In this document: one piece after another, positions 1-64,000 of the stretch
How positions within the stretch are numbered: position 1 is the stretch's first letter
Layout of the letters: each line of letters begins with the position of its first letter
Assembly (NCBI RefSeq): GCF_900103785.1
Contig: NZ_FNHE01000003.1
Location: 124,001-188,000 of the forward strand
DNA: 64,000 nucleotides
From: Geodermatophilus siccatus
GTDB lineage: Bacteria; Actinomycetota; Actinomycetes; Mycobacteriales; Geodermatophilaceae
Reading direction: 5' to 3'
Translations under genes and position numbers: made by a program
Notes under the pieces: model-generated
Told to the model about the DNA's origin: nothing
Databases searched by the model: none
Seen by the model: the letters and a program-made list of their open reading frames with translations, nothing else

Positions 1-468
1 CACCGGCAGTGGGCACTGGGCTGGATCGCGCAGAACAGCCCGGACCTGGTCGTGCTCAGCAACGCCTACGACGCCGAGCTCGCCGACCCCGCACTGGACC
101 GGACGGCGGTCTTCCGCGACGGGCTGACCTCGATGGTCCGGCAGATCCAGGCCTCCGGTGCCCGGGTCGTCGTCCTCGGGGCGCCGCCGGAGACGGGCAA
201 CCTGCAGTCGTGCGCCAACGGGCTCAGCGAGCCCGCCGACTGCGCCGAGTCGCCCAGCCGGTCCTACCTGGCCTCGCTGTCGATCGAGGCCGAGGTCGCG
301 GAGGCGACCGGCGCGACGGCGGTCGACCCGCAGCGCTGGTTCTGCGTCGACGACCTCTGCCCGCCGTTCGTCGGTGGCACGCCGGTCTTCGCCGACGGGG
401 TGCACATGACGGCCGAGTACTCGGAGCGGATCGGCGGGTCCGTGGCGGAGGCGCTGCTGGAGTCCTGA
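1..468 (+). CDS. SGNH domain, C-terminal end of an OafA-type acyltransferase (partial)
   Basis: The frame is open from the first base of the window, so the start is missing and only the last 155 residues are seen. The visible part looks like the extracytoplasmic SGNH hydrolase-like domain that follows the membrane acyltransferase-3 domain in OafA/YrhL proteins. It has a VVLGAPPETG strand, paired cysteines (QSCANG, ADCAES, WFCVDDLCPP) and a DGVHMT block carrying the Asp-His pair expected near the C terminus. The family O-acylates cell-surface glycans; the substrate here cannot be told. The membrane part would lie outside the window. Confidence 0.75.
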   Translation, partial: HRQWALGWIAQNSPDLVVLSNAYDAELADPALDRTAVFRDGLTSMVRQIQASGARVVVLGAPPETGNLQSCANGLSEPADCAESPSRSYLASLSIEAEVAEATGATAVDPQRWFCVDDLCPPFVGGTPVFADGVHMTAEYSERIGGSVAEALLES

Positions 469-733
469 GTCCGCCCAGCTCATCGAGCGCTACCGCGTCG
501 CCGCCCGGACGGCGGCGCAGCCGCCGCACCTGACGGTCCACCCCGCCTGAGCACGGGCCCTCCCTCAGCGGGGCAGAGGCGATGGTCGGCCATGGGGCGT
601 CGTTCCGGTCGGGCAGGCGCAGCCGGCCGGTCACCGGACCGGTCGGCGGGGCTCGGCCGGGCACCCGACCAGTCACGAGCGGCCGACACCACCCGGGGCC
701 GGCGCCCGACACGTCCAAGGTGACCCGTCGTCC

Positions 734-1546
734 CTACCGGTCGGAGTTCGGTCGGTACCCACGGATCGGGCCGACCTCGGCGACCTTCGGATAGGCCGCC
801 GGGTCCCGGTCGGCCCCGGCGGGGAACTCGAACAGATCGACCATGAGCACCAGCGGGTAGGCGAGGCCCTGCGGGACCACCCGGACGAGCTCGTCGTCGA
901 CGTACAACCGCGTCTCACCGGCGTCCCACGCCGCGGCATAGGAGTGCCAGTCGGTGGCGTCGAGATCGAGGGGGACGTCGGCCATGTCCGTCCCGAGCCG
1001 GGGGTCGTGGTGGGCCTTGACGCCCAGGCGCACCGTCGAGCCGTCCGGGCCGACGGTGTGGCCGTACAGCTCGGCGATGCAAATCTCCCCGGACTGGTCC
1101 GGTGCGGCCTCCTCCAGGCCCACGAGCCACACCGCGAGCATGCAGGTCGGGTCCGGAGTGGCCCGCAGCCGCGCTTCGACCAGCCCGCTGCTGGGCGTGT
1201 ACAGCTGGCGGGTGGGGACGGCGGTCGCGACGCGGAGGTCGGGTCGGTGACGGTGTGTCCCGCGGTCGGACCCCACCTCGCCGGAGAACGACCCGGTCTG
1301 GAGGTTGGACACGCGCAGCTCGCCGTCGTCAGGGCGCCAGGCGGGCTGGTCGGCGTCGATGCGGAGACGGAGGACCCCGGGGACCAGGTCGTACCGGGCC
1401 GCCGACCGCTCGGGGGTCGTCCACTGTGGCAGGTAGTGGGCCATCCACCGGTGCGCGTCGACCTCCGTGCCGGTGAAGTCCTCGGCGAACTCCAGTTCGT
1501 ACCCGGAGCGGTCCAGCCGACCGGTGCCGGCGGTCGGCCGGTTCAC
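734..1546 (-). CDS. GH16-like secreted-type glycoside hydrolase fold protein
   Basis: 270 residues. The sequence has the layout of a GH16 (laminarinase/lichenase-like) jelly roll: an early ELEFAEDFTG strand, a central GEICIAELYG block matching the family ExDxxE catalytic loop, and a late WHSYAAAWD / LYVDDELV pair. In the catalytic loop the middle Asp is Cys (E-I-C-I-A-E); the two glutamates are kept. No signal peptide is visible, so it may be cytoplasmic or use another export route. The GTG start at 1546 overlaps the stop of the upstream YjbR gene as GTGA, which suggests translational coupling and settles the start. The open frame runs further upstream but there it only mirrors the YjbR gene. 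Confidence 0.7.
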   Translation of the reverse strand: MNRPTAGTGRLDRSGYELEFAEDFTGTEVDAHRWMAHYLPQWTTPERSAARYDLVPGVLRLRIDADQPAWRPDDGELRVSNLQTGSFSGEVGSDRGTHRHRPDLRVATAVPTRQLYTPSSGLVEARLRATPDPTCMLAVWLVGLEEAAPDQSGEICIAELYGHTVGPDGSTVRLGVKAHHDPRLGTDMADVPLDLDATDWHSYAAAWDAGETRLYVDDELVRVVPQGLAYPLVLMVDLFEFPAGADRDPAAYPKVAEVGPIRGYRPNSDR

Positions 1547-1941
1547 CGGGCCGGCGGGGCGTCGTCGAGCCACGCGCGCGCCAGCCGCCGGGGCGCCCGG
1601 GCCAGCCATGCCTCCGTGACCAGCTCCGTGAGTTCGCCGGGGTCGATGCGGTCCAGTTGGGCGAGCACGATCGGGTGACCGTCGAAGTGCGGCGTCGTCA
1701 GGTAGGTGTCCGGGTCGTCGGTCAGGAGCGCCTCCTTCGCGCCGAGGTCGGGCACCCACGCGCCGAGCGGCGGCGCGTCCGGTGCCCGGTCGCCCAGGTG
1801 GGTGAGGTCGGCCCTGCGCAGCGGCCGCTCCCAGACGAACAGCCGGTCGCGCACCCGCCACTCGGGATGACCGCGCGAGGTCCGCTCGCCGACCTCCGGG
1901 AGGTCGAGGGCGAGGGCGCGCACGTCCTCCCAGCCAGGCAC
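1543..1941 (-). CDS. YjbR/MmcQ-family protein (DUF419-like)
   Basis: 132 residues starting at GTG. The order of motifs, with an early PEVGERTSRGHPEWRVRDR segment and a late TPHFDGHPIVLAQLDRI plus LVTEAWLARAPRRLA, is that of the YjbR/CyaY-like fold family common in actinobacteria. Members are small, probably DNA-binding-like proteins of unknown cellular role. It is first in a two-gene unit with the GH16-like gene, which it overlaps by four bases. No functional link between the two is evident. Confidence 0.75.
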   Translation of the reverse strand: MPGWEDVRALALDLPEVGERTSRGHPEWRVRDRLFVWERPLRRADLTHLGDRAPDAPPLGAWVPDLGAKEALLTDDPDTYLTTPHFDGHPIVLAQLDRIDPGELTELVTEAWLARAPRRLARAWLDDAPPAR

Positions 1942-2313
1942 GCCGGCAGGCTAGCCCGTCGCGGCTGCCAGGCCTCTCCGGTGCTGACTGAGCCAGTCGG
2001 CATCGTGGGCCGTGAGAGCGCACCCAGCGGTGGGTGGCGGCTCCCGGGGGTCGACCGGTCCTGAGGGGCCGCCGCAGTCGGGGACCGGTCGGGGGCGTCC
2101 TCAACGAGCTCGCGCTGCGCCTCCATCTCCCGCGTGAAGAGGTACTCGGTGCCCCGGGTCACCACGAGATCGTCCCCCACCACCCTGTGGGTGGTCGGGG
2201 TCGGCCTGTTCGGTCGGGATCGGTGTTCCACGGGCGCCAGAGGCACTGCGGCCGCGGTGACGTGGCGGTGACGCGGCCGACGCCAGGATGGACTCTCTGC
2301 CGAGGGAGGGGCC
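1942..2313. other. Intergenic stretch between divergent genes
   Basis: About 370 bases between the YjbR gene (leftward) and the DUF2235 gene (rightward). A minus-strand open frame here reads DDLVVTRGTEYLFTREMEAQRELVEDAP near 2100-2190, which looks protein-like, but it has no clear start and runs on antisense to the YjbR gene, so it is not called. A GAGGGAGG ribosome site for the right-hand gene lies just before 2314. Confidence 0.4.
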
Positions 2314-3426
2314 ATGCCCAAGCGTCTGGTGATCTGCTGCGACGGCACCTGGAACACGCCGGACCAGGCCGCGGAGGGACGTCCCTGCCCCACCAACGTC
2401 ACCAAGGTGGCCTTGGAAGTGGCGAAGAACGGCACTGGCAACTGGGTGCAGTGCGTCTACTACCTGCGCGGCGTCGGCACCGCACGCGGTGAACGGATCC
2501 GCGGTGGCGCGTTCGGGGTCGGCCTGTCGCGCAACGTGAAGGAGGCCTACCGGACCATCGTCGACAACTACGACGAGGGCGACGAGCTGTTCTTCTTCGG
2601 CTTCAGCCGAGGCGCCTTCACCGCGCGGAGCACGGTCGGGTTCGTGCGCAACTGCGGCGTGCTCAAACGGCAGCACGCCTCCCGTGTCGACGAGGCCTAC
2701 GAGCTGTACCGGGATCGAGGCGCCCATCCCCGCGGCACCGAGTCCGAACTGTTCCGTCGCTCGTACTCCTACGAGCCCGACATCACCTTCATCGGCGTCT
2801 GGGACACCGTCGGGGCCCTGGGCATCCCGGTCCGGGGCCTGGGGTGGCTGAACAAGCGCTGGGCCTTCCACGACACCAAGCTCAGCTCCAAGGTGAAGAA
2901 CGCCTTCCACGCTCTTGCCATCGACGAGAAGCGCGGCCCCTTCCAGCCCACGCTCTGGGAGCCGCATGACGGTGACGTGCACCCTGCCGACCAGCGACTC
3001 GAGCAGGTCTGGTTCTCCGGCGTGCACTGCGGAGTCGGGGGCGGCTACGCAGACACCTCCCTGTCCGACATCGCACTGCTGTGGATGGTCCAGCGAGCCA
3101 AAGAGTGCGGCCTGGTGTTCAACCAGGACGCCTTCCCCCCGCTGCCGTCAGAAGATCCGCCCGACGACAACCGTCCCCGCTTGGCGCCGACGTACGACGG
3201 CCGACTCCGGGAGTCCCGCACCGGCCTCTACCTGGCGTCCCTCAAGCACCACCGCGAGATCGGCAACCGTCACGCACGGACCGAGAGCGTGGCCTCGACT
3301 GCGGTTCTGCGCCACCAGCAGGATCGGTCGTACCGACCGCCGCGCCTCGGGGCGTACTTGAACCGGCGCGGCCCTAGTACCGACGTCGAGCCCGACTTCA
3401 AGGACATGGGCTACCGCTATCCCTGA
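2314..3426 (+). CDS. DUF2235 alpha/beta-hydrolase (Tle1-like lipase fold)
   Basis: 370 residues with a GAGGGAGG ribosome site seven bases before the ATG. The N-terminal VICCDGTWN block and the nucleophile elbow GFSRGAF (GxSxG) are diagnostic of DUF2235, the fold shared with type VI phospholipase effectors of the Tle1 group and with many free-standing bacterial proteins. The acid and histidine are probably in the VWDTVGALG and VHCGVGGGY blocks that the family also keeps. No signal peptide and no secretion genes nearby, so a cytoplasmic housekeeping hydrolase is more likely than an effector. Substrate unknown. Confidence 0.85.
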   Translation: MPKRLVICCDGTWNTPDQAAEGRPCPTNVTKVALEVAKNGTGNWVQCVYYLRGVGTARGERIRGGAFGVGLSRNVKEAYRTIVDNYDEGDELFFFGFSRGAFTARSTVGFVRNCGVLKRQHASRVDEAYELYRDRGAHPRGTESELFRRSYSYEPDITFIGVWDTVGALGIPVRGLGWLNKRWAFHDTKLSSKVKNAFHALAIDEKRGPFQPTLWEPHDGDVHPADQRLEQVWFSGVHCGVGGGYADTSLSDIALLWMVQRAKECGLVFNQDAFPPLPSEDPPDDNRPRLAPTYDGRLRESRTGLYLASLKHHREIGNRHARTESVASTAVLRHQQDRSYRPPRLGAYLNRRGPSTDVEPDFKDMGYRYP

Positions 3427-3966
3427 GGCGCCTCGCCCGGTCCTACCGTCGGTCAGTCTGTCGCTGATCGCGTCATGACCCGAACCGGGATTCCCGGCGA
3501 TCACTGCCCTGCACCATGACCGAGGACATCACCGGTGTGGTGACGCTGCGGTGACGGGCTGCCCGCGACACTGCGCCCGCCGTGCACGGCTCCCGACCGA
3601 CCGCGGGAGCAGGTCGCGCTGGAGAGGAGGGGTCGACGTGTCGCTGGGTCGAGCCACCGCACCCGGGCGGCCAGAGCCGGACCGGGCTTCAGGAGGGAAT
3701 CCGAAGCAGCAGCTGTCATCTGGGTGGCACCGCCGCGCGGACGACGCCCGGCCGGCGATCCACGGGTTCCGCGCCGAGCACGTCGGCGTGGACCCTGGCG
3801 GCACTCGGATCCGCGCCTCAGCCGCTCACCCGACGGGGCAGCTGGCCCTCCCCGTCCTGCTCGGGCGCGGCACAGGGAGACCGCCTGGAGACCCCGCGAG
3901 GGCGCACCCGCGTCCAGAGGAGGGGGAGAACGTCGCACCCGACCGCTGTCCCGAGAGGAGCACCCC
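3427..3966. other. 540-base stretch with no convincing gene
   Basis: Several open frames cross this stretch but all are rich in Arg, Pro and Gly with no family resemblance and no ribosome site. It probably contains the promoter of the DyP peroxidase pair that starts at 3967. A GAGAGGAG ribosome site sits just before that GTG. Confidence 0.4.
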
Positions 3967-4488
3967 GTGACCGCGACTCCGCGAACGGCCGACCTGTCCG
4001 AGGACCCGGCGCCCGTACCGTTGAGCGAGGGCACGCAGTCGTTCACTGCACTCGTGCACATCAAGCCGGGTCGGCGGGAGCGACTGCAGCAGGTCCTGGC
4101 GACGGTCGCCGCGCGGATCGCCGCAGGCGAGCGCGGCCCCCTCGATGAGATCGGCACCGTCCACTCCGCCCGGTGGGTGATCCTGCCCGACTACGGGGAC
4201 GAGGGAGGCTTGCTGTTCGCCAGCGACTACGACGGCACGTGGGACGAGTACATCGAGGACTTCGCCAAGAAGGCAACGGAATCCTTCCAGCTCATCTACG
4301 ACAACTGCGTGGGATGGCCGGAAGGCGGCGCCACCGACATCCCGGCGTTCAAGGAGTACATCAAGACACACGAGCTGACGCCGGAGGTCTACTACCGGGC
4401 CTACCCCAGGGCGACCGTCCGCCAGGTGAACAGCGCGCTGCGGCTGAAGCGGCACTTGCTCGACGTGTTCGACGCAGCGAGCGAGTAA
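3967..4488 (+). CDS. Conserved small partner of DyP-type peroxidase
   Basis: 173 residues, GTG start chosen for the GAGAGGAG site upstream. I do not recognise a named family with certainty. It has an early ALVHIKPGRRERL segment, an HSARWVILPDYG strand and a LLFASDYDGTWDEYIEDF segment. This pattern, ending in an FxxYxxxH-like block (FKEYIKTHEL), resembles proteins found beside actinobacterial haem peroxidases and lipoxygenases. It ends eleven bases before the DyP gene, so the two are almost certainly co-transcribed. It could be a substrate- or haem-handling partner; that is inference from position only. Confidence 0.65.
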   Translation: MTATPRTADLSEDPAPVPLSEGTQSFTALVHIKPGRRERLQQVLATVAARIAAGERGPLDEIGTVHSARWVILPDYGDEGGLLFASDYDGTWDEYIEDFAKKATESFQLIYDNCVGWPEGGATDIPAFKEYIKTHELTPEVYYRAYPRATVRQVNSALRLKRHLLDVFDAASE

Positions 4489-4499
4489 CGGAGGACCTC

Positions 4500-5816
4500 G
4501 TGCAGGGCGAGACGACAGTGCTGGACCGCAGCGACATCCAGGGCTTCGTGCTGCGCGGGTACCGCATGCCCCACGCCGCGTACCTGTTCTACCGGTTCAC
4601 CGACGTGCCGGCCGCACGTGCATGGCTGGCCGGCATGGCCGATCCGGTCACCACGGCGGAGGAGTGGGACGCCGCACCGTCGTGGTGCGCGAACGTGGCA
4701 TTGGCCCACCCGGGCCTGGAGGCGCTGGGCCTGCCGACGGAGTCCCTGGAGAGCTTTCCGGCGGACTTCCGCGAGGGCATGGCCGCGCGTGCTGCCGAGC
4801 ACCTGGGCGACGTCGGCGACGACCTCCCCGACAACTGGGAGCCTGAGCCGCCCTTCGCCACCCGCGGCGTGCACGCGATGCTGATGCTCTCAGCGCACGA
4901 CGAGGGCGAGCTCGATCAGCGGGTGCAGGCCTTCCGCGAGCGAGCCGGGGCCGGCCTCGAGGAGGTCGGCTGCGAAGGCGCCGCCGCGCTCGGTGGCGCG
5001 CACGCGGAGCGCGAGCACTTCAGCTTCCGGGATGGCATCTCCCAACCGGTCCTGCGCGGCAGCGGCTTGGAGAAGGACGCACCGCCCGGCCGGCCGCCGG
5101 TGAAGCCGGGGGAGTTCCTGCTCGGCCACCCTGACGAGCAGGACGCCGTGTGCCAGCTCCACCCCGCCATCCTCGGCCACAACGGCACCTACGCCGTGTA
5201 CCGCAAGCTGTCCCAGGACGTCCCCGCATTCCGCCGCTTCCTACACGAGCAGGGCAGGGGCGACCCGGGCCTCCTGGCTGCGAAGCTGATGGGGCGCTGG
5301 CCCAGTGGAGCACCGCTCGCGCGGGCCGACCGGGCCGACGACCCCGTCCTGGCCTCCTGCGCGAAACACAACAACGCCTTCGACTACGCCGACGACCGGC
5401 TCGGTTACCGCTGCCCCCGCGGCGCGCACGTCCGCCGCGCCCACCCGCGCAACGGTCTGCCCTCCGAGCGCCGGCACCTGCTCATCCGCCGGGGGCTGCC
5501 GTACGGCCCCGAGCTGGGTGACGGAGCACCCGATGACGGCGCGGACCGCGGACTGGTCGGGGTCTTCCTCAACGCCAGCATCGAGCGCCAGTACGAGTTC
5601 GTGCAGCGTGAGTGGATCAACGCGCCGCGCTTCGACGATCTGGAGAACGACCCGGATCCGATCTCCGGACCGGGCGGGGGGAACTTCACCTGGCAGGGAC
5701 GGCCTCCGCGCCGGCTCAAGGGCCTTCCCCGCTTCGTCACCGTGCGCGGCGGCGAGTACTTCTTCGTCCCCAGCATCACCGCTCTGCGGTTCCTGGGCGA
5801 CACGTCCGCACCCTGA
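4500..5816 (+). CDS. DyP-type (dye-decolorising) haem peroxidase
   Basis: 438 residues. Key DyP features are present: the FSFRDGISQP block with the GxxDG-type distal Asp, and the CPRGAHVRRAHPR segment with the proximal haem-ligand His and nearby Arg. No Tat signal is seen, so it should be cytoplasmic. DyP enzymes oxidise dyes, phenolics and other electron donors with H2O2. GTG start at 4500 is supported by a GGAGG five bases upstream; longer versions of the frame only shadow the previous gene. No encapsulin cargo tail is obvious and no encapsulin gene is in the window. Part of a two-gene unit with the 173-residue protein. Confidence 0.9.
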   Translation: MQGETTVLDRSDIQGFVLRGYRMPHAAYLFYRFTDVPAARAWLAGMADPVTTAEEWDAAPSWCANVALAHPGLEALGLPTESLESFPADFREGMAARAAEHLGDVGDDLPDNWEPEPPFATRGVHAMLMLSAHDEGELDQRVQAFRERAGAGLEEVGCEGAAALGGAHAEREHFSFRDGISQPVLRGSGLEKDAPPGRPPVKPGEFLLGHPDEQDAVCQLHPAILGHNGTYAVYRKLSQDVPAFRRFLHEQGRGDPGLLAAKLMGRWPSGAPLARADRADDPVLASCAKHNNAFDYADDRLGYRCPRGAHVRRAHPRNGLPSERRHLLIRRGLPYGPELGDGAPDDGADRGLVGVFLNASIERQYEFVQREWINAPRFDDLENDPDPISGPGGGNFTWQGRPPRRLKGLPRFVTVRGGEYFFVPSITALRFLGDTSAP

Positions 5817-5969
5817 GGCGACGGCCCGGAGACGCTGATGACCGCGATCGCCCCGACGGCGGGAAGGTTCCTGACGACGTCTCGGCCGCCGAGGCGAAGA
5901 CCCCGCTTGCGCCGCCCCATGCCCGACCCCGCCGATCCCTGGAACACCGGGGACCCGGAGGCCTGCGCC

Positions 5970-6222
5970 CGGAAGCGGCCACTGGACGCGGACTTGATCG
6001 TGGTGGATGAGTCCTCGGTGCCCGACCTGCCGCTGGTCGGGGACGTCGACCAGCAGCCCTCGGTGGGCGCCGGCGAGGTGCCGCGTGACCTGCTGCACAC
6101 CGCCGTCGTCCGCGCCGAGCAGCTCGTCGTCCTCGTCGGCGCACCCCGCGCCCTCGCCCAGGCCGTGCGCGCCAACCGCTCCGGACGCCGGCACACCGCC
6201 CTCGCCCACCGCCTCCACCTGC
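5970..6222 (+). pseudogene. Relic of a RecD2-like helicase C-terminal region
   Basis: One frame reads DADLIVVDESS, DLPLVGDVDQQPSVGAGEV and then directly RDLLHTAVVRAEQLVVLVGAPRALAQAV. The first parts look like Walker B and motif III of superfamily 1B RecD/RecD2 helicases (VVDE; LVGDxDQLPSVGxGxV). The last part looks like motif VI at the extreme C terminus (YTAVTRA). In intact enzymes these are separated by some 200 residues, so a large in-frame deletion has joined them. The N-terminal half with Walker A is missing. The remnant is not expected to make an active protein. Confidence 0.6.
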
Positions 6223-6605
6223 TGGCGCGACGACCGGAGCACCCCCGGCGAGGACACCATGCCCCTGGCCACCTCCACCCGCACCGGCTCGACCGCGACC
6301 CGCTGACCGGTGCCGCGCCCCCTGGGGACGGGTCCGCGCGGACTGGGCGGCCGCAACCATCACCGCCCCTGGTCCACCCGCCGGTCACCCTCATGTGCGC
6401 CCGCCGGCTCCCGAGCGACTGATGCAACGACCTCCAGCAACCCCGCGGCGGCCGGGGCCACGTGCTGCCAGTGGACATCGCAATCGTGCGGCCAGTCGAG
6501 CAGGTCCGGCCACCGCCCGAGCAGCAGGTGCAGCCAGTACTTCCTGGTCGGTCGTCCCCGTCATGCGCTGCTCAGCAACCGACCGCGACACTCGGGGAGG
6601 CACCC

Positions 6606-7691
6606 GTGACCACAGCACAGCCCTACGTGCGCTACCGGGCGGACCTGGAGCAGCCGTTCCCGGACGAGGAGGAGATCGTCCGCCGGATCCTCGCGGCGAT
6701 GGAGCGCGCCAACCGCCAGGTCTCCGCCAAGCACAGGCACGGCCTGCGCGACGCGCACGCCAAGAGCCACGGCATCCTCGCCGGCGAGCTGCGCATCGAG
6801 CCGGGCCTGCCCGCGCACCTCGCCCAGGGCCTGTTCGCCGCCCCTCGCACGTATCCGGTCATCGTGCGCTTCTCCACCTCGCCCGGTGACCTGCGTACCG
6901 ACCGGGTGCCCGCCCCGCGCGGGATGGCCGTCAAGGTGATCGGGGTGGACGGTCCCCGGGCCGTCCAGGACGGTGCCACCACGCAGGACTTCCTCCTGGT
7001 CAACCACCCGACCCTGCCCTTCGGCACGGTCGGTGCGTACGTCGAGCTGCAGAAGGTGCTCGAGCGGCAGCACCGCCAGAGCGACCTGCGGCAGCGGTCC
7101 ACCAGGCTGGTCGCCCGAGTGCTCACCCGCCTCCGGTTCCCGCTCCCGCGGATCGCCGAGGTCCTGGCCACGCCGGGCCACCACATCCTCGGGGAGACCT
7201 TCCACTCGATGGCGGCCCTGCGCTACGGCGACCACGTCGCCAAGATCTCGGCCGCCCCGCTGTCCGAGGACGTGCGGGCGCTCACCGGCAGGCCCGTGGG
7301 CAGGCGCGCCGGGGAGTCGGCGCTGCGGGACCTGGTCGCGGACTTCTTCGCCCACCGCAGCGCCGAGTACGAGGTACGCGCCCAGCTGTGCGTCGACGTC
7401 CGCCGGATGCCGATCGAGGACGCCTCGAAGCACTGGCCGGAGGAGTTGTCCCCGCACCACCGGGTCGCGGTCCTGCACCTGCCGGCCCAGGACCCGTACA
7501 GCGACGCCCGTCGCCGCTACGCCGACGACGTCCTGTCGTTCAGTCCGTGGCACGCGCTGGAGGCCCACCGCCCCCTGGGCTCGATCATGCGTTCCCGTCG
7601 CGCGGCGTACGAGCGGTCCAGCGACTTCCGGCACACGGTGAACGGGGTCCAGCAGCGGGAGCCGTCGAGCGTCGAGGAGCTACCGGCCTGA
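6606..7691 (+). CDS. Catalase-like haem protein (SrpA/catalase-related family)
   Basis: 361 residues; GTG start follows GGGAGG. The DAHAKSHGILAGEL block carries the catalase distal His, followed by the VIVRFSTSPGD and RGMAVKVIGV strands of the catalase barrel. Near the end, RPLGSIMRSRRAAYERS provides the proximal Arg-x-x-x-Tyr haem ligand. At about 360 residues it is shorter than true clade catalases and belongs to the minimal catalase-related group, which often has peroxidase or hydroperoxide-cleaving rather than strong catalase activity. It lies in a neighbourhood with a DyP peroxidase and, 9 kb on, a catalase-like/haem-peroxidase fusion whose first domain is a relative. Confidence 0.85.
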   Translation: MTTAQPYVRYRADLEQPFPDEEEIVRRILAAMERANRQVSAKHRHGLRDAHAKSHGILAGELRIEPGLPAHLAQGLFAAPRTYPVIVRFSTSPGDLRTDRVPAPRGMAVKVIGVDGPRAVQDGATTQDFLLVNHPTLPFGTVGAYVELQKVLERQHRQSDLRQRSTRLVARVLTRLRFPLPRIAEVLATPGHHILGETFHSMAALRYGDHVAKISAAPLSEDVRALTGRPVGRRAGESALRDLVADFFAHRSAEYEVRAQLCVDVRRMPIEDASKHWPEELSPHHRVAVLHLPAQDPYSDARRRYADDVLSFSPWHALEAHRPLGSIMRSRRAAYERSSDFRHTVNGVQQREPSSVEELPA

Positions 7692-7759
7692 CGGCGCTCG
7701 CCCCGACGGCCCACTCCGCGCAGTGGGCCGCACGTCGGAGCGCGGCTCGCCCCGCGCCC

Positions 7760-8059
7760 TCAGGTCGTCGTCGATCCGGTGGGGGAGTGGCCGAGCCGGG
7801 AGCCGGGCTCGCAGGGGGTCGAGGCTCCGGCGGCCGACCCGAGGTGCCGGGCGAGGTCCCGCATCGTGACGACCACGTCGAGCCAGCAGAACGCGGCCCG
7901 CCCCGCGGCGACGACGTCCTCCAGGGAGAGCTCGGCGGGCCGGTGGTCCTGCGCGGCGGACGTCGGCGCCTCCGCACGGTCGGCCTCCGGATCCAGCACC
8001 TCGGCCAGGAGCGTCATCAGCTGGTCGTCGTCCCACCGGTACCCGTCGTTCTCGTCCAC
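7760..8059 (-). CDS. Small conserved acidic protein, function unknown
   Basis: 99 residues. The GTG start at 8059 is chosen because GGAGGGAGG precedes it on this strand. The protein is acidic, with a DDDQLMTLLAEVLDPEADRAE start and a central LSLEDVVAAGRAAFCWLDV helix. This pattern (acidic helix then AARAAFxWRxxD) is seen in small actinobacterial proteins encoded near sigma factors and regulators. No enzymatic motif. It is divergent from the large regulator gene at 8255, so they share an upstream region of about 195 bases. Confidence 0.6.
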   Translation of the reverse strand: MDENDGYRWDDDQLMTLLAEVLDPEADRAEAPTSAAQDHRPAELSLEDVVAAGRAAFCWLDVVVTMRDLARHLGSAAGASTPCEPGSRLGHSPTGSTTT

Positions 8060-8254
8060 GACCGCCTCCCTCCGGCACCCGGCCGCACACCCGCAGACCG
8101 CAGAACGCCAGGCCAGGGTCCCGACGGGGTCCGTACTCTCCAGAGGCACGAGCCCCGCGTGCTGATACACCGCCCGCCGGACACATCGCTAGCGGCGCAT
8201 CAGCCGGAACGAATGCGGGTGTGCCGACGGTCGCACCGTGCCTACAGTCGGCTC

Positions 8255-11200
8255 ATGAGCCGGGCGCTCCGGTACGCACCGCCCCTCGCGAACCGTGACC
8301 TGATCGTGCGTCCCCGGCTGCTCGACGTCCTGCGGAGCCGCTTCGAGCGCCCCCTCACCGCGGTCGTCGCACCGGCCGGCTTCGGCAAGACCTCGCTGCT
8401 GGGACAGGCCGTCAGCGAGAACGCCCTCTCGCCCGCGGGGGAGGACCGCTGGCTGACCTGCCAGCTGGACGACACCACGCTGTCCGTCCTGGCCTCCGGC
8501 GCCTTCGCCGCCGTCGGGCTCTCCGCCCCGGTGCCGGAGGACCCGCGGCAGGCCGCGGTCGCGGTGGCCGAGGCGCTGTGGAGCGCGGCCCCGCGCCACG
8601 TGGCCCTCATCCTCGACGACGTGCACCTGGTGCTGCCGGGGTCGCCGGCTGCGGAGTTCCTCCGCCACCTCGTCGGGGAGCTGCCGAGGAACGGGCACCT
8701 GGTCCTCGCCTCCCGCCCGCCGCTGCCGCTGTCGGTCTCCCGGCTGGTGGCCAGCGGCGACGCCGTGGTCCTCCGCGAGACCGACCTGCAGTTCCGCGAG
8801 GACGAGGTGGCCGCGTTCGCCGAGTCCCGCGGCGTGCCGCCGGAGCTGCTCGACGACGTCGGCGGCTGGCCGGCCCTCGCGGAGCTGACGGCCACGGCGG
8901 GGCCCTTCGCCGTCAGCGGGTACGTCTGGGAGGAGCTGCTCGCCCAGCTGTCACCGGAGCGCCGCCACGCGCTCGCGCTGCTGGTCGCCGTGGGCGGCGC
9001 GGACGATGAGATCGCCGCGGCGCTGCTGGGTGAGGACGTGGACCTGCGGTCCCTGCTCGAGGGGCTGCCCCTGGTCGTGCGCTCGCCCTCGGGGTGGTGG
9101 TCGCTGCACGGGCTGTGGGCCGCTGCCCTGCAGCACCACCTCGACTCCGGGCAGGTGGCGGAGGCGCGGCGGACCGCGGCGGCCGTCCTGAGCGGCCGCG
9201 GGCAGTACCAGGAGGCGATGGGCCTGCTGCTCGACGCCCGGGCGTGGGAGGACGTCCGCCGGCTCGTCGTCGAGGTCTGCGAGTGCTGCACCGCCTTGGT
9301 GCCGACCGACGTCCTGGAGGGGTGGCTGCACCGGCTGCCGCCCGAGGTGCAGCAGAGCCCCGAGGGGCTGCTGCTGGCCGCCATGGCGGCGGAGCAGGCC
9401 AGCCCGAGCGCGGCCGAGGAGTTCCTGGTGCAGGCGCTCGAGGGTGCGCACGGGGCCCCCGCTGTGCGCTACGCGTGCCTGAACGCGCTGGTGCACCTGG
9501 CGTTCTGGGGCAACGACCGGCGGCGGCTGGAGTTCCTGCTGGAGGAGCTGGAGGAGCTGGCACGGGAGGGGCACCCCGGCGCCCCGGCGTTCGTCGCGCT
9601 GCTCCAGGGCATGCTGGCGCACTCGGTCGACGAGGTCCGCTCGGCGCTGGCGGCCCCGGGGCTGTCGACCCGGACACCGCCGAACCCGGTGCAGGACTGG
9701 CTGCACGCCCACCTCGTCCTGCTCAGGCTGGGCGACGCCGCGGCCGGCGAGGTGCTCGCCCGCCGGTCGCTGTCCCACCCGGCGACCCCGGTGCACGGCA
9801 TCTCACGGTGCCTCCTGCTCGAGTCCTTCCGCCTGCGGGGGCGCCTGGAGGATGCCGAGCGGCTGCTGCCGTACCTGCTCGCCGACATGCAGCCGGCCAA
9901 GGTGCTGACCTCGCCGGAACTGGTGACCTGTGCGGTGTCCGTGCTCGACGTCCTGGGGCGGCACGGGGAGGCAGCGGAGCTCCTCGGCAGGTACCGGCCG
10001 GTCCTCGGCGCCTCCCTGGTCGCCTGGGCCCCGCTCGCCCGGACGCTGGCCGAGGTCTTCCACGCCCTGTCGACGGGGGACGAGCAGCAGGCGGCGGCCT
10101 CCCTGCGGTCGATCGTCCCGTCGAACGGTGGGCGCCTCTCGGGTGCGCTGCGGGCCTCCCCGGTCGCGCTGCCGCTGCTCTACGTGCTGCTGCCCGAGGT
10201 CCGGGGACGCTGGGACGCCGACCCGCCGCCCGGCTCCCTCGCCGACCTGCACGCCGGGGCCCGGGCGCTCGTCGAGCTGCGCGAGCGCGGGTCGACGGCC
10301 GCGGCCGGCGCCGTCCCGCCCAGCGCCTGGCCGGTCCTGCGCGCCCTCCTGCCGGTGCCGTGGACGGCGCAGCTGGCCGTGGGGCTGGTCGCCGCCGGTC
10401 AGGACGGCGCACGGGCGATCGTCGAGGACCTCGGCCCCGCCGCCCGGGTGACCCTGCGGGCCCAGGCCGCGACGGCACCCGCGACCCTCGCGGCCACCGC
10501 CCGCTCGCTGCTGCGCGCGATCCCGGCGGTGCCGACCGCACGGTTGCACCTGCGCGTCCTCGGCCCGCTCGAGCTCCGCCGCGACGGCGTGGTCGTCGCC
10601 GCGCCGGAGCTGCGCCGGGAGCGGGTGCGCCAGCTCCTCGGCTACCTGCTCACCCACGACCGGCCGACCAGGACCGCCATCACCTCGGAGTTGTGGCCCG
10701 ACCTCGACGACGCCGCAGCCGGCCGGAACCTGCGCGTGACCCTCGCCTACCTGCAGAACGTCCTCGAGCCCGACCGCGGTGAGCTCGACCCGCCGTACTT
10801 CCTCCGGAGTGCCGGCCCGGTGCTGCACCTGGTGACCGACGGCGCGCTGGAGATCGACGTGCTGCAGTTCGAGCGGGCCCTGGACGAGGCCGCCCGGCTG
10901 GAGCGCCAGGGCGCGCCCTCGGCGGCACTCTCCGCCTACCTGCAGGCGGCCGAGCTGTGGGGCGGGGACCTCCTCGCCGACGTGGCCGGCGGGACCTGGC
11001 TGGAGTGGGAGCGCGACCGGCTGCGCGGCAGGTTCGTCTCGAGCGCCGTCCGGGCCGGCAACCTGCTGCTCGCGCGGGGGGACACCCCGACGGCCCGGAC
11101 CCTCGCCGAGCGGGCCCTCCGGGCCGACGACTGCTCCGAGGACGCCCACCAGCTGCTCGTCGCCGTCCACCTCGCCGACGGCGACCTCGTCGACGCGCAC

Positions 11201-11299
11201 CGCGCCCTGCGTCGCTGCCAGCAGATGCTGCGCGAGCTGGGCGTGCCGCCCCAGCCGCGCACCCGCGCGCTCGCGCAGCGGCTGACCCCCCGCGGCTGA
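8255..11299 (+). CDS. Large MalT-like ATPase regulator with C-terminal SARP/BTAD module
   Basis: 1014 residues. The N terminus starts PPLANRDLIVRPRLLD, as in MalT-type STAND ATPases, with Walker A AGFGKTS at about residues 42-48 and Walker B ALILDDVHLV. A helical TPR-like middle follows. From about residue 763 (LRVLGPLELRRDG) an OmpR-type winged helix begins, then a bacterial transcriptional activation domain ending in ELGVPPQPRTRALAQRL, as in SARP activators. Such fusions sense a ligand through the ATPase/TPR part and activate nearby genes. The ATG at 8255 has no Shine-Dalgarno site; a TACAGT hexamer about seven bases upstream could be a -10 box for a leaderless mRNA. Targets are unknown; the catalase-like gene upstream and the ECF gene downstream are candidates. 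Confidence 0.85.
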   Translation: MSRALRYAPPLANRDLIVRPRLLDVLRSRFERPLTAVVAPAGFGKTSLLGQAVSENALSPAGEDRWLTCQLDDTTLSVLASGAFAAVGLSAPVPEDPRQAAVAVAEALWSAAPRHVALILDDVHLVLPGSPAAEFLRHLVGELPRNGHLVLASRPPLPLSVSRLVASGDAVVLRETDLQFREDEVAAFAESRGVPPELLDDVGGWPALAELTATAGPFAVSGYVWEELLAQLSPERRHALALLVAVGGADDEIAAALLGEDVDLRSLLEGLPLVVRSPSGWWSLHGLWAAALQHHLDSGQVAEARRTAAAVLSGRGQYQEAMGLLLDARAWEDVRRLVVEVCECCTALVPTDVLEGWLHRLPPEVQQSPEGLLLAAMAAEQASPSAAEEFLVQALEGAHGAPAVRYACLNALVHLAFWGNDRRRLEFLLEELEELAREGHPGAPAFVALLQGMLAHSVDEVRSALAAPGLSTRTPPNPVQDWLHAHLVLLRLGDAAAGEVLARRSLSHPATPVHGISRCLLLESFRLRGRLEDAERLLPYLLADMQPAKVLTSPELVTCAVSVLDVLGRHGEAAELLGRYRPVLGASLVAWAPLARTLAEVFHALSTGDEQQAAASLRSIVPSNGGRLSGALRASPVALPLLYVLLPEVRGRWDADPPPGSLADLHAGARALVELRERGSTAAAGAVPPSAWPVLRALLPVPWTAQLAVGLVAAGQDGARAIVEDLGPAARVTLRAQAATAPATLAATARSLLRAIPAVPTARLHLRVLGPLELRRDGVVVAAPELRRERVRQLLGYLLTHDRPTRTAITSELWPDLDDAAAGRNLRVTLAYLQNVLEPDRGELDPPYFLRSAGPVLHLVTDGALEIDVLQFERALDEAARLERQGAPSAALSAYLQAAELWGGDLLADVAGGTWLEWERDRLRGRFVSSAVRAGNLLLARGDTPTARTLAERALRADDCSEDAHQLLVAVHLADGDLVDAHRALRRCQQMLRELGVPPQPRTRALAQRLTPRG

Positions 11300-11416
11300 G
11301 GCCCGCTTCTCCCCGCTCTGAGCAGCGGCTTCGTCCGGCTGGCGCTCCGCTAGCGCGGCCTCTCGAACCTCTCCCGTGTCGGCGCGACGCGCCGAGCGGA
11401 CGAGAGGAACAGGGAC

Positions 11417-12007
11417 ATGGAGCCTGCCGAGGTCACCGTGCTGGTCCACCGCGCTGCCGAGGGCGACCAGGCGGCCTGGGACGCGATCGTCGACGAGTAC
11501 GCCGGCCTGCTGTGGTCGGTCGTCCGCGGGTTCCGGCTCAACGAGGCGCAGGCCGCGGACGCGGTGCAGACGACGTGGCTGCGGCTGGTCGAGCACGTCG
11601 CCGACCTCAGGGAGCCCGGGCACGTGGCGGGGTGGCTGAAGACGACCGCCCAGCGGGTGTGCCTGCAGGTGATCCGGCAGGGCGGCCGTGAACAGCTCAC
11701 CGACTGGGACGAGGACCGCGGCGCCGGGGGCGGCGTCCGGGACGACGGCCTCGACGAGGACGGGCCCGAGGTGTCCGCGCTGCGGCGAGAGCAGCAGGAG
11801 CTGGTCCGTCGCGCGCTGGCCGACCTCCCCGACCGGCAGCGGCAGCTGATGGAGCTGCTGCTCGCGACTCCCGCGATCAGCTACCAGGAGATCGGCGCCC
11901 GCCTGGGCATGCCGGTCGGCAGCATCGGCCCGACGCGCGCCCGGATCCTCGCCCGCCTGCGGGAGTCGCTGGCCACGGCGGGGCTCCAGGACCTGGCCCT
12001 GCGGTGA
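11417..12007 (+). CDS. ECF-family RNA polymerase sigma factor
   Basis: 196 residues. Region 2 is seen as DQAAWDAIVDEYAGLLWSVV followed by AADAVQTTWLRLVEH (the -10 recognition helix). Region 4 is LPDRQRQLMELLL then ISYQEIGARLGMPVGSIGPTRARILARLR. The SIGPTRAR helix is shared with the second ECF gene at 19762. No anti-sigma gene follows; instead there is a strong hairpin and an IS relic. Expression may therefore be controlled at transcription level or by the regulator encoded just upstream. Confidence 0.9.
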   Translation: MEPAEVTVLVHRAAEGDQAAWDAIVDEYAGLLWSVVRGFRLNEAQAADAVQTTWLRLVEHVADLREPGHVAGWLKTTAQRVCLQVIRQGGREQLTDWDEDRGAGGGVRDDGLDEDGPEVSALRREQQELVRRALADLPDRQRQLMELLLATPAISYQEIGARLGMPVGSIGPTRARILARLRESLATAGLQDLALR

Positions 12008-12039
12008 CCGTGCGCTGATCCGACGAGGGGTCGCCGTCC

Positions 12040-12076
12040 GTGTCCCCGCGGCCGCAACAGCAGGCCGCGGGGGCAC
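12040..12076 (+). terminator. Hairpin terminator after the ECF gene
   Basis: A 14-base arm GTGTCCCCGCGGCC and its partner GGCCGCGGGGGCAC (one G-T wobble pair) flank a nine-base loop, 33 bases after the stop codon. There is no U-run, which is common for hairpin terminators in very GC-rich bacteria. Confidence 0.6.
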
Positions 12077-12154
12077 GTGTCCTGCCGAACCGTCCCCGGC
12101 GTCGGGTGACACCCCGTACTCAGCGGCCCGTCGCTGCGCAGCGCCGCCTCCACC

Positions 12155-12256
12155 GTGCTCCTCCGAGATCCCCAGCGCCCGCGCGATCCGCTTGATCGGC
12201 AACCCCTCGGCCCGAGACAGTCGGCGGATCTGCGCCCAGTCCTCCACGGACAACAC
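12155..12256 (-). pseudogene. N-terminal remnant of an IS21-type IstA transposase
   Basis: Thirty-odd residues starting with GTG read LSVEDWAQIRRLSRAEG and PIKRIARALGI, the helix-turn-helix start of IS21 IstA transposases. The frame then loses all resemblance (Gly/Ala/Arg-rich). No istB, no terminal repeats and no catalytic DDE residues remain nearby, so this is a stub left by deletion. Confidence 0.55.
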
Positions 12257-12793
12257 CCCGGTTCCTCCCCCGGCGCGACCCGAGCCAGGGTCTCGGGAGG
12301 GTCAGTTCCCGACCGTCGCCAAGCGGTCGACTCTCAAGCGTCGTCGACATACCGGGGCGTAGCGGGAACTCGTTGAGTTGGTTGCCGTGGTCGGTGGAGC
12401 TCCCGGTGTCTCGAGGCAGACGCCTCGTCCGCCTGCCGCACGACGTGCCTTGACTGCCATGGGGCTCGCGAGGAGGCTTGATTCCCTCGTGGTGACCCCT
12501 CTCCGGCCGGATCCAGGGGATCGAGCCGGACATCATGGGACTTCACATCCACGAGCGCCGGCCGCGGAAACGCGACCGTCGAACACCTCTTCTTGAGGCA
12601 ATGGCACGAGAGACGCTGCACGTCTCCGTGGGCCACCGGGTAGGCGTTGACGCTGCCCGACGGACTGCCGTGACCCGGACATCGCGGGCAGGCCGCCTGG
12701 GAGGACGCCTCCCACTGGGACCTGCCGCGCTCCGTCCTTTCGAGACCAGCGACCCGAGTGCGGTTGCTGTCCACTCCCGCCAAGGAGGAAACG
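12257..12793. other. Stretch without a convincing gene
   Basis: About 540 bases between the IstA stub and the lectin gene. Open frames exist on both strands but none has a ribosome site, a domain or typical codon use. It probably holds the promoter of the lectin gene, whose AAGGAGGAA ribosome site is at 12782-12790. Confidence 0.4.
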
Positions 12794-13366
12794 ATGTCAT
12801 CGAACAGAGAGGTCCGGCGATTCCCGACACCATGGCAGCGCGCCTGTGCCGCTGGAGGACCCTTGAGGGTGATGCTGGTGGTGGCAGCTCTCGTCGCCGC
12901 CACGCTCGGTGCGGCGAGCCCGGCGTCAGCCACGGTGCTGCCCGGGTTCCACCAACTGATGAATCGCCAGTCGGCTGAGTGTCTGGATGTCACCGGAGCA
13001 GCCCGCTACAACGGTGCTGAGGTGAGGGTCTGGCGCTGTGTGGGCGCAAGCAACCAGCTGTGGCAACCAGTCGCCACAAGTGGGTCGTCGTTGGTGCAGT
13101 TGCAGGTCCAGCACACGGGTAAGTGCCTGACCATCCAAGGCGAGGCGGTCAGGGGGGCCAACATCGTGCAGGACGTGTGCGTGGGGAGCTCTGACCAGCT
13201 GTGGAACATCACCCCCGCCCCGGATGGGTGGTCGGAGGTGCGGTCCTTGCTCCAGGACGTGATCGGCGGTTCAACAGTGCCGATGTGCCTGGACAAAGCG
13301 GGCAGCGACGTGACCGTGTGGCCCTGCCACAGTGGCTGGTGGCAGCACTGGAATTCGCTCGGCTGA
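12794..13366 (+). CDS. Secreted ricin-type beta-trefoil lectin
   Basis: 190 residues. The ATG at 12794 follows a perfect AAGGAGGAAACG site, so a longer version starting 12 codons upstream is not used. A Sec signal peptide is clear: basic start, then MLVVAALVAATLGAASPASA, cleaved after ASA. The mature part is one beta-trefoil of about 130 residues. It shows repeated units such as SAECLDVTGAARYNGAEVRV, GKCLTIQGEAVRGANIVQ and MCLDKAGSDVTVWPC, each with the Q-x-W-like turn (NQLWQPV, DQLWNI, WWQHWN). It should bind carbohydrate outside the cell. There is no catalytic domain, so it is a free lectin. Lower third-position GC than neighbours hints at acquisition. Confidence 0.85.
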   Translation: MSSNREVRRFPTPWQRACAAGGPLRVMLVVAALVAATLGAASPASATVLPGFHQLMNRQSAECLDVTGAARYNGAEVRVWRCVGASNQLWQPVATSGSSLVQLQVQHTGKCLTIQGEAVRGANIVQDVCVGSSDQLWNITPAPDGWSEVRSLLQDVIGGSTVPMCLDKAGSDVTVWPCHSGWWQHWNSLG

Positions 13367-13712
13367 TCCCGCCTACGCTGATCCGGCTGCCATTCCAGCA
13401 GCCTCGGTGCGGCCCACGACGCCGGAGTGGGTGGCGGACCGGCGAGCAACGAGACCTAGCAGATTCGGCACGTCGAGGGCCGTAAGCAGCGCACGACGCC
13501 TGTACCGTCCAGCAGCCAGACTGGCGACGGCAGGGGTTCGTGTGAGCGGCTGGCTGGGGCTCGACTGGGGCAACGTCCCAACCTGGATCGGGACCATAGT
13601 GACCAGCAGCTCGTTCACGGTCGCCGCCCTCTCCTACCGGCGCAGCGTCCTCGACAAGGAGCGTGCCCAGGCCAGCAGCATCGCCGCCTGGGTCGGTATG
13701 AAGTGACCCCCG

Positions 13713-14609
13713 TCAGGCGCACACCTCGTTCTGTGCCAGCCGCATGTTCTCGTAGTCGGTGGGGCTGAGGTTGCCGAGCCGGGAGTGCCGGCGGCGGGTG
13801 TTGTAGAAGCCTTCGAGGTAAGAGAAGACCTCCATCTCCAGCTCATGGCGGGTGGGCCAGGAGCGGCGGTAGATCAGCTCGGTCTTCAAGGTGGCGAACA
13901 CCGATTCGGCCATCGCGTTGTCGAACGCCGAGCCGACCCGGCCCATCGAGGCCAGCAGGCCGGAGGAACGTAGCGCCTTGCCAAACTCGTAGGAGGTGTA
14001 CTGGCTGCCGCGGTCGGTGTGATGCACTGTCCCCGCCAGCGGCTTGCGGGTGGTGATGGCCATCCCGACGGCGTCGAGGACGAGCTCGGTGCGCAGGTGG
14101 TCGGCCATCGCCCAGCCCACGACCTTGCGGGAGAAGGCGTCGACCACGACCGCCAGGTAGACGAAGCCCTCCCAGGTCCGCAGTTAGGTGATGTCGGCGA
14201 CCCACAGCTGATTGGGCGCGGTGGCGGTGAAGTCGCGCTCGACCCGGTCCGGCGCGGTCGCCGTCGAGGCGGCCCGGCGGCCGTACTTGCCGCGCCGCCG
14301 GCGGTGCACTCCTTCGATGGCGCCCAGGCGCATCAGCCGGGCGACCCGCTTGCGGTTCCAGGCGTGGCCACGGTCGCGGACCTCGGCGGTCAGCCGGCGG
14401 GCGCCATAGATCCGGCGGTGCTCCTCCCACGCGACCCGGGCGGCCTCGATGGCGTAGGCGTCGTCGAGTTCGGCGGCCGTCGGGCCACCGCGACGAGCGG
14501 CCCAGGCGTAGAAGCTGGTCGGGCTGATGCCGAACACCCGGCAGAGACGGCGCACGCCGTAGCTGGTCTTCTCCGCGGCGATGAACTCGCAGAGCACTCC
14601 GCGGTTCAC
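13713..14609 (-). pseudogene. IS3-family transposase OrfB with a nonsense codon
   Basis: A 299-codon frame encodes an IS3 OrfB: the N-terminal helix-turn-helix region (KTSYGVRRLCRVFGIS, FYAWAARR) and an rve integrase core. The catalytic triad is visible as D in LWVADIT, D in HTDRGSQYTS and E in AMAESVFATLK. At 14184-14186 (minus strand) a TAA stop follows DIT where relatives carry Tyr (DITYLRTWEGF), consistent with a single TAC/TAT-to-TAA change. The stop truncates the protein directly after the first catalytic Asp, so transposition activity should be lost. Confidence 0.85.
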
Positions 14610-14896
14610 CGGCCCGTCTCCCGGGCGAAGAAGACCGCGGCTTTTTTCAGGATCTCCCGCTCGAGCTCCAGCTCGGCGACCTTGCGCCGCAGCCGGGCCA
14701 GCTCGAATCGCTCATCGGCGGTGAGCGCGGCCGGCCCTTCGGCCCGCTGACGGCGCTCGGCCGCGACCCAGTTCCGCAGCGTCTCGTGGTTGACCCCCAG
14801 CTCGCCCGCCACGTCACGGACGCTGCGCCGGCTGTCCAGGACCAGCTGCGCTGCCCGCTGCCGGAACTCCTCGGGGTACTTGCTCCGTCGGCCCAA
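14606..14896 (-). CDS. IS3-family transposase OrfA (helix-turn-helix)
   Basis: 96 residues. KYPEEFRQRAAQLVLDS then SVRDVAGELGVNHETLRNWV form the IS3 OrfA helix-turn-helix, followed by a leucine-zipper helix (ELARLRRKVAELELEREILK). A run of six A then G (minus strand, 14647-14641) near its end could act as a frameshift site. orfB also has its own GTG at 14609 that overlaps the orfA stop as GTGA. The protein itself is intact. Confidence 0.9.
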   Translation of the reverse strand: MGRRSKYPEEFRQRAAQLVLDSRRSVRDVAGELGVNHETLRNWVAAERRQRAEGPAALTADERFELARLRRKVAELELEREILKKAAVFFARETGR

Positions 14897-15457
14897 AGGG
14901 CCCTCCCTCCTTGACTGATGCCAAGTCTGGAGGTGTTCAGCCGACGGGGGTCACTTCAGTAGCCGGAACGAGAGCGGCCGACAGCAGCGCATCCTGTTCG
15001 TCAGCAACACCAGTGACGCCCCGGTGTACGACGTCAACGTCTGGGTGCCCGGCGTCAAGGAGCCCTACCGAATGGGCCAGGTACTCGCCAAAGCGACCTC
15101 CGAGCGCAAGCTCCCGTCAGAGGCCGGGACGGACGCGGAGTCCGTGTCGCGGGAGGTGGAAGTCAGCCTCCAGTTCGTAGGCGTGTCGATCGCCACCATC
15201 GGTGCTCAGTCGGTGAAGGCCGCCCTGCCACATCTCGAGTTCCGCGACTCCGCAGGTCGTGTGTGGCAGCGGGACGAGCGTGGGCGGTTGACCCCACTTC
15301 GCCAGGAGAAGTGGAGGTACACCGGACTGAAGATGAAGGTGCCCCTTCTGCCTCCCTTCCTGGAAGCATCGCTGGGGACACGAAAGCCGTCGAGACCATC
15401 GGAGGAAGGCGGTCAACCACCACACGGGAGGCACGGCCAACGGGATCGGACGACGCG

Positions 15458-15890
15458 CTCCTGATCAACGTCGCGATCGACATCCATCACGACGACCCGG
15501 AGTTCGGCTACCGGTTCATCGCCGACCAGCTCGCCGCACGCGGCGGGCGGCCTCCCGCAACCGGGTCAGCCGGCTGTGCAGCTCACAGCGGCGGTGGTCG
15601 GCGCACTCACGCAAGCGTGGTCTGAGCCGCAAGCCTGCCCGCCGGTACACGACGACACGGTGCTGCGCGACTTCACCGCAGAACACCCCGACCAGCTGTT
15701 GCGGACCGACATCACCGAGCACCTCACCGCCGAGGGCAAGCTCTATCCCTGCGCGGTCGAGTACGCCTGCTCCGAAGCGGATCGTCGGCTACTCCATCGG
15801 CGCCCGGATGACCTCCGACCTCGTGGTCGACGCGTTACGCATCGCCCTCGCGCTGCGCGGCACCATGGAGGCGGCATCCGGTCATCACCA
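15458..15890 (+). pseudogene. Decayed IS3-type OrfB transposase fragments
   Basis: Pieces of a second, different IS3 OrfB are spread over all forward frames. They read VAIDIHHDDPEFGYRFIADQ, then PPVHDDTVLRDFTAEHPDQL and LRTDITEHLTAEGKLYPCAV, then YSIGARMTSDLVVDALRIAL after another shift. These match the usual order of an OrfB but need at least two frameshifts and a deletion in the middle. No complementary orfA or inverted repeats are visible. It begins right after the stop of the split membrane gene and overlaps the end of the secreted-protein gene on the other strand. Confidence 0.65.
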
Positions 15891-15913
15891 CCCGAGCCGA
15901 CCCACGGATCGAG

Positions 15914-16405
15914 TCAGGCGACGTCGTGGATCACGTCATATCTCACGCTGGCCCAGTCGCCGCCCTCGTCCGAGTTCGGGACGAAGATTCTTGCTTCCTG
16001 ATGGAAGTTCGGTGGCAGGGTGCGGAACTGACCGGAGAGCTCCCCGTCCAGATCGGAAGTGTCGCAGGACGCGCCTTCGTACAACTTGAGGTGAGGCTGC
16101 CAGACCACGTCGTCGTTGGCCTGCAGGGTTGCCGTGACGGTGAACTCTCCCCGCACCTCATCACCGTGGCAGTACGACACGAAGATCGATGACGAGGGAG
16201 CGAGGTGGGTGAGCCCCATCTTGCGGGTGAAATCGATCCCACTCTGGCTCGGGTTGTCGAAGTCCCCTTCGTCGTCGTTGAGGACAATTCCGCCTGTGAC
16301 GGTCACGGTGTGGCCGCCGAAGGCGGCGGCCGGCTGGGCGGGGCCGAGGAGCAGCGAGGCGGGCAACGCCAAGGCAAGGGCAAGGGCACTACGGCGCGGA
16401 TTCAT
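15914..16405 (-). CDS. Secreted beta-rich protein, function unknown
   Basis: 163 residues from ATG 16405 (a GTG two codons upstream is possible). The signal peptide is clear: NPRRSALALALALPASLLLG ending in PAAA, partly encoded by a GGCAAG repeat. The mature protein of about 135 residues is rich in Thr, Asp and Gly with alternating strands and two cysteines (VSYCHGDE, GASCDTSD) that could form a disulphide. No family recognised. It is transcribed away from the tadE-like fragment. Confidence 0.7.
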   Translation of the reverse strand: MNPRRSALALALALPASLLLGPAQPAAAFGGHTVTVTGGIVLNDDEGDFDNPSQSGIDFTRKMGLTHLAPSSSIFVSYCHGDEVRGEFTVTATLQANDDVVWQPHLKLYEGASCDTSDLDGELSGQFRTLPPNFHQEARIFVPNSDEGGDWASVRYDVIHDVA

Positions 16406-16573
16406 GAACACCCCACATGGTCGAGCGGAGCCCGGTTGGGACCGCCGCCTTCCTTCTGGGACATCGCCGGCGCTGGTGATCGGGTGGGAGGCGTCCCTGC
16501 GCAGAGGTCGGTGATGGATGCGAGGTGAGAGCTTCTCGTGACGTGCGTCACCAGAGCATCACCGGGGCGTCAC

Positions 16574-16787
16574 GGTCGCCGGGGAGCGCGGGTCGGCGCT
16601 GGTGGAGTTCACGTTCATCGCGATCATGGTGTTCGTGCCGCTGGTCTACATCGTGGCCGGGTTCTCGGCGGTGCAGCGCGGGGTGTTCGCCTCGACCGCG
16701 GCCGCGCGGGAGGCCGGGCGGGCGATGGGCACCGCACCGGACCCGGTGCCCGACGGGACCACCACCGCGCTCGGCCGGAGCCGGTGA
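16574..16787 (+). pseudogene. Partial duplicate of a tadE-like pilus gene
   Basis: Bases 16574-16748 match 56227-56401 of the intact tadE-like gene with about eight differences in 175 by eye. The copy encodes the hydrophobic TadE helix (VEFTFIAIMVFVPLVYIVAG, FSAVQRGVF, STAAAREAGRAMG) and then runs out of homology after APDPV and stops at 16787. It lacks the N-terminal leader region and the whole C-terminal half. It is 40 kb from its parent in the same orientation. Confidence 0.85.
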
Positions 16788-16976
16788 CCGTGGTGGCCGT
16801 TCCCCGGCCGGGGCACGGCGCACCCGGGGGCGGCTCCGTGGACGGGACGGGGCTCGCGGTGACCTGGTGCCCTGACGGAACACCGCCTGGTGACGCTGTA
16901 TCAGCTCGGCTCTGCCCGCCTCCTCCAGGAAAGTGGCCCGGTGCGGGGCACGGCTCGCCGACCACGAGGGGGAACG

Positions 16977-19742
16977 ATGCCGGTGGGACACCAGGTGTAC
17001 GAGCGGTACGACGGCGAGGACGAGCAGGCCGAGCTGCAGGGCTTCGAGGAGCTGGCCCGCGAGCTCATGCTGGTGCAGGAGCGGAACCGCGGGGCGAGTG
17101 GCGCGGCGACCGTGGACCGTGCCTTCCACGCGAAGACCGTGCTGGCCGTGGAGGACGCCTGCCTGCGGGTGCGGCGCGACCTGCCGCAGGACCTGCAGCG
17201 GGGCTGCTTCCGGCCCGGCGCCGAGCTCCCCGTCACCGTCCGGTTCTCCAACGCGAACGGGGCCGCCCAGCCCGACAGCGCCCCGGACCTGCGCGGCGTC
17301 GCGCTGCGGGTGCACGCGGGCGGGGACGCGGTGCACGACCTGCTGATGACCAACTGGCCCGTGTCCCCGGCAGCCAACGCCCGGGAGTTCGTGGCGATGG
17401 CCTCGGCGGTGGCGGGACGGACGTCGAGGGTGTCGAAGCTGCTGTCCCTGGCGCTGCGGCTGCCCCGCAGGGTCGGCCCGTTCGCCACCGTCCGGATCAT
17501 CGGGAACCTCCTCTGTTCCACGCGCCGGTCCGAGAGCCTCGCCCGGGAGAGGTACTACAGCCGCGGGGCGATCCTCTGGGGGGAGGCCGGCCCGGTCCGC
17601 TACCGCCTGCACCCGGTGGTGTCCCCGGCCGTCCCGCCGAGCACCGGCCCGGACGCGCTGCGCACCGACTTCGCCCGCCGGCTGGCGGCCGGCGACGTCG
17701 AGTTCGACCTGCAGGTGCAGCGCTACGTCTCGGAGCGGCGGACACCGGTCGAGAACACGGCCCGGAGGTGGCTGTTCGTCCGGTACGAGTCCGTGGCCCG
17801 CCTCGTCCTGCCCCGCCAGGACGTTGGCACCGCACGGGCCCGCCTCGTCGAGCACCGCGTCGACCGGCTGGCCTTCAACCCCTGGAACACCACCGACGAG
17901 TTCCGGCCGCTGGGCAACCTCAACCGGGCGCGGCGGGCGGCCTACGAGGCCGGCAGCGCCCACCGCCTGCACCAGCGGTTCGTGACCGAGGAACCGCGAC
18001 GGACGGTCCTGCTCAACGGGCTGGTCGGCCGGGTCTTCGCCCGCGTTAACCGGCGGTGGCCGTGGCACCGCCTGCCCTCCCGGCTGGCCCTGCTGAACCT
18101 GGCGGTCCTGCGCCGCCAGCTGCGCCGCGAGAACCTGATCGACACCGACCTGCCGGCCCGGGTCGAGGTGCGGACGCCGGGAGCCGAGCCTCCAGCCGAC
18201 GCGGTGGCGCACCGGACCGCGGACGGCTGCTGGAACGACCTGTCGTCCCCCGGCATGGGTGCCACAGGGGCCCGGTTCGGCCGCAACATGCCCGTCGACT
18301 CCCGCCAGTCCGACCTCCCCGACCCGGTCGAGGTCGCCGACCAGCTCCTGGCGCGGAAGAGCTTCATCCCCGCCCCCTCGCTCAACGTCCTCGCCGCGGC
18401 CTGGATCCAGTTCCAGGTGCACGACTGGGTGCAGCACCGCCGCCACCCGGTGGGCGAGCGCAGCATCGACCTCCCGCTCCCCGGCGAGCGCCGATGGCGC
18501 AACACGACCGACGGCCGCCCCGAGCGTGTCATGCGCATCGCCGAGGACGACGGCGACCGCAACCAGGTCTCGCACTGGTGGGACGGCTCGGAGGTCTACG
18601 GCAGCGACCCCGACAAGGCGGCCCAGCTGCGCGAGGACGGCGGGCGCGGCGCGCGGCTCCGCCTCGAGGACGGCCACCTGCCCACCGGCCCCGGCGAGGT
18701 GGTGCTGGCCGGGTTCTCCGACAGCTGGTGGCTGGGTCTCAGCGCCTTGCAGACCCTGTTCGCCCGGGAGCACAACGCGGTGTGCGACGCCCTCCAGGAG
18801 GAGTACCCGCACCTCGACGACGAGCGGACGTACCAGACCGCGCGGCTGGTCGTCTCCGCGCTGATCGCCAAGATCCACACGGTGGAGTGGACGCCGGCGA
18901 TCCTCGGCACGAAGACCCTCGACACCGCGATGTCGGTCAACTGGCGGGGCGCGCCGGACCAGTGGCTCACCCGCCTCGGTCTCCGGTTGCTGGACCCGCA
19001 CGCCGTCCACGGCATCCCGCGCACCCGGCCCGACCACTCCGGCGTCCCGTTCTCCCTCACCGAGGAGTTCGTGACGGTCTACCGGATGCACCCCCTCATC
19101 CCCGACCGCTACGCCTTCGTCGACTCCGCCACCGGGGAGGTCCGCGAGCTCGGGTTCGACGACATCTCGGGCCGGAAGACCCAGGACGTGTTCCGCGAGA
19201 TCGGGCTCGCCAACTCCCTGCGCTCGCTGGGCACCGCCCACCCGGGCGCGATCACGCTGCACAACTTCCCGGACGCGCTGCGGCACTTCGAGCGGGACGG
19301 CGAGATCGTCGACCTCGCGGTGGTGGACGTCGTGCGGACCCGCCGGCGGGGCGTGCCGCGCTACAACGACTTCCGGGCCGGGCTGCACATGCCCCGGATC
19401 AGCCGGTTCGAGGAGCTCACGACCGACCCGGAGACCCTCGCCGCGCTGCAGCGGCTGTACCCGTCGGTCGACGACGTCGACACCGTGGTCGGCCTCCTCG
19501 CCGAGACCCCGCCCGCCGGCTTCGGGTTCAGCGACACGGCGTTCCGGGTCTTCCTGCTCATGGCGTCCCGCCGGCTGCAGAGCGACCGGTTCCTCACCGT
19601 GGACTTCCGGCCCGAGGTGTACACCCCGCTGGGGATGGACTGGGTCGCCCGCGGCAGCATGGCCGACGTCGTGCGGCGCCACTGCCCCGAGCTGGCCGGG
19701 GTCGTCGGGACCGGCAAGGCGGCGTTCGCCCCGTGGCGCTGA
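16977..19742 (+). CDS. Fusion of catalase-like domain with animal-type haem peroxidase/dioxygenase
   Basis: 921 residues; ATG at 16977 follows GAGGGGGAACG. Residues 1-390 are catalase-related: FHAKTVLAVEDACLRV with the distal His, TVRFSNANGAAQPD, RGVALRVHAGG and a C-terminal RPLGNLNRARRAAYEA Tyr ligand. From about residue 430 the protein is an animal haem peroxidase of the alpha-dioxygenase/cyclooxygenase branch: distal His in QFQVHDWVQHR (about 480) and the YRMHPLIPD block (about 701). That block keeps both the proximal His and the Tyr three residues before it that forms the fatty-acid-oxidising radical. The pairing resembles oxylipin enzymes in which one domain makes a fatty-acid hydroperoxide and the catalase-like domain converts it. 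No signal peptide. Product unknown. Confidence 0.85.
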   Translation: MPVGHQVYERYDGEDEQAELQGFEELARELMLVQERNRGASGAATVDRAFHAKTVLAVEDACLRVRRDLPQDLQRGCFRPGAELPVTVRFSNANGAAQPDSAPDLRGVALRVHAGGDAVHDLLMTNWPVSPAANAREFVAMASAVAGRTSRVSKLLSLALRLPRRVGPFATVRIIGNLLCSTRRSESLARERYYSRGAILWGEAGPVRYRLHPVVSPAVPPSTGPDALRTDFARRLAAGDVEFDLQVQRYVSERRTPVENTARRWLFVRYESVARLVLPRQDVGTARARLVEHRVDRLAFNPWNTTDEFRPLGNLNRARRAAYEAGSAHRLHQRFVTEEPRRTVLLNGLVGRVFARVNRRWPWHRLPSRLALLNLAVLRRQLRRENLIDTDLPARVEVRTPGAEPPADAVAHRTADGCWNDLSSPGMGATGARFGRNMPVDSRQSDLPDPVEVADQLLARKSFIPAPSLNVLAAAWIQFQVHDWVQHRRHPVGERSIDLPLPGERRWRNTTDGRPERVMRIAEDDGDRNQVSHWWDGSEVYGSDPDKAAQLREDGGRGARLRLEDGHLPTGPGEVVLAGFSDSWWLGLSALQTLFAREHNAVCDALQEEYPHLDDERTYQTARLVVSALIAKIHTVEWTPAILGTKTLDTAMSVNWRGAPDQWLTRLGLRLLDPHAVHGIPRTRPDHSGVPFSLTEEFVTVYRMHPLIPDRYAFVDSATGEVRELGFDDISGRKTQDVFREIGLANSLRSLGTAHPGAITLHNFPDALRHFERDGEIVDLAVVDVVRTRRRGVPRYNDFRAGLHMPRISRFEELTTDPETLAALQRLYPSVDDVDTVVGLLAETPPAGFGFSDTAFRVFLLMASRRLQSDRFLTVDFRPEVYTPLGMDWVARGSMADVVRRHCPELAGVVGTGKAAFAPWR

Positions 19743-19761
19743 CCTGCCGGTCCCGCGACCC

Positions 19762-20451
19762 TCACGCCGCACACGGCCGGTGGGTGACCCCACGCCGGTC
19801 CGCTGCCAGGTAGCGGCTGACCGCCGGCGTGGCCTCCAGGCGGGCCAGGGTGCGAGCCCGGGTCGGGCCGATGCTGCCGATCGGCATCCCCAGCATCGCG
19901 CTGATCTCCCGGTAGCTGAGCGGGGGGTCGGCCACGAGCAGGAGCAGCAGGTCGCGCTGCGCCGTCGGCAGGTCGGCGAGACCCTCGCGCACGGCCTCGA
20001 CCTGCTCGGCCTGCAGCAGGTCGGCGTCGACGTCGGGGTCGTGCTCGAGGAACGCCTGGGCGGAGTCGTCCAGCGGGTCGACCGGCAGCGTCCGCGCGCG
20101 GCCGCGGGCCAGGCGGAGGCTCTCGTGGTGAGCGGTCGTCGCGATCCAGCCGGGCAGCGCGAGCGGCTCGCGGAGCCGGTGGAGGTGCTCCACCAGGCGC
20201 AGCCAGGTCACCTGGGCGACGTCCTCGGCGTCGTGCTCGCCGAGCCGGTACCTGCTGGTGATCGCGCGGACGAGCGGGGTGAACCGCTGCACGAGCCCCT
20301 GCCAGGCGCAGGGCTCGCCGCGCCGGGCGGCCTCGACGAGCGCCGCCGGGTCGGGCTGGCCGGCCGTGCCCGGGCCCGGGGTGCACCGCTGTGCACCGCG
20401 GCCCGGGTCGTCCTGGGGGAGTGCGTCGAGGCTGTCGTGGAGCGTGCACAT
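19762..20451 (-). CDS. ECF-family RNA polymerase sigma factor
   Basis: 229 residues; ATG with GGAGGA upstream. Region 2 reads WQGLVQRFTPLVRAITSRYR, then HDAEDVAQVTWLRLVEHL. Region 4 reads LPTAQRDLLLLLVADPPLSY, then REISAMLGMPIGSIGPTRAR. It converges with the catalase/peroxidase fusion gene (stops 19 bases apart). It is divergent from the TetR-like gene at 20650, sharing a 198-base region with palindromes. It resembles the ECF at 11417, particularly in region 4, so the two may recognise related promoters. Confidence 0.9.
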   Translation of the reverse strand: MCTLHDSLDALPQDDPGRGAQRCTPGPGTAGQPDPAALVEAARRGEPCAWQGLVQRFTPLVRAITSRYRLGEHDAEDVAQVTWLRLVEHLHRLREPLALPGWIATTAHHESLRLARGRARTLPVDPLDDSAQAFLEHDPDVDADLLQAEQVEAVREGLADLPTAQRDLLLLLVADPPLSYREISAMLGMPIGSIGPTRARTLARLEATPAVSRYLAADRRGVTHRPCAA

Positions 20452-20589
20452 GTCGGTCCTCCGTGGCGGCCGTTCGCTGGTGGGACGACTGTCGAGCGGG
20501 CCGGCACGGCAGGTCCAAGCCCATCAGGGACGGCGGACACGCACGGGGACACCGAGCCGGGCACGCGCTTCCCGGGGTGCGAGGGCGAC

Positions 20590-20626
20590 ACCTCCAGCGC
20601 TGGAGGTCCTAGGCTGGAGGTCCAGC
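20590..20626. promoter_or_regulatory. Two tandem palindromes, probable operator
   Basis: ACCTCCAGCGCTGGAGGT (20590-20607) is a perfect 18-base palindrome. Six bases on, GCTGGA-GG-TCCAGC (20613-20626) is a second perfect inverted repeat. Both contain the half-site GCTGGA or its complement. They lie 24-60 bases before the TetR-like gene start and between it and the divergent ECF sigma gene, as expected for an autoregulatory TetR-family operator. Confidence 0.6.
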
Positions 20627-20649
20627 TCCTGTGGCACCCGGGGGAAGCG

Positions 20650-21456
20650 ATGCCCGAGGACGACCTGTCGGCCGTGCTGACGAACGTCGCAGCCGATGCC
20701 CGCCCGGTCACCCGCACGAAGATCGCCAACAGCCCGGAGACGCGCGCCTTCCTCGACATCGGGCTGCTGCTGCTCTGCGACGACCTGCTCGACCACCGGG
20801 GTCCCGACCTGATGGACGACCACGACGCCGGCACCCGCCTGTTCGCCGGGCTGTCGCAGGCCCGCCTGATCGAGCGCGCGGAGCACGAGGACGCCCGCCG
20901 GGAGCACCCGAGGATGCTGACCGTCGGGATGTTCCGGGACCGCTGGCGGTACAAGAGCCGCTACACCGAGGACCTCATCGCCTACCTGCTGCGGCCGGCT
21001 CTCGTGGAGCACACCATCCACGACGTGGCCGAGGCGGCCAAGGGACTCCCCGAGGACCTGCCCTTCGCCGACCTCGTCCGGCAGATGGTCGAGCGGGTGA
21101 TGGCCGTGACCCTGGACGACCCGCTGTGGGGCCTGCGCACGGTCGTCTGGGTCGCCCTGCCGAACCACCCGCGGGTGCAGATGTTCCTCAAGGCCCAGTA
21201 CGAGGAGTGGATCGCCTACTGGACCGTCCTCTACGAGCGGCTCGCCGGCCGCTTCGGTCTGCAGCTGCGCCCGGAGTACACCTGGCACGACGTCGCGGAG
21301 GTCTTCCACGCCCTCGCGGAGGGAGCCCGGCTGCGGGCACGGGCGACGGGGTCGGCCACGGCGCTCTCGTCCGGGGACAACGTCCTGGTCGGCGCGATCC
21401 ACATGCTGCTGCCCGGCCTGTTCGTCAACCCGGAGGCCACGACCCGCAAGCCCTAG
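20650..21456 (+). CDS. TetR-like transcriptional regulator (divergent)
   Basis: 268 residues from ATG 20650. The helix-turn-helix is poorly conserved but the segment MLTVGMFRDRWRYKSRYTEDLIAYLLR (about 95-121) looks like the TetR recognition helix and following helix (usually VSRGTLYxHFPSKEAL). A long all-helical ligand domain follows. Palindromes directly upstream support a DNA-binding role. The divergent sigma factor gene is the most likely other target. An alternative reading as an unrelated helical protein cannot be excluded. Confidence 0.6.
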   Translation: MPEDDLSAVLTNVAADARPVTRTKIANSPETRAFLDIGLLLLCDDLLDHRGPDLMDDHDAGTRLFAGLSQARLIERAEHEDARREHPRMLTVGMFRDRWRYKSRYTEDLIAYLLRPALVEHTIHDVAEAAKGLPEDLPFADLVRQMVERVMAVTLDDPLWGLRTVVWVALPNHPRVQMFLKAQYEEWIAYWTVLYERLAGRFGLQLRPEYTWHDVAEVFHALAEGARLRARATGSATALSSGDNVLVGAIHMLLPGLFVNPEATTRKP

Positions 21457-21471
21457 GCCGGGCGGAGGTCG

Positions 21472-24400
21472 TCAGCGCCGGCTGCCGTTGAGCCGGCTCG
21501 TCCGCAACCACCCCCGGCTGCGCCGACCGTTGCTCCCCGGCTCCGTGTGTGACGGCGGCAGGTCGCGGCCGCCGGCGACCGTGGCGGCGACGGACACGGC
21601 GGACGCCACGGCCGCTCCGTTCCCGACCGGCGGTGCGGGAGGCGTCGGGCCCCGCGCCCCGGCGCCGTCCGCGCTCCCGGACAGGTCGCCGGTGTGCTCG
21701 CCGAGGGAACGGCAGCGGAGCCCGAGCTCGTGGCCCAGCCGCTTGTACGAGGAGAACTTGCCCTCGTCGAACCACTGGTCGGCGGTGCTGTCGTGCGGGA
21801 ACACGGGGTTCGACGCGGCGTACGCCAGGAGCTCGTAGGGCAGCTGCGGCCACAGCACCGCCTTGGCGAGCACGAGGACGCCGGTGCGCTGATCCGGGGC
21901 GAGCCCGCTCTCCTCCGGGTAGGTGATCCGCATGGTGACGACGCCGCGCTTGCACAGCCGGGCGTTGAGCGCGGCCAGCGGGTCCTCCGGCTCGAAGGGC
22001 TTCCCGCTGCCGGGGACCAGGTCGAACAGGTCGAACCCCTCCTCCGGCTCGATCCGCACCCCGAGCTCGTCGTGCGCCAGGCGCAGGGCCGCACCGAACG
22101 TGCCGGCGGTCGGCGGCGCGTCGCCACTGGCGTCGATGACGTAGATCGTGCGGCACCTCCGCCGCAGCGCCTCGACCAGGCCCAGGTTCTCGTAGTGGCC
22201 GCCGTCGGAGACGTGCAGCAGCCGCTGGAAGTAGGGGTGGACGCCCAGCACCTCCCGCAGGAGGTAGGGCAGGCGGCGCACGTGCGGCATCCCCGGCAGG
22301 GTCCAGTCGTCCTCGGCCGCGAGGTTCTGGCGCAGCAGCAGGTAGTCCGGGTGGGGCAGCCACGACCCGAGCCGGGCGCCGGAGATCGCCAGCAGGCTGC
22401 CGTACCAGGACGAGGCCCGGCCCATCGCCGAGGCGAAGGCCGCACCGCTGATGGCCACGGCCGCCTGGACGGTCAGGTCCCGCTTCAGCTGCTGCGGGCA
22501 GGCCTCGATCGCCACCGACGTCGGGACCCAGCCGACGTCCGGCCCGCCGATGTGGTCGCTGCTCATCACGTAGGAGACCGCCCGGAGCCCGGGAGCGGTC
22601 CGGTCGTCGTCGACGAGGTTGGCAGCGGCGGCGAAGACGAACCGGGGTCCGGGCGATCGCCAGTCGTCGGGGTGCACGCGGCCGTGAGTGCTCAGCGTGG
22701 TCGGCTCGGACGGCAGGTAGGGGACGGCGACCCCCTGTCGCGCGCGGACGGCGAAGGCGCTCGCCAGCCGGGAGCGGTAGAAGGGGTGCAGGCTCAGCGC
22801 GGTCTCGTCGACGAAGCCGCCGACGACCACCCACAGCACGCCGACGACGAGGGCGACCGTCAGCGCCGTGGCGTCCGCCCGGGTGGCGACGGCGGCGCCG
22901 AAGACCAGCAGCCAGACGGCGGCGAGCAGGGCGAGCACGAGCGTGACGAGCAGCAGCCGCAGGACCGAGGCGGGAGTCGTCGCCGTCGACCGCGCGGCCT
23001 TGCCCCGCTCGCGGAACTCCCTGACGCTGCCGGGCTTCTTCCAGAAGGCTGCCGCCACCGTGGCGAGGTAGCTGAGCAGGACGGCGACGAGCGGCCCGCC
23101 CACGGTGATGGCGCTGCTGTCCCCCGTGCGCGCGTAGAGCCAGCAGGTCGCGTAGCTGATCGCCGGGACCACGAGGACGAAGGCGGCCACGACCGCGGCG
23201 AGGGCAGCGGCCGCCTGCGCGGTGCGCAGGAGGAGCCGGCACGCGAGTGAGCGCTGGTCCCGCCAGCTGGTGAGGACCACCCCGGCCAGCCAGGACAGGC
23301 ACGCGACCCCGGCGAGGACCCCGAGGCCATAGAGCGCGGGTGCGTGCGGCACCGGGTAGGAGACGGACGAGTCGCTCCCCGCGGCCGCGACGTGGCTGAG
23401 TCGCGTGACCGGGACGGCGGCGTAGAAGGCGCCGACCAGCACACCGACGACGACGGCCCCGCTGAAGAGGACGAACAGGCTCCCGATCAGCCCACGCGCC
23501 AGCAGTGCCAGAGCCAGGACCAGCTTGCCCGCCGTGCTGGCCAGGTAGCTGGAGTGCCGCCGGAGGTGGTCCTCGACGACACCGCCGGGCGCCAGTGCGT
23601 TGTCCGGGTTCCGGTCGACGCCGTCCGTGCGCGGATCCTCCGAGCCGCCACGGGTCAGGGCCTGCACCAGCGCCCCGGCGGTGTAGCCGCCGCCGGACAC
23701 GGAGATGACGTAGTCGGCCTCCTTGACCACCGGCCGCAGCGCCTGGACCGCGCCGAGCGCGACGCTGGCCGAGCGCACGCCCCCGCCGGACAGGCACACC
23801 GCCACCGGCCCGCCGTCCTCGGCCGATCGCGTGGCCGCTCGCGGGTCGGGGGGCACGCGGTAGGCGTTGCGCCACCGGGTGGAGTCGAGCATCGCCGCGG
23901 GGACCCGTTCGGGGACGTTGTCCGGCGGGGGTGGTTCCAGCGGGGGTGGCGGGATGATGCCGCTGGTGTCCATCGCGGCGAACCGCCGCAGTCGGCGCCT
24001 GCTGTTGCCGATCACCCGGGCGAACGTCAGGACCAGTCCGATGAGCGCGGTGACCGCTGCGGGGACGGCTGCGGACCACTTCACCGTCGCGGCGGCCCCC
24101 GCGGCGGCGTAGCACCACTCGGCTCGTTCGCCGAAGAACAGGAAGGCGTTCTCGGTGAGGTCGGCGACCACGGTCGCGGCGGCACAGAGGAGGCCGAGGT
24201 CGGCGAGGTGCCGGGACGTCCTGCTCCAGGTCATCATCCGGGCCAGCCGGCCCAGCACGGCCAGGGCGGAGCCGTAGCCGAGGACCAGCAGCACGTCCGG
24301 CCCGAGCGTGTCGCGCAGGAGCGCCGGGTCGGCGGGCCGGTCGAGCCCCAGCCCGATGCGCACCAGGTCCGGCAGCGGGGGAGCGAGCTGCCGGTAGGCC

Positions 24401-24495
24401 ACCCACCCGGCTCCCGCGGCGGCCACCGCCGCCAGGGCGCGGGCGACGGCAGCGGTGCGGGAGATCCGGCGCTGCACCTGGGTCGTCGGCTTCAT
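21472..24495 (-). CDS. Large membrane protein with patatin-like phospholipase domain
   Basis: About 1007 residues from ATG 24495. Three or more membrane helices precede the patatin part. The patatin oxyanion loop is GGGVRSASVALGAVQAL. The nucleophile elbow is VISVSGGGYTAGAL, slightly different from canonical GxSxG. A multi-helix membrane block interrupts the domain (about residues 380-600). The catalytic Asp is in SDGGHYENLGLVEAL. A split patatin wrapped around membrane helices is known in large actinobacterial and proteobacterial proteins of unknown role. Activity would be release of fatty acids from membrane lipids at the inner face. The start is uncertain: the frame extends 59 codons further as Ala/Pro-rich sequence. 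Confidence 0.75.
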   Translation of the reverse strand: MKPTTQVQRRISRTAAVARALAAVAAAGAGWVAYRQLAPPLPDLVRIGLGLDRPADPALLRDTLGPDVLLVLGYGSALAVLGRLARMMTWSRTSRHLADLGLLCAAATVVADLTENAFLFFGERAEWCYAAAGAAATVKWSAAVPAAVTALIGLVLTFARVIGNSRRRLRRFAAMDTSGIIPPPPLEPPPPDNVPERVPAAMLDSTRWRNAYRVPPDPRAATRSAEDGGPVAVCLSGGGVRSASVALGAVQALRPVVKEADYVISVSGGGYTAGALVQALTRGGSEDPRTDGVDRNPDNALAPGGVVEDHLRRHSSYLASTAGKLVLALALLARGLIGSLFVLFSGAVVVGVLVGAFYAAVPVTRLSHVAAAGSDSSVSYPVPHAPALYGLGVLAGVACLSWLAGVVLTSWRDQRSLACRLLLRTAQAAAALAAVVAAFVLVVPAISYATCWLYARTGDSSAITVGGPLVAVLLSYLATVAAAFWKKPGSVREFRERGKAARSTATTPASVLRLLLVTLVLALLAAVWLLVFGAAVATRADATALTVALVVGVLWVVVGGFVDETALSLHPFYRSRLASAFAVRARQGVAVPYLPSEPTTLSTHGRVHPDDWRSPGPRFVFAAAANLVDDDRTAPGLRAVSYVMSSDHIGGPDVGWVPTSVAIEACPQQLKRDLTVQAAVAISGAAFASAMGRASSWYGSLLAISGARLGSWLPHPDYLLLRQNLAAEDDWTLPGMPHVRRLPYLLREVLGVHPYFQRLLHVSDGGHYENLGLVEALRRRCRTIYVIDASGDAPPTAGTFGAALRLAHDELGVRIEPEEGFDLFDLVPGSGKPFEPEDPLAALNARLCKRGVVTMRITYPEESGLAPDQRTGVLVLAKAVLWPQLPYELLAYAASNPVFPHDSTADQWFDEGKFSSYKRLGHELGLRCRSLGEHTGDLSGSADGAGARGPTPPAPPVGNGAAVASAVSVAATVAGGRDLPPSHTEPGSNGRRSRGWLRTSRLNGSRR

Positions 24496-24958
24496 CGTCG
24501 ACACCGGCGGTCCGGCCTCGGCGGCTCCTCCCGGCGCCGGGGGAGGTGCGCCGGCCGCTGCCGCCGCCGCGCCGGGAGAGGTCGACTGTGCTGCTCGATC
24601 GGCCACCGTGTCCTCCGCCTGCTGTGCGGTCCGTGGGACGGCAGCCGCTCGCGGGGCGCGCGGAGCTGCCACCCGAGGGAGGGCCGAGGAGTCGCGCTGA
24701 TACGTGTCGGGCCGCTGCTCCGGCCGACTCCGGGGCAGCCGTTCGCGCTACCGGGGTCTGCTCCAGCCGCGACCGGCGGTGAGCGCGATGGTCCCGACCG
24801 TTCCGTCGTCCCCGGTCGGGGGTCATCCGATCGGTGGGCCGGCCGGTCGGTCGGGTGCGGACTGTCCACAGATCGGCTGACGCCGGTCCCGTGGAGCGGC
24901 GCCGTCCACCTACAGTCCCGTCGTCCCGAGCGGTGTCGGGCGGTGAGACGGGGGTTCG
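24496..24958. other. Region between divergent patatin and tad genes
   Basis: 463 bases. The first 180 could encode an Ala/Pro-rich N-terminal extension of the patatin gene. The remainder should hold the promoter for the Tad operon. A CCTACAGT element at about 24908-24915 resembles an actinobacterial -10 box, but no matching -35 is clear. No Shine-Dalgarno site precedes the tadA GTG at 24959 beyond a GGGGG run. Confidence 0.4.
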
Positions 24959-25675
24959 GTGCCGACTGCGACGAGCGCGCTCGACGTCGTCGACGGCGAG
25001 GTGCGCGAGCTGATCCGCCGCCGTGGGCTGGACCCGTTCACCGACCCCGGGCCGGTGCGCCTGCTGGTCCGCGACGTGGTGGCCGACTACTCCGAGCGGT
25101 CGCTGACCTCGGCGCTGCCGCCGATCGGCGACCCGGACGCGGTGGTGCGGGACGTGCTGGACCGGGTGGCCGGGTTCGGGCCGCTGCAGCGGTGGCTGGA
25201 CGACCCGGAGGTCGAGGAGATCTGGGTCAACGAGCCGGGCCGGGTGTTCGTCGCGCGGCGCGGCCGCTCGGAGCTGACGACGACGATCCTGGCGCCCGGT
25301 GAGCTGGCCGACCTGGTGGAGCGGATGCTGCGCACCTCGGGGCGGCGGATCGACATGTCAACGCCGTTCGTGGACGCGATGATGCCCGACGGGTCGCGGC
25401 TGCACGTGGTCATCCCCGACATCACCCGGCGGCACATGGCGGTCAACATCCGCAAGTTCGTGCTGCAGGCGCACTCCCTGGACGAGCTGGTCGGGCTGGG
25501 CACGCTGACCCCGCAGGCGGCGCGGTTCCTGGAGGCGGCGGTGGTCTCCGGGCTGAACGTGCTCGTCGCCGGCGGCACCCAGGCGGGGAAGACCACCTTG
25601 TTGAACTGCCTGTGCGCGGCGATCCCGGCGCGGGAGCGGGTGATCACCTGCGAGGAGGTCTTCGAGCTCCCATAG
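24959..25675 (+). pseudogene. tadA: tadA/cpaF pilus ATPase, piece 1 (N domain and Walker A)
   Basis: First part of the TadA/CpaF secretion ATPase that powers Flp pilus assembly. GTG start at 24959; host-derived sequence runs to 25668, then seven bases of inserted element bring a TAG stop. It contains the N-terminal domain (PLQRWLDDPEVEEIWVNEPG) and Walker A (VAGGTQAGKTTLLN), and ends in the Asp-box region CEEVFEL. Walker B and the His box are on two other pieces at 33713-33904 and 53190-53535. Piece lengths 710, 192 and 346 sum to 1248 bases, exactly 416 codons with stop, a normal CpaF length. As it stands the piece lacks the catalytic glutamate and should be inactive. Confidence 0.93.
25660..25668 (+). 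other. Attachment core, left end (attL) of the serine-integrase element
   Basis: CTTCGAGCT occurs here and again at 33704-33712, and both copies sit in tadA reading frame (VFEL / FELRVPL). Deleting one copy with everything between restores tadA. This is the expected footprint of a serine integrase crossover. Confidence 0.8.
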
Positions 25676-25683
25676 ACCGTACG

Positions 25684-27057
25684 GTGACGCACGTGCGCGT
25701 TGGGGTGTACCTACGTCAGTCGTTGGACCGGGATGGGTCGGGGCTCGCGGTCGCCCGGCAGCGCGAGGACTGCCTGAAGCTGTGCGCTGATCGTGGCTGG
25801 GATTCGGTCGAATACGTCGACAACGACACGAGCGCCAGCAGCGGCCGGCTCCGTCCCGCCTACGCGCGGATGCTCGCCGACGTCGAAGCGGGGCATCTCG
25901 ACGGCGTCGTCGCGTGGGATCTCGACCGGCTGCACCGCCGCCCTGTCGAGCTCGAGCACTTCATCGACCTCGCCGACCGGCACCGGCTCGCGCTCGCGAC
26001 CGTCGGCGGTGACGCGGACCTGTCAACCGACAACGGGCGGCTGTTCGCGCGCATCAAGGGCGCCGTGGCCCGCGGCGAGATTGAGCGCAAGAGCGCCCGG
26101 CAGAAGCGGGCGAACCGGCAGCGAGCCGACCTCGGCATGCCGCCGCCCGGTGGCCGCCGCGCCGTCGGCTACGAGCCGGGCGGCAGGGTGCTGCGCGAGC
26201 GCGAGGCGGCGCTGATCCGCGACGGGTACCGCGACGTCCTCGCCGGCAGCAGTCTGCGGGCGGTCGCCGCCCGGTGGAACGCCGCCGGGTTCACCACCGC
26301 CGTCGGGGGAGCGTGGCGACCCGACGGGGTGCGCTACGTGCTGCGGAACCCGCGGAACGCGGCTCTGGTCGTGCACTGCGGCGAGGAGGTCCGGCACGGC
26401 GCGTGGCCGCCGATCGTGCCAGAGGCGACGTACCGGGCCGCTGTCGCGCTGCTCGACGATCCGACGCGGCGGACGACGCCGGACACGTCCCGCCGCTACC
26501 TGCTATCCGGGCTGGCGCGCTGCCACTGCGGCGCCGCTGTGCTGACGGGCCGCACGCAGCACGGGCAGCGCACGTACCGGTGCAGTCGGTCCCGCGGGCA
26601 CTTGTCCCGCGGAGCGCAGCCGATCGACGACCTCGTCATTGCGGTCGTCGTTGAGCGGCTGTCCCGCCGGGACGCCGCTGACCTGTTCGCCGCGCCGCAT
26701 TCATCCTCGAACGCGACCGCGCTGCGGGAGGATGCAGCGGCGCTGCGGGCGAGGCTCGACGAGCTGGCCGACCTGTTCGCCGACGGGAAAATCACCGCCG
26801 CGCAGTTGACCCGCGGCACGGAACGGGCGCAGCAGTCTCTCGAGGCAGTGCAGGCGCGCCTCGCTGACGCCGGTCGGGTGTCGGTGCTGGGGGAGCTGCT
26901 CGCCGCCGGGGATGTCCGCGCGGTGTGGGACGGGCTCGACCTCGACCGGCGCCGGGCGGTCGTCGACGCGCTGCTGATCGTCTCCCTGCTGCCACCCGGC
27001 CGGGGCGCGCGGCACCTCGACCCGGCCACGGTGCAGATCCACTGGCGGACACCATGA
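25684..27057 (+). CDS. int: Large serine recombinase (phage-type integrase)
   Basis: 457 residues from GTG 25684 (GTG 25693 also possible). The resolvase domain starts VGVYLRQS with the nucleophile Ser, then WDLDRLHRRP, and GEIERKSARQKRANRQ at its end. A recombinase domain (GRRAVGYEPGG, RYVLRNPRNAALVV) and a zinc ribbon (LARCHCGAAVLTG with RTYRCSRS) follow, then a coiled-coil helix (EDAAALRARLDELADLFADG). It catalyses site-specific integration between attP and the tadA core CTTCGAGCT. The gene begins inside the element within 16 bases of attL, the normal position for this class. A frame that extends upstream into tadA is a by-product of integration. Confidence 0.93.
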   Translation: MTHVRVGVYLRQSLDRDGSGLAVARQREDCLKLCADRGWDSVEYVDNDTSASSGRLRPAYARMLADVEAGHLDGVVAWDLDRLHRRPVELEHFIDLADRHRLALATVGGDADLSTDNGRLFARIKGAVARGEIERKSARQKRANRQRADLGMPPPGGRRAVGYEPGGRVLREREAALIRDGYRDVLAGSSLRAVAARWNAAGFTTAVGGAWRPDGVRYVLRNPRNAALVVHCGEEVRHGAWPPIVPEATYRAAVALLDDPTRRTTPDTSRRYLLSGLARCHCGAAVLTGRTQHGQRTYRCSRSRGHLSRGAQPIDDLVIAVVVERLSRRDAADLFAAPHSSSNATALREDAAALRARLDELADLFADGKITAAQLTRGTERAQQSLEAVQARLADAGRVSVLGELLAAGDVRAVWDGLDLDRRRAVVDALLIVSLLPPGRGARHLDPATVQIHWRTP

Positions 27058-27434
27058 GCACACCATTGCCTGACGCCAATCGGTACGCGAGAGAGGCGGA
27101 CGCGGCCGGGATCCTGGAGCCAAGCCGCCGTCTCACCGCTCGTTGTCGCGTGTGTCGGCGCCGTCTCGGCGGGATCTATGCAACCCCCTACGGGCCGCTG
27201 TGGGTCGGCGACCTCGGCGGTAACCGCGACGGCCGCCGGTTGCGGCGCCGCGTGATCACGAGGGCAGGCGTCGACGGGGACGGCCGCAACACAATCGCTC
27301 ACTGGGTCGAGCCGTCACGGGCTTGGTACGGCTGCGATTGCCGGTGCCACCGCAACAGCGCAGCAGGAGCGGTGATCTACCGCGCGCTCCGTTCGGGAGT
27401 GGCTGACGTCGACGTTCCGCCGCAGCAGCCGTAG
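27054..27434 (+). CDS. Small cysteine-rich protein next to integrase
   Basis: 126 residues; its ATG overlaps the integrase stop as ATGA, so it is translationally coupled. Two cysteine clusters, CRVCRRRLGG and YGCDCRCHR, could bind zinc. It is basic overall and may bind DNA. No family recognised. Its coupling to the integrase makes it a candidate recombination directionality factor, but that is an inference from position. Confidence 0.65.
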   Translation: MSTPLPDANRYAREADAAGILEPSRRLTARCRVCRRRLGGIYATPYGPLWVGDLGGNRDGRRLRRRVITRAGVDGDGRNTIAHWVEPSRAWYGCDCRCHRNSAAGAVIYRALRSGVADVDVPPQQP

Positions 27435-27539
27435 GCGCCGCCCGCAACGTCGCGATAGCGTCAAGGCGTTACGAACAAGCGCGCCCCGAGCTGATTACGG
27501 CCGTCCTCATCCCCTGGGCAAGGGTGATGGAGGACGGCT

Positions 27540-27722
27540 GTGCCCAACACCCTCGATCCGGAGCGGGCCCGCGACCTGCAGCGACGCGCTGCCAAGGCCC
27601 GCAGCGTCGCCGCCGTCGAGCGGCGAATCCGTGAGCTCGTCGACGCGGCTCCGCCGTTGTCCGAGGAGCAGCGCACGAGGCTCGCCCTGCTGCTGCGGCC
27701 CTCGGGCGGCGAGGCAAAGTGA
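27540..27722 (+). CDS. Small helical protein of the satellite
   Basis: 60 residues from GTG 27540, basic and helical (LDPERARDLQRRAAKARSVA, AVERRIRELVDAAPPLSEEQ). It ends in TGA overlapping the next GTG as GTGA. The size and charge suit a small regulator or nucleic-acid-binding protein. No homologue recognised. Confidence 0.5.
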   Translation: MPNTLDPERARDLQRRAAKARSVAAVERRIRELVDAAPPLSEEQRTRLALLLRPSGGEAK

Positions 27723-28168
27723 GGAAGCGAGAAGGCCGGCCCGCGGCAGGACCGGCCCCTCAGCAGGCAACCCCCCGGTCACCAGGCCCCAAGCGTAGCG
27801 ACGAGGACCGACAGACCGCGGCACAGCAGGCCCTGCCACTGGCGGTCGCCCCCGACCTTCGGCGTCGCCGCTGGGCTGCCCGCCGGTGCGAGCCGCTGCC
27901 CGACGGACGCCGCGACACCCTCGAACCCGAGGACCGCACCGACCGGTTCGCCAGCACCCGCCGGCTGCACATCGAGGTCCGCGGGCATACCGCGTGGCTG
28001 TACGGCGGCCGGGTCGCGTGGCTGCTGGAGTCGGCGAACGTGCCGAGGCAGCGCGACCTGCGGATGCCGGGCGTGTGGATGTGTCCCGCGAGCCGCGTCG
28101 ACGACGTCGTCACCTACGCCGAGCACCTCGAGGGCCGGTACGTCACCGTCGAGCGGATCGAGCCGTGA
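27719..28168 (+). CDS. Hypothetical protein of the satellite
   Basis: 149 residues, GTG start in a GTGA overlap with the previous gene, and its own stop overlaps the next gene's GTG in the same way. The first 60 residues are Pro/Arg-rich and probably disordered. The rest (LHIEVRGHTAWLYGGRVAWL, SRVDDVVTYAEHLEGRYVTV) looks like a small alpha/beta domain. No known family. Confidence 0.6.
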   Translation: MRKREGRPAAGPAPQQATPRSPGPKRSDEDRQTAAQQALPLAVAPDLRRRRWAARRCEPLPDGRRDTLEPEDRTDRFASTRRLHIEVRGHTAWLYGGRVAWLLESANVPRQRDLRMPGVWMCPASRVDDVVTYAEHLEGRYVTVERIEP

Positions 28169-28728
28169 CCGACACGCGGCTGCCCGAGCGGTGGCTGAAC
28201 GACCGGCGGCTCCTGCGGCTGTCGGACACGGCCTATCGCACGTTCATATCCATCCTGCAGTGGTCAGTGGCGAACCGCACCGACGGCCAGGTCGACGCCG
28301 AGGACCTCAACCTGATCCCGCGCGCTCATGCCACGGACGTGCCCGAGTTGGTGCGCGCCGGGCTGGTCGAGCGCAGCGGCAACGCGCTGCGGGTGGTCGA
28401 CTTCGCCGCCACGCAGACCAGCCGCGACGAACTCGAAGCGTTGGAGAGCACCCGGCGCCGCGAGCGGCTCAAGAAGGCCCGGCAGCGGGCGCACAAGGAA
28501 GACGCTGCCGGGGCTGTCCCCGGGGACAGTCCCGGGGACAGTCCCGGGGACAGTCCCGGGGGTCGTGTCCCCGGGGACTCCCCAGGAAGGAAGGAAGGAC
28601 AGGAAGGACAGGAAGGACAGGCAGGCACCTACGGCGACGACGTCCATGCCGAGCCCGACGACGAGTACGTCAGCGCCCTGCACGAGTACCGGGGCGGCGC
28701 TGTCGACTGGGAAGGGGTGCGGTCGTGA
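28165..28728 (+). CDS. Replication-type winged-helix protein with internal repeats
   Basis: 187 residues. The N-terminal 90 residues (WLNDRRLLRLSDTAYRTFIS, LNLIPRAHATDVPELVRAGLV) resemble the winged helix at the start of phage replication organiser proteins, ending in an RRRERLKKARQRAH basic helix. A low-complexity linker follows, made of PGDS units and then GQE repeats, encoded by tandem DNA repeats at 28514-28578. An acidic C terminus ends the protein. Phage initiators such as lambda O carry their origin iterons inside the gene in the same way. The fit is by architecture, not by a named family. Confidence 0.6.
   Translation: MTDTRLPERWLNDRRLLRLSDTAYRTFISILQWSVANRTDGQVDAEDLNLIPRAHATDVPELVRAGLVERSGNALRVVDFAATQTSRDELEALESTRRRERLKKARQRAHKEDAAGAVPGDSPGDSPGDSPGGRVPGDSPGRKEGQEGQEGQAGTYGDDVHAEPDDEYVSALHEYRGGAVDWEGVRS
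28514..28578. repeat. Palindromic iteron-like repeats inside the replication-type gene
   Basis: CTGTCCCCGGGGACAG (28514-28529) is a perfect 16-base palindrome. CCCGGGGACAGT is repeated three times head to tail (28519-28554). A final GTCCCCGGGGAC palindrome lies at 28567-28578, followed by AGGAAGGAC-type short repeats. These could be initiator-binding iterons at a replication origin. Confidence 0.6.
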
Positions 28729-29027
28729 CCATGACCCCGGCCGAGTACGACGCGGCGAGCTGGGGCGGGTGGGTGGCCGCGGTGCGGCTGCTGCTCGACG
28801 TCGGCGACGTCGGCCCCGACGGGCTGTCGGCGCTCATCGCCGACGTCAAGCGCGGCCGGTGGGCCGACGACGACGACCGGCCGCTGCCCCCGGCGGTGTC
28901 CGTCCGCCGGCGGCTGCTGCTCGACGAACTCTGCCGCACACTCGCCGCCGCCCACGGCGCGGACGAGTGGCCGTTCCCCGGCGACCTCGTCGCGCTGCAC
29001 GTGCCCGACGACCTCGGCAGTGAGTGA
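28725..29027 (+). CDS. Hypothetical acidic protein of the satellite
   Basis: 100 residues, GTG start overlapping the previous stop as GTGA. Acidic and helical, with a SVRRRLLLDELCRTLAAAHG helix in the second half. No recognised domain. It is the last small gene before the capsid protein. Between 29028 and 29243 no sure gene is seen, although a 75-codon frame (29020-29247) overlaps both neighbours and could be real. Confidence 0.55.
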   Translation: MTMTPAEYDAASWGGWVAAVRLLLDVGDVGPDGLSALIADVKRGRWADDDDRPLPPAVSVRRRLLLDELCRTLAAAHGADEWPFPGDLVALHVPDDLGSE

Positions 29028-29243
29028 TCACCCGTGCGACACTTCCGTCGGCGGTCGGACGGCGCCGCCGCGGGCCCTGCGGGCCCCTGGCCGTCTCGCC
29101 CGATCAGCGCCGCGCACGTGGCCGCTCTACGGACCGGCCGACGGCCTGGTGATGCCGACGCACGCCCCGCCCTGTCCAGGCGCCGGGCTACCCGTTCCCG
29201 CGCAGCCAGGCTGCTGCGCGGCCGCATCCAGGAGCCACCACCC

Positions 29244-30650
29244 GTGAACCCCGAGCAGATCCGGGCGGCGATCCGCGCTGCCCTCGCCCAGCGAGCCATC
29301 CACGAGCGGACGATCCGGCAGATCACCGGCGCGATCGGCGCCGGGATGCCCACCACCGCGCAGGCCGCGTCACTGCGCGCTGACCGGTCGGCGATCGTCG
29401 CGATCGACGCTGAACTCGACCAGCACCAGGCGTCGCTACAGGACGCCCAAGACGACCAGCAGCGGCACGCCCGCGCCGCCGAGATGCGCCGGCAAATGGG
29501 CGGCGCCCGCGTCACCGCCGAGCCGCGCACCTACGGCGAGCGGTCAGGGGAGTCCTTCGTCCGGGACGCGTTCACCTCCCGATTCCTCGGCGACACCCGC
29601 GCCGGTGATCGGCTCGCCCGCTCACAGCGGGAGGCCGCTGACAGCCTCGAGCAGCGCGCCGTCGGCACGTCCGGGTTCGCCGGGCTGGTGATCCCGCAGT
29701 ATCTCGTCGATGCCGCCGCGCTCGCCCTTCGGTCCGGCCGACCGATCGCGAACAGCGCCGCGAAGCTGCCGCTGCCCGAGCAGGGCATGAGCCTGATCGT
29801 GCCCAAGAGCACCACCGGCGCCGGGGTCGGCAGCCAGGCCACCGAGCACTCAGCGGTGCTGAACACCGACGAGGTGTGGGCCAACATCACCGTGCCGGTC
29901 GCAACAATCGCCGGGCAGCAAGTTCTGTCCCGGCAGTCGATTGAGCGCGGCAGCCCGCAGCTCGACGCCCTGGTGATTAGCGACCTGGCCGCCGCCTACG
30001 CGGCTGAGGTTGAGCGCCAGATCGTCAACGGCTCCGGTGCGTCGGGGCAGATGCTCGGCATCCTCAGCACCGCCGGCGTCGCCACCTCGACCGCGTTCGG
30101 CGCCGCCGTCACCGCGGCCGCGTTCATGTCGAAGGTCGCCGGGGCAATCGCGTCCATCGCCGCCGCAGGGTCTGGGATCGCTGCGACCTATATCGCCATG
30201 CACCCGCGGCGGTGGGCGTGGCTGCTGTCGCAGAACGACAGCACCGGCCGCCCCCTCGTCTCGCCGATCGCGAACGGGCCGACCAGCGCCGCCGCCTCAA
30301 CCGCCCCAGGCGCGTACGGCGGCGACGACGACCCGGTCGCCGGTATGACGATCGTCGGCTACCTGCACGGGCTGCCTGTGCTGACGTCGACCGCAATTCC
30401 AACGAACCTCGGCGGCGGGTCCACCGAGGACGTCGTGATCGTGTACGACAACCGGCAGGCGCTGCTGTGGGAGGACTCCGGCATGCCAAAGTTCCTCAAC
30501 TTCGAGCAGCCCTACGCCGCCAGCCTAGGCGTGCTGATCGTCGGCTACGGGTACGCCGGCTTCACCGCGGCCCGCTACCCAAGTGGGTTCGCCCAGGTCG
30601 GCGGCGCCGACAGCAGCGGGACAACCGGGTTGCAGGCTCCTGCGTTCTAA
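29244..30650 (+). CDS. HK97-type major capsid protein
   Basis: 468 residues from GTG 29244, preceded by CCAGGAGCC. The N-terminal 130 residues form a helical, coiled-coil scaffold-like region (DAELDQHQASLQDAQDDQQR). The HK97 shell fold then follows: TSGFAGLVIPQYLVDAAALA, TITVPVATIAGQQ-type strand (here NITVPVATIAGQQVLSRQS), and the E-loop/A-domain parts WAWLLSQNDSTGRPL and GMTIVGYLHGLPVLTST. An in-frame GTG at 29034 would add 70 Arg/Ala-rich residues. No protease gene is nearby, so scaffold removal, if any, would rely on a helper. This is the only structural gene in the element. Confidence 0.88.
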   Translation: MNPEQIRAAIRAALAQRAIHERTIRQITGAIGAGMPTTAQAASLRADRSAIVAIDAELDQHQASLQDAQDDQQRHARAAEMRRQMGGARVTAEPRTYGERSGESFVRDAFTSRFLGDTRAGDRLARSQREAADSLEQRAVGTSGFAGLVIPQYLVDAAALALRSGRPIANSAAKLPLPEQGMSLIVPKSTTGAGVGSQATEHSAVLNTDEVWANITVPVATIAGQQVLSRQSIERGSPQLDALVISDLAAAYAAEVERQIVNGSGASGQMLGILSTAGVATSTAFGAAVTAAAFMSKVAGAIASIAAAGSGIAATYIAMHPRRWAWLLSQNDSTGRPLVSPIANGPTSAAASTAPGAYGGDDDPVAGMTIVGYLHGLPVLTSTAIPTNLGGGSTEDVVIVYDNRQALLWEDSGMPKFLNFEQPYAASLGVLIVGYGYAGFTAARYPSGFAQVGGADSSGTTGLQAPAF

Positions 30651-30692
30651 CGCCATGCCGGGGATGTCAGTACCGTCTGTGATGCTCTGCTT

Positions 30693-31853
30693 GTGTCCCT
30701 GTTATCCGGTCCACTGGCTGCCCTCGGGTTGTTCGCGCTCGGCATGGTAGTGACTGCTCCTGTGGCCGCTACCGCCCACATGGCTGAGGCGTTAATCCTG
30801 CAGAATGTCTTGCCTGATCCAACGCAGGCTCAGGGCAGGCGCCATCGACGCCCTTTTGTGATAGCGCGCTGGGCGGCCGCAGCCGTGCTGACAGTGTTCG
30901 GGGCTTTTCTGGTTCCGTTTCTTATAGTGATCTTTGCTGCCGCCCAAACCATAACCACGTGGGCCAGTTTCGGGCTGTGGGCGCTAGCGGCAGCCGTTCT
31001 CCTAGTGGGTCATGCATTACTCACACTGCGTACCGCGAGGCGAGGAAATCGACTTGTCCTTAGCGGCCGCGACCCGTGGGTGGCTCAGAATGGCGAGGCG
31101 CAACACCAGTGGCGCGTCTTGACGCGAGTAATGCCGTTGCGAGCCTGGGACATTATGTGGCTATTCGTTGCCCTCACGCCAGTGCTTGCGCTTTTCTTGA
31201 GAAGCTTTTGGCAGGCGCGCCCCAGCGCCCAAGGAGCCAACAGTGGAAACATTCTCGCTTCAATGTATGTGGCTCAGCTCTGCATGGTCTTGGCAGTGGT
31301 GGGCGTCTTGTGGCTGTTGGATCGCCTTACGCCTCAACTGACGTTGGCTCGCTGGGCAGCGGATAGCGACTCGAGGCGCGGTGCAAATTCCGGGCCGCTC
31401 TGGCTGGAGCGCACCGGTACGCCCGCGGCGAAATTGCTTAATGTCTGTGTGCGCCGGCGAGCTAGGCGCCTGCCCTCATCACTGAGGGACTCTTACCGCG
31501 AGGACTGCGCGAAATTGTCCGAGATTCTGCGCGTTGCACAGCTACAGCAGCGAACGCGGCCGGAGGTAGTGGACCTATCGCGAGCCGCGCTTCAATACAG
31601 TGCCAATATTGCCTGTTGCATCGACGTCGTGGAGGCAACGCGGCAGTTGCGCGCTTGGCTTGTGCGGCAAGGGTTATCAAGCTTTCCGGCTCCGCTGCCG
31701 ACGAGGCGAGGGATCGATCCGGCGGTGAAGCTGGTTGGCAACCTGGCCGACCTTCTGCGGAATCTGATCTATATTGCCGTGGCCCTCGCCATACTTGTGG
31801 TCTTCCTGCGCGCCGGCGCGGGGTTTGCTGAATTCGTCCGACAGTTTCGCTGA
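30693..31853 (+). CDS. Six-helix membrane protein of unknown function
   Basis: 386 residues from GTG 30693. Hydrophobic segments near residues 8-30, 58-80, 88-108, 150-170, 190-210 and 355-380, with a cytoplasmic charged part between the fifth and last helix (RRRARRLPSSLRDSYREDC). GC is clearly lower than in the capsid gene. No family recognised. Position at the accessory end of a satellite makes superinfection exclusion or defence a possible role (inference). Confidence 0.6.
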   Translation: MSLLSGPLAALGLFALGMVVTAPVAATAHMAEALILQNVLPDPTQAQGRRHRRPFVIARWAAAAVLTVFGAFLVPFLIVIFAAAQTITTWASFGLWALAAAVLLVGHALLTLRTARRGNRLVLSGRDPWVAQNGEAQHQWRVLTRVMPLRAWDIMWLFVALTPVLALFLRSFWQARPSAQGANSGNILASMYVAQLCMVLAVVGVLWLLDRLTPQLTLARWAADSDSRRGANSGPLWLERTGTPAAKLLNVCVRRRARRLPSSLRDSYREDCAKLSEILRVAQLQQRTRPEVVDLSRAALQYSANIACCIDVVEATRQLRAWLVRQGLSSFPAPLPTRRGIDPAVKLVGNLADLLRNLIYIAVALAILVVFLRAGAGFAEFVRQFR

Positions 31854-32188
31854 GGGCATGTGCCTGTCTGGCCTACTCCTGTTTTGGACAGGTCCACTGT
31901 GCCCGGGGGCAACGAGCGAGCGATCGGCCGTCGGATCCCGGAAGCCTGGCAGTCGGATGTGGCTGAGCGTCTTTTTGCGCCTAGTCACCCCCGGACCCGC
32001 CACTGAACAGTCTCTCTCCCCGCCATATCACCGGTCACCGTGAGTGACGCCGCTGGCCTGGAGGTTGTTCGCCCGGGTCCGCCGTGCCCGGCGCCACTGG
32101 CTCACGGCGCTGCAGCCATACTGCACGGCGTGGTCCGATCTACCCGCACCGTCCGCGCTAGCGGCCCGACACCGTCCCGCTGACCGAC
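31854..32188. other. Stretch without a visible gene
   Basis: 335 bases between two membrane-protein genes of the satellite. Only short, unconvincing frames. No inverted repeat strong enough to call a terminator was seen. Confidence 0.4.
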
Positions 32189-32728
32189 TTGGGCATCAAC
32201 GTCCCGACGGTGCTCGCGAGCGCTCTGCTCGCGGCCATCGTGGCCGTAGTGACCGCTGGCGCTGTTGCGCGGGGGAAGGCTCGAGCGGACCGGGATGTGG
32301 CCGCTCGTGCAGAGGTGCGAGCGGCGGTCCAGCCCGTACGGCAGGAACTGGCGCTCTGGGCTCGGCAGGGGATCCGAGAACGCGAACCCGGCCAGCCGGT
32401 CGCGACTGACGCCGAAGCCGTCACGAAGATCCTCTCGGTCATGCTCGATCTCCCGGCCTGGCGCCGCACGCTGGTTCGGCGACGCCTGCGGCGGCTCTTC
32501 GGCGGGACGTGGGTCAACTACCTAGAGCTGTTCCCGTACGACGCTGACAACCCCATGAACACGATGATCCGTGCGTCGGCATACGAACATCGGGTGGGAG
32601 GGCCGACCGGAGAGGGCACGCTGCTGACAGCAGGCCTGGTGCATCAGACGCTGTCGCTCGACGTCTTCGGCGGTTGGCCGGCGCAGCGTCTCGATCGAGA
32701 GCTCCGTCGGTTATCTGCGGCTCGTTAG
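32189..32728 (+). CDS. Single-pass membrane protein of unknown function
   Basis: 179 residues if the TTG at 32189 is the start (weakly supported; no ribosome site). One N-terminal membrane helix (VLASALLAAIVAVVTAGAVA), then a soluble helical domain (WRRTLVRRRLRRLFGGTWVN, TLLTAGLVHQTLSLDVFGGW). Converges with the next gene. No homologue recognised. Confidence 0.5.
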   Translation: MGINVPTVLASALLAAIVAVVTAGAVARGKARADRDVAARAEVRAAVQPVRQELALWARQGIREREPGQPVATDAEAVTKILSVMLDLPAWRRTLVRRRLRRLFGGTWVNYLELFPYDADNPMNTMIRASAYEHRVGGPTGEGTLLTAGLVHQTLSLDVFGGWPAQRLDRELRRLSAAR

Positions 32729-32796
32729 CCCGAGTTGCCACATCCCCCGGGAATGACGGGTGCACTAGCTCTGTCATTCGTCTCTCGGTTCGACTG

Positions 32797-33609
32797 TTAG
32801 ATGAGGCGCTTCAGTGACTCCTGGATCAGGAACAGCACCACGCCGCCAACTAAGCTCCCAATGACAGCCCACTTCGCGTTCTGGCGGCGGTTCTCTCTGT
32901 CGTAGCGGACCTTGTCTCGAGGAGTCGCGTCGATGAGGACACCGTTTCGGCGGCCGAGGTCGGCCTGCAGTAGCTTTTGAGCCCAAGTCGTCACGGCGGC
33001 GAGGGTGGTGGCAGTGACGACGGTGACCGGCGCGATCAACCATGCGGTCCCGTTACGAATGGAGAGGGCTGAAGCATAGGCCGTGCCACTAACGACAACG
33101 GCCGTGAGTACGGCCCAGCCTAGTGCGATGACCGGCCAAAGTCCGAACCGATAGCCGCTGTCCCGGATTAGGCGGTCAATAGCAGCATCGACTCTCGGCG
33201 CAATTTCCCGTACTTGTTCGGCCGCTCCCCAGGTGCCCACCTTCCCCGGCATGTCGGCCGTCAGAAAGGCGTTAGCTCCCACCGGCGGAGCCTGGACAGA
33301 CTCCACACCAGCCCAGTGCCCCCCTTCCGGCGCGTAGGGAGTGATGGGCTGGGGGACCCAATGCATGCCTAGCATGACTCTCACGTGACCCAGGTGCTCG
33401 GAGCTGAGGGTGCTCTCTTCTCCGCGCCTGATGAGGCGGTGTTGGCTGTCAGTCACACGCAGGACGGGCAATCCCGTCAGTGCCTGTAGCTCCTCGGCGA
33501 AGTCCCAAACGGCACTGACGTTGACTCGCATGCGCGGCAACTCAACGGTGGTCTCGCTGACTCGTCGCGGCTGAGAGTTGGGCAGGTACCAGCGAGGGCG
33601 CACGGGCAC
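32797..33609 (-). CDS. Membrane protein with soluble N-terminal half, unknown function
   Basis: 270 residues from GTG 33609. The first 150 residues are soluble and beta-rich (RPRWYLPNSQPRRVSETTVE, VRVMLGMHWVPQPITPYAPE). Three membrane helices follow (GLWPVIALGWAVLTAVVVSG, WLIAPVTVVTATTLAAVTTW, WAVIGSLVGGVVLFLIQESL). It is the last gene before attR and reads leftward, unlike the rest of the element. Low GC for this genome. No family recognised. Confidence 0.6.
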   Translation of the reverse strand: MPVRPRWYLPNSQPRRVSETTVELPRMRVNVSAVWDFAEELQALTGLPVLRVTDSQHRLIRRGEESTLSSEHLGHVRVMLGMHWVPQPITPYAPEGGHWAGVESVQAPPVGANAFLTADMPGKVGTWGAAEQVREIAPRVDAAIDRLIRDSGYRFGLWPVIALGWAVLTAVVVSGTAYASALSIRNGTAWLIAPVTVVTATTLAAVTTWAQKLLQADLGRRNGVLIDATPRDKVRYDRENRRQNAKWAVIGSLVGGVVLFLIQESLKRLI

Positions 33610-33703
33610 AGTGTGCCGGGGTGCTTACCTTGCGTGGCAACGGAGGTAGTTGAGTCCGCCGCGGTCGCCGCGTCCGAGTGGAACACCTGTGTAGTAGGAC
33701 TGG

Positions 33704-33712
33704 CTTCGAGCT
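33704..33712 (+). other. Attachment core, right end (attR) of the serine-integrase element
   Basis: Second copy of CTTCGAGCT. tadA sequence resumes here as FELRVPLPDVVAMQ. The preceding bases are element DNA. Confidence 0.8.
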
Positions 33713-33904
33713 GCGGGTGCCGCTGCCCGACGTGGTGGCGATGCAGACCCGCCAGCCCAACCTCGAGGGCGCCGGGGAGATCCCGCTGCGCCGGCTGGTG
33801 AAGGAGGCGCTGCGGATGCGGCCCTCCCGCATCGTCGTCGGCGAGGTGCGGCAGGAGGAGTGCCTCGACCTGCTGATCGCGCTGAACTCCGGGCTGCCCG
33901 GCAT
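33713..33904 (+). pseudogene. tadA: tadA/cpaF pilus ATPase, piece 2 (Walker B)
   Basis: Only 192 bases of host gene between the two insertions. It encodes the segment after the Asp box through Walker B: RVPLPDVVAMQTRQPNLEGA, then ALRMRPSRIVVGEVRQEECL and DLLIALNSGLPG. It has no start of its own. The right end is cut two bases into an ATG codon, whose G is at 53190. Confidence 0.92.
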
Positions 33905-33921
33905 TTATCTGGGTGCCTGGC

Positions 33922-33964
33922 GGGCGTGTCATCACGTCACCGCCGAAGCCCGCACCTCCAGTCC
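33922..33964 (+). repeat. Left subterminal inverted repeat of the Tn554-like element
   Basis: Begins GGGCGTGTCATCACGTCACC and continues through GCCGAAGCCCGC to CTCCAGTCC. Pairs with 53128-53170 at 41 of 43 positions. It begins 17 bases inside the element border. Confidence 0.9.
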
Positions 33965-34121
33965 GGATCAGAGGCCCTGTGCCTCGCTCTCCTCGGCGAG
34001 CGGCTCAGCGGGTCGGTGGCCGTCGTACGCCAAGGCGGGTCAGTAGCCGCTTCAGTCGGCACACCGGCGGCAGCGCCCGCCTGGATGGCGTCAACCCTCT
34101 GCGCTCATACTTCCTCGGCGG

Positions 34122-34550
34122 TCATGGCTTCGACGCTCGCCCGGAGCGCGGCTGGCGGAAGGGGACGAGCACATCACCTTTTGCCCTCTGTAGTGCTTCT
34201 CGCAGCCTCTGATTCTCTAGCGCAAGCACCTGGATCTGCTGAGCCATAACGTTCATGCTTTCCACCGCTGCGTTATGCTGCTCGTTCCGTTCGCGGAGTT
34301 TCCGCTCCAACTCCGCCACTTTGTCTTTGGCCGCGGCCCGCGCCGGTTCCTCGATGGCCTTGGAAAACTCGGCCGCCTGAGCGAGGAAGGCGGCCTTGAG
34401 GTGACCGGAGCGGTGGACTGTAGATAGGCTAACTCCTGCTTCGTCCGCCCAGGCCGCGAGTGTCTTCTTGCCATTCTGGTTGGCGGTTCCAGAGAAGATG
34501 CGGTCATGTGCGGAAGCCAACGCTTCTGCCGCCGACCTACTGATCTGCAT
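34122..34550 (-). CDS. tnpC: TnpC-like accessory transposition protein
   Basis: 142 residues from ATG 34550, preceded by GAGGGTGAGGG; the start lies inside the end of the recombinase gene upstream. An N-terminal helix-turn-helix (TLAAWADEAGVSLSTVHRSG) and a C-terminal coiled coil (VAELERKLRERNEQHNAAVE, QIQVLALENQRLREALQRAK) match the layout of Tn554 TnpC and the small DUF6262-type proteins found after such recombinases. TnpC in Tn554 sets efficiency and orientation of insertion. Last gene of the recombination operon. Confidence 0.8.
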   Translation of the reverse strand: MQISRSAAEALASAHDRIFSGTANQNGKKTLAAWADEAGVSLSTVHRSGHLKAAFLAQAAEFSKAIEEPARAAAKDKVAELERKLRERNEQHNAAVESMNVMAQQIQVLALENQRLREALQRAKGDVLVPFRQPRSGRASKP

Positions 34551-36660
34551 CGCCCTCACCCTCGATCTTTGTGAGCACCGCTTGAGCCTCGCGGAGTTCG
34601 TTGTGCAGGATCGCCCGTTGCGGTGCTGATAGACCCTTTAGTTCGAGCATGACCATGGTGTCTGCTTCAATACGCCTCCAGGCCGGTGCATGGGCGCTAG
34701 TGATGCACGAGTTGGCGCAGCGCCCAGGTGTGCATCGAACGAGGACGGGGGCAGTTTCGTCATCGTGGCGGCAGAGTGCATTCGCCTCTTCGTAGTAGCA
34801 GGCGTTCAATGGACCTTCGTAGTAGTTGTGCGCGACGTTCGCGAGCATGGCTCTCTTTCGGCGCTCGTCGACCGGCGCGTAGCCGGGGAAGTCGCCAAGT
34901 TCTTCTCGTATGGCAGCCAGATCGGCGAAGAGTCGCTGATGGCCTCCGCGGCTTGGAATCACCCCGGCGATCATGTCGTCGTAGTGGTCCTCCATGTCCG
35001 CAAGGCGCGCAGCCGCCTCCTCGGCCTCGACCTCGGCGCGAAATCCCGATTCGCTGGTTCCGGCATAGCCTTGAAAGGTCGTCGCTCGCACGTGCTTGAA
35101 CTGGCGCTTACCGGCGACGAAGCCGAACGGTTGCTCGGAGATGAACCATGCAAGCGTGCGCCGAAACTGACTTGTGGTGAACCGCCAGGGTGCATCGCCA
35201 GGGCTGGGAACTGGGTCGTGCGGACGAGTGAGATTGAGGTGGTCGCGAAACTCGTTGAGCAGGTCGTTGATGTGCTTGCCCAGGATGTTCTGTCTCCGGT
35301 CTGGGAGGGTGAACAGAAGAGTCGCGCTGGGGTTGATCCGCTGAAGGATGTCCAGTGCCTTGCTGACCTCTTCTACGACTACCCACGTGGCCCTTTGGCC
35401 CGTACTAGCCCGTCCCTTGTAGACAGTGCTCTCGACCTTGTGTCTGATGGTGCCGTCAGCAAGGTCCTCGGTGAAATAGCATCCCGGCTCCATGGCCTGC
35501 ACTTCGCTGTCGCGCATGCCAGAGAGGAACGCGGTGACGACGTAGCAGGCCACGATTAAAAGTCGTCGCTCCTGGAAGGCGCTGATGCGGTCGAACCGAG
35601 CACGCCACGGCTGACCAGTTTCGGGGTCAATGGTGATGGGGGTGTCGAGCCCGCCAGGTTCAAGACCCAATCGGGCGGTGGCGTCGTTCAGCATCGCGGC
35701 GATGTAGGAGCGCCTGCCGACTCTGTTGTGAAGCCCCGCCAGGCCGAGACAGACAGCCGTGTTGAGTGTTCCTCCCTCGTCGGGCGTGGGGCGTCCTTTT
35801 GCGCGTGCAATCCGCATCGGCAGCATGGGCAGTCCGCGCCCCGCTAGTTGCCGGGCTTCCAGCCATCTGGCCAGCACGGCGATGGCCTCGTCCCGTGGGG
35901 GGTTGGCGTCCACCTCATCGAGGCGTCTGCACTCGTGCGTCACCGCCAGGATGTCCGGAGCGGCTGTCAGGACGTAGAAGAGCGCCCCGCGCAGGTAGGG
36001 CTCCATGACCTCCTTGGGGATACGCGGGGTCCTGTTCTCTTCCGGCTTGGGCTCCCCTACCGCAGCGCTTGGCGACAGGCCGTCCCAGGGGAAGACACTG
36101 AGCCGGTCATGGGTGAGCCAGTGGCCATGCTCGTAGATCCTCTTCAGCAGGGCGAGTCGATGACGGCGGATGAACACCGTCGCTGGCTGGTTCCTCGCTC
36201 CTAGGAGGTTGAGGAAATCGATCTGGTCCTGCTCAGTGAGGTCAGCCAACCGTAGGCTGCGTTGCTCCAGGAATGACAGGAGTAACCGCAGCCGCCCATG
36301 GTCGGTGTAGACCGAGACGATCGAGGGCAGCCGCCTGCCCTGCCGTTCTCGACGAACGAGCCGGGAATAGGTGAACTCCTTGGCGAGGAGCCGGTGATGC
36401 GGGTTCTCGATCTCGGTGAAGTCAATGAAGTAGTCGTGAGGGTAGTTGGTCCGGTGGGACGCTGGAGTCAGGTTCCAGTAGTCGTCGCCGAAGACCGGCA
36501 GGGGCGTGGCGTGGCCCTTGCGGAGAACGCGGCCAGCGAGCACATAGGCGTCGGGCTGGACATGAGCCGACTGCGGCGCAGCGCTAGGTTTCCATCCTCC
36601 ATAGACGAGCCGGAGCCCCGTCCAGTTCGAGGAGTCGTCAGCCACGGCGGGCTTCTGCAT
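34537..36660 (-). CDS. Tyrosine recombinase of the trio (third gene, TnpB-like)
   Basis: 707 residues. The catalytic domain is visible from about 375: VTAFLSGMRDSEVQAMEPGC (first Arg) and RFTTSQFRRTLAWFISEQPFGF in the His-x-x-Arg position (here Gln-x-x-Arg). A FKHVRATTFQGYAGTSES block holds the His and a Tyr. A C-terminal extension carries a cysteine-rich segment (CTPGRCANSCI) after CRHDDE, probably a zinc site. Its ATG overlaps the previous gene by 23 bases, and the tnpC start overlaps its end by 14. It should act with the two other recombinases on the ends of the element. Confidence 0.85.
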   Translation of the reverse strand: MQKPAVADDSSNWTGLRLVYGGWKPSAAPQSAHVQPDAYVLAGRVLRKGHATPLPVFGDDYWNLTPASHRTNYPHDYFIDFTEIENPHHRLLAKEFTYSRLVRRERQGRRLPSIVSVYTDHGRLRLLLSFLEQRSLRLADLTEQDQIDFLNLLGARNQPATVFIRRHRLALLKRIYEHGHWLTHDRLSVFPWDGLSPSAAVGEPKPEENRTPRIPKEVMEPYLRGALFYVLTAAPDILAVTHECRRLDEVDANPPRDEAIAVLARWLEARQLAGRGLPMLPMRIARAKGRPTPDEGGTLNTAVCLGLAGLHNRVGRRSYIAAMLNDATARLGLEPGGLDTPITIDPETGQPWRARFDRISAFQERRLLIVACYVVTAFLSGMRDSEVQAMEPGCYFTEDLADGTIRHKVESTVYKGRASTGQRATWVVVEEVSKALDILQRINPSATLLFTLPDRRQNILGKHINDLLNEFRDHLNLTRPHDPVPSPGDAPWRFTTSQFRRTLAWFISEQPFGFVAGKRQFKHVRATTFQGYAGTSESGFRAEVEAEEAAARLADMEDHYDDMIAGVIPSRGGHQRLFADLAAIREELGDFPGYAPVDERRKRAMLANVAHNYYEGPLNACYYEEANALCRHDDETAPVLVRCTPGRCANSCITSAHAPAWRRIEADTMVMLELKGLSAPQRAILHNELREAQAVLTKIEGEGDADQ

Positions 36661-38539
36661 CTGGGAGAAGGGGCGGCACGTGAAGCACGCTGGCGTCGGA
36701 CTCTGCTATCGCCTTTGCCTGAATGACGAGCGACTCGGGAAATGAAGGGATGATCTGCGTGACGGCGCGGCGGTAGGGCCTGCCGTAGGTGGCCTCCCAT
36801 TCTCGTTCGTTGAGGCGCTCGCGCTGGTGCTCGGCCATGCTCACGAAGGCCAAGACGGCGGGCAACTTGCCGCTGTGCACGACCGCGTTCCTGCATTCCC
36901 AGCAACCCCAGACGGCGGCTGGACAGGCGGTGCCTGCTGGAGCAAACGGGCTGTTGAAGAAGTCCTTGCAGTCCGCGACCCAGACGTTATGTCCGCCGCT
37001 CATCATTTCGGCGGCGACTTGCCTGCTCACTTCGAGCGCCGCGGCAGCATCTTCCGGGGCAGCACGTAACCGCGCTTCCTTCTCGACAGTGAGCACGGTG
37101 CACGAGTCCATAAGCATCTGGATGCCGTCGGCCACCGCCTGGTCGTGAGCAGCCTCCAGGGCCGGAACGTCGGCATAGTGGTTGACCGCGACCTCGACGC
37201 TGTGTCCTTGGACCCAGAGCGAGGGGTCGCCGCCCACGGCACGGTAATGGCTGGCCTTCCAGGTCTTCCGGAGCCTGCGCAATAGCAGGACCAGTGGGCG
37301 CCCGTCGTCGTCCCTGAGGCCATGTCGCTCGACAAAGCGCATCATCGCGTCGGCCTGGACGAGTTCGCCTGCCGCTCGTCGTTGGCGCTGCTTCTGGCCG
37401 AAACTACTGAACCTGGCTCGCCGCAGTGCCCCTCGGTCGTAGTAGATCCATAGGGCGTTGTGGTGCTCTTCGTCGGTGTTGGTCTCTTCCCAGTGCTTGC
37501 GGGCCGTGGCGGTTAGGCGTAACGCCGTCCGGATGATTCCGCCAGGAGTCCGAAGGCCGCCGTCCCGAACGCGCAAGGTGTTCCACGTATGACCGTGTCG
37601 ACGTCGCTTGAGGTAAGTGACCGTGACGTAGCCGCGCTCCGGGTTGGAGAGGCAGTCAGCCTTCAGGGTCTTGACGGATTCGATCTCCAGGCCGCATGCC
37701 AGCGAGAGCGCGACCCAGAGGGCCAGGAGGTCCTGCCCGGTCGGATAGACAAGTTGGTTGAGCGGTTGGAGGGAGTTGGTGTTGTGCCATCTGGCAGGGA
37801 CATGCGGTCGGAGCCCGGCCCAACCCAACACACCCCGCTCATGGATCAGCCACACCAAGTTGCTGCGGTTCTCGTACCCGTATTGAGCCGGGTCCTTGCC
37901 CTCCGCGAGTAGGGCCGCGCCCTCAACGGTGATCCGCTCAATCGCCGCCACGATGTCCCGTTGGGCTGCGGCGCGCAGCCGCTGGCCGACAGCCTCGGAG
38001 TAGGGATCGATGTGGCCGTCCTCACCGACTTCGCCCTCGGCGTTGTAGCGCAGCCGATACCTCATCTCGTCGGTCAACGCCTCCGGCCGTAGGCGGCCTA
38101 CTTCCCGAAGAAGCGTGACCACCTGGCTCGTTCGGACGTACGGGTTCTTTGCGGACGACGAGGACGCCTCCTCGCGTAGGTGGTTCTCGAATCGCGCTAG
38201 ATGAGCCGGAGTCAGGTCGCGGGTCGACATCGACGCGTTGTCGGGCTGGTCGTGCGCTAGCCATGCGTCGAAGGTGCGAATCCCGACCGCGTACTGAGCG
38301 ATAGAGCCGGGGGTCTTGAGTCGTTGGGCCACCCTTGTCAAGGAGTCCAGCGCCTCGACCAGTTGGCGGACCAGCACCAGACAGAGAGCGTCCGTGAAGT
38401 GGATCACCACATCCGCTCGACCAGGAAGCCGGACCGTGAGGACCAGTAATGCCAGCGCCCTCGGGGCCGACTCGGGCTCCTCAGCGACGGCCGGACTGAA
38501 TCGAACCGTGCGCCGACCGCGCTCGACTGCCCTCCTCAC
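36638..38539 (-). CDS. Tyrosine recombinase of the trio (second gene)
   Basis: 633 residues; GTG start overlaps the previous stop as GTGA. A core-binding domain (SIAQYAVGIRTFDAWLAHDQ) is followed by a catalytic domain with LALWVALSLACGLEIESVKT and LRRLRKTWKASHYRAVGG, then the GHSVEVAVNHYADV block with His and the nucleophile Tyr. The usual Arg in the first box is not obvious and the His-x-x-Arg box reads Lys-x-x-x-x-x-x-Arg, so it is a divergent member as is typical for TnpB-type partners. A cysteine pair motif (CPAAVWGCWECRNAVV) near the end may bind zinc. Confidence 0.82.
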   Translation of the reverse strand: MRRAVERGRRTVRFSPAVAEEPESAPRALALLVLTVRLPGRADVVIHFTDALCLVLVRQLVEALDSLTRVAQRLKTPGSIAQYAVGIRTFDAWLAHDQPDNASMSTRDLTPAHLARFENHLREEASSSSAKNPYVRTSQVVTLLREVGRLRPEALTDEMRYRLRYNAEGEVGEDGHIDPYSEAVGQRLRAAAQRDIVAAIERITVEGAALLAEGKDPAQYGYENRSNLVWLIHERGVLGWAGLRPHVPARWHNTNSLQPLNQLVYPTGQDLLALWVALSLACGLEIESVKTLKADCLSNPERGYVTVTYLKRRRHGHTWNTLRVRDGGLRTPGGIIRTALRLTATARKHWEETNTDEEHHNALWIYYDRGALRRARFSSFGQKQRQRRAAGELVQADAMMRFVERHGLRDDDGRPLVLLLRRLRKTWKASHYRAVGGDPSLWVQGHSVEVAVNHYADVPALEAAHDQAVADGIQMLMDSCTVLTVEKEARLRAAPEDAAAALEVSRQVAAEMMSGGHNVWVADCKDFFNSPFAPAGTACPAAVWGCWECRNAVVHSGKLPAVLAFVSMAEHQRERLNEREWEATYGRPYRRAVTQIIPSFPESLVIQAKAIAESDASVLHVPPLLPDAEARRG

Positions 38540-39981
38540 GCGGCCTCACTCTCGGCCACTAAGGATTCCCACTGTTCGACTGCGTCGTCGAGGTACTCCT
38601 GGGCCTCAGCCAACGTGTCGAGGTAGCGCAAGGTAGTGGTCGGGTGTCGGTGGCCAAGCATGCTCTGCAACTTCTTCAACGGCTCGGTCAGGTGTCGGGC
38701 ATACGCGCTACGCCTTCCCTCCCGAGCCAGCGCCGCGTGGGCCTCTACCAGTCGGCTGAGCATGTGAACCGCGAACGTGTGCCGCAAGGTATGAGGCGTT
38801 GCTCCGATGTCTAGCCCGAGTCGCTGACATCGAGCGCTCGCCGACTGGAAGATGCCCTCCCACGTGTCGAGCGCCATCGGACCACCGTCCTCGCCGAGCC
38901 AGAGGGCCAGCGGTTCTACCGGCTCGCCTGTGTCGGAGACGAGTAGCAGTCGGAGACGTTCGTCCACATCAAGGTCCCGCAACTCGTAGACCTTGAGCCC
39001 TCCGTCGCCACTCCTCATCTCAACGCGGCCAGCCCCCACGCGTTTACACGCCAGCCAATCGTCCGTCAGGTAGATCCCGCGCCCACGCCCGACCGCGATC
39101 GCATTCCCACGCTCAATGGAGAGGTACTCATGCAGCCCGCGATAGATGCGCCACGGTAGCCGGATGCGACGCCCCCGCCTGCGCTTGGCGACGGCCGAAG
39201 CGAGCCGGAAAACCTGCGTGCGCTGGACCATGCCAGGAATCTTCGGTGGCAAGTCCGCCGTTGTGAGGGATCCGCCTTCACGTAGCCGCATGCCGGTCAT
39301 CGCTAGCGTCTGACACATCAGAGCGTTCCGCTCGGCGTTTCTCAAACGGGACCGAGGGTCATCGGCGCCACTGAGCAACTTCCCCTTCATTCCAACGTCT
39401 CTGAAGTGGCGGTACTCGGGAACAGTCAGATACCTGGCCCCCTCGACGTCACCGTTCAATTCATAGGCGCTATTGACCTGTCGGGACGCAAATCCTCCCG
39501 ACGCCAGCCGATAGCGGACAGTTCTGTAGTGGAAGGGCAAGTCGGCGGTCCAGCCCTGTCGCCTCCCGTAGTTGTAGAGGTTGTCCAGCGCTGCAATGCC
39601 GCGGTCCCAGGTCGTCGAAGAGATGGCCTTGCCGTCGGGAGGCTTCACCAGGCGCCGCGCCGCGTAGTAGGCGACAAGGTCATCCTCGTTCGCCTCCCAG
39701 ACGCCCTTGCCTCGCGCTTCTCGGAGGAAGCGCGCCCACGTCAGAACGTCCCTGCCGTATGCCTTCCACGTGTTCGCCGCTGGCGCTCCGCTCGTGGGCA
39801 GTGAGCGCGTCCACTGGCTGAGCCGGAGGTCGTAGGAGCCGTCATCCCCGATGAAGAAGGGCATCCCCGGTGGGACTAGGAGCGCATCGGTCAGGACGGA
39901 CGCAAGCCGCTTGCCTTCGACCGGATCACCCAGCGTCGGGGACGCTCGGAGCACGTCGGGGTCGGTGTGAAACATCTCCAT
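38536..39981 (-). CDS. tnpA: Tyrosine recombinase of the trio (first gene, TnpA-like)
   Basis: 481 residues from ATG 39981. This member has the full canonical set: LAMTGMRLREGGSLTTADL (Arg I), TPHTLRHTFAVHMLSRLV (His-x-x-Arg), LGHRHPTTTLRYLDTL (His and Tyr nucleophile). An N-terminal SAM-like core-binding domain reads NTWKAYGRDVLTWARFLREA. It leads the four-gene operon, so its level sets the recombination machinery. It is likely the catalytically dominant partner. Confidence 0.92.
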   Translation of the reverse strand: MEMFHTDPDVLRASPTLGDPVEGKRLASVLTDALLVPPGMPFFIGDDGSYDLRLSQWTRSLPTSGAPAANTWKAYGRDVLTWARFLREARGKGVWEANEDDLVAYYAARRLVKPPDGKAISSTTWDRGIAALDNLYNYGRRQGWTADLPFHYRTVRYRLASGGFASRQVNSAYELNGDVEGARYLTVPEYRHFRDVGMKGKLLSGADDPRSRLRNAERNALMCQTLAMTGMRLREGGSLTTADLPPKIPGMVQRTQVFRLASAVAKRRRGRRIRLPWRIYRGLHEYLSIERGNAIAVGRGRGIYLTDDWLACKRVGAGRVEMRSGDGGLKVYELRDLDVDERLRLLLVSDTGEPVEPLALWLGEDGGPMALDTWEGIFQSASARCQRLGLDIGATPHTLRHTFAVHMLSRLVEAHAALAREGRRSAYARHLTEPLKKLQSMLGHRHPTTTLRYLDTLAEAQEYLDDAVEQWESLVAESEAA

Positions 39982-40482
39982 GATCGGTGACGCTGCCGCG
40001 GGTCAACGGAGCCCGAGTCGCTGGTCCTCGGAGCAGCAGGCCCGGTCGGCGGGGTCGGTCGGAAGGCCATCACGCGCCTTGTCGGGCCTGCGAGTGTCAC
40101 GTCTTGAGCGAGACATGGGACCGGACCAATGAAGAGCGAGTGATGGCGCATCCATGGGGCTCTTCTACATTACCCACTGCGCCAAGGGCAACCCATTCCG
40201 GCATGCGCCCGGATTGCGCGTACCGGCCTTATGCAGCCATTGTGTCAAGCACTGCCGGTACGAATCCCACATTTCCCTTGCGTAGCAAGGAAAGTTCCGG
40301 ACGTCGGCAACAAGAAGCGGCTCGACCAAGGGTCACGGTGACTCGCGGGATGGGCTCAGTTCGGGCCAGGTCCTGGCTAGGGCGGGGCGGTCCCGCCCGC
40401 GGTCGCCGCGGCTCGGGCAGCCTCCTGGTCCGCTCCAGGAGGCCCGTGACCCCAGGGTGCGGCCACTCACCCTGGGGTCGGC
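39982..40482. other. Upstream region of the recombinase operon, with an inverted repeat
   Basis: 500 bases, no gene seen. It should contain the leftward promoter of the recombinase operon. A near-perfect inverted repeat TTTCCCTTGC-GTA-GCAAGGAAA lies at 40272-40293 (one bulged base), which could be a regulator site or a short hairpin. A strong hairpin at 40448-40479 is listed separately. Confidence 0.5.
40448..40479 (-). terminator. Hairpin terminator of the 160-residue protein gene
   Basis: Perfect 12-base arms GACCCCAGGGTG and CACCCTGGGGTC around an eight-base loop, starting four bases past the stop codon at 40483 on the minus strand. No U-tract. It would insulate the recombinase promoter from this gene. 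Confidence 0.7.
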
Positions 40483-40965
40483 TCAACGAGGTGGAAGGTC
40501 TTCCGCCAGGATCTGGAAGTGAGGTGGCGGAGGCGTGGTGGCCTGGCACCCCACGCGTCGCACCTTCACCTCGATCTGCACGACCTCATGAGGCCCACCG
40601 ATGGCCGTCCACCCCGTCATGCCGTCCTCGACGTCAAGGGGGTTGCGAAGCACGTGCGCAACCGATTCCACGATCTTGAGGGGGTCTGGAGAGACGAGCG
40701 GCGTTATTGAGACCACGTCGGCGAGGGGAATGCCGAAGTACGCCCCGTCATCCAACTCGACATCCAATCCGGGAAGGCGTGCCTCCCCCTCTGGCGCACC
40801 CTCGTCCCGGAACCAGATCGGGCCTACAGGGCGGCCCGTCACTCGCTGTCCATCCCTCGTGACCACGACGATGCGTTCCTGCATACCTAGCCAAGCAGCC
40901 GTGTGGCTCTCGCCGGTCTCCGTCGCCGCGCGCCAGCAGGTGCAGCCGTCCGATGCGTGGGGCAT
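40483..40965 (-). CDS. Hypothetical protein of the transposon cargo
   Basis: 160 residues from ATG 40965 (an internal ATG at 40884 is also possible). The central part IVVVTRDGQRVTGRPVGPIW with LPGLDVELDDGAYFGIPLAD and VVSITPLV reads like a small beta-barrel (SH3/Sm-like). The flanks are less ordered. No family recognised. It is divergent from the XRE regulator and shares its palindromic upstream region, so it may be under the same control. Confidence 0.55.
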   Translation of the reverse strand: MPHASDGCTCWRAATETGESHTAAWLGMQERIVVVTRDGQRVTGRPVGPIWFRDEGAPEGEARLPGLDVELDDGAYFGIPLADVVSITPLVSPDPLKIVESVAHVLRNPLDVEDGMTGWTAIGGPHEVVQIEVKVRRVGCQATTPPPPHFQILAEDLPPR

Positions 40966-41034
40966 GGGCCTCCTCACGGTCGCGAGCGCCCGCCTCCCCA
41001 GCAACGATCCAAGGAGACGATCAACACCCGAACC

Positions 41035-41048
41035 CAGCATAAATGCTG
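41035..41048 (+). promoter_or_regulatory. Palindromic operator overlapping a possible -10 box
   Basis: CAGCATAAATGCTG is a perfect inverted repeat (CAGCAT-AA-ATGCTG), 37 bases before the XRE gene start. Its centre, CATAAAT, resembles a -10 hexamer, and it is the most AT-rich spot around. This is the expected layout for XRE autorepression at the head of a defence locus. Confidence 0.6.
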
Positions 41049-41085
41049 TGGTGACCGGCTGGGAGTCCGCAGACGGTTACATGTC

Positions 41086-41331
41086 GTGCCCGGCCGCAAG
41101 TCCACGCCTCACGTCAGGCTGTCTCCCGAGAGAAGCAAGGCCCTAGGAGAGCGAGTTCGCCAGGCACGACAGCATGCAGAGGTGACCCAAGAAGCGCTCT
41201 CCCACGCGTCAGGCGTTGGGGCCGAACACATCCAGCGGATCGAACGCGGGGCCGCCAACCCGACCGTCGCGACCATCTACGCGATCGGGGACGCGCTCCA
41301 AGTGCAGGCTCGGACCCTGATGCCGGACTAA
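41086..41331 (+). CDS. XRE-family helix-turn-helix regulator
   Basis: 81 residues if GTG 41086 is the start; the open frame reaches further upstream but only through the operator region. The HTH is complete: LGERVRQARQHAEVTQEALS, HASGVGAEHIQRIERGAANP, TVATIYAIGDALQVQARTL. Single-domain XRE proteins of this size often act like C.proteins or immunity repressors that delay restriction until methylation is in place. It is the first plus-strand gene of the cargo, upstream of both defence systems. Confidence 0.85.
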   Translation: MPGRKSTPHVRLSPERSKALGERVRQARQHAEVTQEALSHASGVGAEHIQRIERGAANPTVATIYAIGDALQVQARTLMPD

Positions 41332-41704
41332 CGAGGCGCCCGGCGTGGCCGGCGCCTGCTGTCGCATACGGCCCTAACGACGCGGCGCCCGGAGGGTTAG
41401 CCCTCACCGCTCCCGGCGGCCGTGCTCCGTCTGGTGATCGGTCACGGCTCCCAGGTCCACGGAGTCGTCCTGCGAGGCGTCGGACTCGATGCGGACCTCT
41501 TGAGGCTTCTCGCGGGAGGTGTCGTCCTGCCGTGAGGCGCTTCCGGGACCGGGACCGTCTCTGGCGCCGCCGCAATGCTCAAGGCGCCCGCCGAGCGCGT
41601 CTGCCACCGCGCGGCTGTACGTCACTCGTCACTCGGTGAAGCCCCGAGCGGCGACACGCCACCGGAACAGCGAGCGCTGAGACGGTGACACCGCGTAGAA
41701 CCTG
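41332..41704. other. Stretch between the regulator and the Gabija-like operon
   Basis: 373 bases. A minus-strand frame of 73 codons (41404-41625, GTG start, hydrophilic, AVADALGGRLEHCGG) is possible but has no ribosome site. The promoter for the gajA-like gene should lie here. No clear repeat seen. Confidence 0.35.
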
Positions 41705-43573
41705 ATGGTGCGCGTCTCGCAACTTAAGGTTCACGACTTCCGAGGGTGGTCGTCCCTCGACCTGAAGCCTCGCGGTCATGTCGTCCTGGCTGGCGTTCCT
41801 CGGTCGGGACGCAGTGACATCATCGCGGCCCTCCGCTGTGTACTGGATGCGGGAAGCACACGCGCCCAGCCTCGTCTCAGCGACCTCCACCAGTGGGGCT
41901 CCAGTGGGGCCGCTCCCGCCTCGGCCTTGCATCAAGCCACGGAGCCGGACGCATCCGACATCGCTGAGTCGGAACTTCAGAGTGCTGCCGCTAACGCGGT
42001 CCCTGAGGAGACCGTCTACCGCGCTGATGAGTGCCTCGTCGAGGTGACGCTGATCGACCTCGACCCGGAGGTGCAGCAACTGTTCGACGGGTTCTTGGAG
42101 CCCCAGGACGAGCAAGGGCTGGCGGCTACTGGGGACCCGGCGCCGAGCGCGAGGTTCTGTGTCCGTCTCGCGTATCGCTTGACGTATGACGCTGTCACCG
42201 ATGCTCTTGATCACTTCGTCTACTACCCGGTCAGGAGCAATCCTGCATCGGGGCAGTTCGTTCGAGTTCCTGCGGCCGTCCGTCGAGCACTTCCTGTGGT
42301 GATTTTGCAGCCTGGCCAGCCGCTTCAGTTGCGAGCCGAGGGCGCGCTTCGTCGGATCCTGTCGGATCGCGACCCCGCGGAGACGCTGGCCGCGTTTGAG
42401 CGTCTGGCCGACTCGGTTGCCGTCGCGACTTCCATGCTTGGAAGCGAGCCGACCGTCACGGAGGCCGTAGACGCAGTCCTAGATGCGGCGGCACTTGGCG
42501 GCCGACTTGGAGACTTCAAGACGACGTCGGAGCATGTCAGTTTCGCCGCGGAGGACGGCAGTTTGAGCGCCCTTCTGCGGGCGGTCCAGCCAGCGCTCCG
42601 GCTGGATGGTGCTGGCACCCTTCCGCTGATAAGCCACGGAAGCACGGTCGCTGCCATTATTTCGGCCGCTGAAGCCGTCCTTCAGGCACAGGTTCCGGGC
42701 GCGGTCGTTCTGTCTGATGACTTCGGAGATCAACTGGATGCTCCGACAGCAGAGCACCTGGCCGGGATCATTCGTTCCAAGGCTGGACAGGCGTGGCTCT
42801 CGACAAGGCGCCCTGACGTGGTCCGGGCCTTCTTACCTGCCGAATTGGTGCGCCTGACGCGGCATGACGGTGCACGAAAGCACCACCAACTGGGGCGTCC
42901 CCGTGACAAGAAGGACCTCATTGCTCTCCGCCAACTCCATACGCAACTGTTGGCCGCGGTCACCTCGCCGAGCGTTGCTATAACAGAGGGGCCTCACGAC
43001 GTGGCCGCGTTCGGCTTTGTCGACCGGCACCGGAAGGCCCAGCGCCGCATGTCTGCTCATGGGGTTCGCCTAGTTGCTGCGGGCATGGGCGGAGATGGAG
43101 GCACTGCACAGATTCCCAAAGTTGCCCAACTGGCTCATGAGTTGGGATTCCACGTCGTTGCCGTAGTGGATGGCGACAAGTCGTCGACACAGACAGACGC
43201 AGAACTGAAGGCAATCGAGGCAGCCTGCGATGCGGTAGTTCGCTTGCCTGACGGCGTCGCGATCGAAGCGGCCATCGTGATGGGATTCGATTCGTTAGCG
43301 CTTCGTGCAGCGAGTTCGACGCTGCCACTCTATGGCTTCACAGATCCCTTGGCTGCGGTAACGAATGACGCCGAGGCGCTCACGGCGATCATCAAGGCGC
43401 TGCACAAGTACGGCTACCACGAGCAGTTCTTGTCAGCCTTGGTCGCTGAGACACGCCTCCTCCCCACACTGGCCTGCCGTGCTCTGGACGCGATCGCCCA
43501 GGGGAGTAATCCCTCACATTCGGGCGCGAAGACCCTGCTCGTCTCCGCGCTAGAGACGACGGACAGCCAGTGA
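41705..43573 (+). CDS. gajA: Gabija-type GajA: OLD-family ATPase with TOPRIM nuclease
   Basis: 622 residues. The N-terminal ABC-type ATPase starts SQLKVHDFRGWSSLDLKPRG with a P-loop GVPRSGRS at 30-37. The usual Lys is Arg (GRS, not GKS). A signature-like PLISHGSTVAAI and Walker B VVLSDDFGDQLDAPT follow. From about residue 420 a TOPRIM domain has the catalytic Glu in VAITEGPHDVAAFG and Asp-x-Asp in VVAVVDGDKSS. This is the class 2 OLD layout, paired with the UvrD-like gene that overlaps it by four bases, which defines Gabija. GajA nicks phage DNA when nucleotides are depleted. The size (578 in the best-studied case) fits. The P-loop change could alter ATP sensing. Confidence 0.82.
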   Translation: MVRVSQLKVHDFRGWSSLDLKPRGHVVLAGVPRSGRSDIIAALRCVLDAGSTRAQPRLSDLHQWGSSGAAPASALHQATEPDASDIAESELQSAAANAVPEETVYRADECLVEVTLIDLDPEVQQLFDGFLEPQDEQGLAATGDPAPSARFCVRLAYRLTYDAVTDALDHFVYYPVRSNPASGQFVRVPAAVRRALPVVILQPGQPLQLRAEGALRRILSDRDPAETLAAFERLADSVAVATSMLGSEPTVTEAVDAVLDAAALGGRLGDFKTTSEHVSFAAEDGSLSALLRAVQPALRLDGAGTLPLISHGSTVAAIISAAEAVLQAQVPGAVVLSDDFGDQLDAPTAEHLAGIIRSKAGQAWLSTRRPDVVRAFLPAELVRLTRHDGARKHHQLGRPRDKKDLIALRQLHTQLLAAVTSPSVAITEGPHDVAAFGFVDRHRKAQRRMSAHGVRLVAAGMGGDGGTAQIPKVAQLAHELGFHVVAVVDGDKSSTQTDAELKAIEAACDAVVRLPDGVAIEAAIVMGFDSLALRAASSTLPLYGFTDPLAAVTNDAEALTAIIKALHKYGYHEQFLSALVAETRLLPTLACRALDAIAQGSNPSHSGAKTLLVSALETTDSQ

Positions 43574-45222
43574 CGTACACGCCCACCCCTGAGCAGATCA
43601 AGGTCATCAACGCCACGGACCCTGTGCTAGTCGTGTTGGGTGGAGCCGGTACGGGGAAGACCACTACGGCAGCCGTTGCGGCTAGGAAGCGCATCGAGGA
43701 TGCAGAGTCGGAACGCCTCCGGGTGAGGCGGGATGCTCTGCTCAGTGGCAAGCGAGCGAAACAACGACCTCCGGCGCGAGCCCTCTTCTTGTCGTTCTCG
43801 CGCACCGCTGTCGCTCAGGTGATCGATCGGGCCAGCAGTGTCATCGGCCCCACGCTCCAGCGCCTCGACGTGGCGACCTTTGACGGATTCGCGTGGAGGG
43901 TGATCAACGACTTCGGCGCCCACTACGGATACCCGCCGCCGCAGTCGGTCGTCTCCGCCGCCAGCGCCAAGGTGCCCGGCGCCCCGCAGGGGCTCACCTA
44001 CCAGCAACTGATCCCTGCGGCGCGCAAACTGCTGGCGCTGTCAAACGTTGGCGCTCACTACGACGACCGCTACTGCCTTGTCATCTGCGACGAGTTTCAG
44101 GACACGAACGACCTGGAATGGGAGTTCATGCAGGAGATCGCCCCCGCAGCGCCACGGATGCTGCTCGGCGATGCCAACCAATGCATCTACGCTGACATGA
44201 AGAGGATTGATCCGGAGGTCCGTATCGCTGACGCGTGCGCGTTGCCGGGCGCCCAACGTGTTGACCTGTCAGCCGAGAGTCATCGGGACCCAAGCCAGGT
44301 CCTGCCCGCCGCCGCCGCTGCTGCTCTGCGCCGGAAGTTCTCACACCCATACGTCGCGACGGCGGCATCCTCAGGGCGTCTTCGAGTGACCCGGAAGAGG
44401 AGCCCGAAGGGTTATGCAGAGATAGTTGACCTGACCGCCCGAGCACGGCACGAAGGCAGAACGGTCAACATCTTCACGCACACGAACAATGCAACGGCCG
44501 ACCTATCCGACGCCCTCACCGACGCAGACGTGCGGCACGAGCAAGTCGGCTTCGGCGAGGCGCATGGCGAGGCGCTTTCGGCCCAACTAGAACTCCTGCG
44601 GTACGCCTGGCGCCAAGAGGCCGCCCCACGCCGAGCGCTAGCCGTCTACATGACCGCCAACTATCGCGGCAAGACCCTGCCTGACCTTGCGCAGCAGGTG
44701 CTTGACCGAACCAATCCAGCCCTAGAACGGCAGATCGAAGACCTCGCGAACAACCTCGTCACCGCCGGGGACCTAAGAGACGTAGAAGCCCTTGCCCAGC
44801 ACGTCCGAGAGGCATACGCCCATGTCGGTATGGAGCGCGGACAAGAGACCTGGACTCAAGCGTCGGCCCAGTTTCGCAGTGCCCTCAACCTGCTGAACGT
44901 CAGCACCGGCAGCATCGCTGCCGTCGAGGCTCAACTCGGACAGGCGCATGACGACACCTTGCTCAACTGCCATCGCCAGGCCGCCCGGCAAGTCCAGGTG
45001 ATGAACCTTCATCAGACCAAAGGCCGGGAAGCGGACGTTACTCTGCTCCTACTTCAGGAGGACGAATGGCATGGCCGGGAGAGGGAGCCCTTCCCCAAGG
45101 GTTCACGTCTCTTGTACGTGGTGATGACAAGGGCCCGGCAAGAAGCACACATCGTATGCGGGACAGAAGTCCACGCACTGTGGCGACCGCTCGTGGAAGC
45201 AGTGGAGAAGTCTCAGCCTTGA
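43570..45222 (+). CDS. gajB: Gabija-type GajB: UvrD/Rep-like helicase
   Basis: 550 residues; GTG start overlaps the gajA-like stop as GTGA. Superfamily 1A motifs are in order: Q motif YTPTPEQIKVI, Walker A VLGGAGTGKTTTAA, motif Ia LFLSFSRTAVAQ, Walker B LVICDEFQDTNDLEW (about 170), motif III MLLGDANQCIY, motif V MNLHQTKGREADVTL and motif VI LLYVVMTRARQEAHIV (about 517). It lacks the nuclease domain of AddA/RecB. In Gabija, GajB uses the ends made by GajA and its ATPase contributes to abortive defence. Confidence 0.85.
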   Translation: MTYTPTPEQIKVINATDPVLVVLGGAGTGKTTTAAVAARKRIEDAESERLRVRRDALLSGKRAKQRPPARALFLSFSRTAVAQVIDRASSVIGPTLQRLDVATFDGFAWRVINDFGAHYGYPPPQSVVSAASAKVPGAPQGLTYQQLIPAARKLLALSNVGAHYDDRYCLVICDEFQDTNDLEWEFMQEIAPAAPRMLLGDANQCIYADMKRIDPEVRIADACALPGAQRVDLSAESHRDPSQVLPAAAAAALRRKFSHPYVATAASSGRLRVTRKRSPKGYAEIVDLTARARHEGRTVNIFTHTNNATADLSDALTDADVRHEQVGFGEAHGEALSAQLELLRYAWRQEAAPRRALAVYMTANYRGKTLPDLAQQVLDRTNPALERQIEDLANNLVTAGDLRDVEALAQHVREAYAHVGMERGQETWTQASAQFRSALNLLNVSTGSIAAVEAQLGQAHDDTLLNCHRQAARQVQVMNLHQTKGREADVTLLLLQEDEWHGREREPFPKGSRLLYVVMTRARQEAHIVCGTEVHALWRPLVEAVEKSQP

Positions 45223-45313
45223 CGGTCGGTCTGGCGGGCAGTCGGGCATAGCGGGAGCCCCTACCGGCCCGCCAGTGGTTGGCAGAGGAGAAGCGGTGGG
45301 GTAGACCGATGCC

Positions 45314-45610
45314 GTGACGACGCCCACGACCGAGCAGATTGCGATCTTGCTCGGGCTCGGCGGAGAGTTCCAGAGTGACGACGGGCTCACCTCCGTCACG
45401 CGGGCGCGACTGTCCTCCGGTGACAAGTTCGACGTCCTCTGTTCCTGCCGCGAGTGGCTCGGATGGAGCGAGTGCCCGTTCGCTAGCCCATGGCAGCCGA
45501 GGGCATGGGAGCGACCTGTCTTTTCGAGTCTTGAGGGGGTCGCAGCGCGGGTGTCTGCTCATCTGGCGGAGCGCCCCGTATGGCGCCCAGGCAGAGGAGT
45601 CAGGGCCTGA
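45314..45610 (+). CDS. Small hypothetical protein between the two defence systems
   Basis: 98 residues from GTG 45314. It has a TTEQIAILLGLGGEFQSDDG start and a cysteine pair in DVLCSCREWLGWSECPFASP. No family recognised. It lies in the same orientation 91 bases after gajB and 290 before hsdM. It could be part of either system or a stray gene. Confidence 0.45.
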   Translation: MTTPTTEQIAILLGLGGEFQSDDGLTSVTRARLSSGDKFDVLCSCREWLGWSECPFASPWQPRAWERPVFSSLEGVAARVSAHLAERPVWRPGRGVRA

Positions 45611-45902
45611 CTGCGATTGACGCTTAGAGCCGAGCGCGCACGCTCGCCGCGAGGCGCAAGGGTTGGCCGACTGCTGCCCGCCAGACTGTAGGAGCCAGCG
45701 CCGCCCCATCCGGATCCCGAGACTCCAGGCAGTGACCGGTTACCTTCGGCGGTGCGCCGCGCACGAAGCGTGGTGCGCGATCGAGCGCCAGACTCACGGG
45801 GGAGGACACCAACGTGCGAACGCGTGCCCAGTCCAAGCAAGAGCACGGACTCGCTATGGCGGTCGTGGATGCCCCGCTGAGCAGCGGCCGTCGGGAACCC
45901 AA

Positions 45903-47450
45903 GTGACGGAAGAGGGTGCCCGTGCGCTTGCGATGGCGCTGATACCGGAGTCTCCCGCGCCGCTGAGCCTTGCGGAACTGGAGAACCACCTTGCCGGGGC
46001 AGCGGACCTGTTGCGCGGGACTATCGACCAATCCGACTTTAAGGCATACATCTTCCCGTTGATGTTCTTCAAGCGAATCAGCGATGTGTACCTGGAGGAG
46101 TACCGCGACGCCCTGGCCGACTCCGGGGGCGACCATGAGTTTGCGGCGTTCGCGGAGAATCATCGGTTTGCGATACCCGAAGGCTGCCTGTGGGCGGACG
46201 TCCGCTCGCGGACAGAGAATGTTGGCCAGGCGTTGGTGACCTCGTTCCGAGGTATTGAGAAGGCCAACCCTCTGACGCTCTATGGCATCTTCGGCAACGC
46301 CTCTTGGACGAACAAGGACAAACTGTCCGATGCGCGACTTCTTGACCTCATTGAACATTTCTCAACGAGGCCGCTAACCAATGCGGCTGTATCGCCGGAC
46401 GTGTTCGGACAGGCGTACGAGTACCTTATCAAGCGTTTCGCCGACCAGTCCAATAAGAAGGCTGGGGAGTACTACACCCCACGTTCGATCGTGCGCTTGC
46501 TCGTAGACATCCTTGCCCCACAGGAGGGCGAGACGGTCTACGACCCTGCCTGCGGCACCGGCGGCATGCTCATTGAGGTCATTGAGCACGTGAAGCGCAA
46601 CGGTGGCCGCCCTCAGTTGCTCTGGGGCAAGTTGTTCGGCCAGGAGAAGGTTCTGGCCACCTCCGGCATCGCCCGGATGAACATGCTCTTGCACGGCGTC
46701 GAGGACTTCGACATCGTCCGCGGGGACACACTCCGCGATCCGGCCTTCTTTGATCGAGACCACCTGGCCCAGTTTGACTGCGTCATCGCCAACCCGCCGT
46801 TCTCCCTCAAGAACTGGGGCGAGTCCGAGTGGGCGGCGGATCGTTGGGGCCGCAACGCGCTCGGTGGCCTGCCCCCGAAGGGCTACGCAGACTGGGCCTG
46901 GGTGCAGCACATGACCGCCTCGGCGACCTCCCGTACCGGCCGTGTCGCCGTTGTTCTTCCTCAGGGCGCGCTGTTCCGGCACGGGGCGGAGGCCCGGATC
47001 CGCAGACACTTCATAGAGGCCGACAAGATTGAGGCCGTCATCGGCCTGGCGCCGAACCTGTTCTACGGAACCGGGTTAGCCGCCTGTGTGCTGGTCCTGC
47101 GCCAGCACAAGCCCGCCACTACGAAGGACAAGGTCCTCTTCCTTAACGGAGAGATGCTCTTCAACAGAGGGCGTAATCAGAACACGCTCGACCCTGAGCA
47201 TGCCGAGACGCTCCTGAAGGCATACCAAGCCTTCGTCGACGAGCCCGGCTTCGCTCATGTCGCGTCCCTGTCAGACGTCGCGGCTAACGACTTCAACCTC
47301 AACATCCCGCTCTACGTTGACCCCACAGACGACCGTGACGGATCAACTCTTGAGGAATCTCTTGCTGGCCTGGAACAAGCGCAGCGATTGGCTTCGGCCG
47401 CCCGTGCCGACCTAGAGGCCGAACTCGTCAAGTGGGGATTGGGTACATGA
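45903..47450 (+). CDS. hsdM: Type I restriction-modification methylase subunit HsdM (first copy)
   Basis: 515 residues from GTG 45903 (ATG 45933 is an alternative). The HsdM N-terminal helical domain (LENHLAGAADLLRGTIDQSD, IFPLMFFKRISDVYLEEY) is followed by the adenine-N6 methylase: SAM motif DPACGTGGM at about 213 and catalytic NPPF in CVIANPPFSLKNWG at about 297. YYTPRSIVRLLVDIL is also typical. It is followed without a gap by a second, clearly different hsdM (ATGA overlap). It modifies the recognition site chosen by HsdS so that HsdR does not cut host DNA. Confidence 0.93.
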   Translation: MTEEGARALAMALIPESPAPLSLAELENHLAGAADLLRGTIDQSDFKAYIFPLMFFKRISDVYLEEYRDALADSGGDHEFAAFAENHRFAIPEGCLWADVRSRTENVGQALVTSFRGIEKANPLTLYGIFGNASWTNKDKLSDARLLDLIEHFSTRPLTNAAVSPDVFGQAYEYLIKRFADQSNKKAGEYYTPRSIVRLLVDILAPQEGETVYDPACGTGGMLIEVIEHVKRNGGRPQLLWGKLFGQEKVLATSGIARMNMLLHGVEDFDIVRGDTLRDPAFFDRDHLAQFDCVIANPPFSLKNWGESEWAADRWGRNALGGLPPKGYADWAWVQHMTASATSRTGRVAVVLPQGALFRHGAEARIRRHFIEADKIEAVIGLAPNLFYGTGLAACVLVLRQHKPATTKDKVLFLNGEMLFNRGRNQNTLDPEHAETLLKAYQAFVDEPGFAHVASLSDVAANDFNLNIPLYVDPTDDRDGSTLEESLAGLEQAQRLASAARADLEAELVKWGLGT

Positions 47451-48949
47451 GCGCCCCGATACAGCGCATCACACAGCAGGAACTGGAGTCCTACCTTTGG
47501 GGCGCCGCCGTACTCCTTCGTGGCCTTATCGACGCAGGTGACTACAAGCAGTTCATCTTCCCCCTCGTCTTCCTCAAGCGCCTGTCCGACGTTTATGACG
47601 AGGAGCACGCCGCTGCACTTGAGGTCTATGGCGACGAAGAACTGGCAGACCTGCCTGAGAATCACCGCTTCGCCATCCCCGAGGGCGCCCACTGGAAAGA
47701 CATCCGTGCGACCACCCGCAACAAGGGCGCCACGCTGCTTAAGGCAATGCGCGCCATCGAGGCCGCTAACCCTGACAGCCTATACGGCGTCTTCGGGGAC
47801 GGTGACTGGGGGAACAAGGACCTCCTGCCGGACTCCACACTCAACGACCTCGTCGAGCACTTCTCCAAGAAGACGCTGTTGGTGGCAAATCTCCCAGAAG
47901 ATGAACTTGGGCAAGGGTACGAGTACCTCATTAAGAAGTTCGCTGATGACTCCGGTCACACCGCGCAGGAGTTCTATACCAACCGCACACTCGTTCACTT
48001 GATGACTCTCATGCTCCAGCCGGAACCGGGAGAGTCCATTTACGACCCCACCTGCGGGACCGGCGGCATGCTTATCTCGACCGCCGCCGAGGTGAAGCGG
48101 CAGGGCAAAGAGTGGCGCAACCTCCGCCTATACGGCCAGGAACTCAACTACGGCACCTCGGCTATCGCCCGCATGAACCTCTTCTTGCACGGGGTTGTTG
48201 ACGGTCACATCGCCCACGGCGACGTCCTCGCAGCGCCGGCCTTCCACGACGCGCACGGACAACTGCGCACCTTCGACGTCGTCCTTGCGAACCCGCCGTA
48301 CTCCATCAAGGCATGGAACCGTGCGTCGTTCACGAAGGACCCCTACGGGCGCAATGCATGGGGTGTTCCGCCACAAGGAACGGCGGACTATGCCTTCATC
48401 CAGCACATCGCCAAGAGCCTAAACCGGAGAACTGGTCGCGCGGCGGTCTTGCTGCCTCATGGTGTCCTGACCCGGTTCGCAGAGGCCCAGTTCCGGCGCG
48501 CCATGGTGGAATCCGATCTGGTCGAATGCGTGATCGGGTTGGCGCCAGGGCTGTTCTACAACTCGGGGATGGAAGCCATCCTACTGATTCTGCGGGCAGA
48601 CAAGCCAGCCGATCGACGCGGCAAGGTTCTCTTCATCAACGCTAGAACACAGTACGTGCGCGAGCAGGCCCAGTCTTTCCTCCGCACCAGCCATCAACAG
48701 ATGATCTTGACGGCCTATCAGGCGTTCGCGGACCAAGGTGGTTTCGCGCACGTCGCCACGCTTGACGAGATTGCCGAGAAGGACCACAGCCTCGCGATCC
48801 CGCTCTACGTCAGCGAGTCAGCGGCCCCGAGCGTCAACGAGCAGGTCTTGGTCAACGATGCCGTCGCGTTGTGGCGGCAGGCGGTTGCAGAGTCCGACTC
48901 GGCGATCAACCGGGTGCTCGGCATGCGTCGAGAGGGGATGCGTCAGTGA
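47447..48949 (+). CDS. hsdM: Type I restriction-modification methylase subunit HsdM (second copy)
   Basis: 500 residues; ATG in an ATGA overlap with the first hsdM. Same architecture: LESYLWGAAVLLRGLIDAGD, IFPLVFLKRLSDVYDEEH, SAM motif DPTCGTGGM at about 199 and NPPY in VVLANPPYSIKAWN at about 282. Shared blocks with copy 1 (ENHRFAIPEG; LFYGTG/LFYNSG; GFAHVA near the end) show an old duplication, but the two differ throughout and both keep all catalytic motifs. Standard type I systems have one hsdM. A heterodimeric M1-M2-S core is a plausible reading. Confidence 0.93.
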   Translation: MSAPIQRITQQELESYLWGAAVLLRGLIDAGDYKQFIFPLVFLKRLSDVYDEEHAAALEVYGDEELADLPENHRFAIPEGAHWKDIRATTRNKGATLLKAMRAIEAANPDSLYGVFGDGDWGNKDLLPDSTLNDLVEHFSKKTLLVANLPEDELGQGYEYLIKKFADDSGHTAQEFYTNRTLVHLMTLMLQPEPGESIYDPTCGTGGMLISTAAEVKRQGKEWRNLRLYGQELNYGTSAIARMNLFLHGVVDGHIAHGDVLAAPAFHDAHGQLRTFDVVLANPPYSIKAWNRASFTKDPYGRNAWGVPPQGTADYAFIQHIAKSLNRRTGRAAVLLPHGVLTRFAEAQFRRAMVESDLVECVIGLAPGLFYNSGMEAILLILRADKPADRRGKVLFINARTQYVREQAQSFLRTSHQQMILTAYQAFADQGGFAHVATLDEIAEKDHSLAIPLYVSESAAPSVNEQVLVNDAVALWRQAVAESDSAINRVLGMRREGMRQ

Positions 48950-50121
48950 GCCTGAACCTTGACAAGAGCACGTGGAAGCGCGTCCGCCTCGGCGATGTGA
49001 TTGCCCGCTCCAGGCAGCAGGTCGATCCGCAGGCCGGAACTGTCGATCGCTACGTCGCCGGAGGGCACTTCGACTCTGGATCGCCGATGGTCGAACGTTG
49101 GGGCGACGTGAACGACGGGCAGATGGGATCCACCTTCCGTTACGTCTTCCATCCGGGGCAAGTCCTCTTCATCTCTGCGAGACCGTATCTGCGCAAAGTA
49201 GCCATCCCGCAGTTCGGCGGCGTCGTAGCAGACAAGACCTATGTACTGGACGCCATCTCCAAGAACGGACTCCTACAAGACTTCCTTCCCTTCCTTCTGC
49301 TGTCTGACCGCTTCTGCGAGTTTGCGATGGCAGAAGCGACGGGGTCCATGAACCCGCGGCTTCTCTGGGGCGCGATGCAACGGTTTGAGTTTGACCTGCC
49401 CCCAGTCGAGGAGCAGGAACGGATTGCGCGTCTCCTGTGGTCTTGCACGCGTAGTGTCGCGGCCTCCGAGCGGGTACTCGGAAGTATGGAGCAGGTGGCC
49501 CGGTCTTGGCGTTCCTCCGTCTTCTCCGCTGGTCCTCAGGACCGTCTCGACAAGTTCGTCGAAGTAGCACTCGGCAGGCAGCGCGCCCCCCAGCATGAAC
49601 AAGGCGATCACATGCTGCCGTACGTGCGAGCGGCCAACATCAAGGATGGGCGCATCGACATGACGGATTTGAAGGTCATGAACTTCACGCCAGCCGAGCA
49701 GGAGAAGTTTCGCCTGGAGGCGGGGGACGTGCTCGTTACTGAGGGATGCGGATCCCTGAAGGAACTGGGAAACTCCGCTGTCTGGCAACGTGAGGGCGAT
49801 CGAGAGGTCTTCTTTCAGAAGACTCTCATCCGTCTTCGATCTATTGAGGGTCGCAGTAATGCGACTTTGGTCCGCGAGTGGGCTCGCTGGGCCCAAGAGG
49901 CTGGACAGTTCGCGCGAATAGCCAAGGGAACCGGGATTCTCCACCTCACGGCAGTCAGGTGCGCTACTCTGCCGTTTCGGCTCCTAACAGAAACGGAGCG
50001 CGACCAAATCTCCAAGGAGGCGGACGACCTTGAGTCGGCCTTGGCCGTCCTGCATGAGGCAGTGTCTGTGGAGCGACGGATGATGTCGAGTCTTATGGAG
50101 AGTCTTTGGAGCGTCGCGTGA
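48946..50121 (+). CDS. hsdS: Type I specificity subunit HsdS
   Basis: 391 residues from GTG 48946 in a GTGA overlap. Two target-recognition halves each end in a conserved helix. TRD1 runs about 5-170 with the LPPVEEQERIARLLWSCTRS spacer. TRD2 runs about 205-350 with VRAANIKDGRIDMTDLK and ending LPFRLLTETERDQISKEADD. TRD1 residues such as ISARPYLRKVAIPQFGGVVA are typical. The DNA sequence recognised cannot be deduced. A single hsdS for two hsdM. Confidence 0.9.
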   Translation: MSLNLDKSTWKRVRLGDVIARSRQQVDPQAGTVDRYVAGGHFDSGSPMVERWGDVNDGQMGSTFRYVFHPGQVLFISARPYLRKVAIPQFGGVVADKTYVLDAISKNGLLQDFLPFLLLSDRFCEFAMAEATGSMNPRLLWGAMQRFEFDLPPVEEQERIARLLWSCTRSVAASERVLGSMEQVARSWRSSVFSAGPQDRLDKFVEVALGRQRAPQHEQGDHMLPYVRAANIKDGRIDMTDLKVMNFTPAEQEKFRLEAGDVLVTEGCGSLKELGNSAVWQREGDREVFFQKTLIRLRSIEGRSNATLVREWARWAQEAGQFARIAKGTGILHLTAVRCATLPFRLLTETERDQISKEADDLESALAVLHEAVSVERRMMSSLMESLWSVA

Positions 50122-53048
50122 CGTTCAACGAGGCGAACTCGGTTCGAGACTTCGTACGCGATCTCGTTGGGTCGGTAGACGTGCAGTTCATTCCCGGAAG
50201 AGAACTCCCTCGGACGACGGACAGCGTCCTTCTAGAGGCGCAGGTGAAGGCGGCCCTGATCCGGCTCAATCCGGAGGTCGAATCGGAACCGAGCCGGGCT
50301 GACGAAGTCCTGCACCGGCTGCGGGCCATCATCCTGTCCGCGCGGCAGGGAAGCCTTCTTGCGGCGAATGAGGAGTTTGCGGCCTGGCTGAACGGCGATC
50401 GGTCGATGCCGTTCGGGCCCGGCGGAGCGCATACGACGGTGCGACTGATCGACTTCGACAACCCCCAGGCGTCGGCGAATAAGTGGATGGTGTCCACGGA
50501 AGTCACCTTCACGAGCGGTCGCATCGAGCGCCGCTTCGACCTGGTCCTGTGGTGCAATGGCCTGCCTGTCGTCGTGGGTGAGGCGAAGTCCCCGGTTCGG
50601 CCCGCTTACTCCTGGTTCGACGCGGCTGCCCAAATCCACGACGACTACGAGAAGAACGTGCCGTCGTTCTTCGTGCCGAATGTCCTGTCCTTCGCTACGG
50701 AGGGCAAGGACTTCCGGTTCGGCTCGGTCGGGATGCCGGTCGGGATGTGGGGACCATGGCGCAAGGAACCTGATGGCAGCGCACCGGTGCCGGTGGGCCT
50801 GGCGGCCGTCGAGGAGGCCATCAGAGGAGTGCTGTTCCCGGCGACGATCCTGGACTTCCTCCGATTCTTCACGGCGTTCGCCACGGATAAAAAGCACCGC
50901 AAGATCAAGGTCATCGCTCGATTCCAGCAGTTCCAGGGCGCCAACCTGATGGTCGAGCGCGTTCTCAACGGCCGGATCAAGAAGGGTCTAATCTGGCACT
51001 TTCAAGGCTCGGGCAAGTCGCTGCTCATGGTCTTCGCCGCCCAGAAGTTGCGCGCGATGGCCCGGCTCGCCAACCCGACTGTGCTTATCGTCGTGGACCG
51101 CATCGACCTCGACACCCAGATCACGGGGACCTTCACAGCGGCGGACGTGCCCAACCTCGTGTCATCCGACAGCCGCGCTGAACTCCAGCAACTGCTCCGT
51201 GAGGGCGCTCGCAAGGTCATCATCACGACCATCCACAAGTTCTCGGAGGCGCCCGGCGTCCTCGACGACCGTCACAACATCATCGCGATGGTCGACGAGG
51301 CGCACCGCACCCAGGAGGGCGACCTCGGTCGGAAGATGCGCGAAGCGCTTCCGAACGCCTTCTTGTTCGGTCTCACCGGCACCCCGATCAACAAGCGGGA
51401 CCGCAACACCTTCTGGGCGTTCGGGGCTGAAGAAGACAAGGGTGGCTACCTGTCCCGATACACCTACCAGGACTCCATCCGCGACGGCGCCACGCTGCCC
51501 CTGCACTTCGAGCCCCGCCTGAGCGAGATCACCATCGATCAAGAGGGCATCGACGATGCCTTCAACGAACTCGCCACCCGCCACGACTTGAGCGAGGCGG
51601 AGAAGACGGCCCTCTCGCAGAAGGCAGCGTCTCTGGAGACGTTGATCAAGTCTCAGGACCGGGTCCAGAAGGTCGCCGCCGACATTGCTGAACACTTCAC
51701 GAGCAAGGTCGCGCCCAATGGCTTCAAGGGGCAGGTCGTCGTCTACGACAAGGCCGCCTGCGTCGCCTACAAGGAGGCACTCGACGGCCTCCTAGGGGCG
51801 GACGCCTCGGCTGTGGTGATGAGCATTGACGCACGGGACCCGCAGGTTTGGAAGGACTGCTTCGCGCTCGACAAGGACGCGGAAGCGAAGTTGCTGGCCC
51901 GCTTCAACGATCCGGCCGATCCGCTCCAGGTCATCATCGTGACCGCCAAACTGCTGACCGGCTTCGACGCCCCAATTCTCCAAGCCCAGTACCTCGACAA
52001 ACCTCTCCGCGACCACACGCTCCTCCAGGCGATCACCCGGACCAACCGGACGTACGCCGAAAAGGGCAAAACCCACGGCCTGGTCATCGACTACCTCGGC
52101 ATCTTCGACGATGTCGCGCAGGCACTCCTCTTTGACGACAAGAGCGTCCAGCGGGTCATCACCAACATCGCTGAGTTGCGGAACCAACTGCCCGTAGCGA
52201 TCGCGACAGCGTTGTCGTTCTTCCCCGGCGTGGATCGAACGGTGAGCGGCTATGAAGGGCTCATCCAGGCCCAAGCAGCGCTCGCGGACGACGCCGCCAA
52301 GGACGCCTTCGCCCTTGCGTACAGCATCGTTGGGCAGTTGTGGGAGGCACTCAGTCCCGACCCGATCCTCAGTGATCACGAGGCGAACTACCGATGGCTC
52401 ACCGACGTGTACGAATCGGTCAAGCCGACCGACCTCACCGGACGCCTCGTCTGGCACTCACTGGGTGCGAAGACCCTCGGTCTGATCAACGAGCACGTCA
52501 CCGTCGAGGTACCGCGCACCGATCTAGAGACGATCATCCTCGACGCGCAGGTCATCGAGGACCTCTCCTCCGGCAAGCAGCGGGAGGTCAAGGAGGAACT
52601 GGAGCGGCAGATCACCGCTCGCATCGCCAAGCACATCAACAATCCGAAGTTCGTGGAACTGGGCCAGCGGCTCAACGCGCTTCGCGAGAAGTACAGCCAC
52701 GGGCAGCAGGCCAGCCTGGAGTTCTTGAAGGAACTGTTTGCTCTTGCTCGCGACACCGTGGCTGCCGAGAAGGAGGTCGCCGAGGTGCCCCGCGAGGAGC
52801 GCGGCAGGGCGGCCCTCACCGAACTGTTCGAGTCCCTGAAGGACGCCGACACCCCTGTCATGGTGGAGCGTGTCGTGAACGATGTAGATCAGGTGGTGAA
52901 GTCTGTCCGGTTCGATGGCTGGCAGAACACCTCTGAAGGCGATCGACTGGTGCAGCAGGCGCTGCGCAAGACCCTCTACGTCAAGTACAAGATCCGCGAC
53001 AACGATGTGTTCGAGCGAGCGCTCGGCTACATCCGTGAGTACTACTGA
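50118..53048 (+). CDS. hsdR: Type I restriction subunit HsdR
   Basis: 976 residues from GTG 50118 in a GTGA overlap with hsdS (a TTG four codons upstream is possible). The HSDR_N nuclease has Asp in FDLVLWCNGLP and Glu-x-Lys in VVVGEAKSP (about 152-154). The translocase has Walker A HFQGSGKSLLM (about 297), DEAH in MVDEAHRTQEGD (about 393), LTGTPINKRDRN, and RecA2 motifs TAKLLTGFDAPI and LLQAITRTNRTY. A helical C-terminal domain for complex assembly follows. Complete and uninterrupted. Last gene of the cargo, 80 bases before the right inverted repeat. Confidence 0.94.
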   Translation: MTFNEANSVRDFVRDLVGSVDVQFIPGRELPRTTDSVLLEAQVKAALIRLNPEVESEPSRADEVLHRLRAIILSARQGSLLAANEEFAAWLNGDRSMPFGPGGAHTTVRLIDFDNPQASANKWMVSTEVTFTSGRIERRFDLVLWCNGLPVVVGEAKSPVRPAYSWFDAAAQIHDDYEKNVPSFFVPNVLSFATEGKDFRFGSVGMPVGMWGPWRKEPDGSAPVPVGLAAVEEAIRGVLFPATILDFLRFFTAFATDKKHRKIKVIARFQQFQGANLMVERVLNGRIKKGLIWHFQGSGKSLLMVFAAQKLRAMARLANPTVLIVVDRIDLDTQITGTFTAADVPNLVSSDSRAELQQLLREGARKVIITTIHKFSEAPGVLDDRHNIIAMVDEAHRTQEGDLGRKMREALPNAFLFGLTGTPINKRDRNTFWAFGAEEDKGGYLSRYTYQDSIRDGATLPLHFEPRLSEITIDQEGIDDAFNELATRHDLSEAEKTALSQKAASLETLIKSQDRVQKVAADIAEHFTSKVAPNGFKGQVVVYDKAACVAYKEALDGLLGADASAVVMSIDARDPQVWKDCFALDKDAEAKLLARFNDPADPLQVIIVTAKLLTGFDAPILQAQYLDKPLRDHTLLQAITRTNRTYAEKGKTHGLVIDYLGIFDDVAQALLFDDKSVQRVITNIAELRNQLPVAIATALSFFPGVDRTVSGYEGLIQAQAALADDAAKDAFALAYSIVGQLWEALSPDPILSDHEANYRWLTDVYESVKPTDLTGRLVWHSLGAKTLGLINEHVTVEVPRTDLETIILDAQVIEDLSSGKQREVKEELERQITARIAKHINNPKFVELGQRLNALREKYSHGQQASLEFLKELFALARDTVAAEKEVAEVPREERGRAALTELFESLKDADTPVMVERVVNDVDQVVKSVRFDGWQNTSEGDRLVQQALRKTLYVKYKIRDNDVFERALGYIREYY

Positions 53049-53127
53049 GAACCTCTTTTCCTCCTACTGCTGAGTCTCTCTCTCCTTCGTTGACACGGCG
53101 GTCAGGCTGGTGCCCATCGCCTGGTTA

Positions 53128-53170
53128 GGACTGGAGAAGCGGGCTTCGGCGGTGACGTGATGACACGCCC
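53128..53170 (-). repeat. Right subterminal inverted repeat of the Tn554-like element
   Basis: Reverse complement of 33922-33964 with two mismatches (GGACTGGAG at one end, GTGATGACACGCCC at the other). It ends 19 bases before the border at 53189, nearly symmetrical with the left end. Confidence 0.9.
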
Positions 53171-53189
53171 ACCTGCCGAATAAGGTCTT

Positions 53190-53535
53190 GTGCACGCTGC
53201 ACGCCAACAGCGCCCGCGAGGCGGTCACCAAGATGTGCACCCTGCCCCTGCTGGCCGGCGAGAACATCGGCCACGCGTTCGTCGTCCCCACGGTGGCCGC
53301 CAGCGTCGACCTGGTCGTGCACGTTGGCAGCGACCCCGACGGACGGCGCCGAGTGCGCGAGGTCGTCGCCGTCCCGGGCCGCGCCGAGGACGGCGTCATC
53401 GAGCTCGCCGACGTCTTCACCACCCGCGACGGCCAGCTGGTCCGCGGCACCGGCTACCCGCCGCACGCCGAGCGCTTCGCCGCCCACGGCTTCGACCTGC
53501 CCGCCCTGCTCGACGACGCGCGGTGGCGCGGGTGA
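53190..53535 (+). pseudogene. tadA: tadA/cpaF pilus ATPase, piece 3 (His box and C terminus)
   Basis: The last 115 codons of the ATPase, starting in the third base of an interrupted ATG. It has the His box CTLHANSAREAVTKMCTLPL and the C-terminal VAASVDLVVHVGSDPDGRRR and VREVVAV segments, ending in WRG. A TTG at 53188 could start a short fragment but it would have no nucleotide site. Its stop overlaps the tadB GTG as GTGA, so the old operon is otherwise intact. Confidence 0.93.
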
Positions 53536-54389
53536 TCGGCGCCCTGCTCGGGTTGCTGCTCGGCGTCGGCCTGCTGCTGGTCTGGCGCAGCGGCCCGCGC
53601 GCCCCGCAGCGCCGGGACCGCACCCGGAGGCCGTCGCGCCGGCAGCAGCAGCTGGCCCCGGCCGGGCTGACCGGCATCAACGCCGCCCAGCTCACCGCCC
53701 TGCAGGCCGGGCTGGGGCTGCTGGCCACGGTCGTCGTCCTGCTCACCACCGGCACGGTCACGGTGAGCCTGCTCTTCGGCGCCTTCGCCGCCGCCCTGCC
53801 CGTCGTCCAGGTGCGCCGGCTGGCGGTCAAGCGGCGGGCGGACCTGCGCGAGGTCTGGCCGGAGGTCGTCGACAACCTCGCCTCCGCCGTCCGGGCCGGG
53901 CTCTCGCTGCCCGAGGCGCTCTCCGCGCTGTCCACCCGCGGGCCGGAGGTGCTGCGCCCGCCGTTCGCCCGGTTCGCCGCCGAGTACCGCTCCAGCGGCC
54001 GGTTCGGGAACTGCCTCGACCGGCTCAAGGACGACCTGGCCGACCCGGTCGGCGACCGGATCGTCGAGACGCTGCGGGTGGCCCGCGAGGTCGGCGGCAG
54101 CGACCTGGGCCGCGTGCTGCGCACCCTCGCCTCGTTCCTGCGCGAGGACGCCCGTGCCCGCGCCGAGCTGGAGACCCGGCAGGGCTGGGTGGTGCAGGCC
54201 GCGCGGCTGGCCGTCTCCGCGCCGTGGGTGGTGCTGCTCCTGCTGGCCACCCAGTCCACGACGCTGGAGGCCTACGACTCAGCACTCGGGACGGCGATCC
54301 TGCTCGGCGGCGCGGCGGTCTGCCTGGTCTCGTACCGCCTGATGCTGCGGATCGGCCGGCTGCCGCAGGACGTGCGGGTGCTGCAGTGA
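53532..54389 (+). CDS. tadB: Tad pilus inner-membrane protein TadB
   Basis: 285 residues; GTG start overlaps the tadA stop as GTGA. An N-terminal membrane helix (VIGALLGLLLGVGLLLVWRS), further helices (LLATVVVLLTTGTVTVSLLF), then the type II secretion F domain (WPEVVDNLASAVRAGLSLPE, DPVGDRIVETLRVAREVGGS) and C-terminal helices. It forms the platform on which TadA acts. Normally translated by coupling from tadA, so splitting tadA may also reduce its expression. Confidence 0.9.
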   Translation: MIGALLGLLLGVGLLLVWRSGPRAPQRRDRTRRPSRRQQQLAPAGLTGINAAQLTALQAGLGLLATVVVLLTTGTVTVSLLFGAFAAALPVVQVRRLAVKRRADLREVWPEVVDNLASAVRAGLSLPEALSALSTRGPEVLRPPFARFAAEYRSSGRFGNCLDRLKDDLADPVGDRIVETLRVAREVGGSDLGRVLRTLASFLREDARARAELETRQGWVVQAARLAVSAPWVVLLLLATQSTTLEAYDSALGTAILLGGAAVCLVSYRLMLRIGRLPQDVRVLQ

Positions 54390-54459
54390 GTGAGCATCGC
54401 AGCGAGCGCCAACGGGCGAGGAGCGGATCGAACGGGCCGCGGAGCGGCGGGGTGACACA

Positions 54460-55401
54460 GTGAGCGCCTCGTCGGCGGGGATGCTGCTCGGCCTGGCCGC
54501 GGCCGGCGGGGTGCTGCTCGCGGTCACCTTCGCGCCGCCGTTCCGCTCGGTGCGCCTGGTCGACCGTCTGGCCCCCTACGTGCACGACACCCCGCCGCCG
54601 TCCCGGTTGCTGGGCACCGCGACCGAGGCCGGGCTGCTCACGGCTGTCCGGCGGCTGTTCGGCCCGGTGGTCACCGACGGTGCCCGCTTCGTCGACCGGG
54701 TCCTCGGCGGCCGGACGGCGGTGCGCCGGCGGCTGGATGCGCTGGGCAGCGACGCCGGCGTGGAGGACTTCCGGGTCGAGCAGGTGGTGTGGGGCGGCCT
54801 CGGGCTGCTCGGCGCGGCGCTGCTGGCGACGGTCGGCTCGCTGCTGGCCGGGGACGTCAACGTGCTGTCGGTGGCGCTGCTGTGCGTGGCCGGGTTGGTC
54901 GGCGGCGTCCTCGGTCGGGACTGGTGGCTGACCCAGCAGGTGCAGCGGCGGGAGGAGCTGCTGCTGGCGGAGTTCCCCGTCGTGGCCGAGCTGCTGGCGC
55001 TGGCGGTGACGGCGGGGGAGAGCCCGACCGCGGCGATCGCCCGGGTGACCCGGCTGTCGGGCGGCGAGCTCGCCGGCGAGCTGGGCGCGGCACTGGGCCG
55101 GGCGCGCGCGGGCGTACCGCTGGCCGACGCGCTCCAGCACCTCGCCGACCGCACCTCGCTGGACCCGCTGGCCCGCTTCGTCGACGGCCTGCTCGTGGCC
55201 CTCGAGCGCGGCACCCCGATGGCCGAGGTGCTGCGGTCGCAGGCCGCGGACGTCCGGGAGGCCGGCAAGCGCCGGCTGCTCGAGGCCGGCGGGCGCAAGG
55301 AGATCGCGATGATGGTGCCGGTCGTCTTCCTGGTGTTGCCGGTGACCGTCCTCTTCGCGCTCTACCCCGGCTTGATCAGCATCGTCTCGCTGGCCCGATG
55401 A
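54460..55401 (+). CDS. tadC: Tad pilus inner-membrane protein TadC
   Basis: 313 residues from GTG 54460. One N-terminal helix (GMLLGLAAAGGVLLAVTFAP), a pair of helices (LGLLGAALLATVGSLLAGDV, LLCVAGLVGGVLGRDWWL), the F domain (FPVVAELLALAVTAGESPTA, LVALERGTPMAEVLRSQAAD) and a final helix (PVVFLVLPVTVLFALYPG). Pairs with TadB in the pilus platform. The 70 bases between tadB and tadC are rich in GAGCG repeats. Confidence 0.9.
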   Translation: MSASSAGMLLGLAAAGGVLLAVTFAPPFRSVRLVDRLAPYVHDTPPPSRLLGTATEAGLLTAVRRLFGPVVTDGARFVDRVLGGRTAVRRRLDALGSDAGVEDFRVEQVVWGGLGLLGAALLATVGSLLAGDVNVLSVALLCVAGLVGGVLGRDWWLTQQVQRREELLLAEFPVVAELLALAVTAGESPTAAIARVTRLSGGELAGELGAALGRARAGVPLADALQHLADRTSLDPLARFVDGLLVALERGTPMAEVLRSQAADVREAGKRRLLEAGGRKEIAMMVPVVFLVLPVTVLFALYPGLISIVSLAR

Positions 55402-55430
55402 GCCCGCGGACACGACAGGGAGGACGCAGC

Positions 55431-55637
55431 ATGCCGAAGTTCGCGGGGGTCCTGGCGGCGCTGGCCGCACTGGCCGACCGTCTGCGCGGGGACGACGCCG
55501 AGCGGGGTGACGTGCCCGGCTGGGTGATGATCACGGTGATGACGGCGGCGCTGGTGCTGGCCATCCTCATCCCGTTCCGCGAGGCGATCGTCGCCGCGGT
55601 CACCAACGCCCTGGCCTCCGTCACGGCCGGTGGCTGA
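55431..55637 (+). CDS. flp: Small Flp pilin-like protein
   Basis: 68 residues; ATG after AGGGAGGA. It has a charged start, then RGDVPGWVMITVMTAALVLA, a hydrophobic helix. The Gly before the helix could be the prepilin-peptidase site, but the Glu-Tyr pair usual after cleavage in Flp pilins is absent. By position (between tadC and tadE) and size it is the pilin or a pilin-like subunit. Confidence 0.7.
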   Translation: MPKFAGVLAALAALADRLRGDDAERGDVPGWVMITVMTAALVLAILIPFREAIVAAVTNALASVTAGG

Positions 55638-55698
55638 AGAAGGACCACCCTCCTCTCCACACCTCGCACGCTCGGCGCGGGCCCCTGGAGGGTGGCCA

Positions 55699-56124
55699 TT
55701 GCAGCCGCGCACCACCCCGCTGCTGGCAGGCTCGCAGCGGGACGGCGAGCGGGGTGCGGCGGTCGTGGAGTTCGTGTTCGTGTCGGTGCTCGTCGTGGTG
55801 CTCCTGCTGGCCGTGCTGCAGGTGGCGGTGTACGTGCACGTGCGCAACGTGGTGACCGCCAGCGCGCAGGACGGCGCCCGGTTCGCGGCCAACGCCGACG
55901 TGCCCTCGTCCGCGGGTGCCGACCGTGCGGTGGCGGTGGTGGCGCGGGCGACCTCGCCGCGGACCGCCGAGGGGCTGGTGTGCAGCTCGGTGGAGGAGGT
56001 CGACGCCAGCGGGCTGACGCTGGTGGTGGTCCGCTGCTCGGGGGCGGTGCCCACGCTGCTGGCCGGGTTGGGCTCGCTGCTGCCGGTCGAGGTCACCGGC
56101 CGGGCGGTGGAGGAGGCGCGGTGA
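55699..56124 (+). CDS. tadE: TadE-like pseudopilin
   Basis: 141 residues from TTG 55699, supported by CTGGAGGG six bases upstream; a GTG at 55630 that overlaps the pilin stop is the alternative. A GERGAAVVEFVFVSVLVVVL block is the TadE prepilin-like leader (Gly, then Glu five residues into the helix), followed by AVYVHVRNVVTASAQDGARF. Minor pilin needed for Flp pilus assembly. Confidence 0.85.
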   Translation: MQPRTTPLLAGSQRDGERGAAVVEFVFVSVLVVVLLLAVLQVAVYVHVRNVVTASAQDGARFAANADVPSSAGADRAVAVVARATSPRTAEGLVCSSVEEVDASGLTLVVVRCSGAVPTLLAGLGSLLPVEVTGRAVEEAR

Positions 56125-56197
56125 GCGAGCTTGCGAGCTCACCATGGGCAGCGCAGGTCCATCGCACGGGGCCGACGAGCGCCGGCGGGGAGGGCGC

Positions 56198-56665
56198 GTG
56201 AGGTGGCTGCGGGCCCGGCTGGGCATGGTCGCCGGGGAGCGCGGCTCGGCGCTGGTGGAGTTCACGTTCATCGCGATCGTGGTGTTCGTGCCGCTGGCCT
56301 ACGTCGTGGCGGGGTTCTCGGCGGTGCAGCGCGGGGTGTTCGCGTCGACCGCGGCCGCGCGGGAGGCCGGGCGGGCGATGGGCACCGCGCCGGACCCGGT
56401 CACCGGCGCGGCGCGGGCGGAGGCCGCGGCGCGGCTGGCGGTGGCCGACCAGTCGGTCGACGCGACCGATGTCCACGTCGGCTACGCCCCGGCCGGTGCC
56501 GGCTGCGACGCCGCGGGCGGCTGGACGCCGAGGCTGGCGCGCGGGGAGGAGTTCTCCGTCTGCGTGACGGTCACGGTGCGGATCCCGCTGCTGCCGGAGT
56601 TCGTCGACGCCAACACCGCCACCGGCCAGTTCGTCGTCGAACGCGACCGCTACGTCGACGCCTGA
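56198..56665 (+). CDS. Second TadE/TadF-like pseudopilin
   Basis: 155 residues from GTG 56198 after GGGGAGGG. A GERGSALVEFTFIAIVVFVP leader-helix is followed by FSAVQRGVFASTAAAREAGR and a C-terminal domain with two cysteines (GCDAAGG, FSVCVTVTV). Last gene of the Tad operon. Part of it (56227-56401) has been copied to 16574-16748. Confidence 0.87.
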   Translation: MRWLRARLGMVAGERGSALVEFTFIAIVVFVPLAYVVAGFSAVQRGVFASTAAAREAGRAMGTAPDPVTGAARAEAAARLAVADQSVDATDVHVGYAPAGAGCDAAGGWTPRLARGEEFSVCVTVTVRIPLLPEFVDANTATGQFVVERDRYVDA

Positions 56666-56964
56666 GCCGCCCATTGCCGGCGTTCCCCGCGCCCTGCCGG
56701 TCCTGCAGCACCGGCAACCCACGGACGACGCCGCAACGGCTCCGCCGGTGGGCAGGGGACGGCGCTGCCTACGACGTCCCCGCGACACCGCGCACGGTCC
56801 GTCCGCGGACACGAGCGGTCGGTGAGGGACACCGGCAGTCGTCCGGAGCGGCGGGCAGGGACGAAGGACCCGGTGGTGGTCCGCTGCGCGTGGGTGGCAG
56901 CATCGCGTCCCTTCTGGCGGGACGGGACGGTCTCGCCGTGGGTGAGACAAGCCTGGGGGAGACC

Positions 56965-57111
56965 ATGCGCGTGCTCAGGGCCACGGTCGTTGCGGTGGTG
57001 GGGGCGGCGGCAGTGCTGTTCGCACCCGGGGTCGCCACAGCCGCCGTCGGATCCCAGGACTGCAACCCGCCGTGGTTCTGGTGGATCCCGCTGCCCTGCC
57101 TGACGGAGTAG
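56965..57111 (+). CDS. Tiny secreted Trp-rich peptide
   Basis: 48 residues with GGGGGA upstream of the ATG. A signal peptide MRVLRATVVAVVGAAAVLFA then PGVATA is followed by a mature peptide of about 22 residues ending DCNPPWFWWIPLPCLTE. Two Cys could form a disulphide around a Pro/Trp-rich loop. No family recognised. It follows the Tad operon by 300 bases, so it may be unrelated. Confidence 0.6.
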   Translation: MRVLRATVVAVVGAAAVLFAPGVATAAVGSQDCNPPWFWWIPLPCLTE

Positions 57112-57882
57112 CTCCGCCCGGTGTGGGGCACGTCGCCGGGTCACGCGGCGCAACCGCGGTGGACCGACTCCAAACCGCGATGATCGTCACACCCTGCAAC
57201 AGCGGGTTCCGGTGCGTGTCGGCGCGCCGAATGTGGTGACGCCGGTCTCTGTACTCGAACACGCGCGGTGTTCGCAGCTGTACCTCTGTGTCCCGCGATC
57301 GGGCACGCTCCGTGACGGACATGCCCAGCGAGGCGTTCCTCGACCGCAAGATCACCGGATCCGTTGGCGCGTGGCAGACGCCCGTGCTTACGGTGCCTGC
57401 CGGCGCCCGAGCGGGTGCCCGAGTGAACGATGTGGAGAACCGAAGGTCCCACCGACGCCATGCGCAGGTGCACGGGGGGAGAGGGCGGCGACGAGGCCGC
57501 TGTCCTGTCCGGTCCCACCCGCCTGGAGAGGGAGTTGGAATGCCCTGCCTGCCGCGTCCGAGTCCTCGTCCCCACCGGTCCCGTCAGAGCTGACGCCGGA
57601 CGCCTCCACCACCGCTCAGCCGTCCACCTGAGCTGAGCGCACGCCCGCTGTCGGGCGTCGCGAGCACGCCCGTCGTGCTGCGCCCTCCGATCCCGGCAGC
57701 AACCCGGCCGACCGAACCGGCCCGGCTCCCCCAGGACGCCGGCCGGGATCCCGGCCTGCCCGCGTGACCTCCCCGCCCCCTCACGAACGGTTGCCCCATG
57801 CCCTCATCCGCCCTCGCGCCCCGCCGGTCCGCGTCCCCGACGCCCTCCCGCGCAGGAGGCAGCCTCCCGGTCACGTCCCGGC
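57112..57882. other. Long stretch upstream of the glucan operon
   Basis: 771 bases. An inverted repeat GAACAC-GCGCG-GTGTTC lies at 57257-57273, possibly an operator. A 68-codon frame (57430-57636) has a CPAC pair but weak codon bias and is not called. The promoter of the cslA operon should be here. Confidence 0.4.
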
Positions 57883-59682
57883 GTGGCTGAGCGCAGCTAC
57901 CCCTACGCCGACTTCAGCGAGCTCGCCGGGCCGCTGCAGGAGCCGGCGGAGGACTCCCGCATCCGGTTCGAGCCGGTGTCCCGTGGCGGCGCGCGCATCC
58001 GGGCCTGGCTGCTGGTGACCGCGGCCCTGCTCTTCGAGGTGCTGTTCCTGGTCTTCCTGCTGCGGCCGGCGCACCACCCGGAGTGGGCCGGCGACTGGCG
58101 CTCGGTGCTGGTCGTGGCGCTGATCGGCAGCGTCGCCGTCATCGAGGCCCTGCGCCTGGTGAACGTCTTCACGCTGGCGGTCGCGACGCTCAACGCCCGC
58201 GACCCGATCCCGCTGACCCCGCTTCCCGGTCAGCGGATCGCGTTCATCACCACGATCGTGCCGAGCAAGGAGCCGATCGAGATGGTGCGCCGGACGCTGG
58301 AGGCCGCCCGCGCCGTCCGGTACGAGGGCACGCTCGACGTCTGGCTGCTCGACGAGGGCGACGACCCGGCGGTGCGCGCCATGTGCGCCGAGCTCGGCGT
58401 CCGCCACTTCACCCGGGCCGGCGTCCCCGAGTGGAACCAGCCCACCGGCCGGCACAAGGCGCGGACCAAGCACGGCAACTACAACGCCTGGCTCGACGCG
58501 CACGGCGACGGCTACGACTTCTGGATCTCGGTGGACTCCGACCACGTGCCGCTGCCGAACATGGCCGAGCGGCTCATGGGCTACTTCCGCGACCCGGACG
58601 TCGCCTTCGTGGTGGGCCCGCAGGTGTACGGCAACTACGACACCTTCGTCACCCGCGCCGCCGAGTCGCAGCAGTACCTGTTCCACAGCGTGCTGCAGCG
58701 GGCGGCCAACCGGTTCCGCGCCGCGATGTTCGTCGGCACCAACAACGCCGTCCGCATCTCGGCGCTGCGCGACATCGGCGGGCTGCAGGACTCCATCACC
58801 GAGGACGCCGCGACCAGCCTGGTCTGGCACGCCAGCACCAACCCGCGCACCGGCGCGCGCTGGCGGTCGGTCTACACCCCCGACGTCCTGGCGGTGGGCG
58901 AGGGCCCGAGCACCTGGCGGGACTACTTCACCCAGCAGGGCCGGTGGGCCCGCGGGACCGACGAGATCGTGCTGCGCCGCTTCTGGCGGCTGGCCCCGCG
59001 GATGGCCGTCGCGCAGCGGCTGCACTACACGCTGCTGATGTCGTACTATCCGGCGACCGCGGTCAGCTGGGTCCTCGGCGTCACCAACCTGGTCGCCTAC
59101 CTGCTCACCGGCGTCGCCGGCCTGCTGGTGTCGGCCCAGCTGTGGCTGATGCTCTACGTCAACGCCGCGGTGCTGCAGGTCGCCGTCTACTTCTGGAACC
59201 GCAGGCACAACGTCAGCCCGCACGAGGAGGAGGGCTCCTCCGGCGTCAGCGGGATGGTGATCTCGGTGATGTCGACGCCGCTGTACGTCAGCGCGTTGTG
59301 GGCCGCGATCCGCAACCGCAGCACCGGCTTCGCCGTCACCCGCAAGGGCGCGGTCAGCGGGAGCAGCCTGGCCGCCTTCTCCCGGCACCTGGCCTGGGCC
59401 GCCGTCCTGCTCGTCGCGCTGGTGACCTCGCAGCTGCTCGGCCACACCCACCCGGCGATCCGCGTCTGGGCCGTGCTGAGCCTGGTCATGTGCCTGCTGC
59501 CGGTGGCCATCTGGGCCACCGCGTCGGTCCGGCAGCGCCGGCACGCCCCCGAGGGGACGCCGTCCCTGCCCGCCCCGGTCGTACCGGACGCCGTCGCCGC
59601 CGTCCGCCCCCGCACGCCGGCCGTCACCTTCGTCGGCAACCGCGCGGTCGACGTCCCCCAGACCCAGGAGAGCACCCGATGA
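57883..59682 (+). CDS. cslA: Cellulose synthase-like glycosyltransferase CslA
   Basis: 599 residues from GTG 57883. Two N-terminal membrane helices, a GT2 domain with Asp in VWLLDEGDDPAV, D-x-D in ISVDSDHVPLP, TED in DSITEDAATSL and Q-x-x-R-W in TQQGRWARGTDE, then four or more C-terminal membrane helices. It should polymerise a beta-glucan across the membrane. It overlaps glxA by ATGA, then GH6 by ATGA: the three-gene order known from Streptomyces, where a cellulose-like glucan at hyphal tips is made and then processed by GlxA. No PilZ domain is visible. Confidence 0.9.
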   Translation: MAERSYPYADFSELAGPLQEPAEDSRIRFEPVSRGGARIRAWLLVTAALLFEVLFLVFLLRPAHHPEWAGDWRSVLVVALIGSVAVIEALRLVNVFTLAVATLNARDPIPLTPLPGQRIAFITTIVPSKEPIEMVRRTLEAARAVRYEGTLDVWLLDEGDDPAVRAMCAELGVRHFTRAGVPEWNQPTGRHKARTKHGNYNAWLDAHGDGYDFWISVDSDHVPLPNMAERLMGYFRDPDVAFVVGPQVYGNYDTFVTRAAESQQYLFHSVLQRAANRFRAAMFVGTNNAVRISALRDIGGLQDSITEDAATSLVWHASTNPRTGARWRSVYTPDVLAVGEGPSTWRDYFTQQGRWARGTDEIVLRRFWRLAPRMAVAQRLHYTLLMSYYPATAVSWVLGVTNLVAYLLTGVAGLLVSAQLWLMLYVNAAVLQVAVYFWNRRHNVSPHEEEGSSGVSGMVISVMSTPLYVSALWAAIRNRSTGFAVTRKGAVSGSSLAAFSRHLAWAAVLLVALVTSQLLGHTHPAIRVWAVLSLVMCLLPVAIWATASVRQRRHAPEGTPSLPAPVVPDAVAAVRPRTPAVTFVGNRAVDVPQTQESTR

Positions 59683-61673
59683 TCCGACCCAAGCCGAAGC
59701 GCAGCCGCCGGCTGCGCAACGCCGCCCTGGTCGCCGCGACGGTGACCGGGCTGGTCGCGGCCAACGGCCCGGTCGTGAGCGCCGTCGCGCAGGAGGCCTA
59801 CCACGACTTCGAGCGCAGCCGGCCGGACTACAAGGCGCAGTACGGCTCGTGGGAGACCATCGAGCTGCCCGAGGAGTACCGGACGCAGGCCGTCCACGCC
59901 GCGTTGCTGCACACCGGCAAGGTGCTGTTCGTCGCCGGGTCGGGCAACGACGCGAAGGACTTCGAGGCCGGCAGCTTCGAGACGATCGTCTGGGACCCGG
60001 TCACCGGCGACACCAAGGAGGTGCCGACGCCGGAGGACCTGTTCTGCTCCGGGCACGCCTACCTGCCCAACGGCAACCTGCTCATCGCCGGTGGCACGCG
60101 GGAGTACGAGGTGCTCGCCGACGACGTCACCAGGGCCGCCGGCGTCCTCACCGTGAAGAACGAGCGGCACGACGGCCCGGTCACCCTGCCCACGGGCACC
60201 CGCTTCACCGCGCGCGGCCACAGCTACGTCTCCACCGAGGACGTGACGGTGCCGCCCGCGCACCTGATGGGCGACGGCAGCTCCATGGCCGGCGAGCAGG
60301 ACGTCTGGATCGAGGCCGAGGAGGAGGGCGACGCCCCGGTCGTCACGGGCGGCCAGCAGTTCCAGGTCGAGGACGTCGAGCCCGAGCGGCGCCGCGACCT
60401 CTACGGCCAGGGCGACACCATCACCCTGGACAAGCAGAACTACCGCGGGCTCGACGCCTCCTACGAGTTCGACGTCGCCACCGAGACCTACCGCAAGACC
60501 GACCGGCTGACCGAGTCGCGCTGGTACCCGACGCTGGTCGGCCTGGAGGACGGCGGCGTGCTCGCCGTCTCCGGTCTCGACGAGCACGGCCAGGTCCTCG
60601 ACGGCGAGAACGAGGTCTACGACCCGGCCACCCGCAGCTGGGAGGACCGCCCCGAGCTGGAGCGCTACTTCCCGACCTACCCGGCCCTGTTCCGGCTCGC
60701 CGACGGGCACCGGCTGTTCTACAGCGGCTCCAACACCGGCTACGGGCCGGCCGAGGAGGGCCGCCAGCCCGGCATCTGGGACCTCGACGACAACAGCTGG
60801 ACCGACGTCCCCGGCCTGCGCGACCCGGAGTTCAACGAGACCAGCTCCTCGTTCCTGCTCGCGCCCGCGCAGGACCAGCGGGTCGGCATCGTCGGCGGCG
60901 GCGGGGTCGGGGACAGCGAGGAGTCCACGGCGCGCTTCGACGTCGTCGACCTCAGCGAGCCGGAGCCGCGCTACGAGCCGGCCGCCAGCGACTACCCGAG
61001 CCCGGCGCGCTACCTCAACGCGGTCACGCTGCCCGACGACACCACCCTGCTCACCGGGGGCTCGGTCGGCTACCGCGGCAACTCGCAGAGCGACCTGCAC
61101 CTGACCACGGTGTACGACCCGCACAGCGGCCACCTGCACGAGGCGGCGCCGAACGAGGTCGGGCGCAACTACCACGCCACCGCGCTGCTGCTGCCCGACG
61201 GGCGGGTCATGACCATGGGCTCGGACCCGCTGTTCTCCGACGAGGAGAACACCATCCCGGGAAAGTTCGAGACGCGGATCGAGATCTACTCCCCGCCGTA
61301 CCTCTTCGCCGGCGACCGCCCGGAGGTCACCGACGCACCGGAGGAGGTCACCCGGGGCGGCTCCTTCCCGGTCACCGCCGACGGCGAGGTCGCCGAGGCG
61401 CGGCTGGTGCGGCCCAGCGCGGTGACCCACCAGACCGACCCCGAGCAGCGCTCGGTCGCCCTCGACGTCCGGCCGGCGTCCTGCCCGGAGACGGGGGCCG
61501 GCGAGCCCGCCGCCGAGCACCCCGCGGACTGCCCGGACGGCTGCTGCGGCAGCGGCTCCTACGAGCTCGGCGTCCCCGAGGAGGAGGGCCTCACGCCCAA
61601 CGGCTGGTACATGTTGGTCGTGGTCGACGAGAAGGGCGTCCCCTCCCCGGCGCGCTGGGTGCACGTCGGATGA
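59679..61673 (+). CDS. glxA: GlxA-like copper radical oxidase (kelch/galactose-oxidase fold)
   Basis: 664 residues. An N-terminal signal/anchor helix (RNAALVAATVTGLVAANGPV), then seven kelch-type blades. The DLFCSGHAYLPNG block should hold the Cys that cross-links to Tyr. A later VGRNYHATALLLPDG block has the Tyr-His copper ligands, and VTHQTDPEQRS the second His in the C-terminal immunoglobulin-like domain. The family oxidises a glycan hydroxyl to aldehyde with O2, producing H2O2. It acts outside the membrane on the glucan exported by CslA. Confidence 0.9.
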   Translation: MIRPKPKRSRRLRNAALVAATVTGLVAANGPVVSAVAQEAYHDFERSRPDYKAQYGSWETIELPEEYRTQAVHAALLHTGKVLFVAGSGNDAKDFEAGSFETIVWDPVTGDTKEVPTPEDLFCSGHAYLPNGNLLIAGGTREYEVLADDVTRAAGVLTVKNERHDGPVTLPTGTRFTARGHSYVSTEDVTVPPAHLMGDGSSMAGEQDVWIEAEEEGDAPVVTGGQQFQVEDVEPERRRDLYGQGDTITLDKQNYRGLDASYEFDVATETYRKTDRLTESRWYPTLVGLEDGGVLAVSGLDEHGQVLDGENEVYDPATRSWEDRPELERYFPTYPALFRLADGHRLFYSGSNTGYGPAEEGRQPGIWDLDDNSWTDVPGLRDPEFNETSSSFLLAPAQDQRVGIVGGGGVGDSEESTARFDVVDLSEPEPRYEPAASDYPSPARYLNAVTLPDDTTLLTGGSVGYRGNSQSDLHLTTVYDPHSGHLHEAAPNEVGRNYHATALLLPDGRVMTMGSDPLFSDEENTIPGKFETRIEIYSPPYLFAGDRPEVTDAPEEVTRGGSFPVTADGEVAEARLVRPSAVTHQTDPEQRSVALDVRPASCPETGAGEPAAEHPADCPDGCCGSGSYELGVPEEEGLTPNGWYMLVVVDEKGVPSPARWVHVG

Positions 61674-62707
61674 GGACGCGTCTGCACGCCCGACGGTCCG
61701 TCCAGGCCACGGTGCTGGCCGCCGTCGCCGGCACCGCGGTCGCCTGCGGCGGCGCCGACACCCCCGAGACCCCGGCGGCGGAGTCCGGCCGGCTGGCGGG
61801 GGAGGAGCTGTGGCTCAACCCCGAGGGCCACGGTCCCGCCGCGGTCCAGCAGGCCCTCGCCGAGGGGCGGACGGCGGACGCCGAGGCGCTGGCCCCGCTG
61901 GCCGACCAGCCGACCGCCACCTGGATCGCCACCCCCGACAACCCCTATCCGGCGGTCGAGGAGATCTCCCTCGCCGCGGCCGCCGAGGACGAGCTCCCGG
62001 TGCTGGTGGCCTACAACGTGCCGGGGCGGGACTGCGGGTCCTACTCCGCCGGCGGCGCCGCCGGCGTCGACGCCTACCTGAGCTGGATCGGCAGCTTCGC
62101 CGCGGCTCTCGGCGACCGGCCCGCGGTGGTCGTCCTCGAGCCGGACGCCGTCCCCCAGGCCCTGGTCGGGTGCGAGGGCGTCGACCCCGCGGCGCGGTAC
62201 CAGATGCTCGCCCAGGCCGTGGAGATCCTCGACCGGCAGCCGGAGACCCGGGTCTACGTGGACGCCGGCAACGCCAGCTGGGTGGACGACCTGCCGGCGC
62301 TGGCCGACGCCCTGCGCCGCAGCGGCGTCGACCGGGCCGACGGGTTCGCCCTCAACGTCTCGAACTACGAGACCACCGAGGCGAGCGCGGACTACGGGCT
62401 GGAGTTGTCCCGGGAGCTCGAGCAGGGTGCGCCCGAGGGCACGCCTCCCGCCCACTTCGTCGTCGACACCAGCCGCAACGGCGCCGGCCCGCCGGAGGAC
62501 GCCCCCGGCGGCGAGGGCCGCTGGTGCAACCCGCCGGACCGGGAGGTCGGCGCCGCGCCGACGACGTCCCCCGACCTGGACCGGGTCGACGCGCTGCTCT
62601 GGGTGAAGCAGCCGGGCGACTCCGACGGCACCTGCGCAGGCGGTCCGCCCGCCGGGCAGTGGTGGCCCGAGATGGCCCTGGAGCTGGTGGACGGCGAGGA
62701 CGGCTGA
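61670..62707 (+). CDS. GH6 endoglucanase/cellobiohydrolase-like protein (CslZ-type)
   Basis: 345 residues; ATG in an ATGA overlap with glxA. An N-terminal signal with a possible lipobox (AAVAGTAVAC) suggests a lipoprotein. The GH6 barrel shows VLVAYNVPGRDCGSYSAGG, the acid residue in VVVLEPDAVPQALV, YVDAGNASWVDD, and VVDTSRNGAGPP towards the end, followed by WVKQPGDSDGTC. It cuts beta-1,4-glucan and probably trims or releases the CslA polymer. Confidence 0.9.
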   Translation: MRTRLHARRSVQATVLAAVAGTAVACGGADTPETPAAESGRLAGEELWLNPEGHGPAAVQQALAEGRTADAEALAPLADQPTATWIATPDNPYPAVEEISLAAAAEDELPVLVAYNVPGRDCGSYSAGGAAGVDAYLSWIGSFAAALGDRPAVVVLEPDAVPQALVGCEGVDPAARYQMLAQAVEILDRQPETRVYVDAGNASWVDDLPALADALRRSGVDRADGFALNVSNYETTEASADYGLELSRELEQGAPEGTPPAHFVVDTSRNGAGPPEDAPGGEGRWCNPPDREVGAAPTTSPDLDRVDALLWVKQPGDSDGTCAGGPPAGQWWPEMALELVDGEDG

Positions 62708-62738
62708 CGGGGGACCTCCCTGCCCCGGCCGGTCAGCC
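62702..62738. terminator. Shared hairpin between convergent genes
   Basis: GGCTGAC at 62702-62708 and GTCAGCC at 62732-62738 form a seven-base stem whose arms hold the stop codons of both convergent genes (GH6 and patatin). The 23-base loop contains further G/C-rich pairing. A short bidirectional terminator is likely. Confidence 0.5.
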
Positions 62739-63737
62739 CGTGGCGACGCCGCGGCACTCGCGGAGGTAGTCCGCCCAGTCCCACCCGGCGAGGAAGTCCC
62801 GCGCCGCCGTCGTCCCCGCGCTCACCAGCCGCGCCCGCTCGGCCGGGCCGATGTCGAAGTCGGTCGCCCGGGTGCCGCTGGTGTCGATGGAGACGGCGCG
62901 GCGGCGCACGCACGGCTGGGCGAGGTAGGTGCGGTCCCGCCCGTTCACGGTGGTGGCGACCAGGGAGTCCAGCAGGCGCACCGGCGGCGGCAGCAGGCGG
63001 CGGTGGGGGAAGACGGAGACCTCCCCGTCGGAGAGGACGTCGCCGACCCCGACGCCGAAGGTCGGCCAGCGCGGGGGAGCGGCGTCGGTGCGGTCGAAGA
63101 TCTCCACCGGGAAGTTCGACAGCACCCCGCCGTCCAGCAGGGTGGACCGCCGCCCGGTGCGGGGGTCGCGCAGCGTCTGCGGCGCGAAGAAGAACGGGAT
63201 GGCCAGGGACGCCCGGATGGCGTCGGCGACCGGCTGGGCGTCGGGGTCCAGGCCGTAGTCGCGGTAGTCCCAGGGCAGCCGCAGCAGCCGGCCGCGGGTG
63301 ACGTCGGTCGCCGTCACCACCAGCCGGTAGCGCTGCCACGGCGCCAGCGTCGGGTCGTCGCCGGGGTCCTCGCGGCGCAGGTCGCCGAAGGTGTGCACGC
63401 CGAGGTCGGCGAGCTCCCGGCGCACCCACTCGGTGACGTAGCGCCCGGGGTGCAGCCCGGACCGGGTGAGCAGCCCGACCGCCGGGGCGACGACGGGCAC
63501 CGGTGCCCAGGCGTCGGGCACCCGGTCGTACTCCAGGCGGGACGTCCGCTCGAGCACGCCGTCGGCGTCGAGTCCGGTGGCGAGGAACGCGGCGAGGACG
63601 GCGCCCGCCGAGGAGCCCGCGACCCGCTCGAAGCGGTAGCGGCGCAGCAGCTCGACGGTGGCGCCGACCAGGGCGATGCCCTTGACCCCACCGCCCTCGA
63701 GGACCAGGTCGGCCGGCAGCCGGTCGGGAGGGGGCAC
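62733..63737 (-). CDS. Patatin-like phospholipase
   Basis: 334 residues, GTG start. The oxyanion loop is LVLEGGGVKGIALVGATVEL, the nucleophile elbow AGSSAGAVLAAF (GSSAG) and the catalytic Asp is in TLLDGGVLSNFPVEIF. No signal peptide and no membrane helices, so it is a cytosolic lipid acyl hydrolase. It is not related in architecture to the large membrane patatin at 21472. Confidence 0.9.
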   Translation of the reverse strand: MPPPDRLPADLVLEGGGVKGIALVGATVELLRRYRFERVAGSSAGAVLAAFLATGLDADGVLERTSRLEYDRVPDAWAPVPVVAPAVGLLTRSGLHPGRYVTEWVRRELADLGVHTFGDLRREDPGDDPTLAPWQRYRLVVTATDVTRGRLLRLPWDYRDYGLDPDAQPVADAIRASLAIPFFFAPQTLRDPRTGRRSTLLDGGVLSNFPVEIFDRTDAAPPRWPTFGVGVGDVLSDGEVSVFPHRRLLPPPVRLLDSLVATTVNGRDRTYLAQPCVRRRAVSIDTSGTRATDFDIGPAERARLVSAGTTAARDFLAGWDWADYLRECRGVATG

Positions 63738-63771
63738 GCCCGCACCGTAGGCACGCCCCCTCCCGCTCCGC

Positions 63772-63996
63772 TCAGCCGCCGCGGCCCACCTCCGCGGCCA
63801 CCACGCCGCGGAGGGCGAGCATGAGCGCCGGGTCGGAGGTGTTCCCGCGATCGAGGGCGATGCGGGCGTCCGCGGGCAGGCTGGCCAGCTCGACGTCGTC
63901 GAGCCAGGCCGTGTCGCCGCCCATCCGGCGGCCGACCTTCAGGCTGTCGCCCTCGGGGCGGAGCACGTAGTCCTCGCTGTCGACCGTGATGGTCAT
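63772..63996 (-). CDS. Small hypothetical protein
   Basis: 74 residues with GGAG before the ATG. Reads ITVDSEDYVLRPEGDSLKVG, ending LMLALRGVVAAEVGRGG. A beta-rich start then a helix; no family recognised. It lies 34 bases upstream of the patatin gene in the same direction and may be co-transcribed with it. Confidence 0.55.
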   Translation of the reverse strand: MTITVDSEDYVLRPEGDSLKVGRRMGGDTAWLDDVELASLPADARIALDRGNTSDPALMLALRGVVAAEVGRGG

Positions 63997-64000
63997 CTCC

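Follow-up and report, generated by a model that had tools for sequence, protein, structure and literature searches.

A type I restriction–modification operon with two different hsdM genes in Geodermatophilus siccatus is a probable m6A/m4C system of the PacII class

Operon organization and genomic setting

The window analysed here, a 64,000-nucleotide stretch of the Geodermatophilus siccatus genome, contains a type I restriction–modification (R-M) operon in which two different hsdM genes precede a single hsdS and a single hsdR, all on the forward strand. hsdM1 (45903..47450) starts with GTG, ends with TGA and encodes a 515-residue NPPF-type subunit (M1), a predicted N6-adenine (m6A) methyltransferase, while hsdM2 (47447..48949) starts with ATG and encodes a 500-residue NPPY-type subunit (M2), a predicted N4-cytosine (m4C) methyltransferase. 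These are followed by hsdS (48946..50121; GTG start), which encodes the single specificity subunit (S; 391 residues, Methylase_S), and by hsdR (50118..53048), which encodes the single restriction and translocation subunit (TIGR00348, E = 5.6e-142, with HSDR_N and SWI2_SNF2 domains). The four genes overlap tightly, with four bases shared at each of the three junctions (ATGA between the two hsdM genes, GTGA between hsdM2 and hsdS, and GTGA between hsdS and hsdR), as expected of a translationally coupled operon. The start of hsdR is most likely the GTG at 50118, as judged from its overlap with hsdS, with an upstream TTG at 50106 as a possible alternative.

Both M subunits are full length and carry the HsdM_N (PF12161; E = 4e-20 in M1 and 3e-22 in M2) and N6_Mtase (PF02384; E = 4e-99 and 1e-86, respectively) domains. 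The SAM motif I (DPACGTGG in M1 and DPTCGTGG in M2) and the catalytic motif IV (NPPF in M1 and NPPY in M2) are intact in both. At only 48% identity to one another, M1 and M2 are old paralogues, which excludes that the pair is an assembly error or arose from a recent duplication. The first-pass annotation of this locus had described two overlapping hsdM genes, each with the N-terminal HsdM domain, a SAM motif and NPPF or NPPY, differing throughout and followed by one hsdS and one hsdR, and our analysis bears out each of these points. Among the findings that it had named as speaking against its reading were a second hsdS elsewhere for one M and a broken catalytic site in one M. Neither of these was encountered: the genome (5.2 Mb, 36 contigs) holds five N6_Mtase matches and two hsdS (PF01420) matches, the other hsdS lies on this contig at a distance of about 330 kb and is paired there with an hsdM of its own, leaving no spare S genome-wide for either M, and no broken active site was seen in M1 or M2.

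A 27.5-kb element (25669-53188) interrupts cpaF/tadA (T2SSE) and carries the R-M operon as its last cargo. The left piece of the split gene ends at about 25668 and the right piece starts at about 53189, and the junction lacks about 191 bp of the gene compared with congeners, in many of which cpaF/tadA is one open frame. A large serine recombinase gene (25612-27057) lies at the left end of the element, and a search for direct repeats at the element ends found none. In several congeners (G403, G399, G401 and G408) cpaF/tadA is also split, elsewhere along its length (at about codons 90 and 160), and it looks like an insertion hotspot in the genus. Inside the element lies an HK97-type phage capsid gene (29034-30650; PF05065, E = 2e-20); a scan of a few open reading frames yielded no further phage structural gene, which might suggest a satellite or a remnant. 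Three consecutive overlapping genes on the reverse strand (34537-39981), of which one encodes a tyrosine recombinase (PF00589) and the other two have no Pfam match, form a row that recalls recombinase-in-trio elements. Just upstream of the R-M operon, the element also carries a Gabija-like pair (41705-45222), consisting of a GajA-like protein (E = 8e-20) without a Pfam match and a GajB-like UvrD-type helicase (E = 5e-43).

Homology to PacII and phylogeny of the M subunits

Classical type I enzymes such as EcoKI and EcoR124I contain two copies of one M and place m6A on both strands. The present operon shares with them the HsdM, HsdS and HsdR folds and the operon logic, but instead of a single hsdM supplying both M subunits it encodes a diverged pair of Ms alongside a single S. 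Having two distinct M genes next to one S and one R gene in the same operon is characteristic of the class represented by PacII, a type I R-M system of Pseudomonas alcaligenes (structures 7vru and 7vs4; PMC9613975). For the m6A/m4C type I subgroup to which PacII belongs, that study refers to an earlier description (reference 12 in PMC9613975). In PacII, M1 makes m6A and M2 makes m4C, with target recognition domain (TRD) 1 of S delivering cytosine to M2 and TRD2 delivering adenine to M1 (PMC9613975). The first-pass annotation had overlooked this described and structurally solved class (PMC9613975), as well as the different bases expected of the two Ms, m6A for NPPF and m4C for NPPY.

Sequence and structural comparisons matched each of the window's M and S subunits to its own PacII counterpart. 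The best PDB match of M1 is PacII M1 (7vru_A, E = 1.1e-163), ahead of PacII M2, and that of M2 is PacII M2 (7vru_B, E = 2.9e-163), ahead of PacII M1. In support of this pairing, M1 is 54.7% identical to PacII M1 and 46.5% to PacII M2, while M2 is 53.0% identical to PacII M2 and 43.1% to PacII M1. PacII S ranks first in the PDB sequence search with S, and the AlphaFold2 model of S (pLDDT 92) has PacII S as its best structural match (7vs4_C, Z = 34.3), the next-best S subunits scoring Z of about 25. Each subunit is orthologous to that of PacII and nearly all functional residues are kept, although the sequences have diverged, with identities to PacII of about 53-55% for the Ms and 20% for S.

For the phylogeny, the M proteins of 80 named genomes were combined with those of the window's phylum and of PacII. 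Two trees, a quick one of 187 sequences and a more careful one of 70 M proteins made with IQ-TREE, agree. In the latter, M1 (support 94/85) and M2 (100/100) form sister clades on a joint branch (100/96) that excludes 24 single-M HsdMs of the same phylum. PacII M1 and the window's M1 fall in the M1 clade, PacII M2 and the window's M2 in the M2 clade, and, as read from these sequences, a single duplication gave rise to M1 and M2. Members of the clades come from Actinomycetota, Pseudomonadota, Thermodesulfobacteriota, Myxococcota, Cyanobacteriota, Planctomycetota, Spirochaetota, Bacillota and two archaeal phyla. The M1-M2-S-R order of the window recurs in other Actinomycetota tandem-M loci, such as those of Cellulomonas massiliensis, Micromonospora musae, [Mycobacterium] fortunisiensis and Actinokineospora fastidiosa, whose Ms are 71-77% identical to those of the window.

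Catalytic pockets and the M1 arginine

The pocket motifs reported for the class are NPPF with AGEF in M1 and NPPY with AAEF in M2 (PMC9613975). Here, M1 combines NPPF with AGEY, and M2 combines NPPY with AQEF and F373. The AGEY and AQEF pockets count against the class assignment, though both variants are common in their clades (AGEY in 23 of 75 M1s and AQEF in 36 of 85 M2s); NPPF is found in all 75 M1s and NPPY in all 85 M2s. Among the functional sites of PacII, M1 keeps D25, E170, R252, N276, F279, S280, R336, T367 and R401, and M2 keeps R29, D33, D36, K38, K167, K168 and H175. Unlike PacII, M2 has Leu and Gln in place of R130 and R410, respectively, as roughly one quarter to one third of M2s also lack these arginines.

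A further difference concerns Arg29, which is stated to be conserved in M2 but not in M1 and is invoked to account for the adenine being kept out of the M1 pocket (PMC9613975). The window's M1 does have an arginine at this place, at the position of PacII M1 Thr21, which aligns with M2 R29. An arginine occupies the column in 73 of the 74 M1s in which it is filled, with PacII M1 as the exception; the absence of Arg29 from M1 is therefore not defining for the class as sampled, a count drawn from relatives of the window's M2 and not from close PacII relatives. A search for PacII-like M1s closer than about 55% found none above 60% identity on plasmids and only relatives at about 40% on viral contigs. 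Either the published contrast reflects close PacII relatives, or the arginine works from both sides.

The specificity subunit

S is laid out as TRD1 (residues ~9-155) and TRD2 (~196-348), with long helices at 154-193 and 349-388, and by homology to PacII TRD1 would face M2 and TRD2 would face M1. We compared the two domains across tandem-M loci by taking one S per locus, splitting it into N- and C-terminal halves and matching all against all. TRD1 halves were related in 2082 of 2346 pairs (88.7%), TRD2 halves in 231 of 2346 (9.8%) and TRD1 with TRD2 in 4.2%, while 23 control S proteins of single-M loci gave 12.6%, 9.9% and 7.6%, respectively; the percentages are approximate, given how few control proteins there are and that the halves were delimited by fixed offsets from the C-terminus. 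The contrast between TRD1 and TRD2 is internally controlled, since both halves come from the same S genes. TRD1 thus forms one family and TRD2 is diverse, whereas the two positions behave alike in single-M loci, which means that the two arms are not interchangeable. This pattern fits a cytosine-side domain that is nearly fixed and an adenine-side domain that is freely exchanged.

The window's TRD1 belongs to the common family, being related to 64 of the 68 other TRD1s, and by family and fold S presents a predicted cytosine-type TRD1 and a predicted adenine-type TRD2 on a PacII-like scaffold. Compared with most Actinomycetota tandem-M loci, the window has a different TRD2, and it shares TRD1 at 74% with Actinokineospora fastidiosa. 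Of the PacII TRD1 residues that contact CCC (R75, R76 and H94), only R76 is kept; R75, which is present in 64 of 69 S proteins, is replaced by Ala, and H94 by Lys. With these two contacts lost, the m4C half-site of the window's enzyme is probably not CCC.

These substitutions bear on an alternative in which the M1M2S heteromer forms, yet both Ms make m6A, with an adenine in each half-site. Without the R75 and H94 contacts, the enzyme may read another half-site than PacII and conceivably even act on another base. Moreover, PacII M2 can methylate adenine as well when the substrate is switched (PMC9613975), so that NPPY alone is no proof of m4C. Nevertheless, M2 retains every m4C pocket residue, NPPY is invariant in its clade and the window's TRD1 lies within the single TRD1 family of the class, and we consider this alternative very improbable.

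Gene linkage in related loci

The comparison with other tandem-hsdM loci that the first-pass annotation had proposed was carried out in the 80 genomes, which represent Actinomycetota, Pseudomonadota, Bacillota, Planctomycetota, Cyanobacteriota and archaea. M1 was found upstream of M2 in 76 of the 80 loci, either whole, or partial at a contig end or frameshifted, and in the remaining four the contig stops just before M2; the collection was seeded with M2-like sequences, and the obligate linkage is thus that of M2 to M1 and not of M1-like proteins to M2. In 12 of the 80 loci (L055, L058, L060, L061, L063, L065, L066, L070, L075, L080, L086 and L106), M2 and S form a single open reading frame and M1 is separate, with the domains verified in two of them. 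A fused M2-S chain sets the ratio of M2 to S at one to one, with the second arm free for M1, which is direct genomic evidence for the M1M2S composition.

The fusions also argue against two homotypic enzymes, M1-M1-S and M2-M2-S, that share one S for redundancy or switching, a reading that the intact state and near-equal length of both Ms and the presence of one S would allow. In PacII, M2 does not bind S unless M1 is present, and M1 with S alone yields only M1-S (PMC9613975). The separate evolution of TRD1 and TRD2 points in the same direction, and homotypic enzymes are left with hardly any likelihood. The reading that one M is regulatory or a sensor of phage modification, as the first-pass annotation had suggested, or else that it is dead weight, draws on nothing beyond the duplication and deserves next to no credence, given the intact SAM and catalytic motifs of both Ms, the catalytic residues that are invariant across the clades and the obligate M1-M2 pairing over very large phylogenetic distances.

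Two further features were observed in Bacillota members. There, M1 forms the C-terminal part of a fusion protein that starts with an ADP-ribosylglycohydrolase domain (PF03747, E of about 1e-30 to 1e-32), which is ARH3-like and keeps the TDDS and GGDSDT motifs (L102:3585-5999 and L113:3567-5999, and also L107 and L115 as judged by length only); a literature search for papers linking ADP-ribosylglycohydrolase and M domains found none on such a fusion. In addition, the Bacillota tandem-M loci L107, L112, L113, L115 and L102 contain two hsdS-like frames, some of them partial, which is suggestive of S-gene switching.

Discussion

Here, we consider it very likely, with a probability of about 0.93, that the operon encodes a complete, non-canonical m6A/m4C type I R-M system of the PacII class, consisting of an M1-M2-S methyltransferase and HsdR. 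As judged from its sequence, the arrangement is real and complete and looks functional, and it would represent a new member of a known, uncommon class and not a new type. The earlier description of the m6A/m4C type I subgroup, reference 12 of the PacII structural study, is presumably Morgan et al. 2016 (NAR). Among the possibilities raised by the first-pass annotation was also an M1-M2-S heteromer with one half-site assigned to each M, and it now gains support from PacII homology, the tree, the M2-S fusions and the asymmetry between TRD1 and TRD2.

By analogy with PacII, the single S would bind M1 with one arm and M2 with the other, forming the M1-M2-S methyltransferase. TRD1 would present the cytosine of its half-site to M2 for m4C modification, while TRD2 would present M1 with an adenine that lies in the other half-site and on the opposite strand, for m6A modification. 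Two copies of HsdR are expected to join this complex (R2M1M2S), upon which unmodified foreign DNA would be translocated and cut.

A more specific version of this PacII-class reading, which we put forward only tentatively and hold to be somewhat less probable than its opposite, is that the window's enzyme is a variant of the class with a non-CCC m4C half-site and a gating arginine in both Ms. The loss of the Arg75 and His94 contacts in TRD1 would account for the changed half-site, and, with an arginine in M1 as well as in M2, blocking of the target base could be mutual between the two active sites, and not confined to M2 acting on M1.

The puzzle of two hsdM genes with one hsdS in this operon is answered by a known mechanism, that of the PacII class. 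The arginine to which asymmetry had been ascribed on the grounds that it is specific to M2 is present in nearly all sampled M1s, and this part of the mechanism needs re-examination. Beyond G. siccatus, the m6A/m4C class is broadly distributed among bacteria and archaea, where M1 and M2 travel together.
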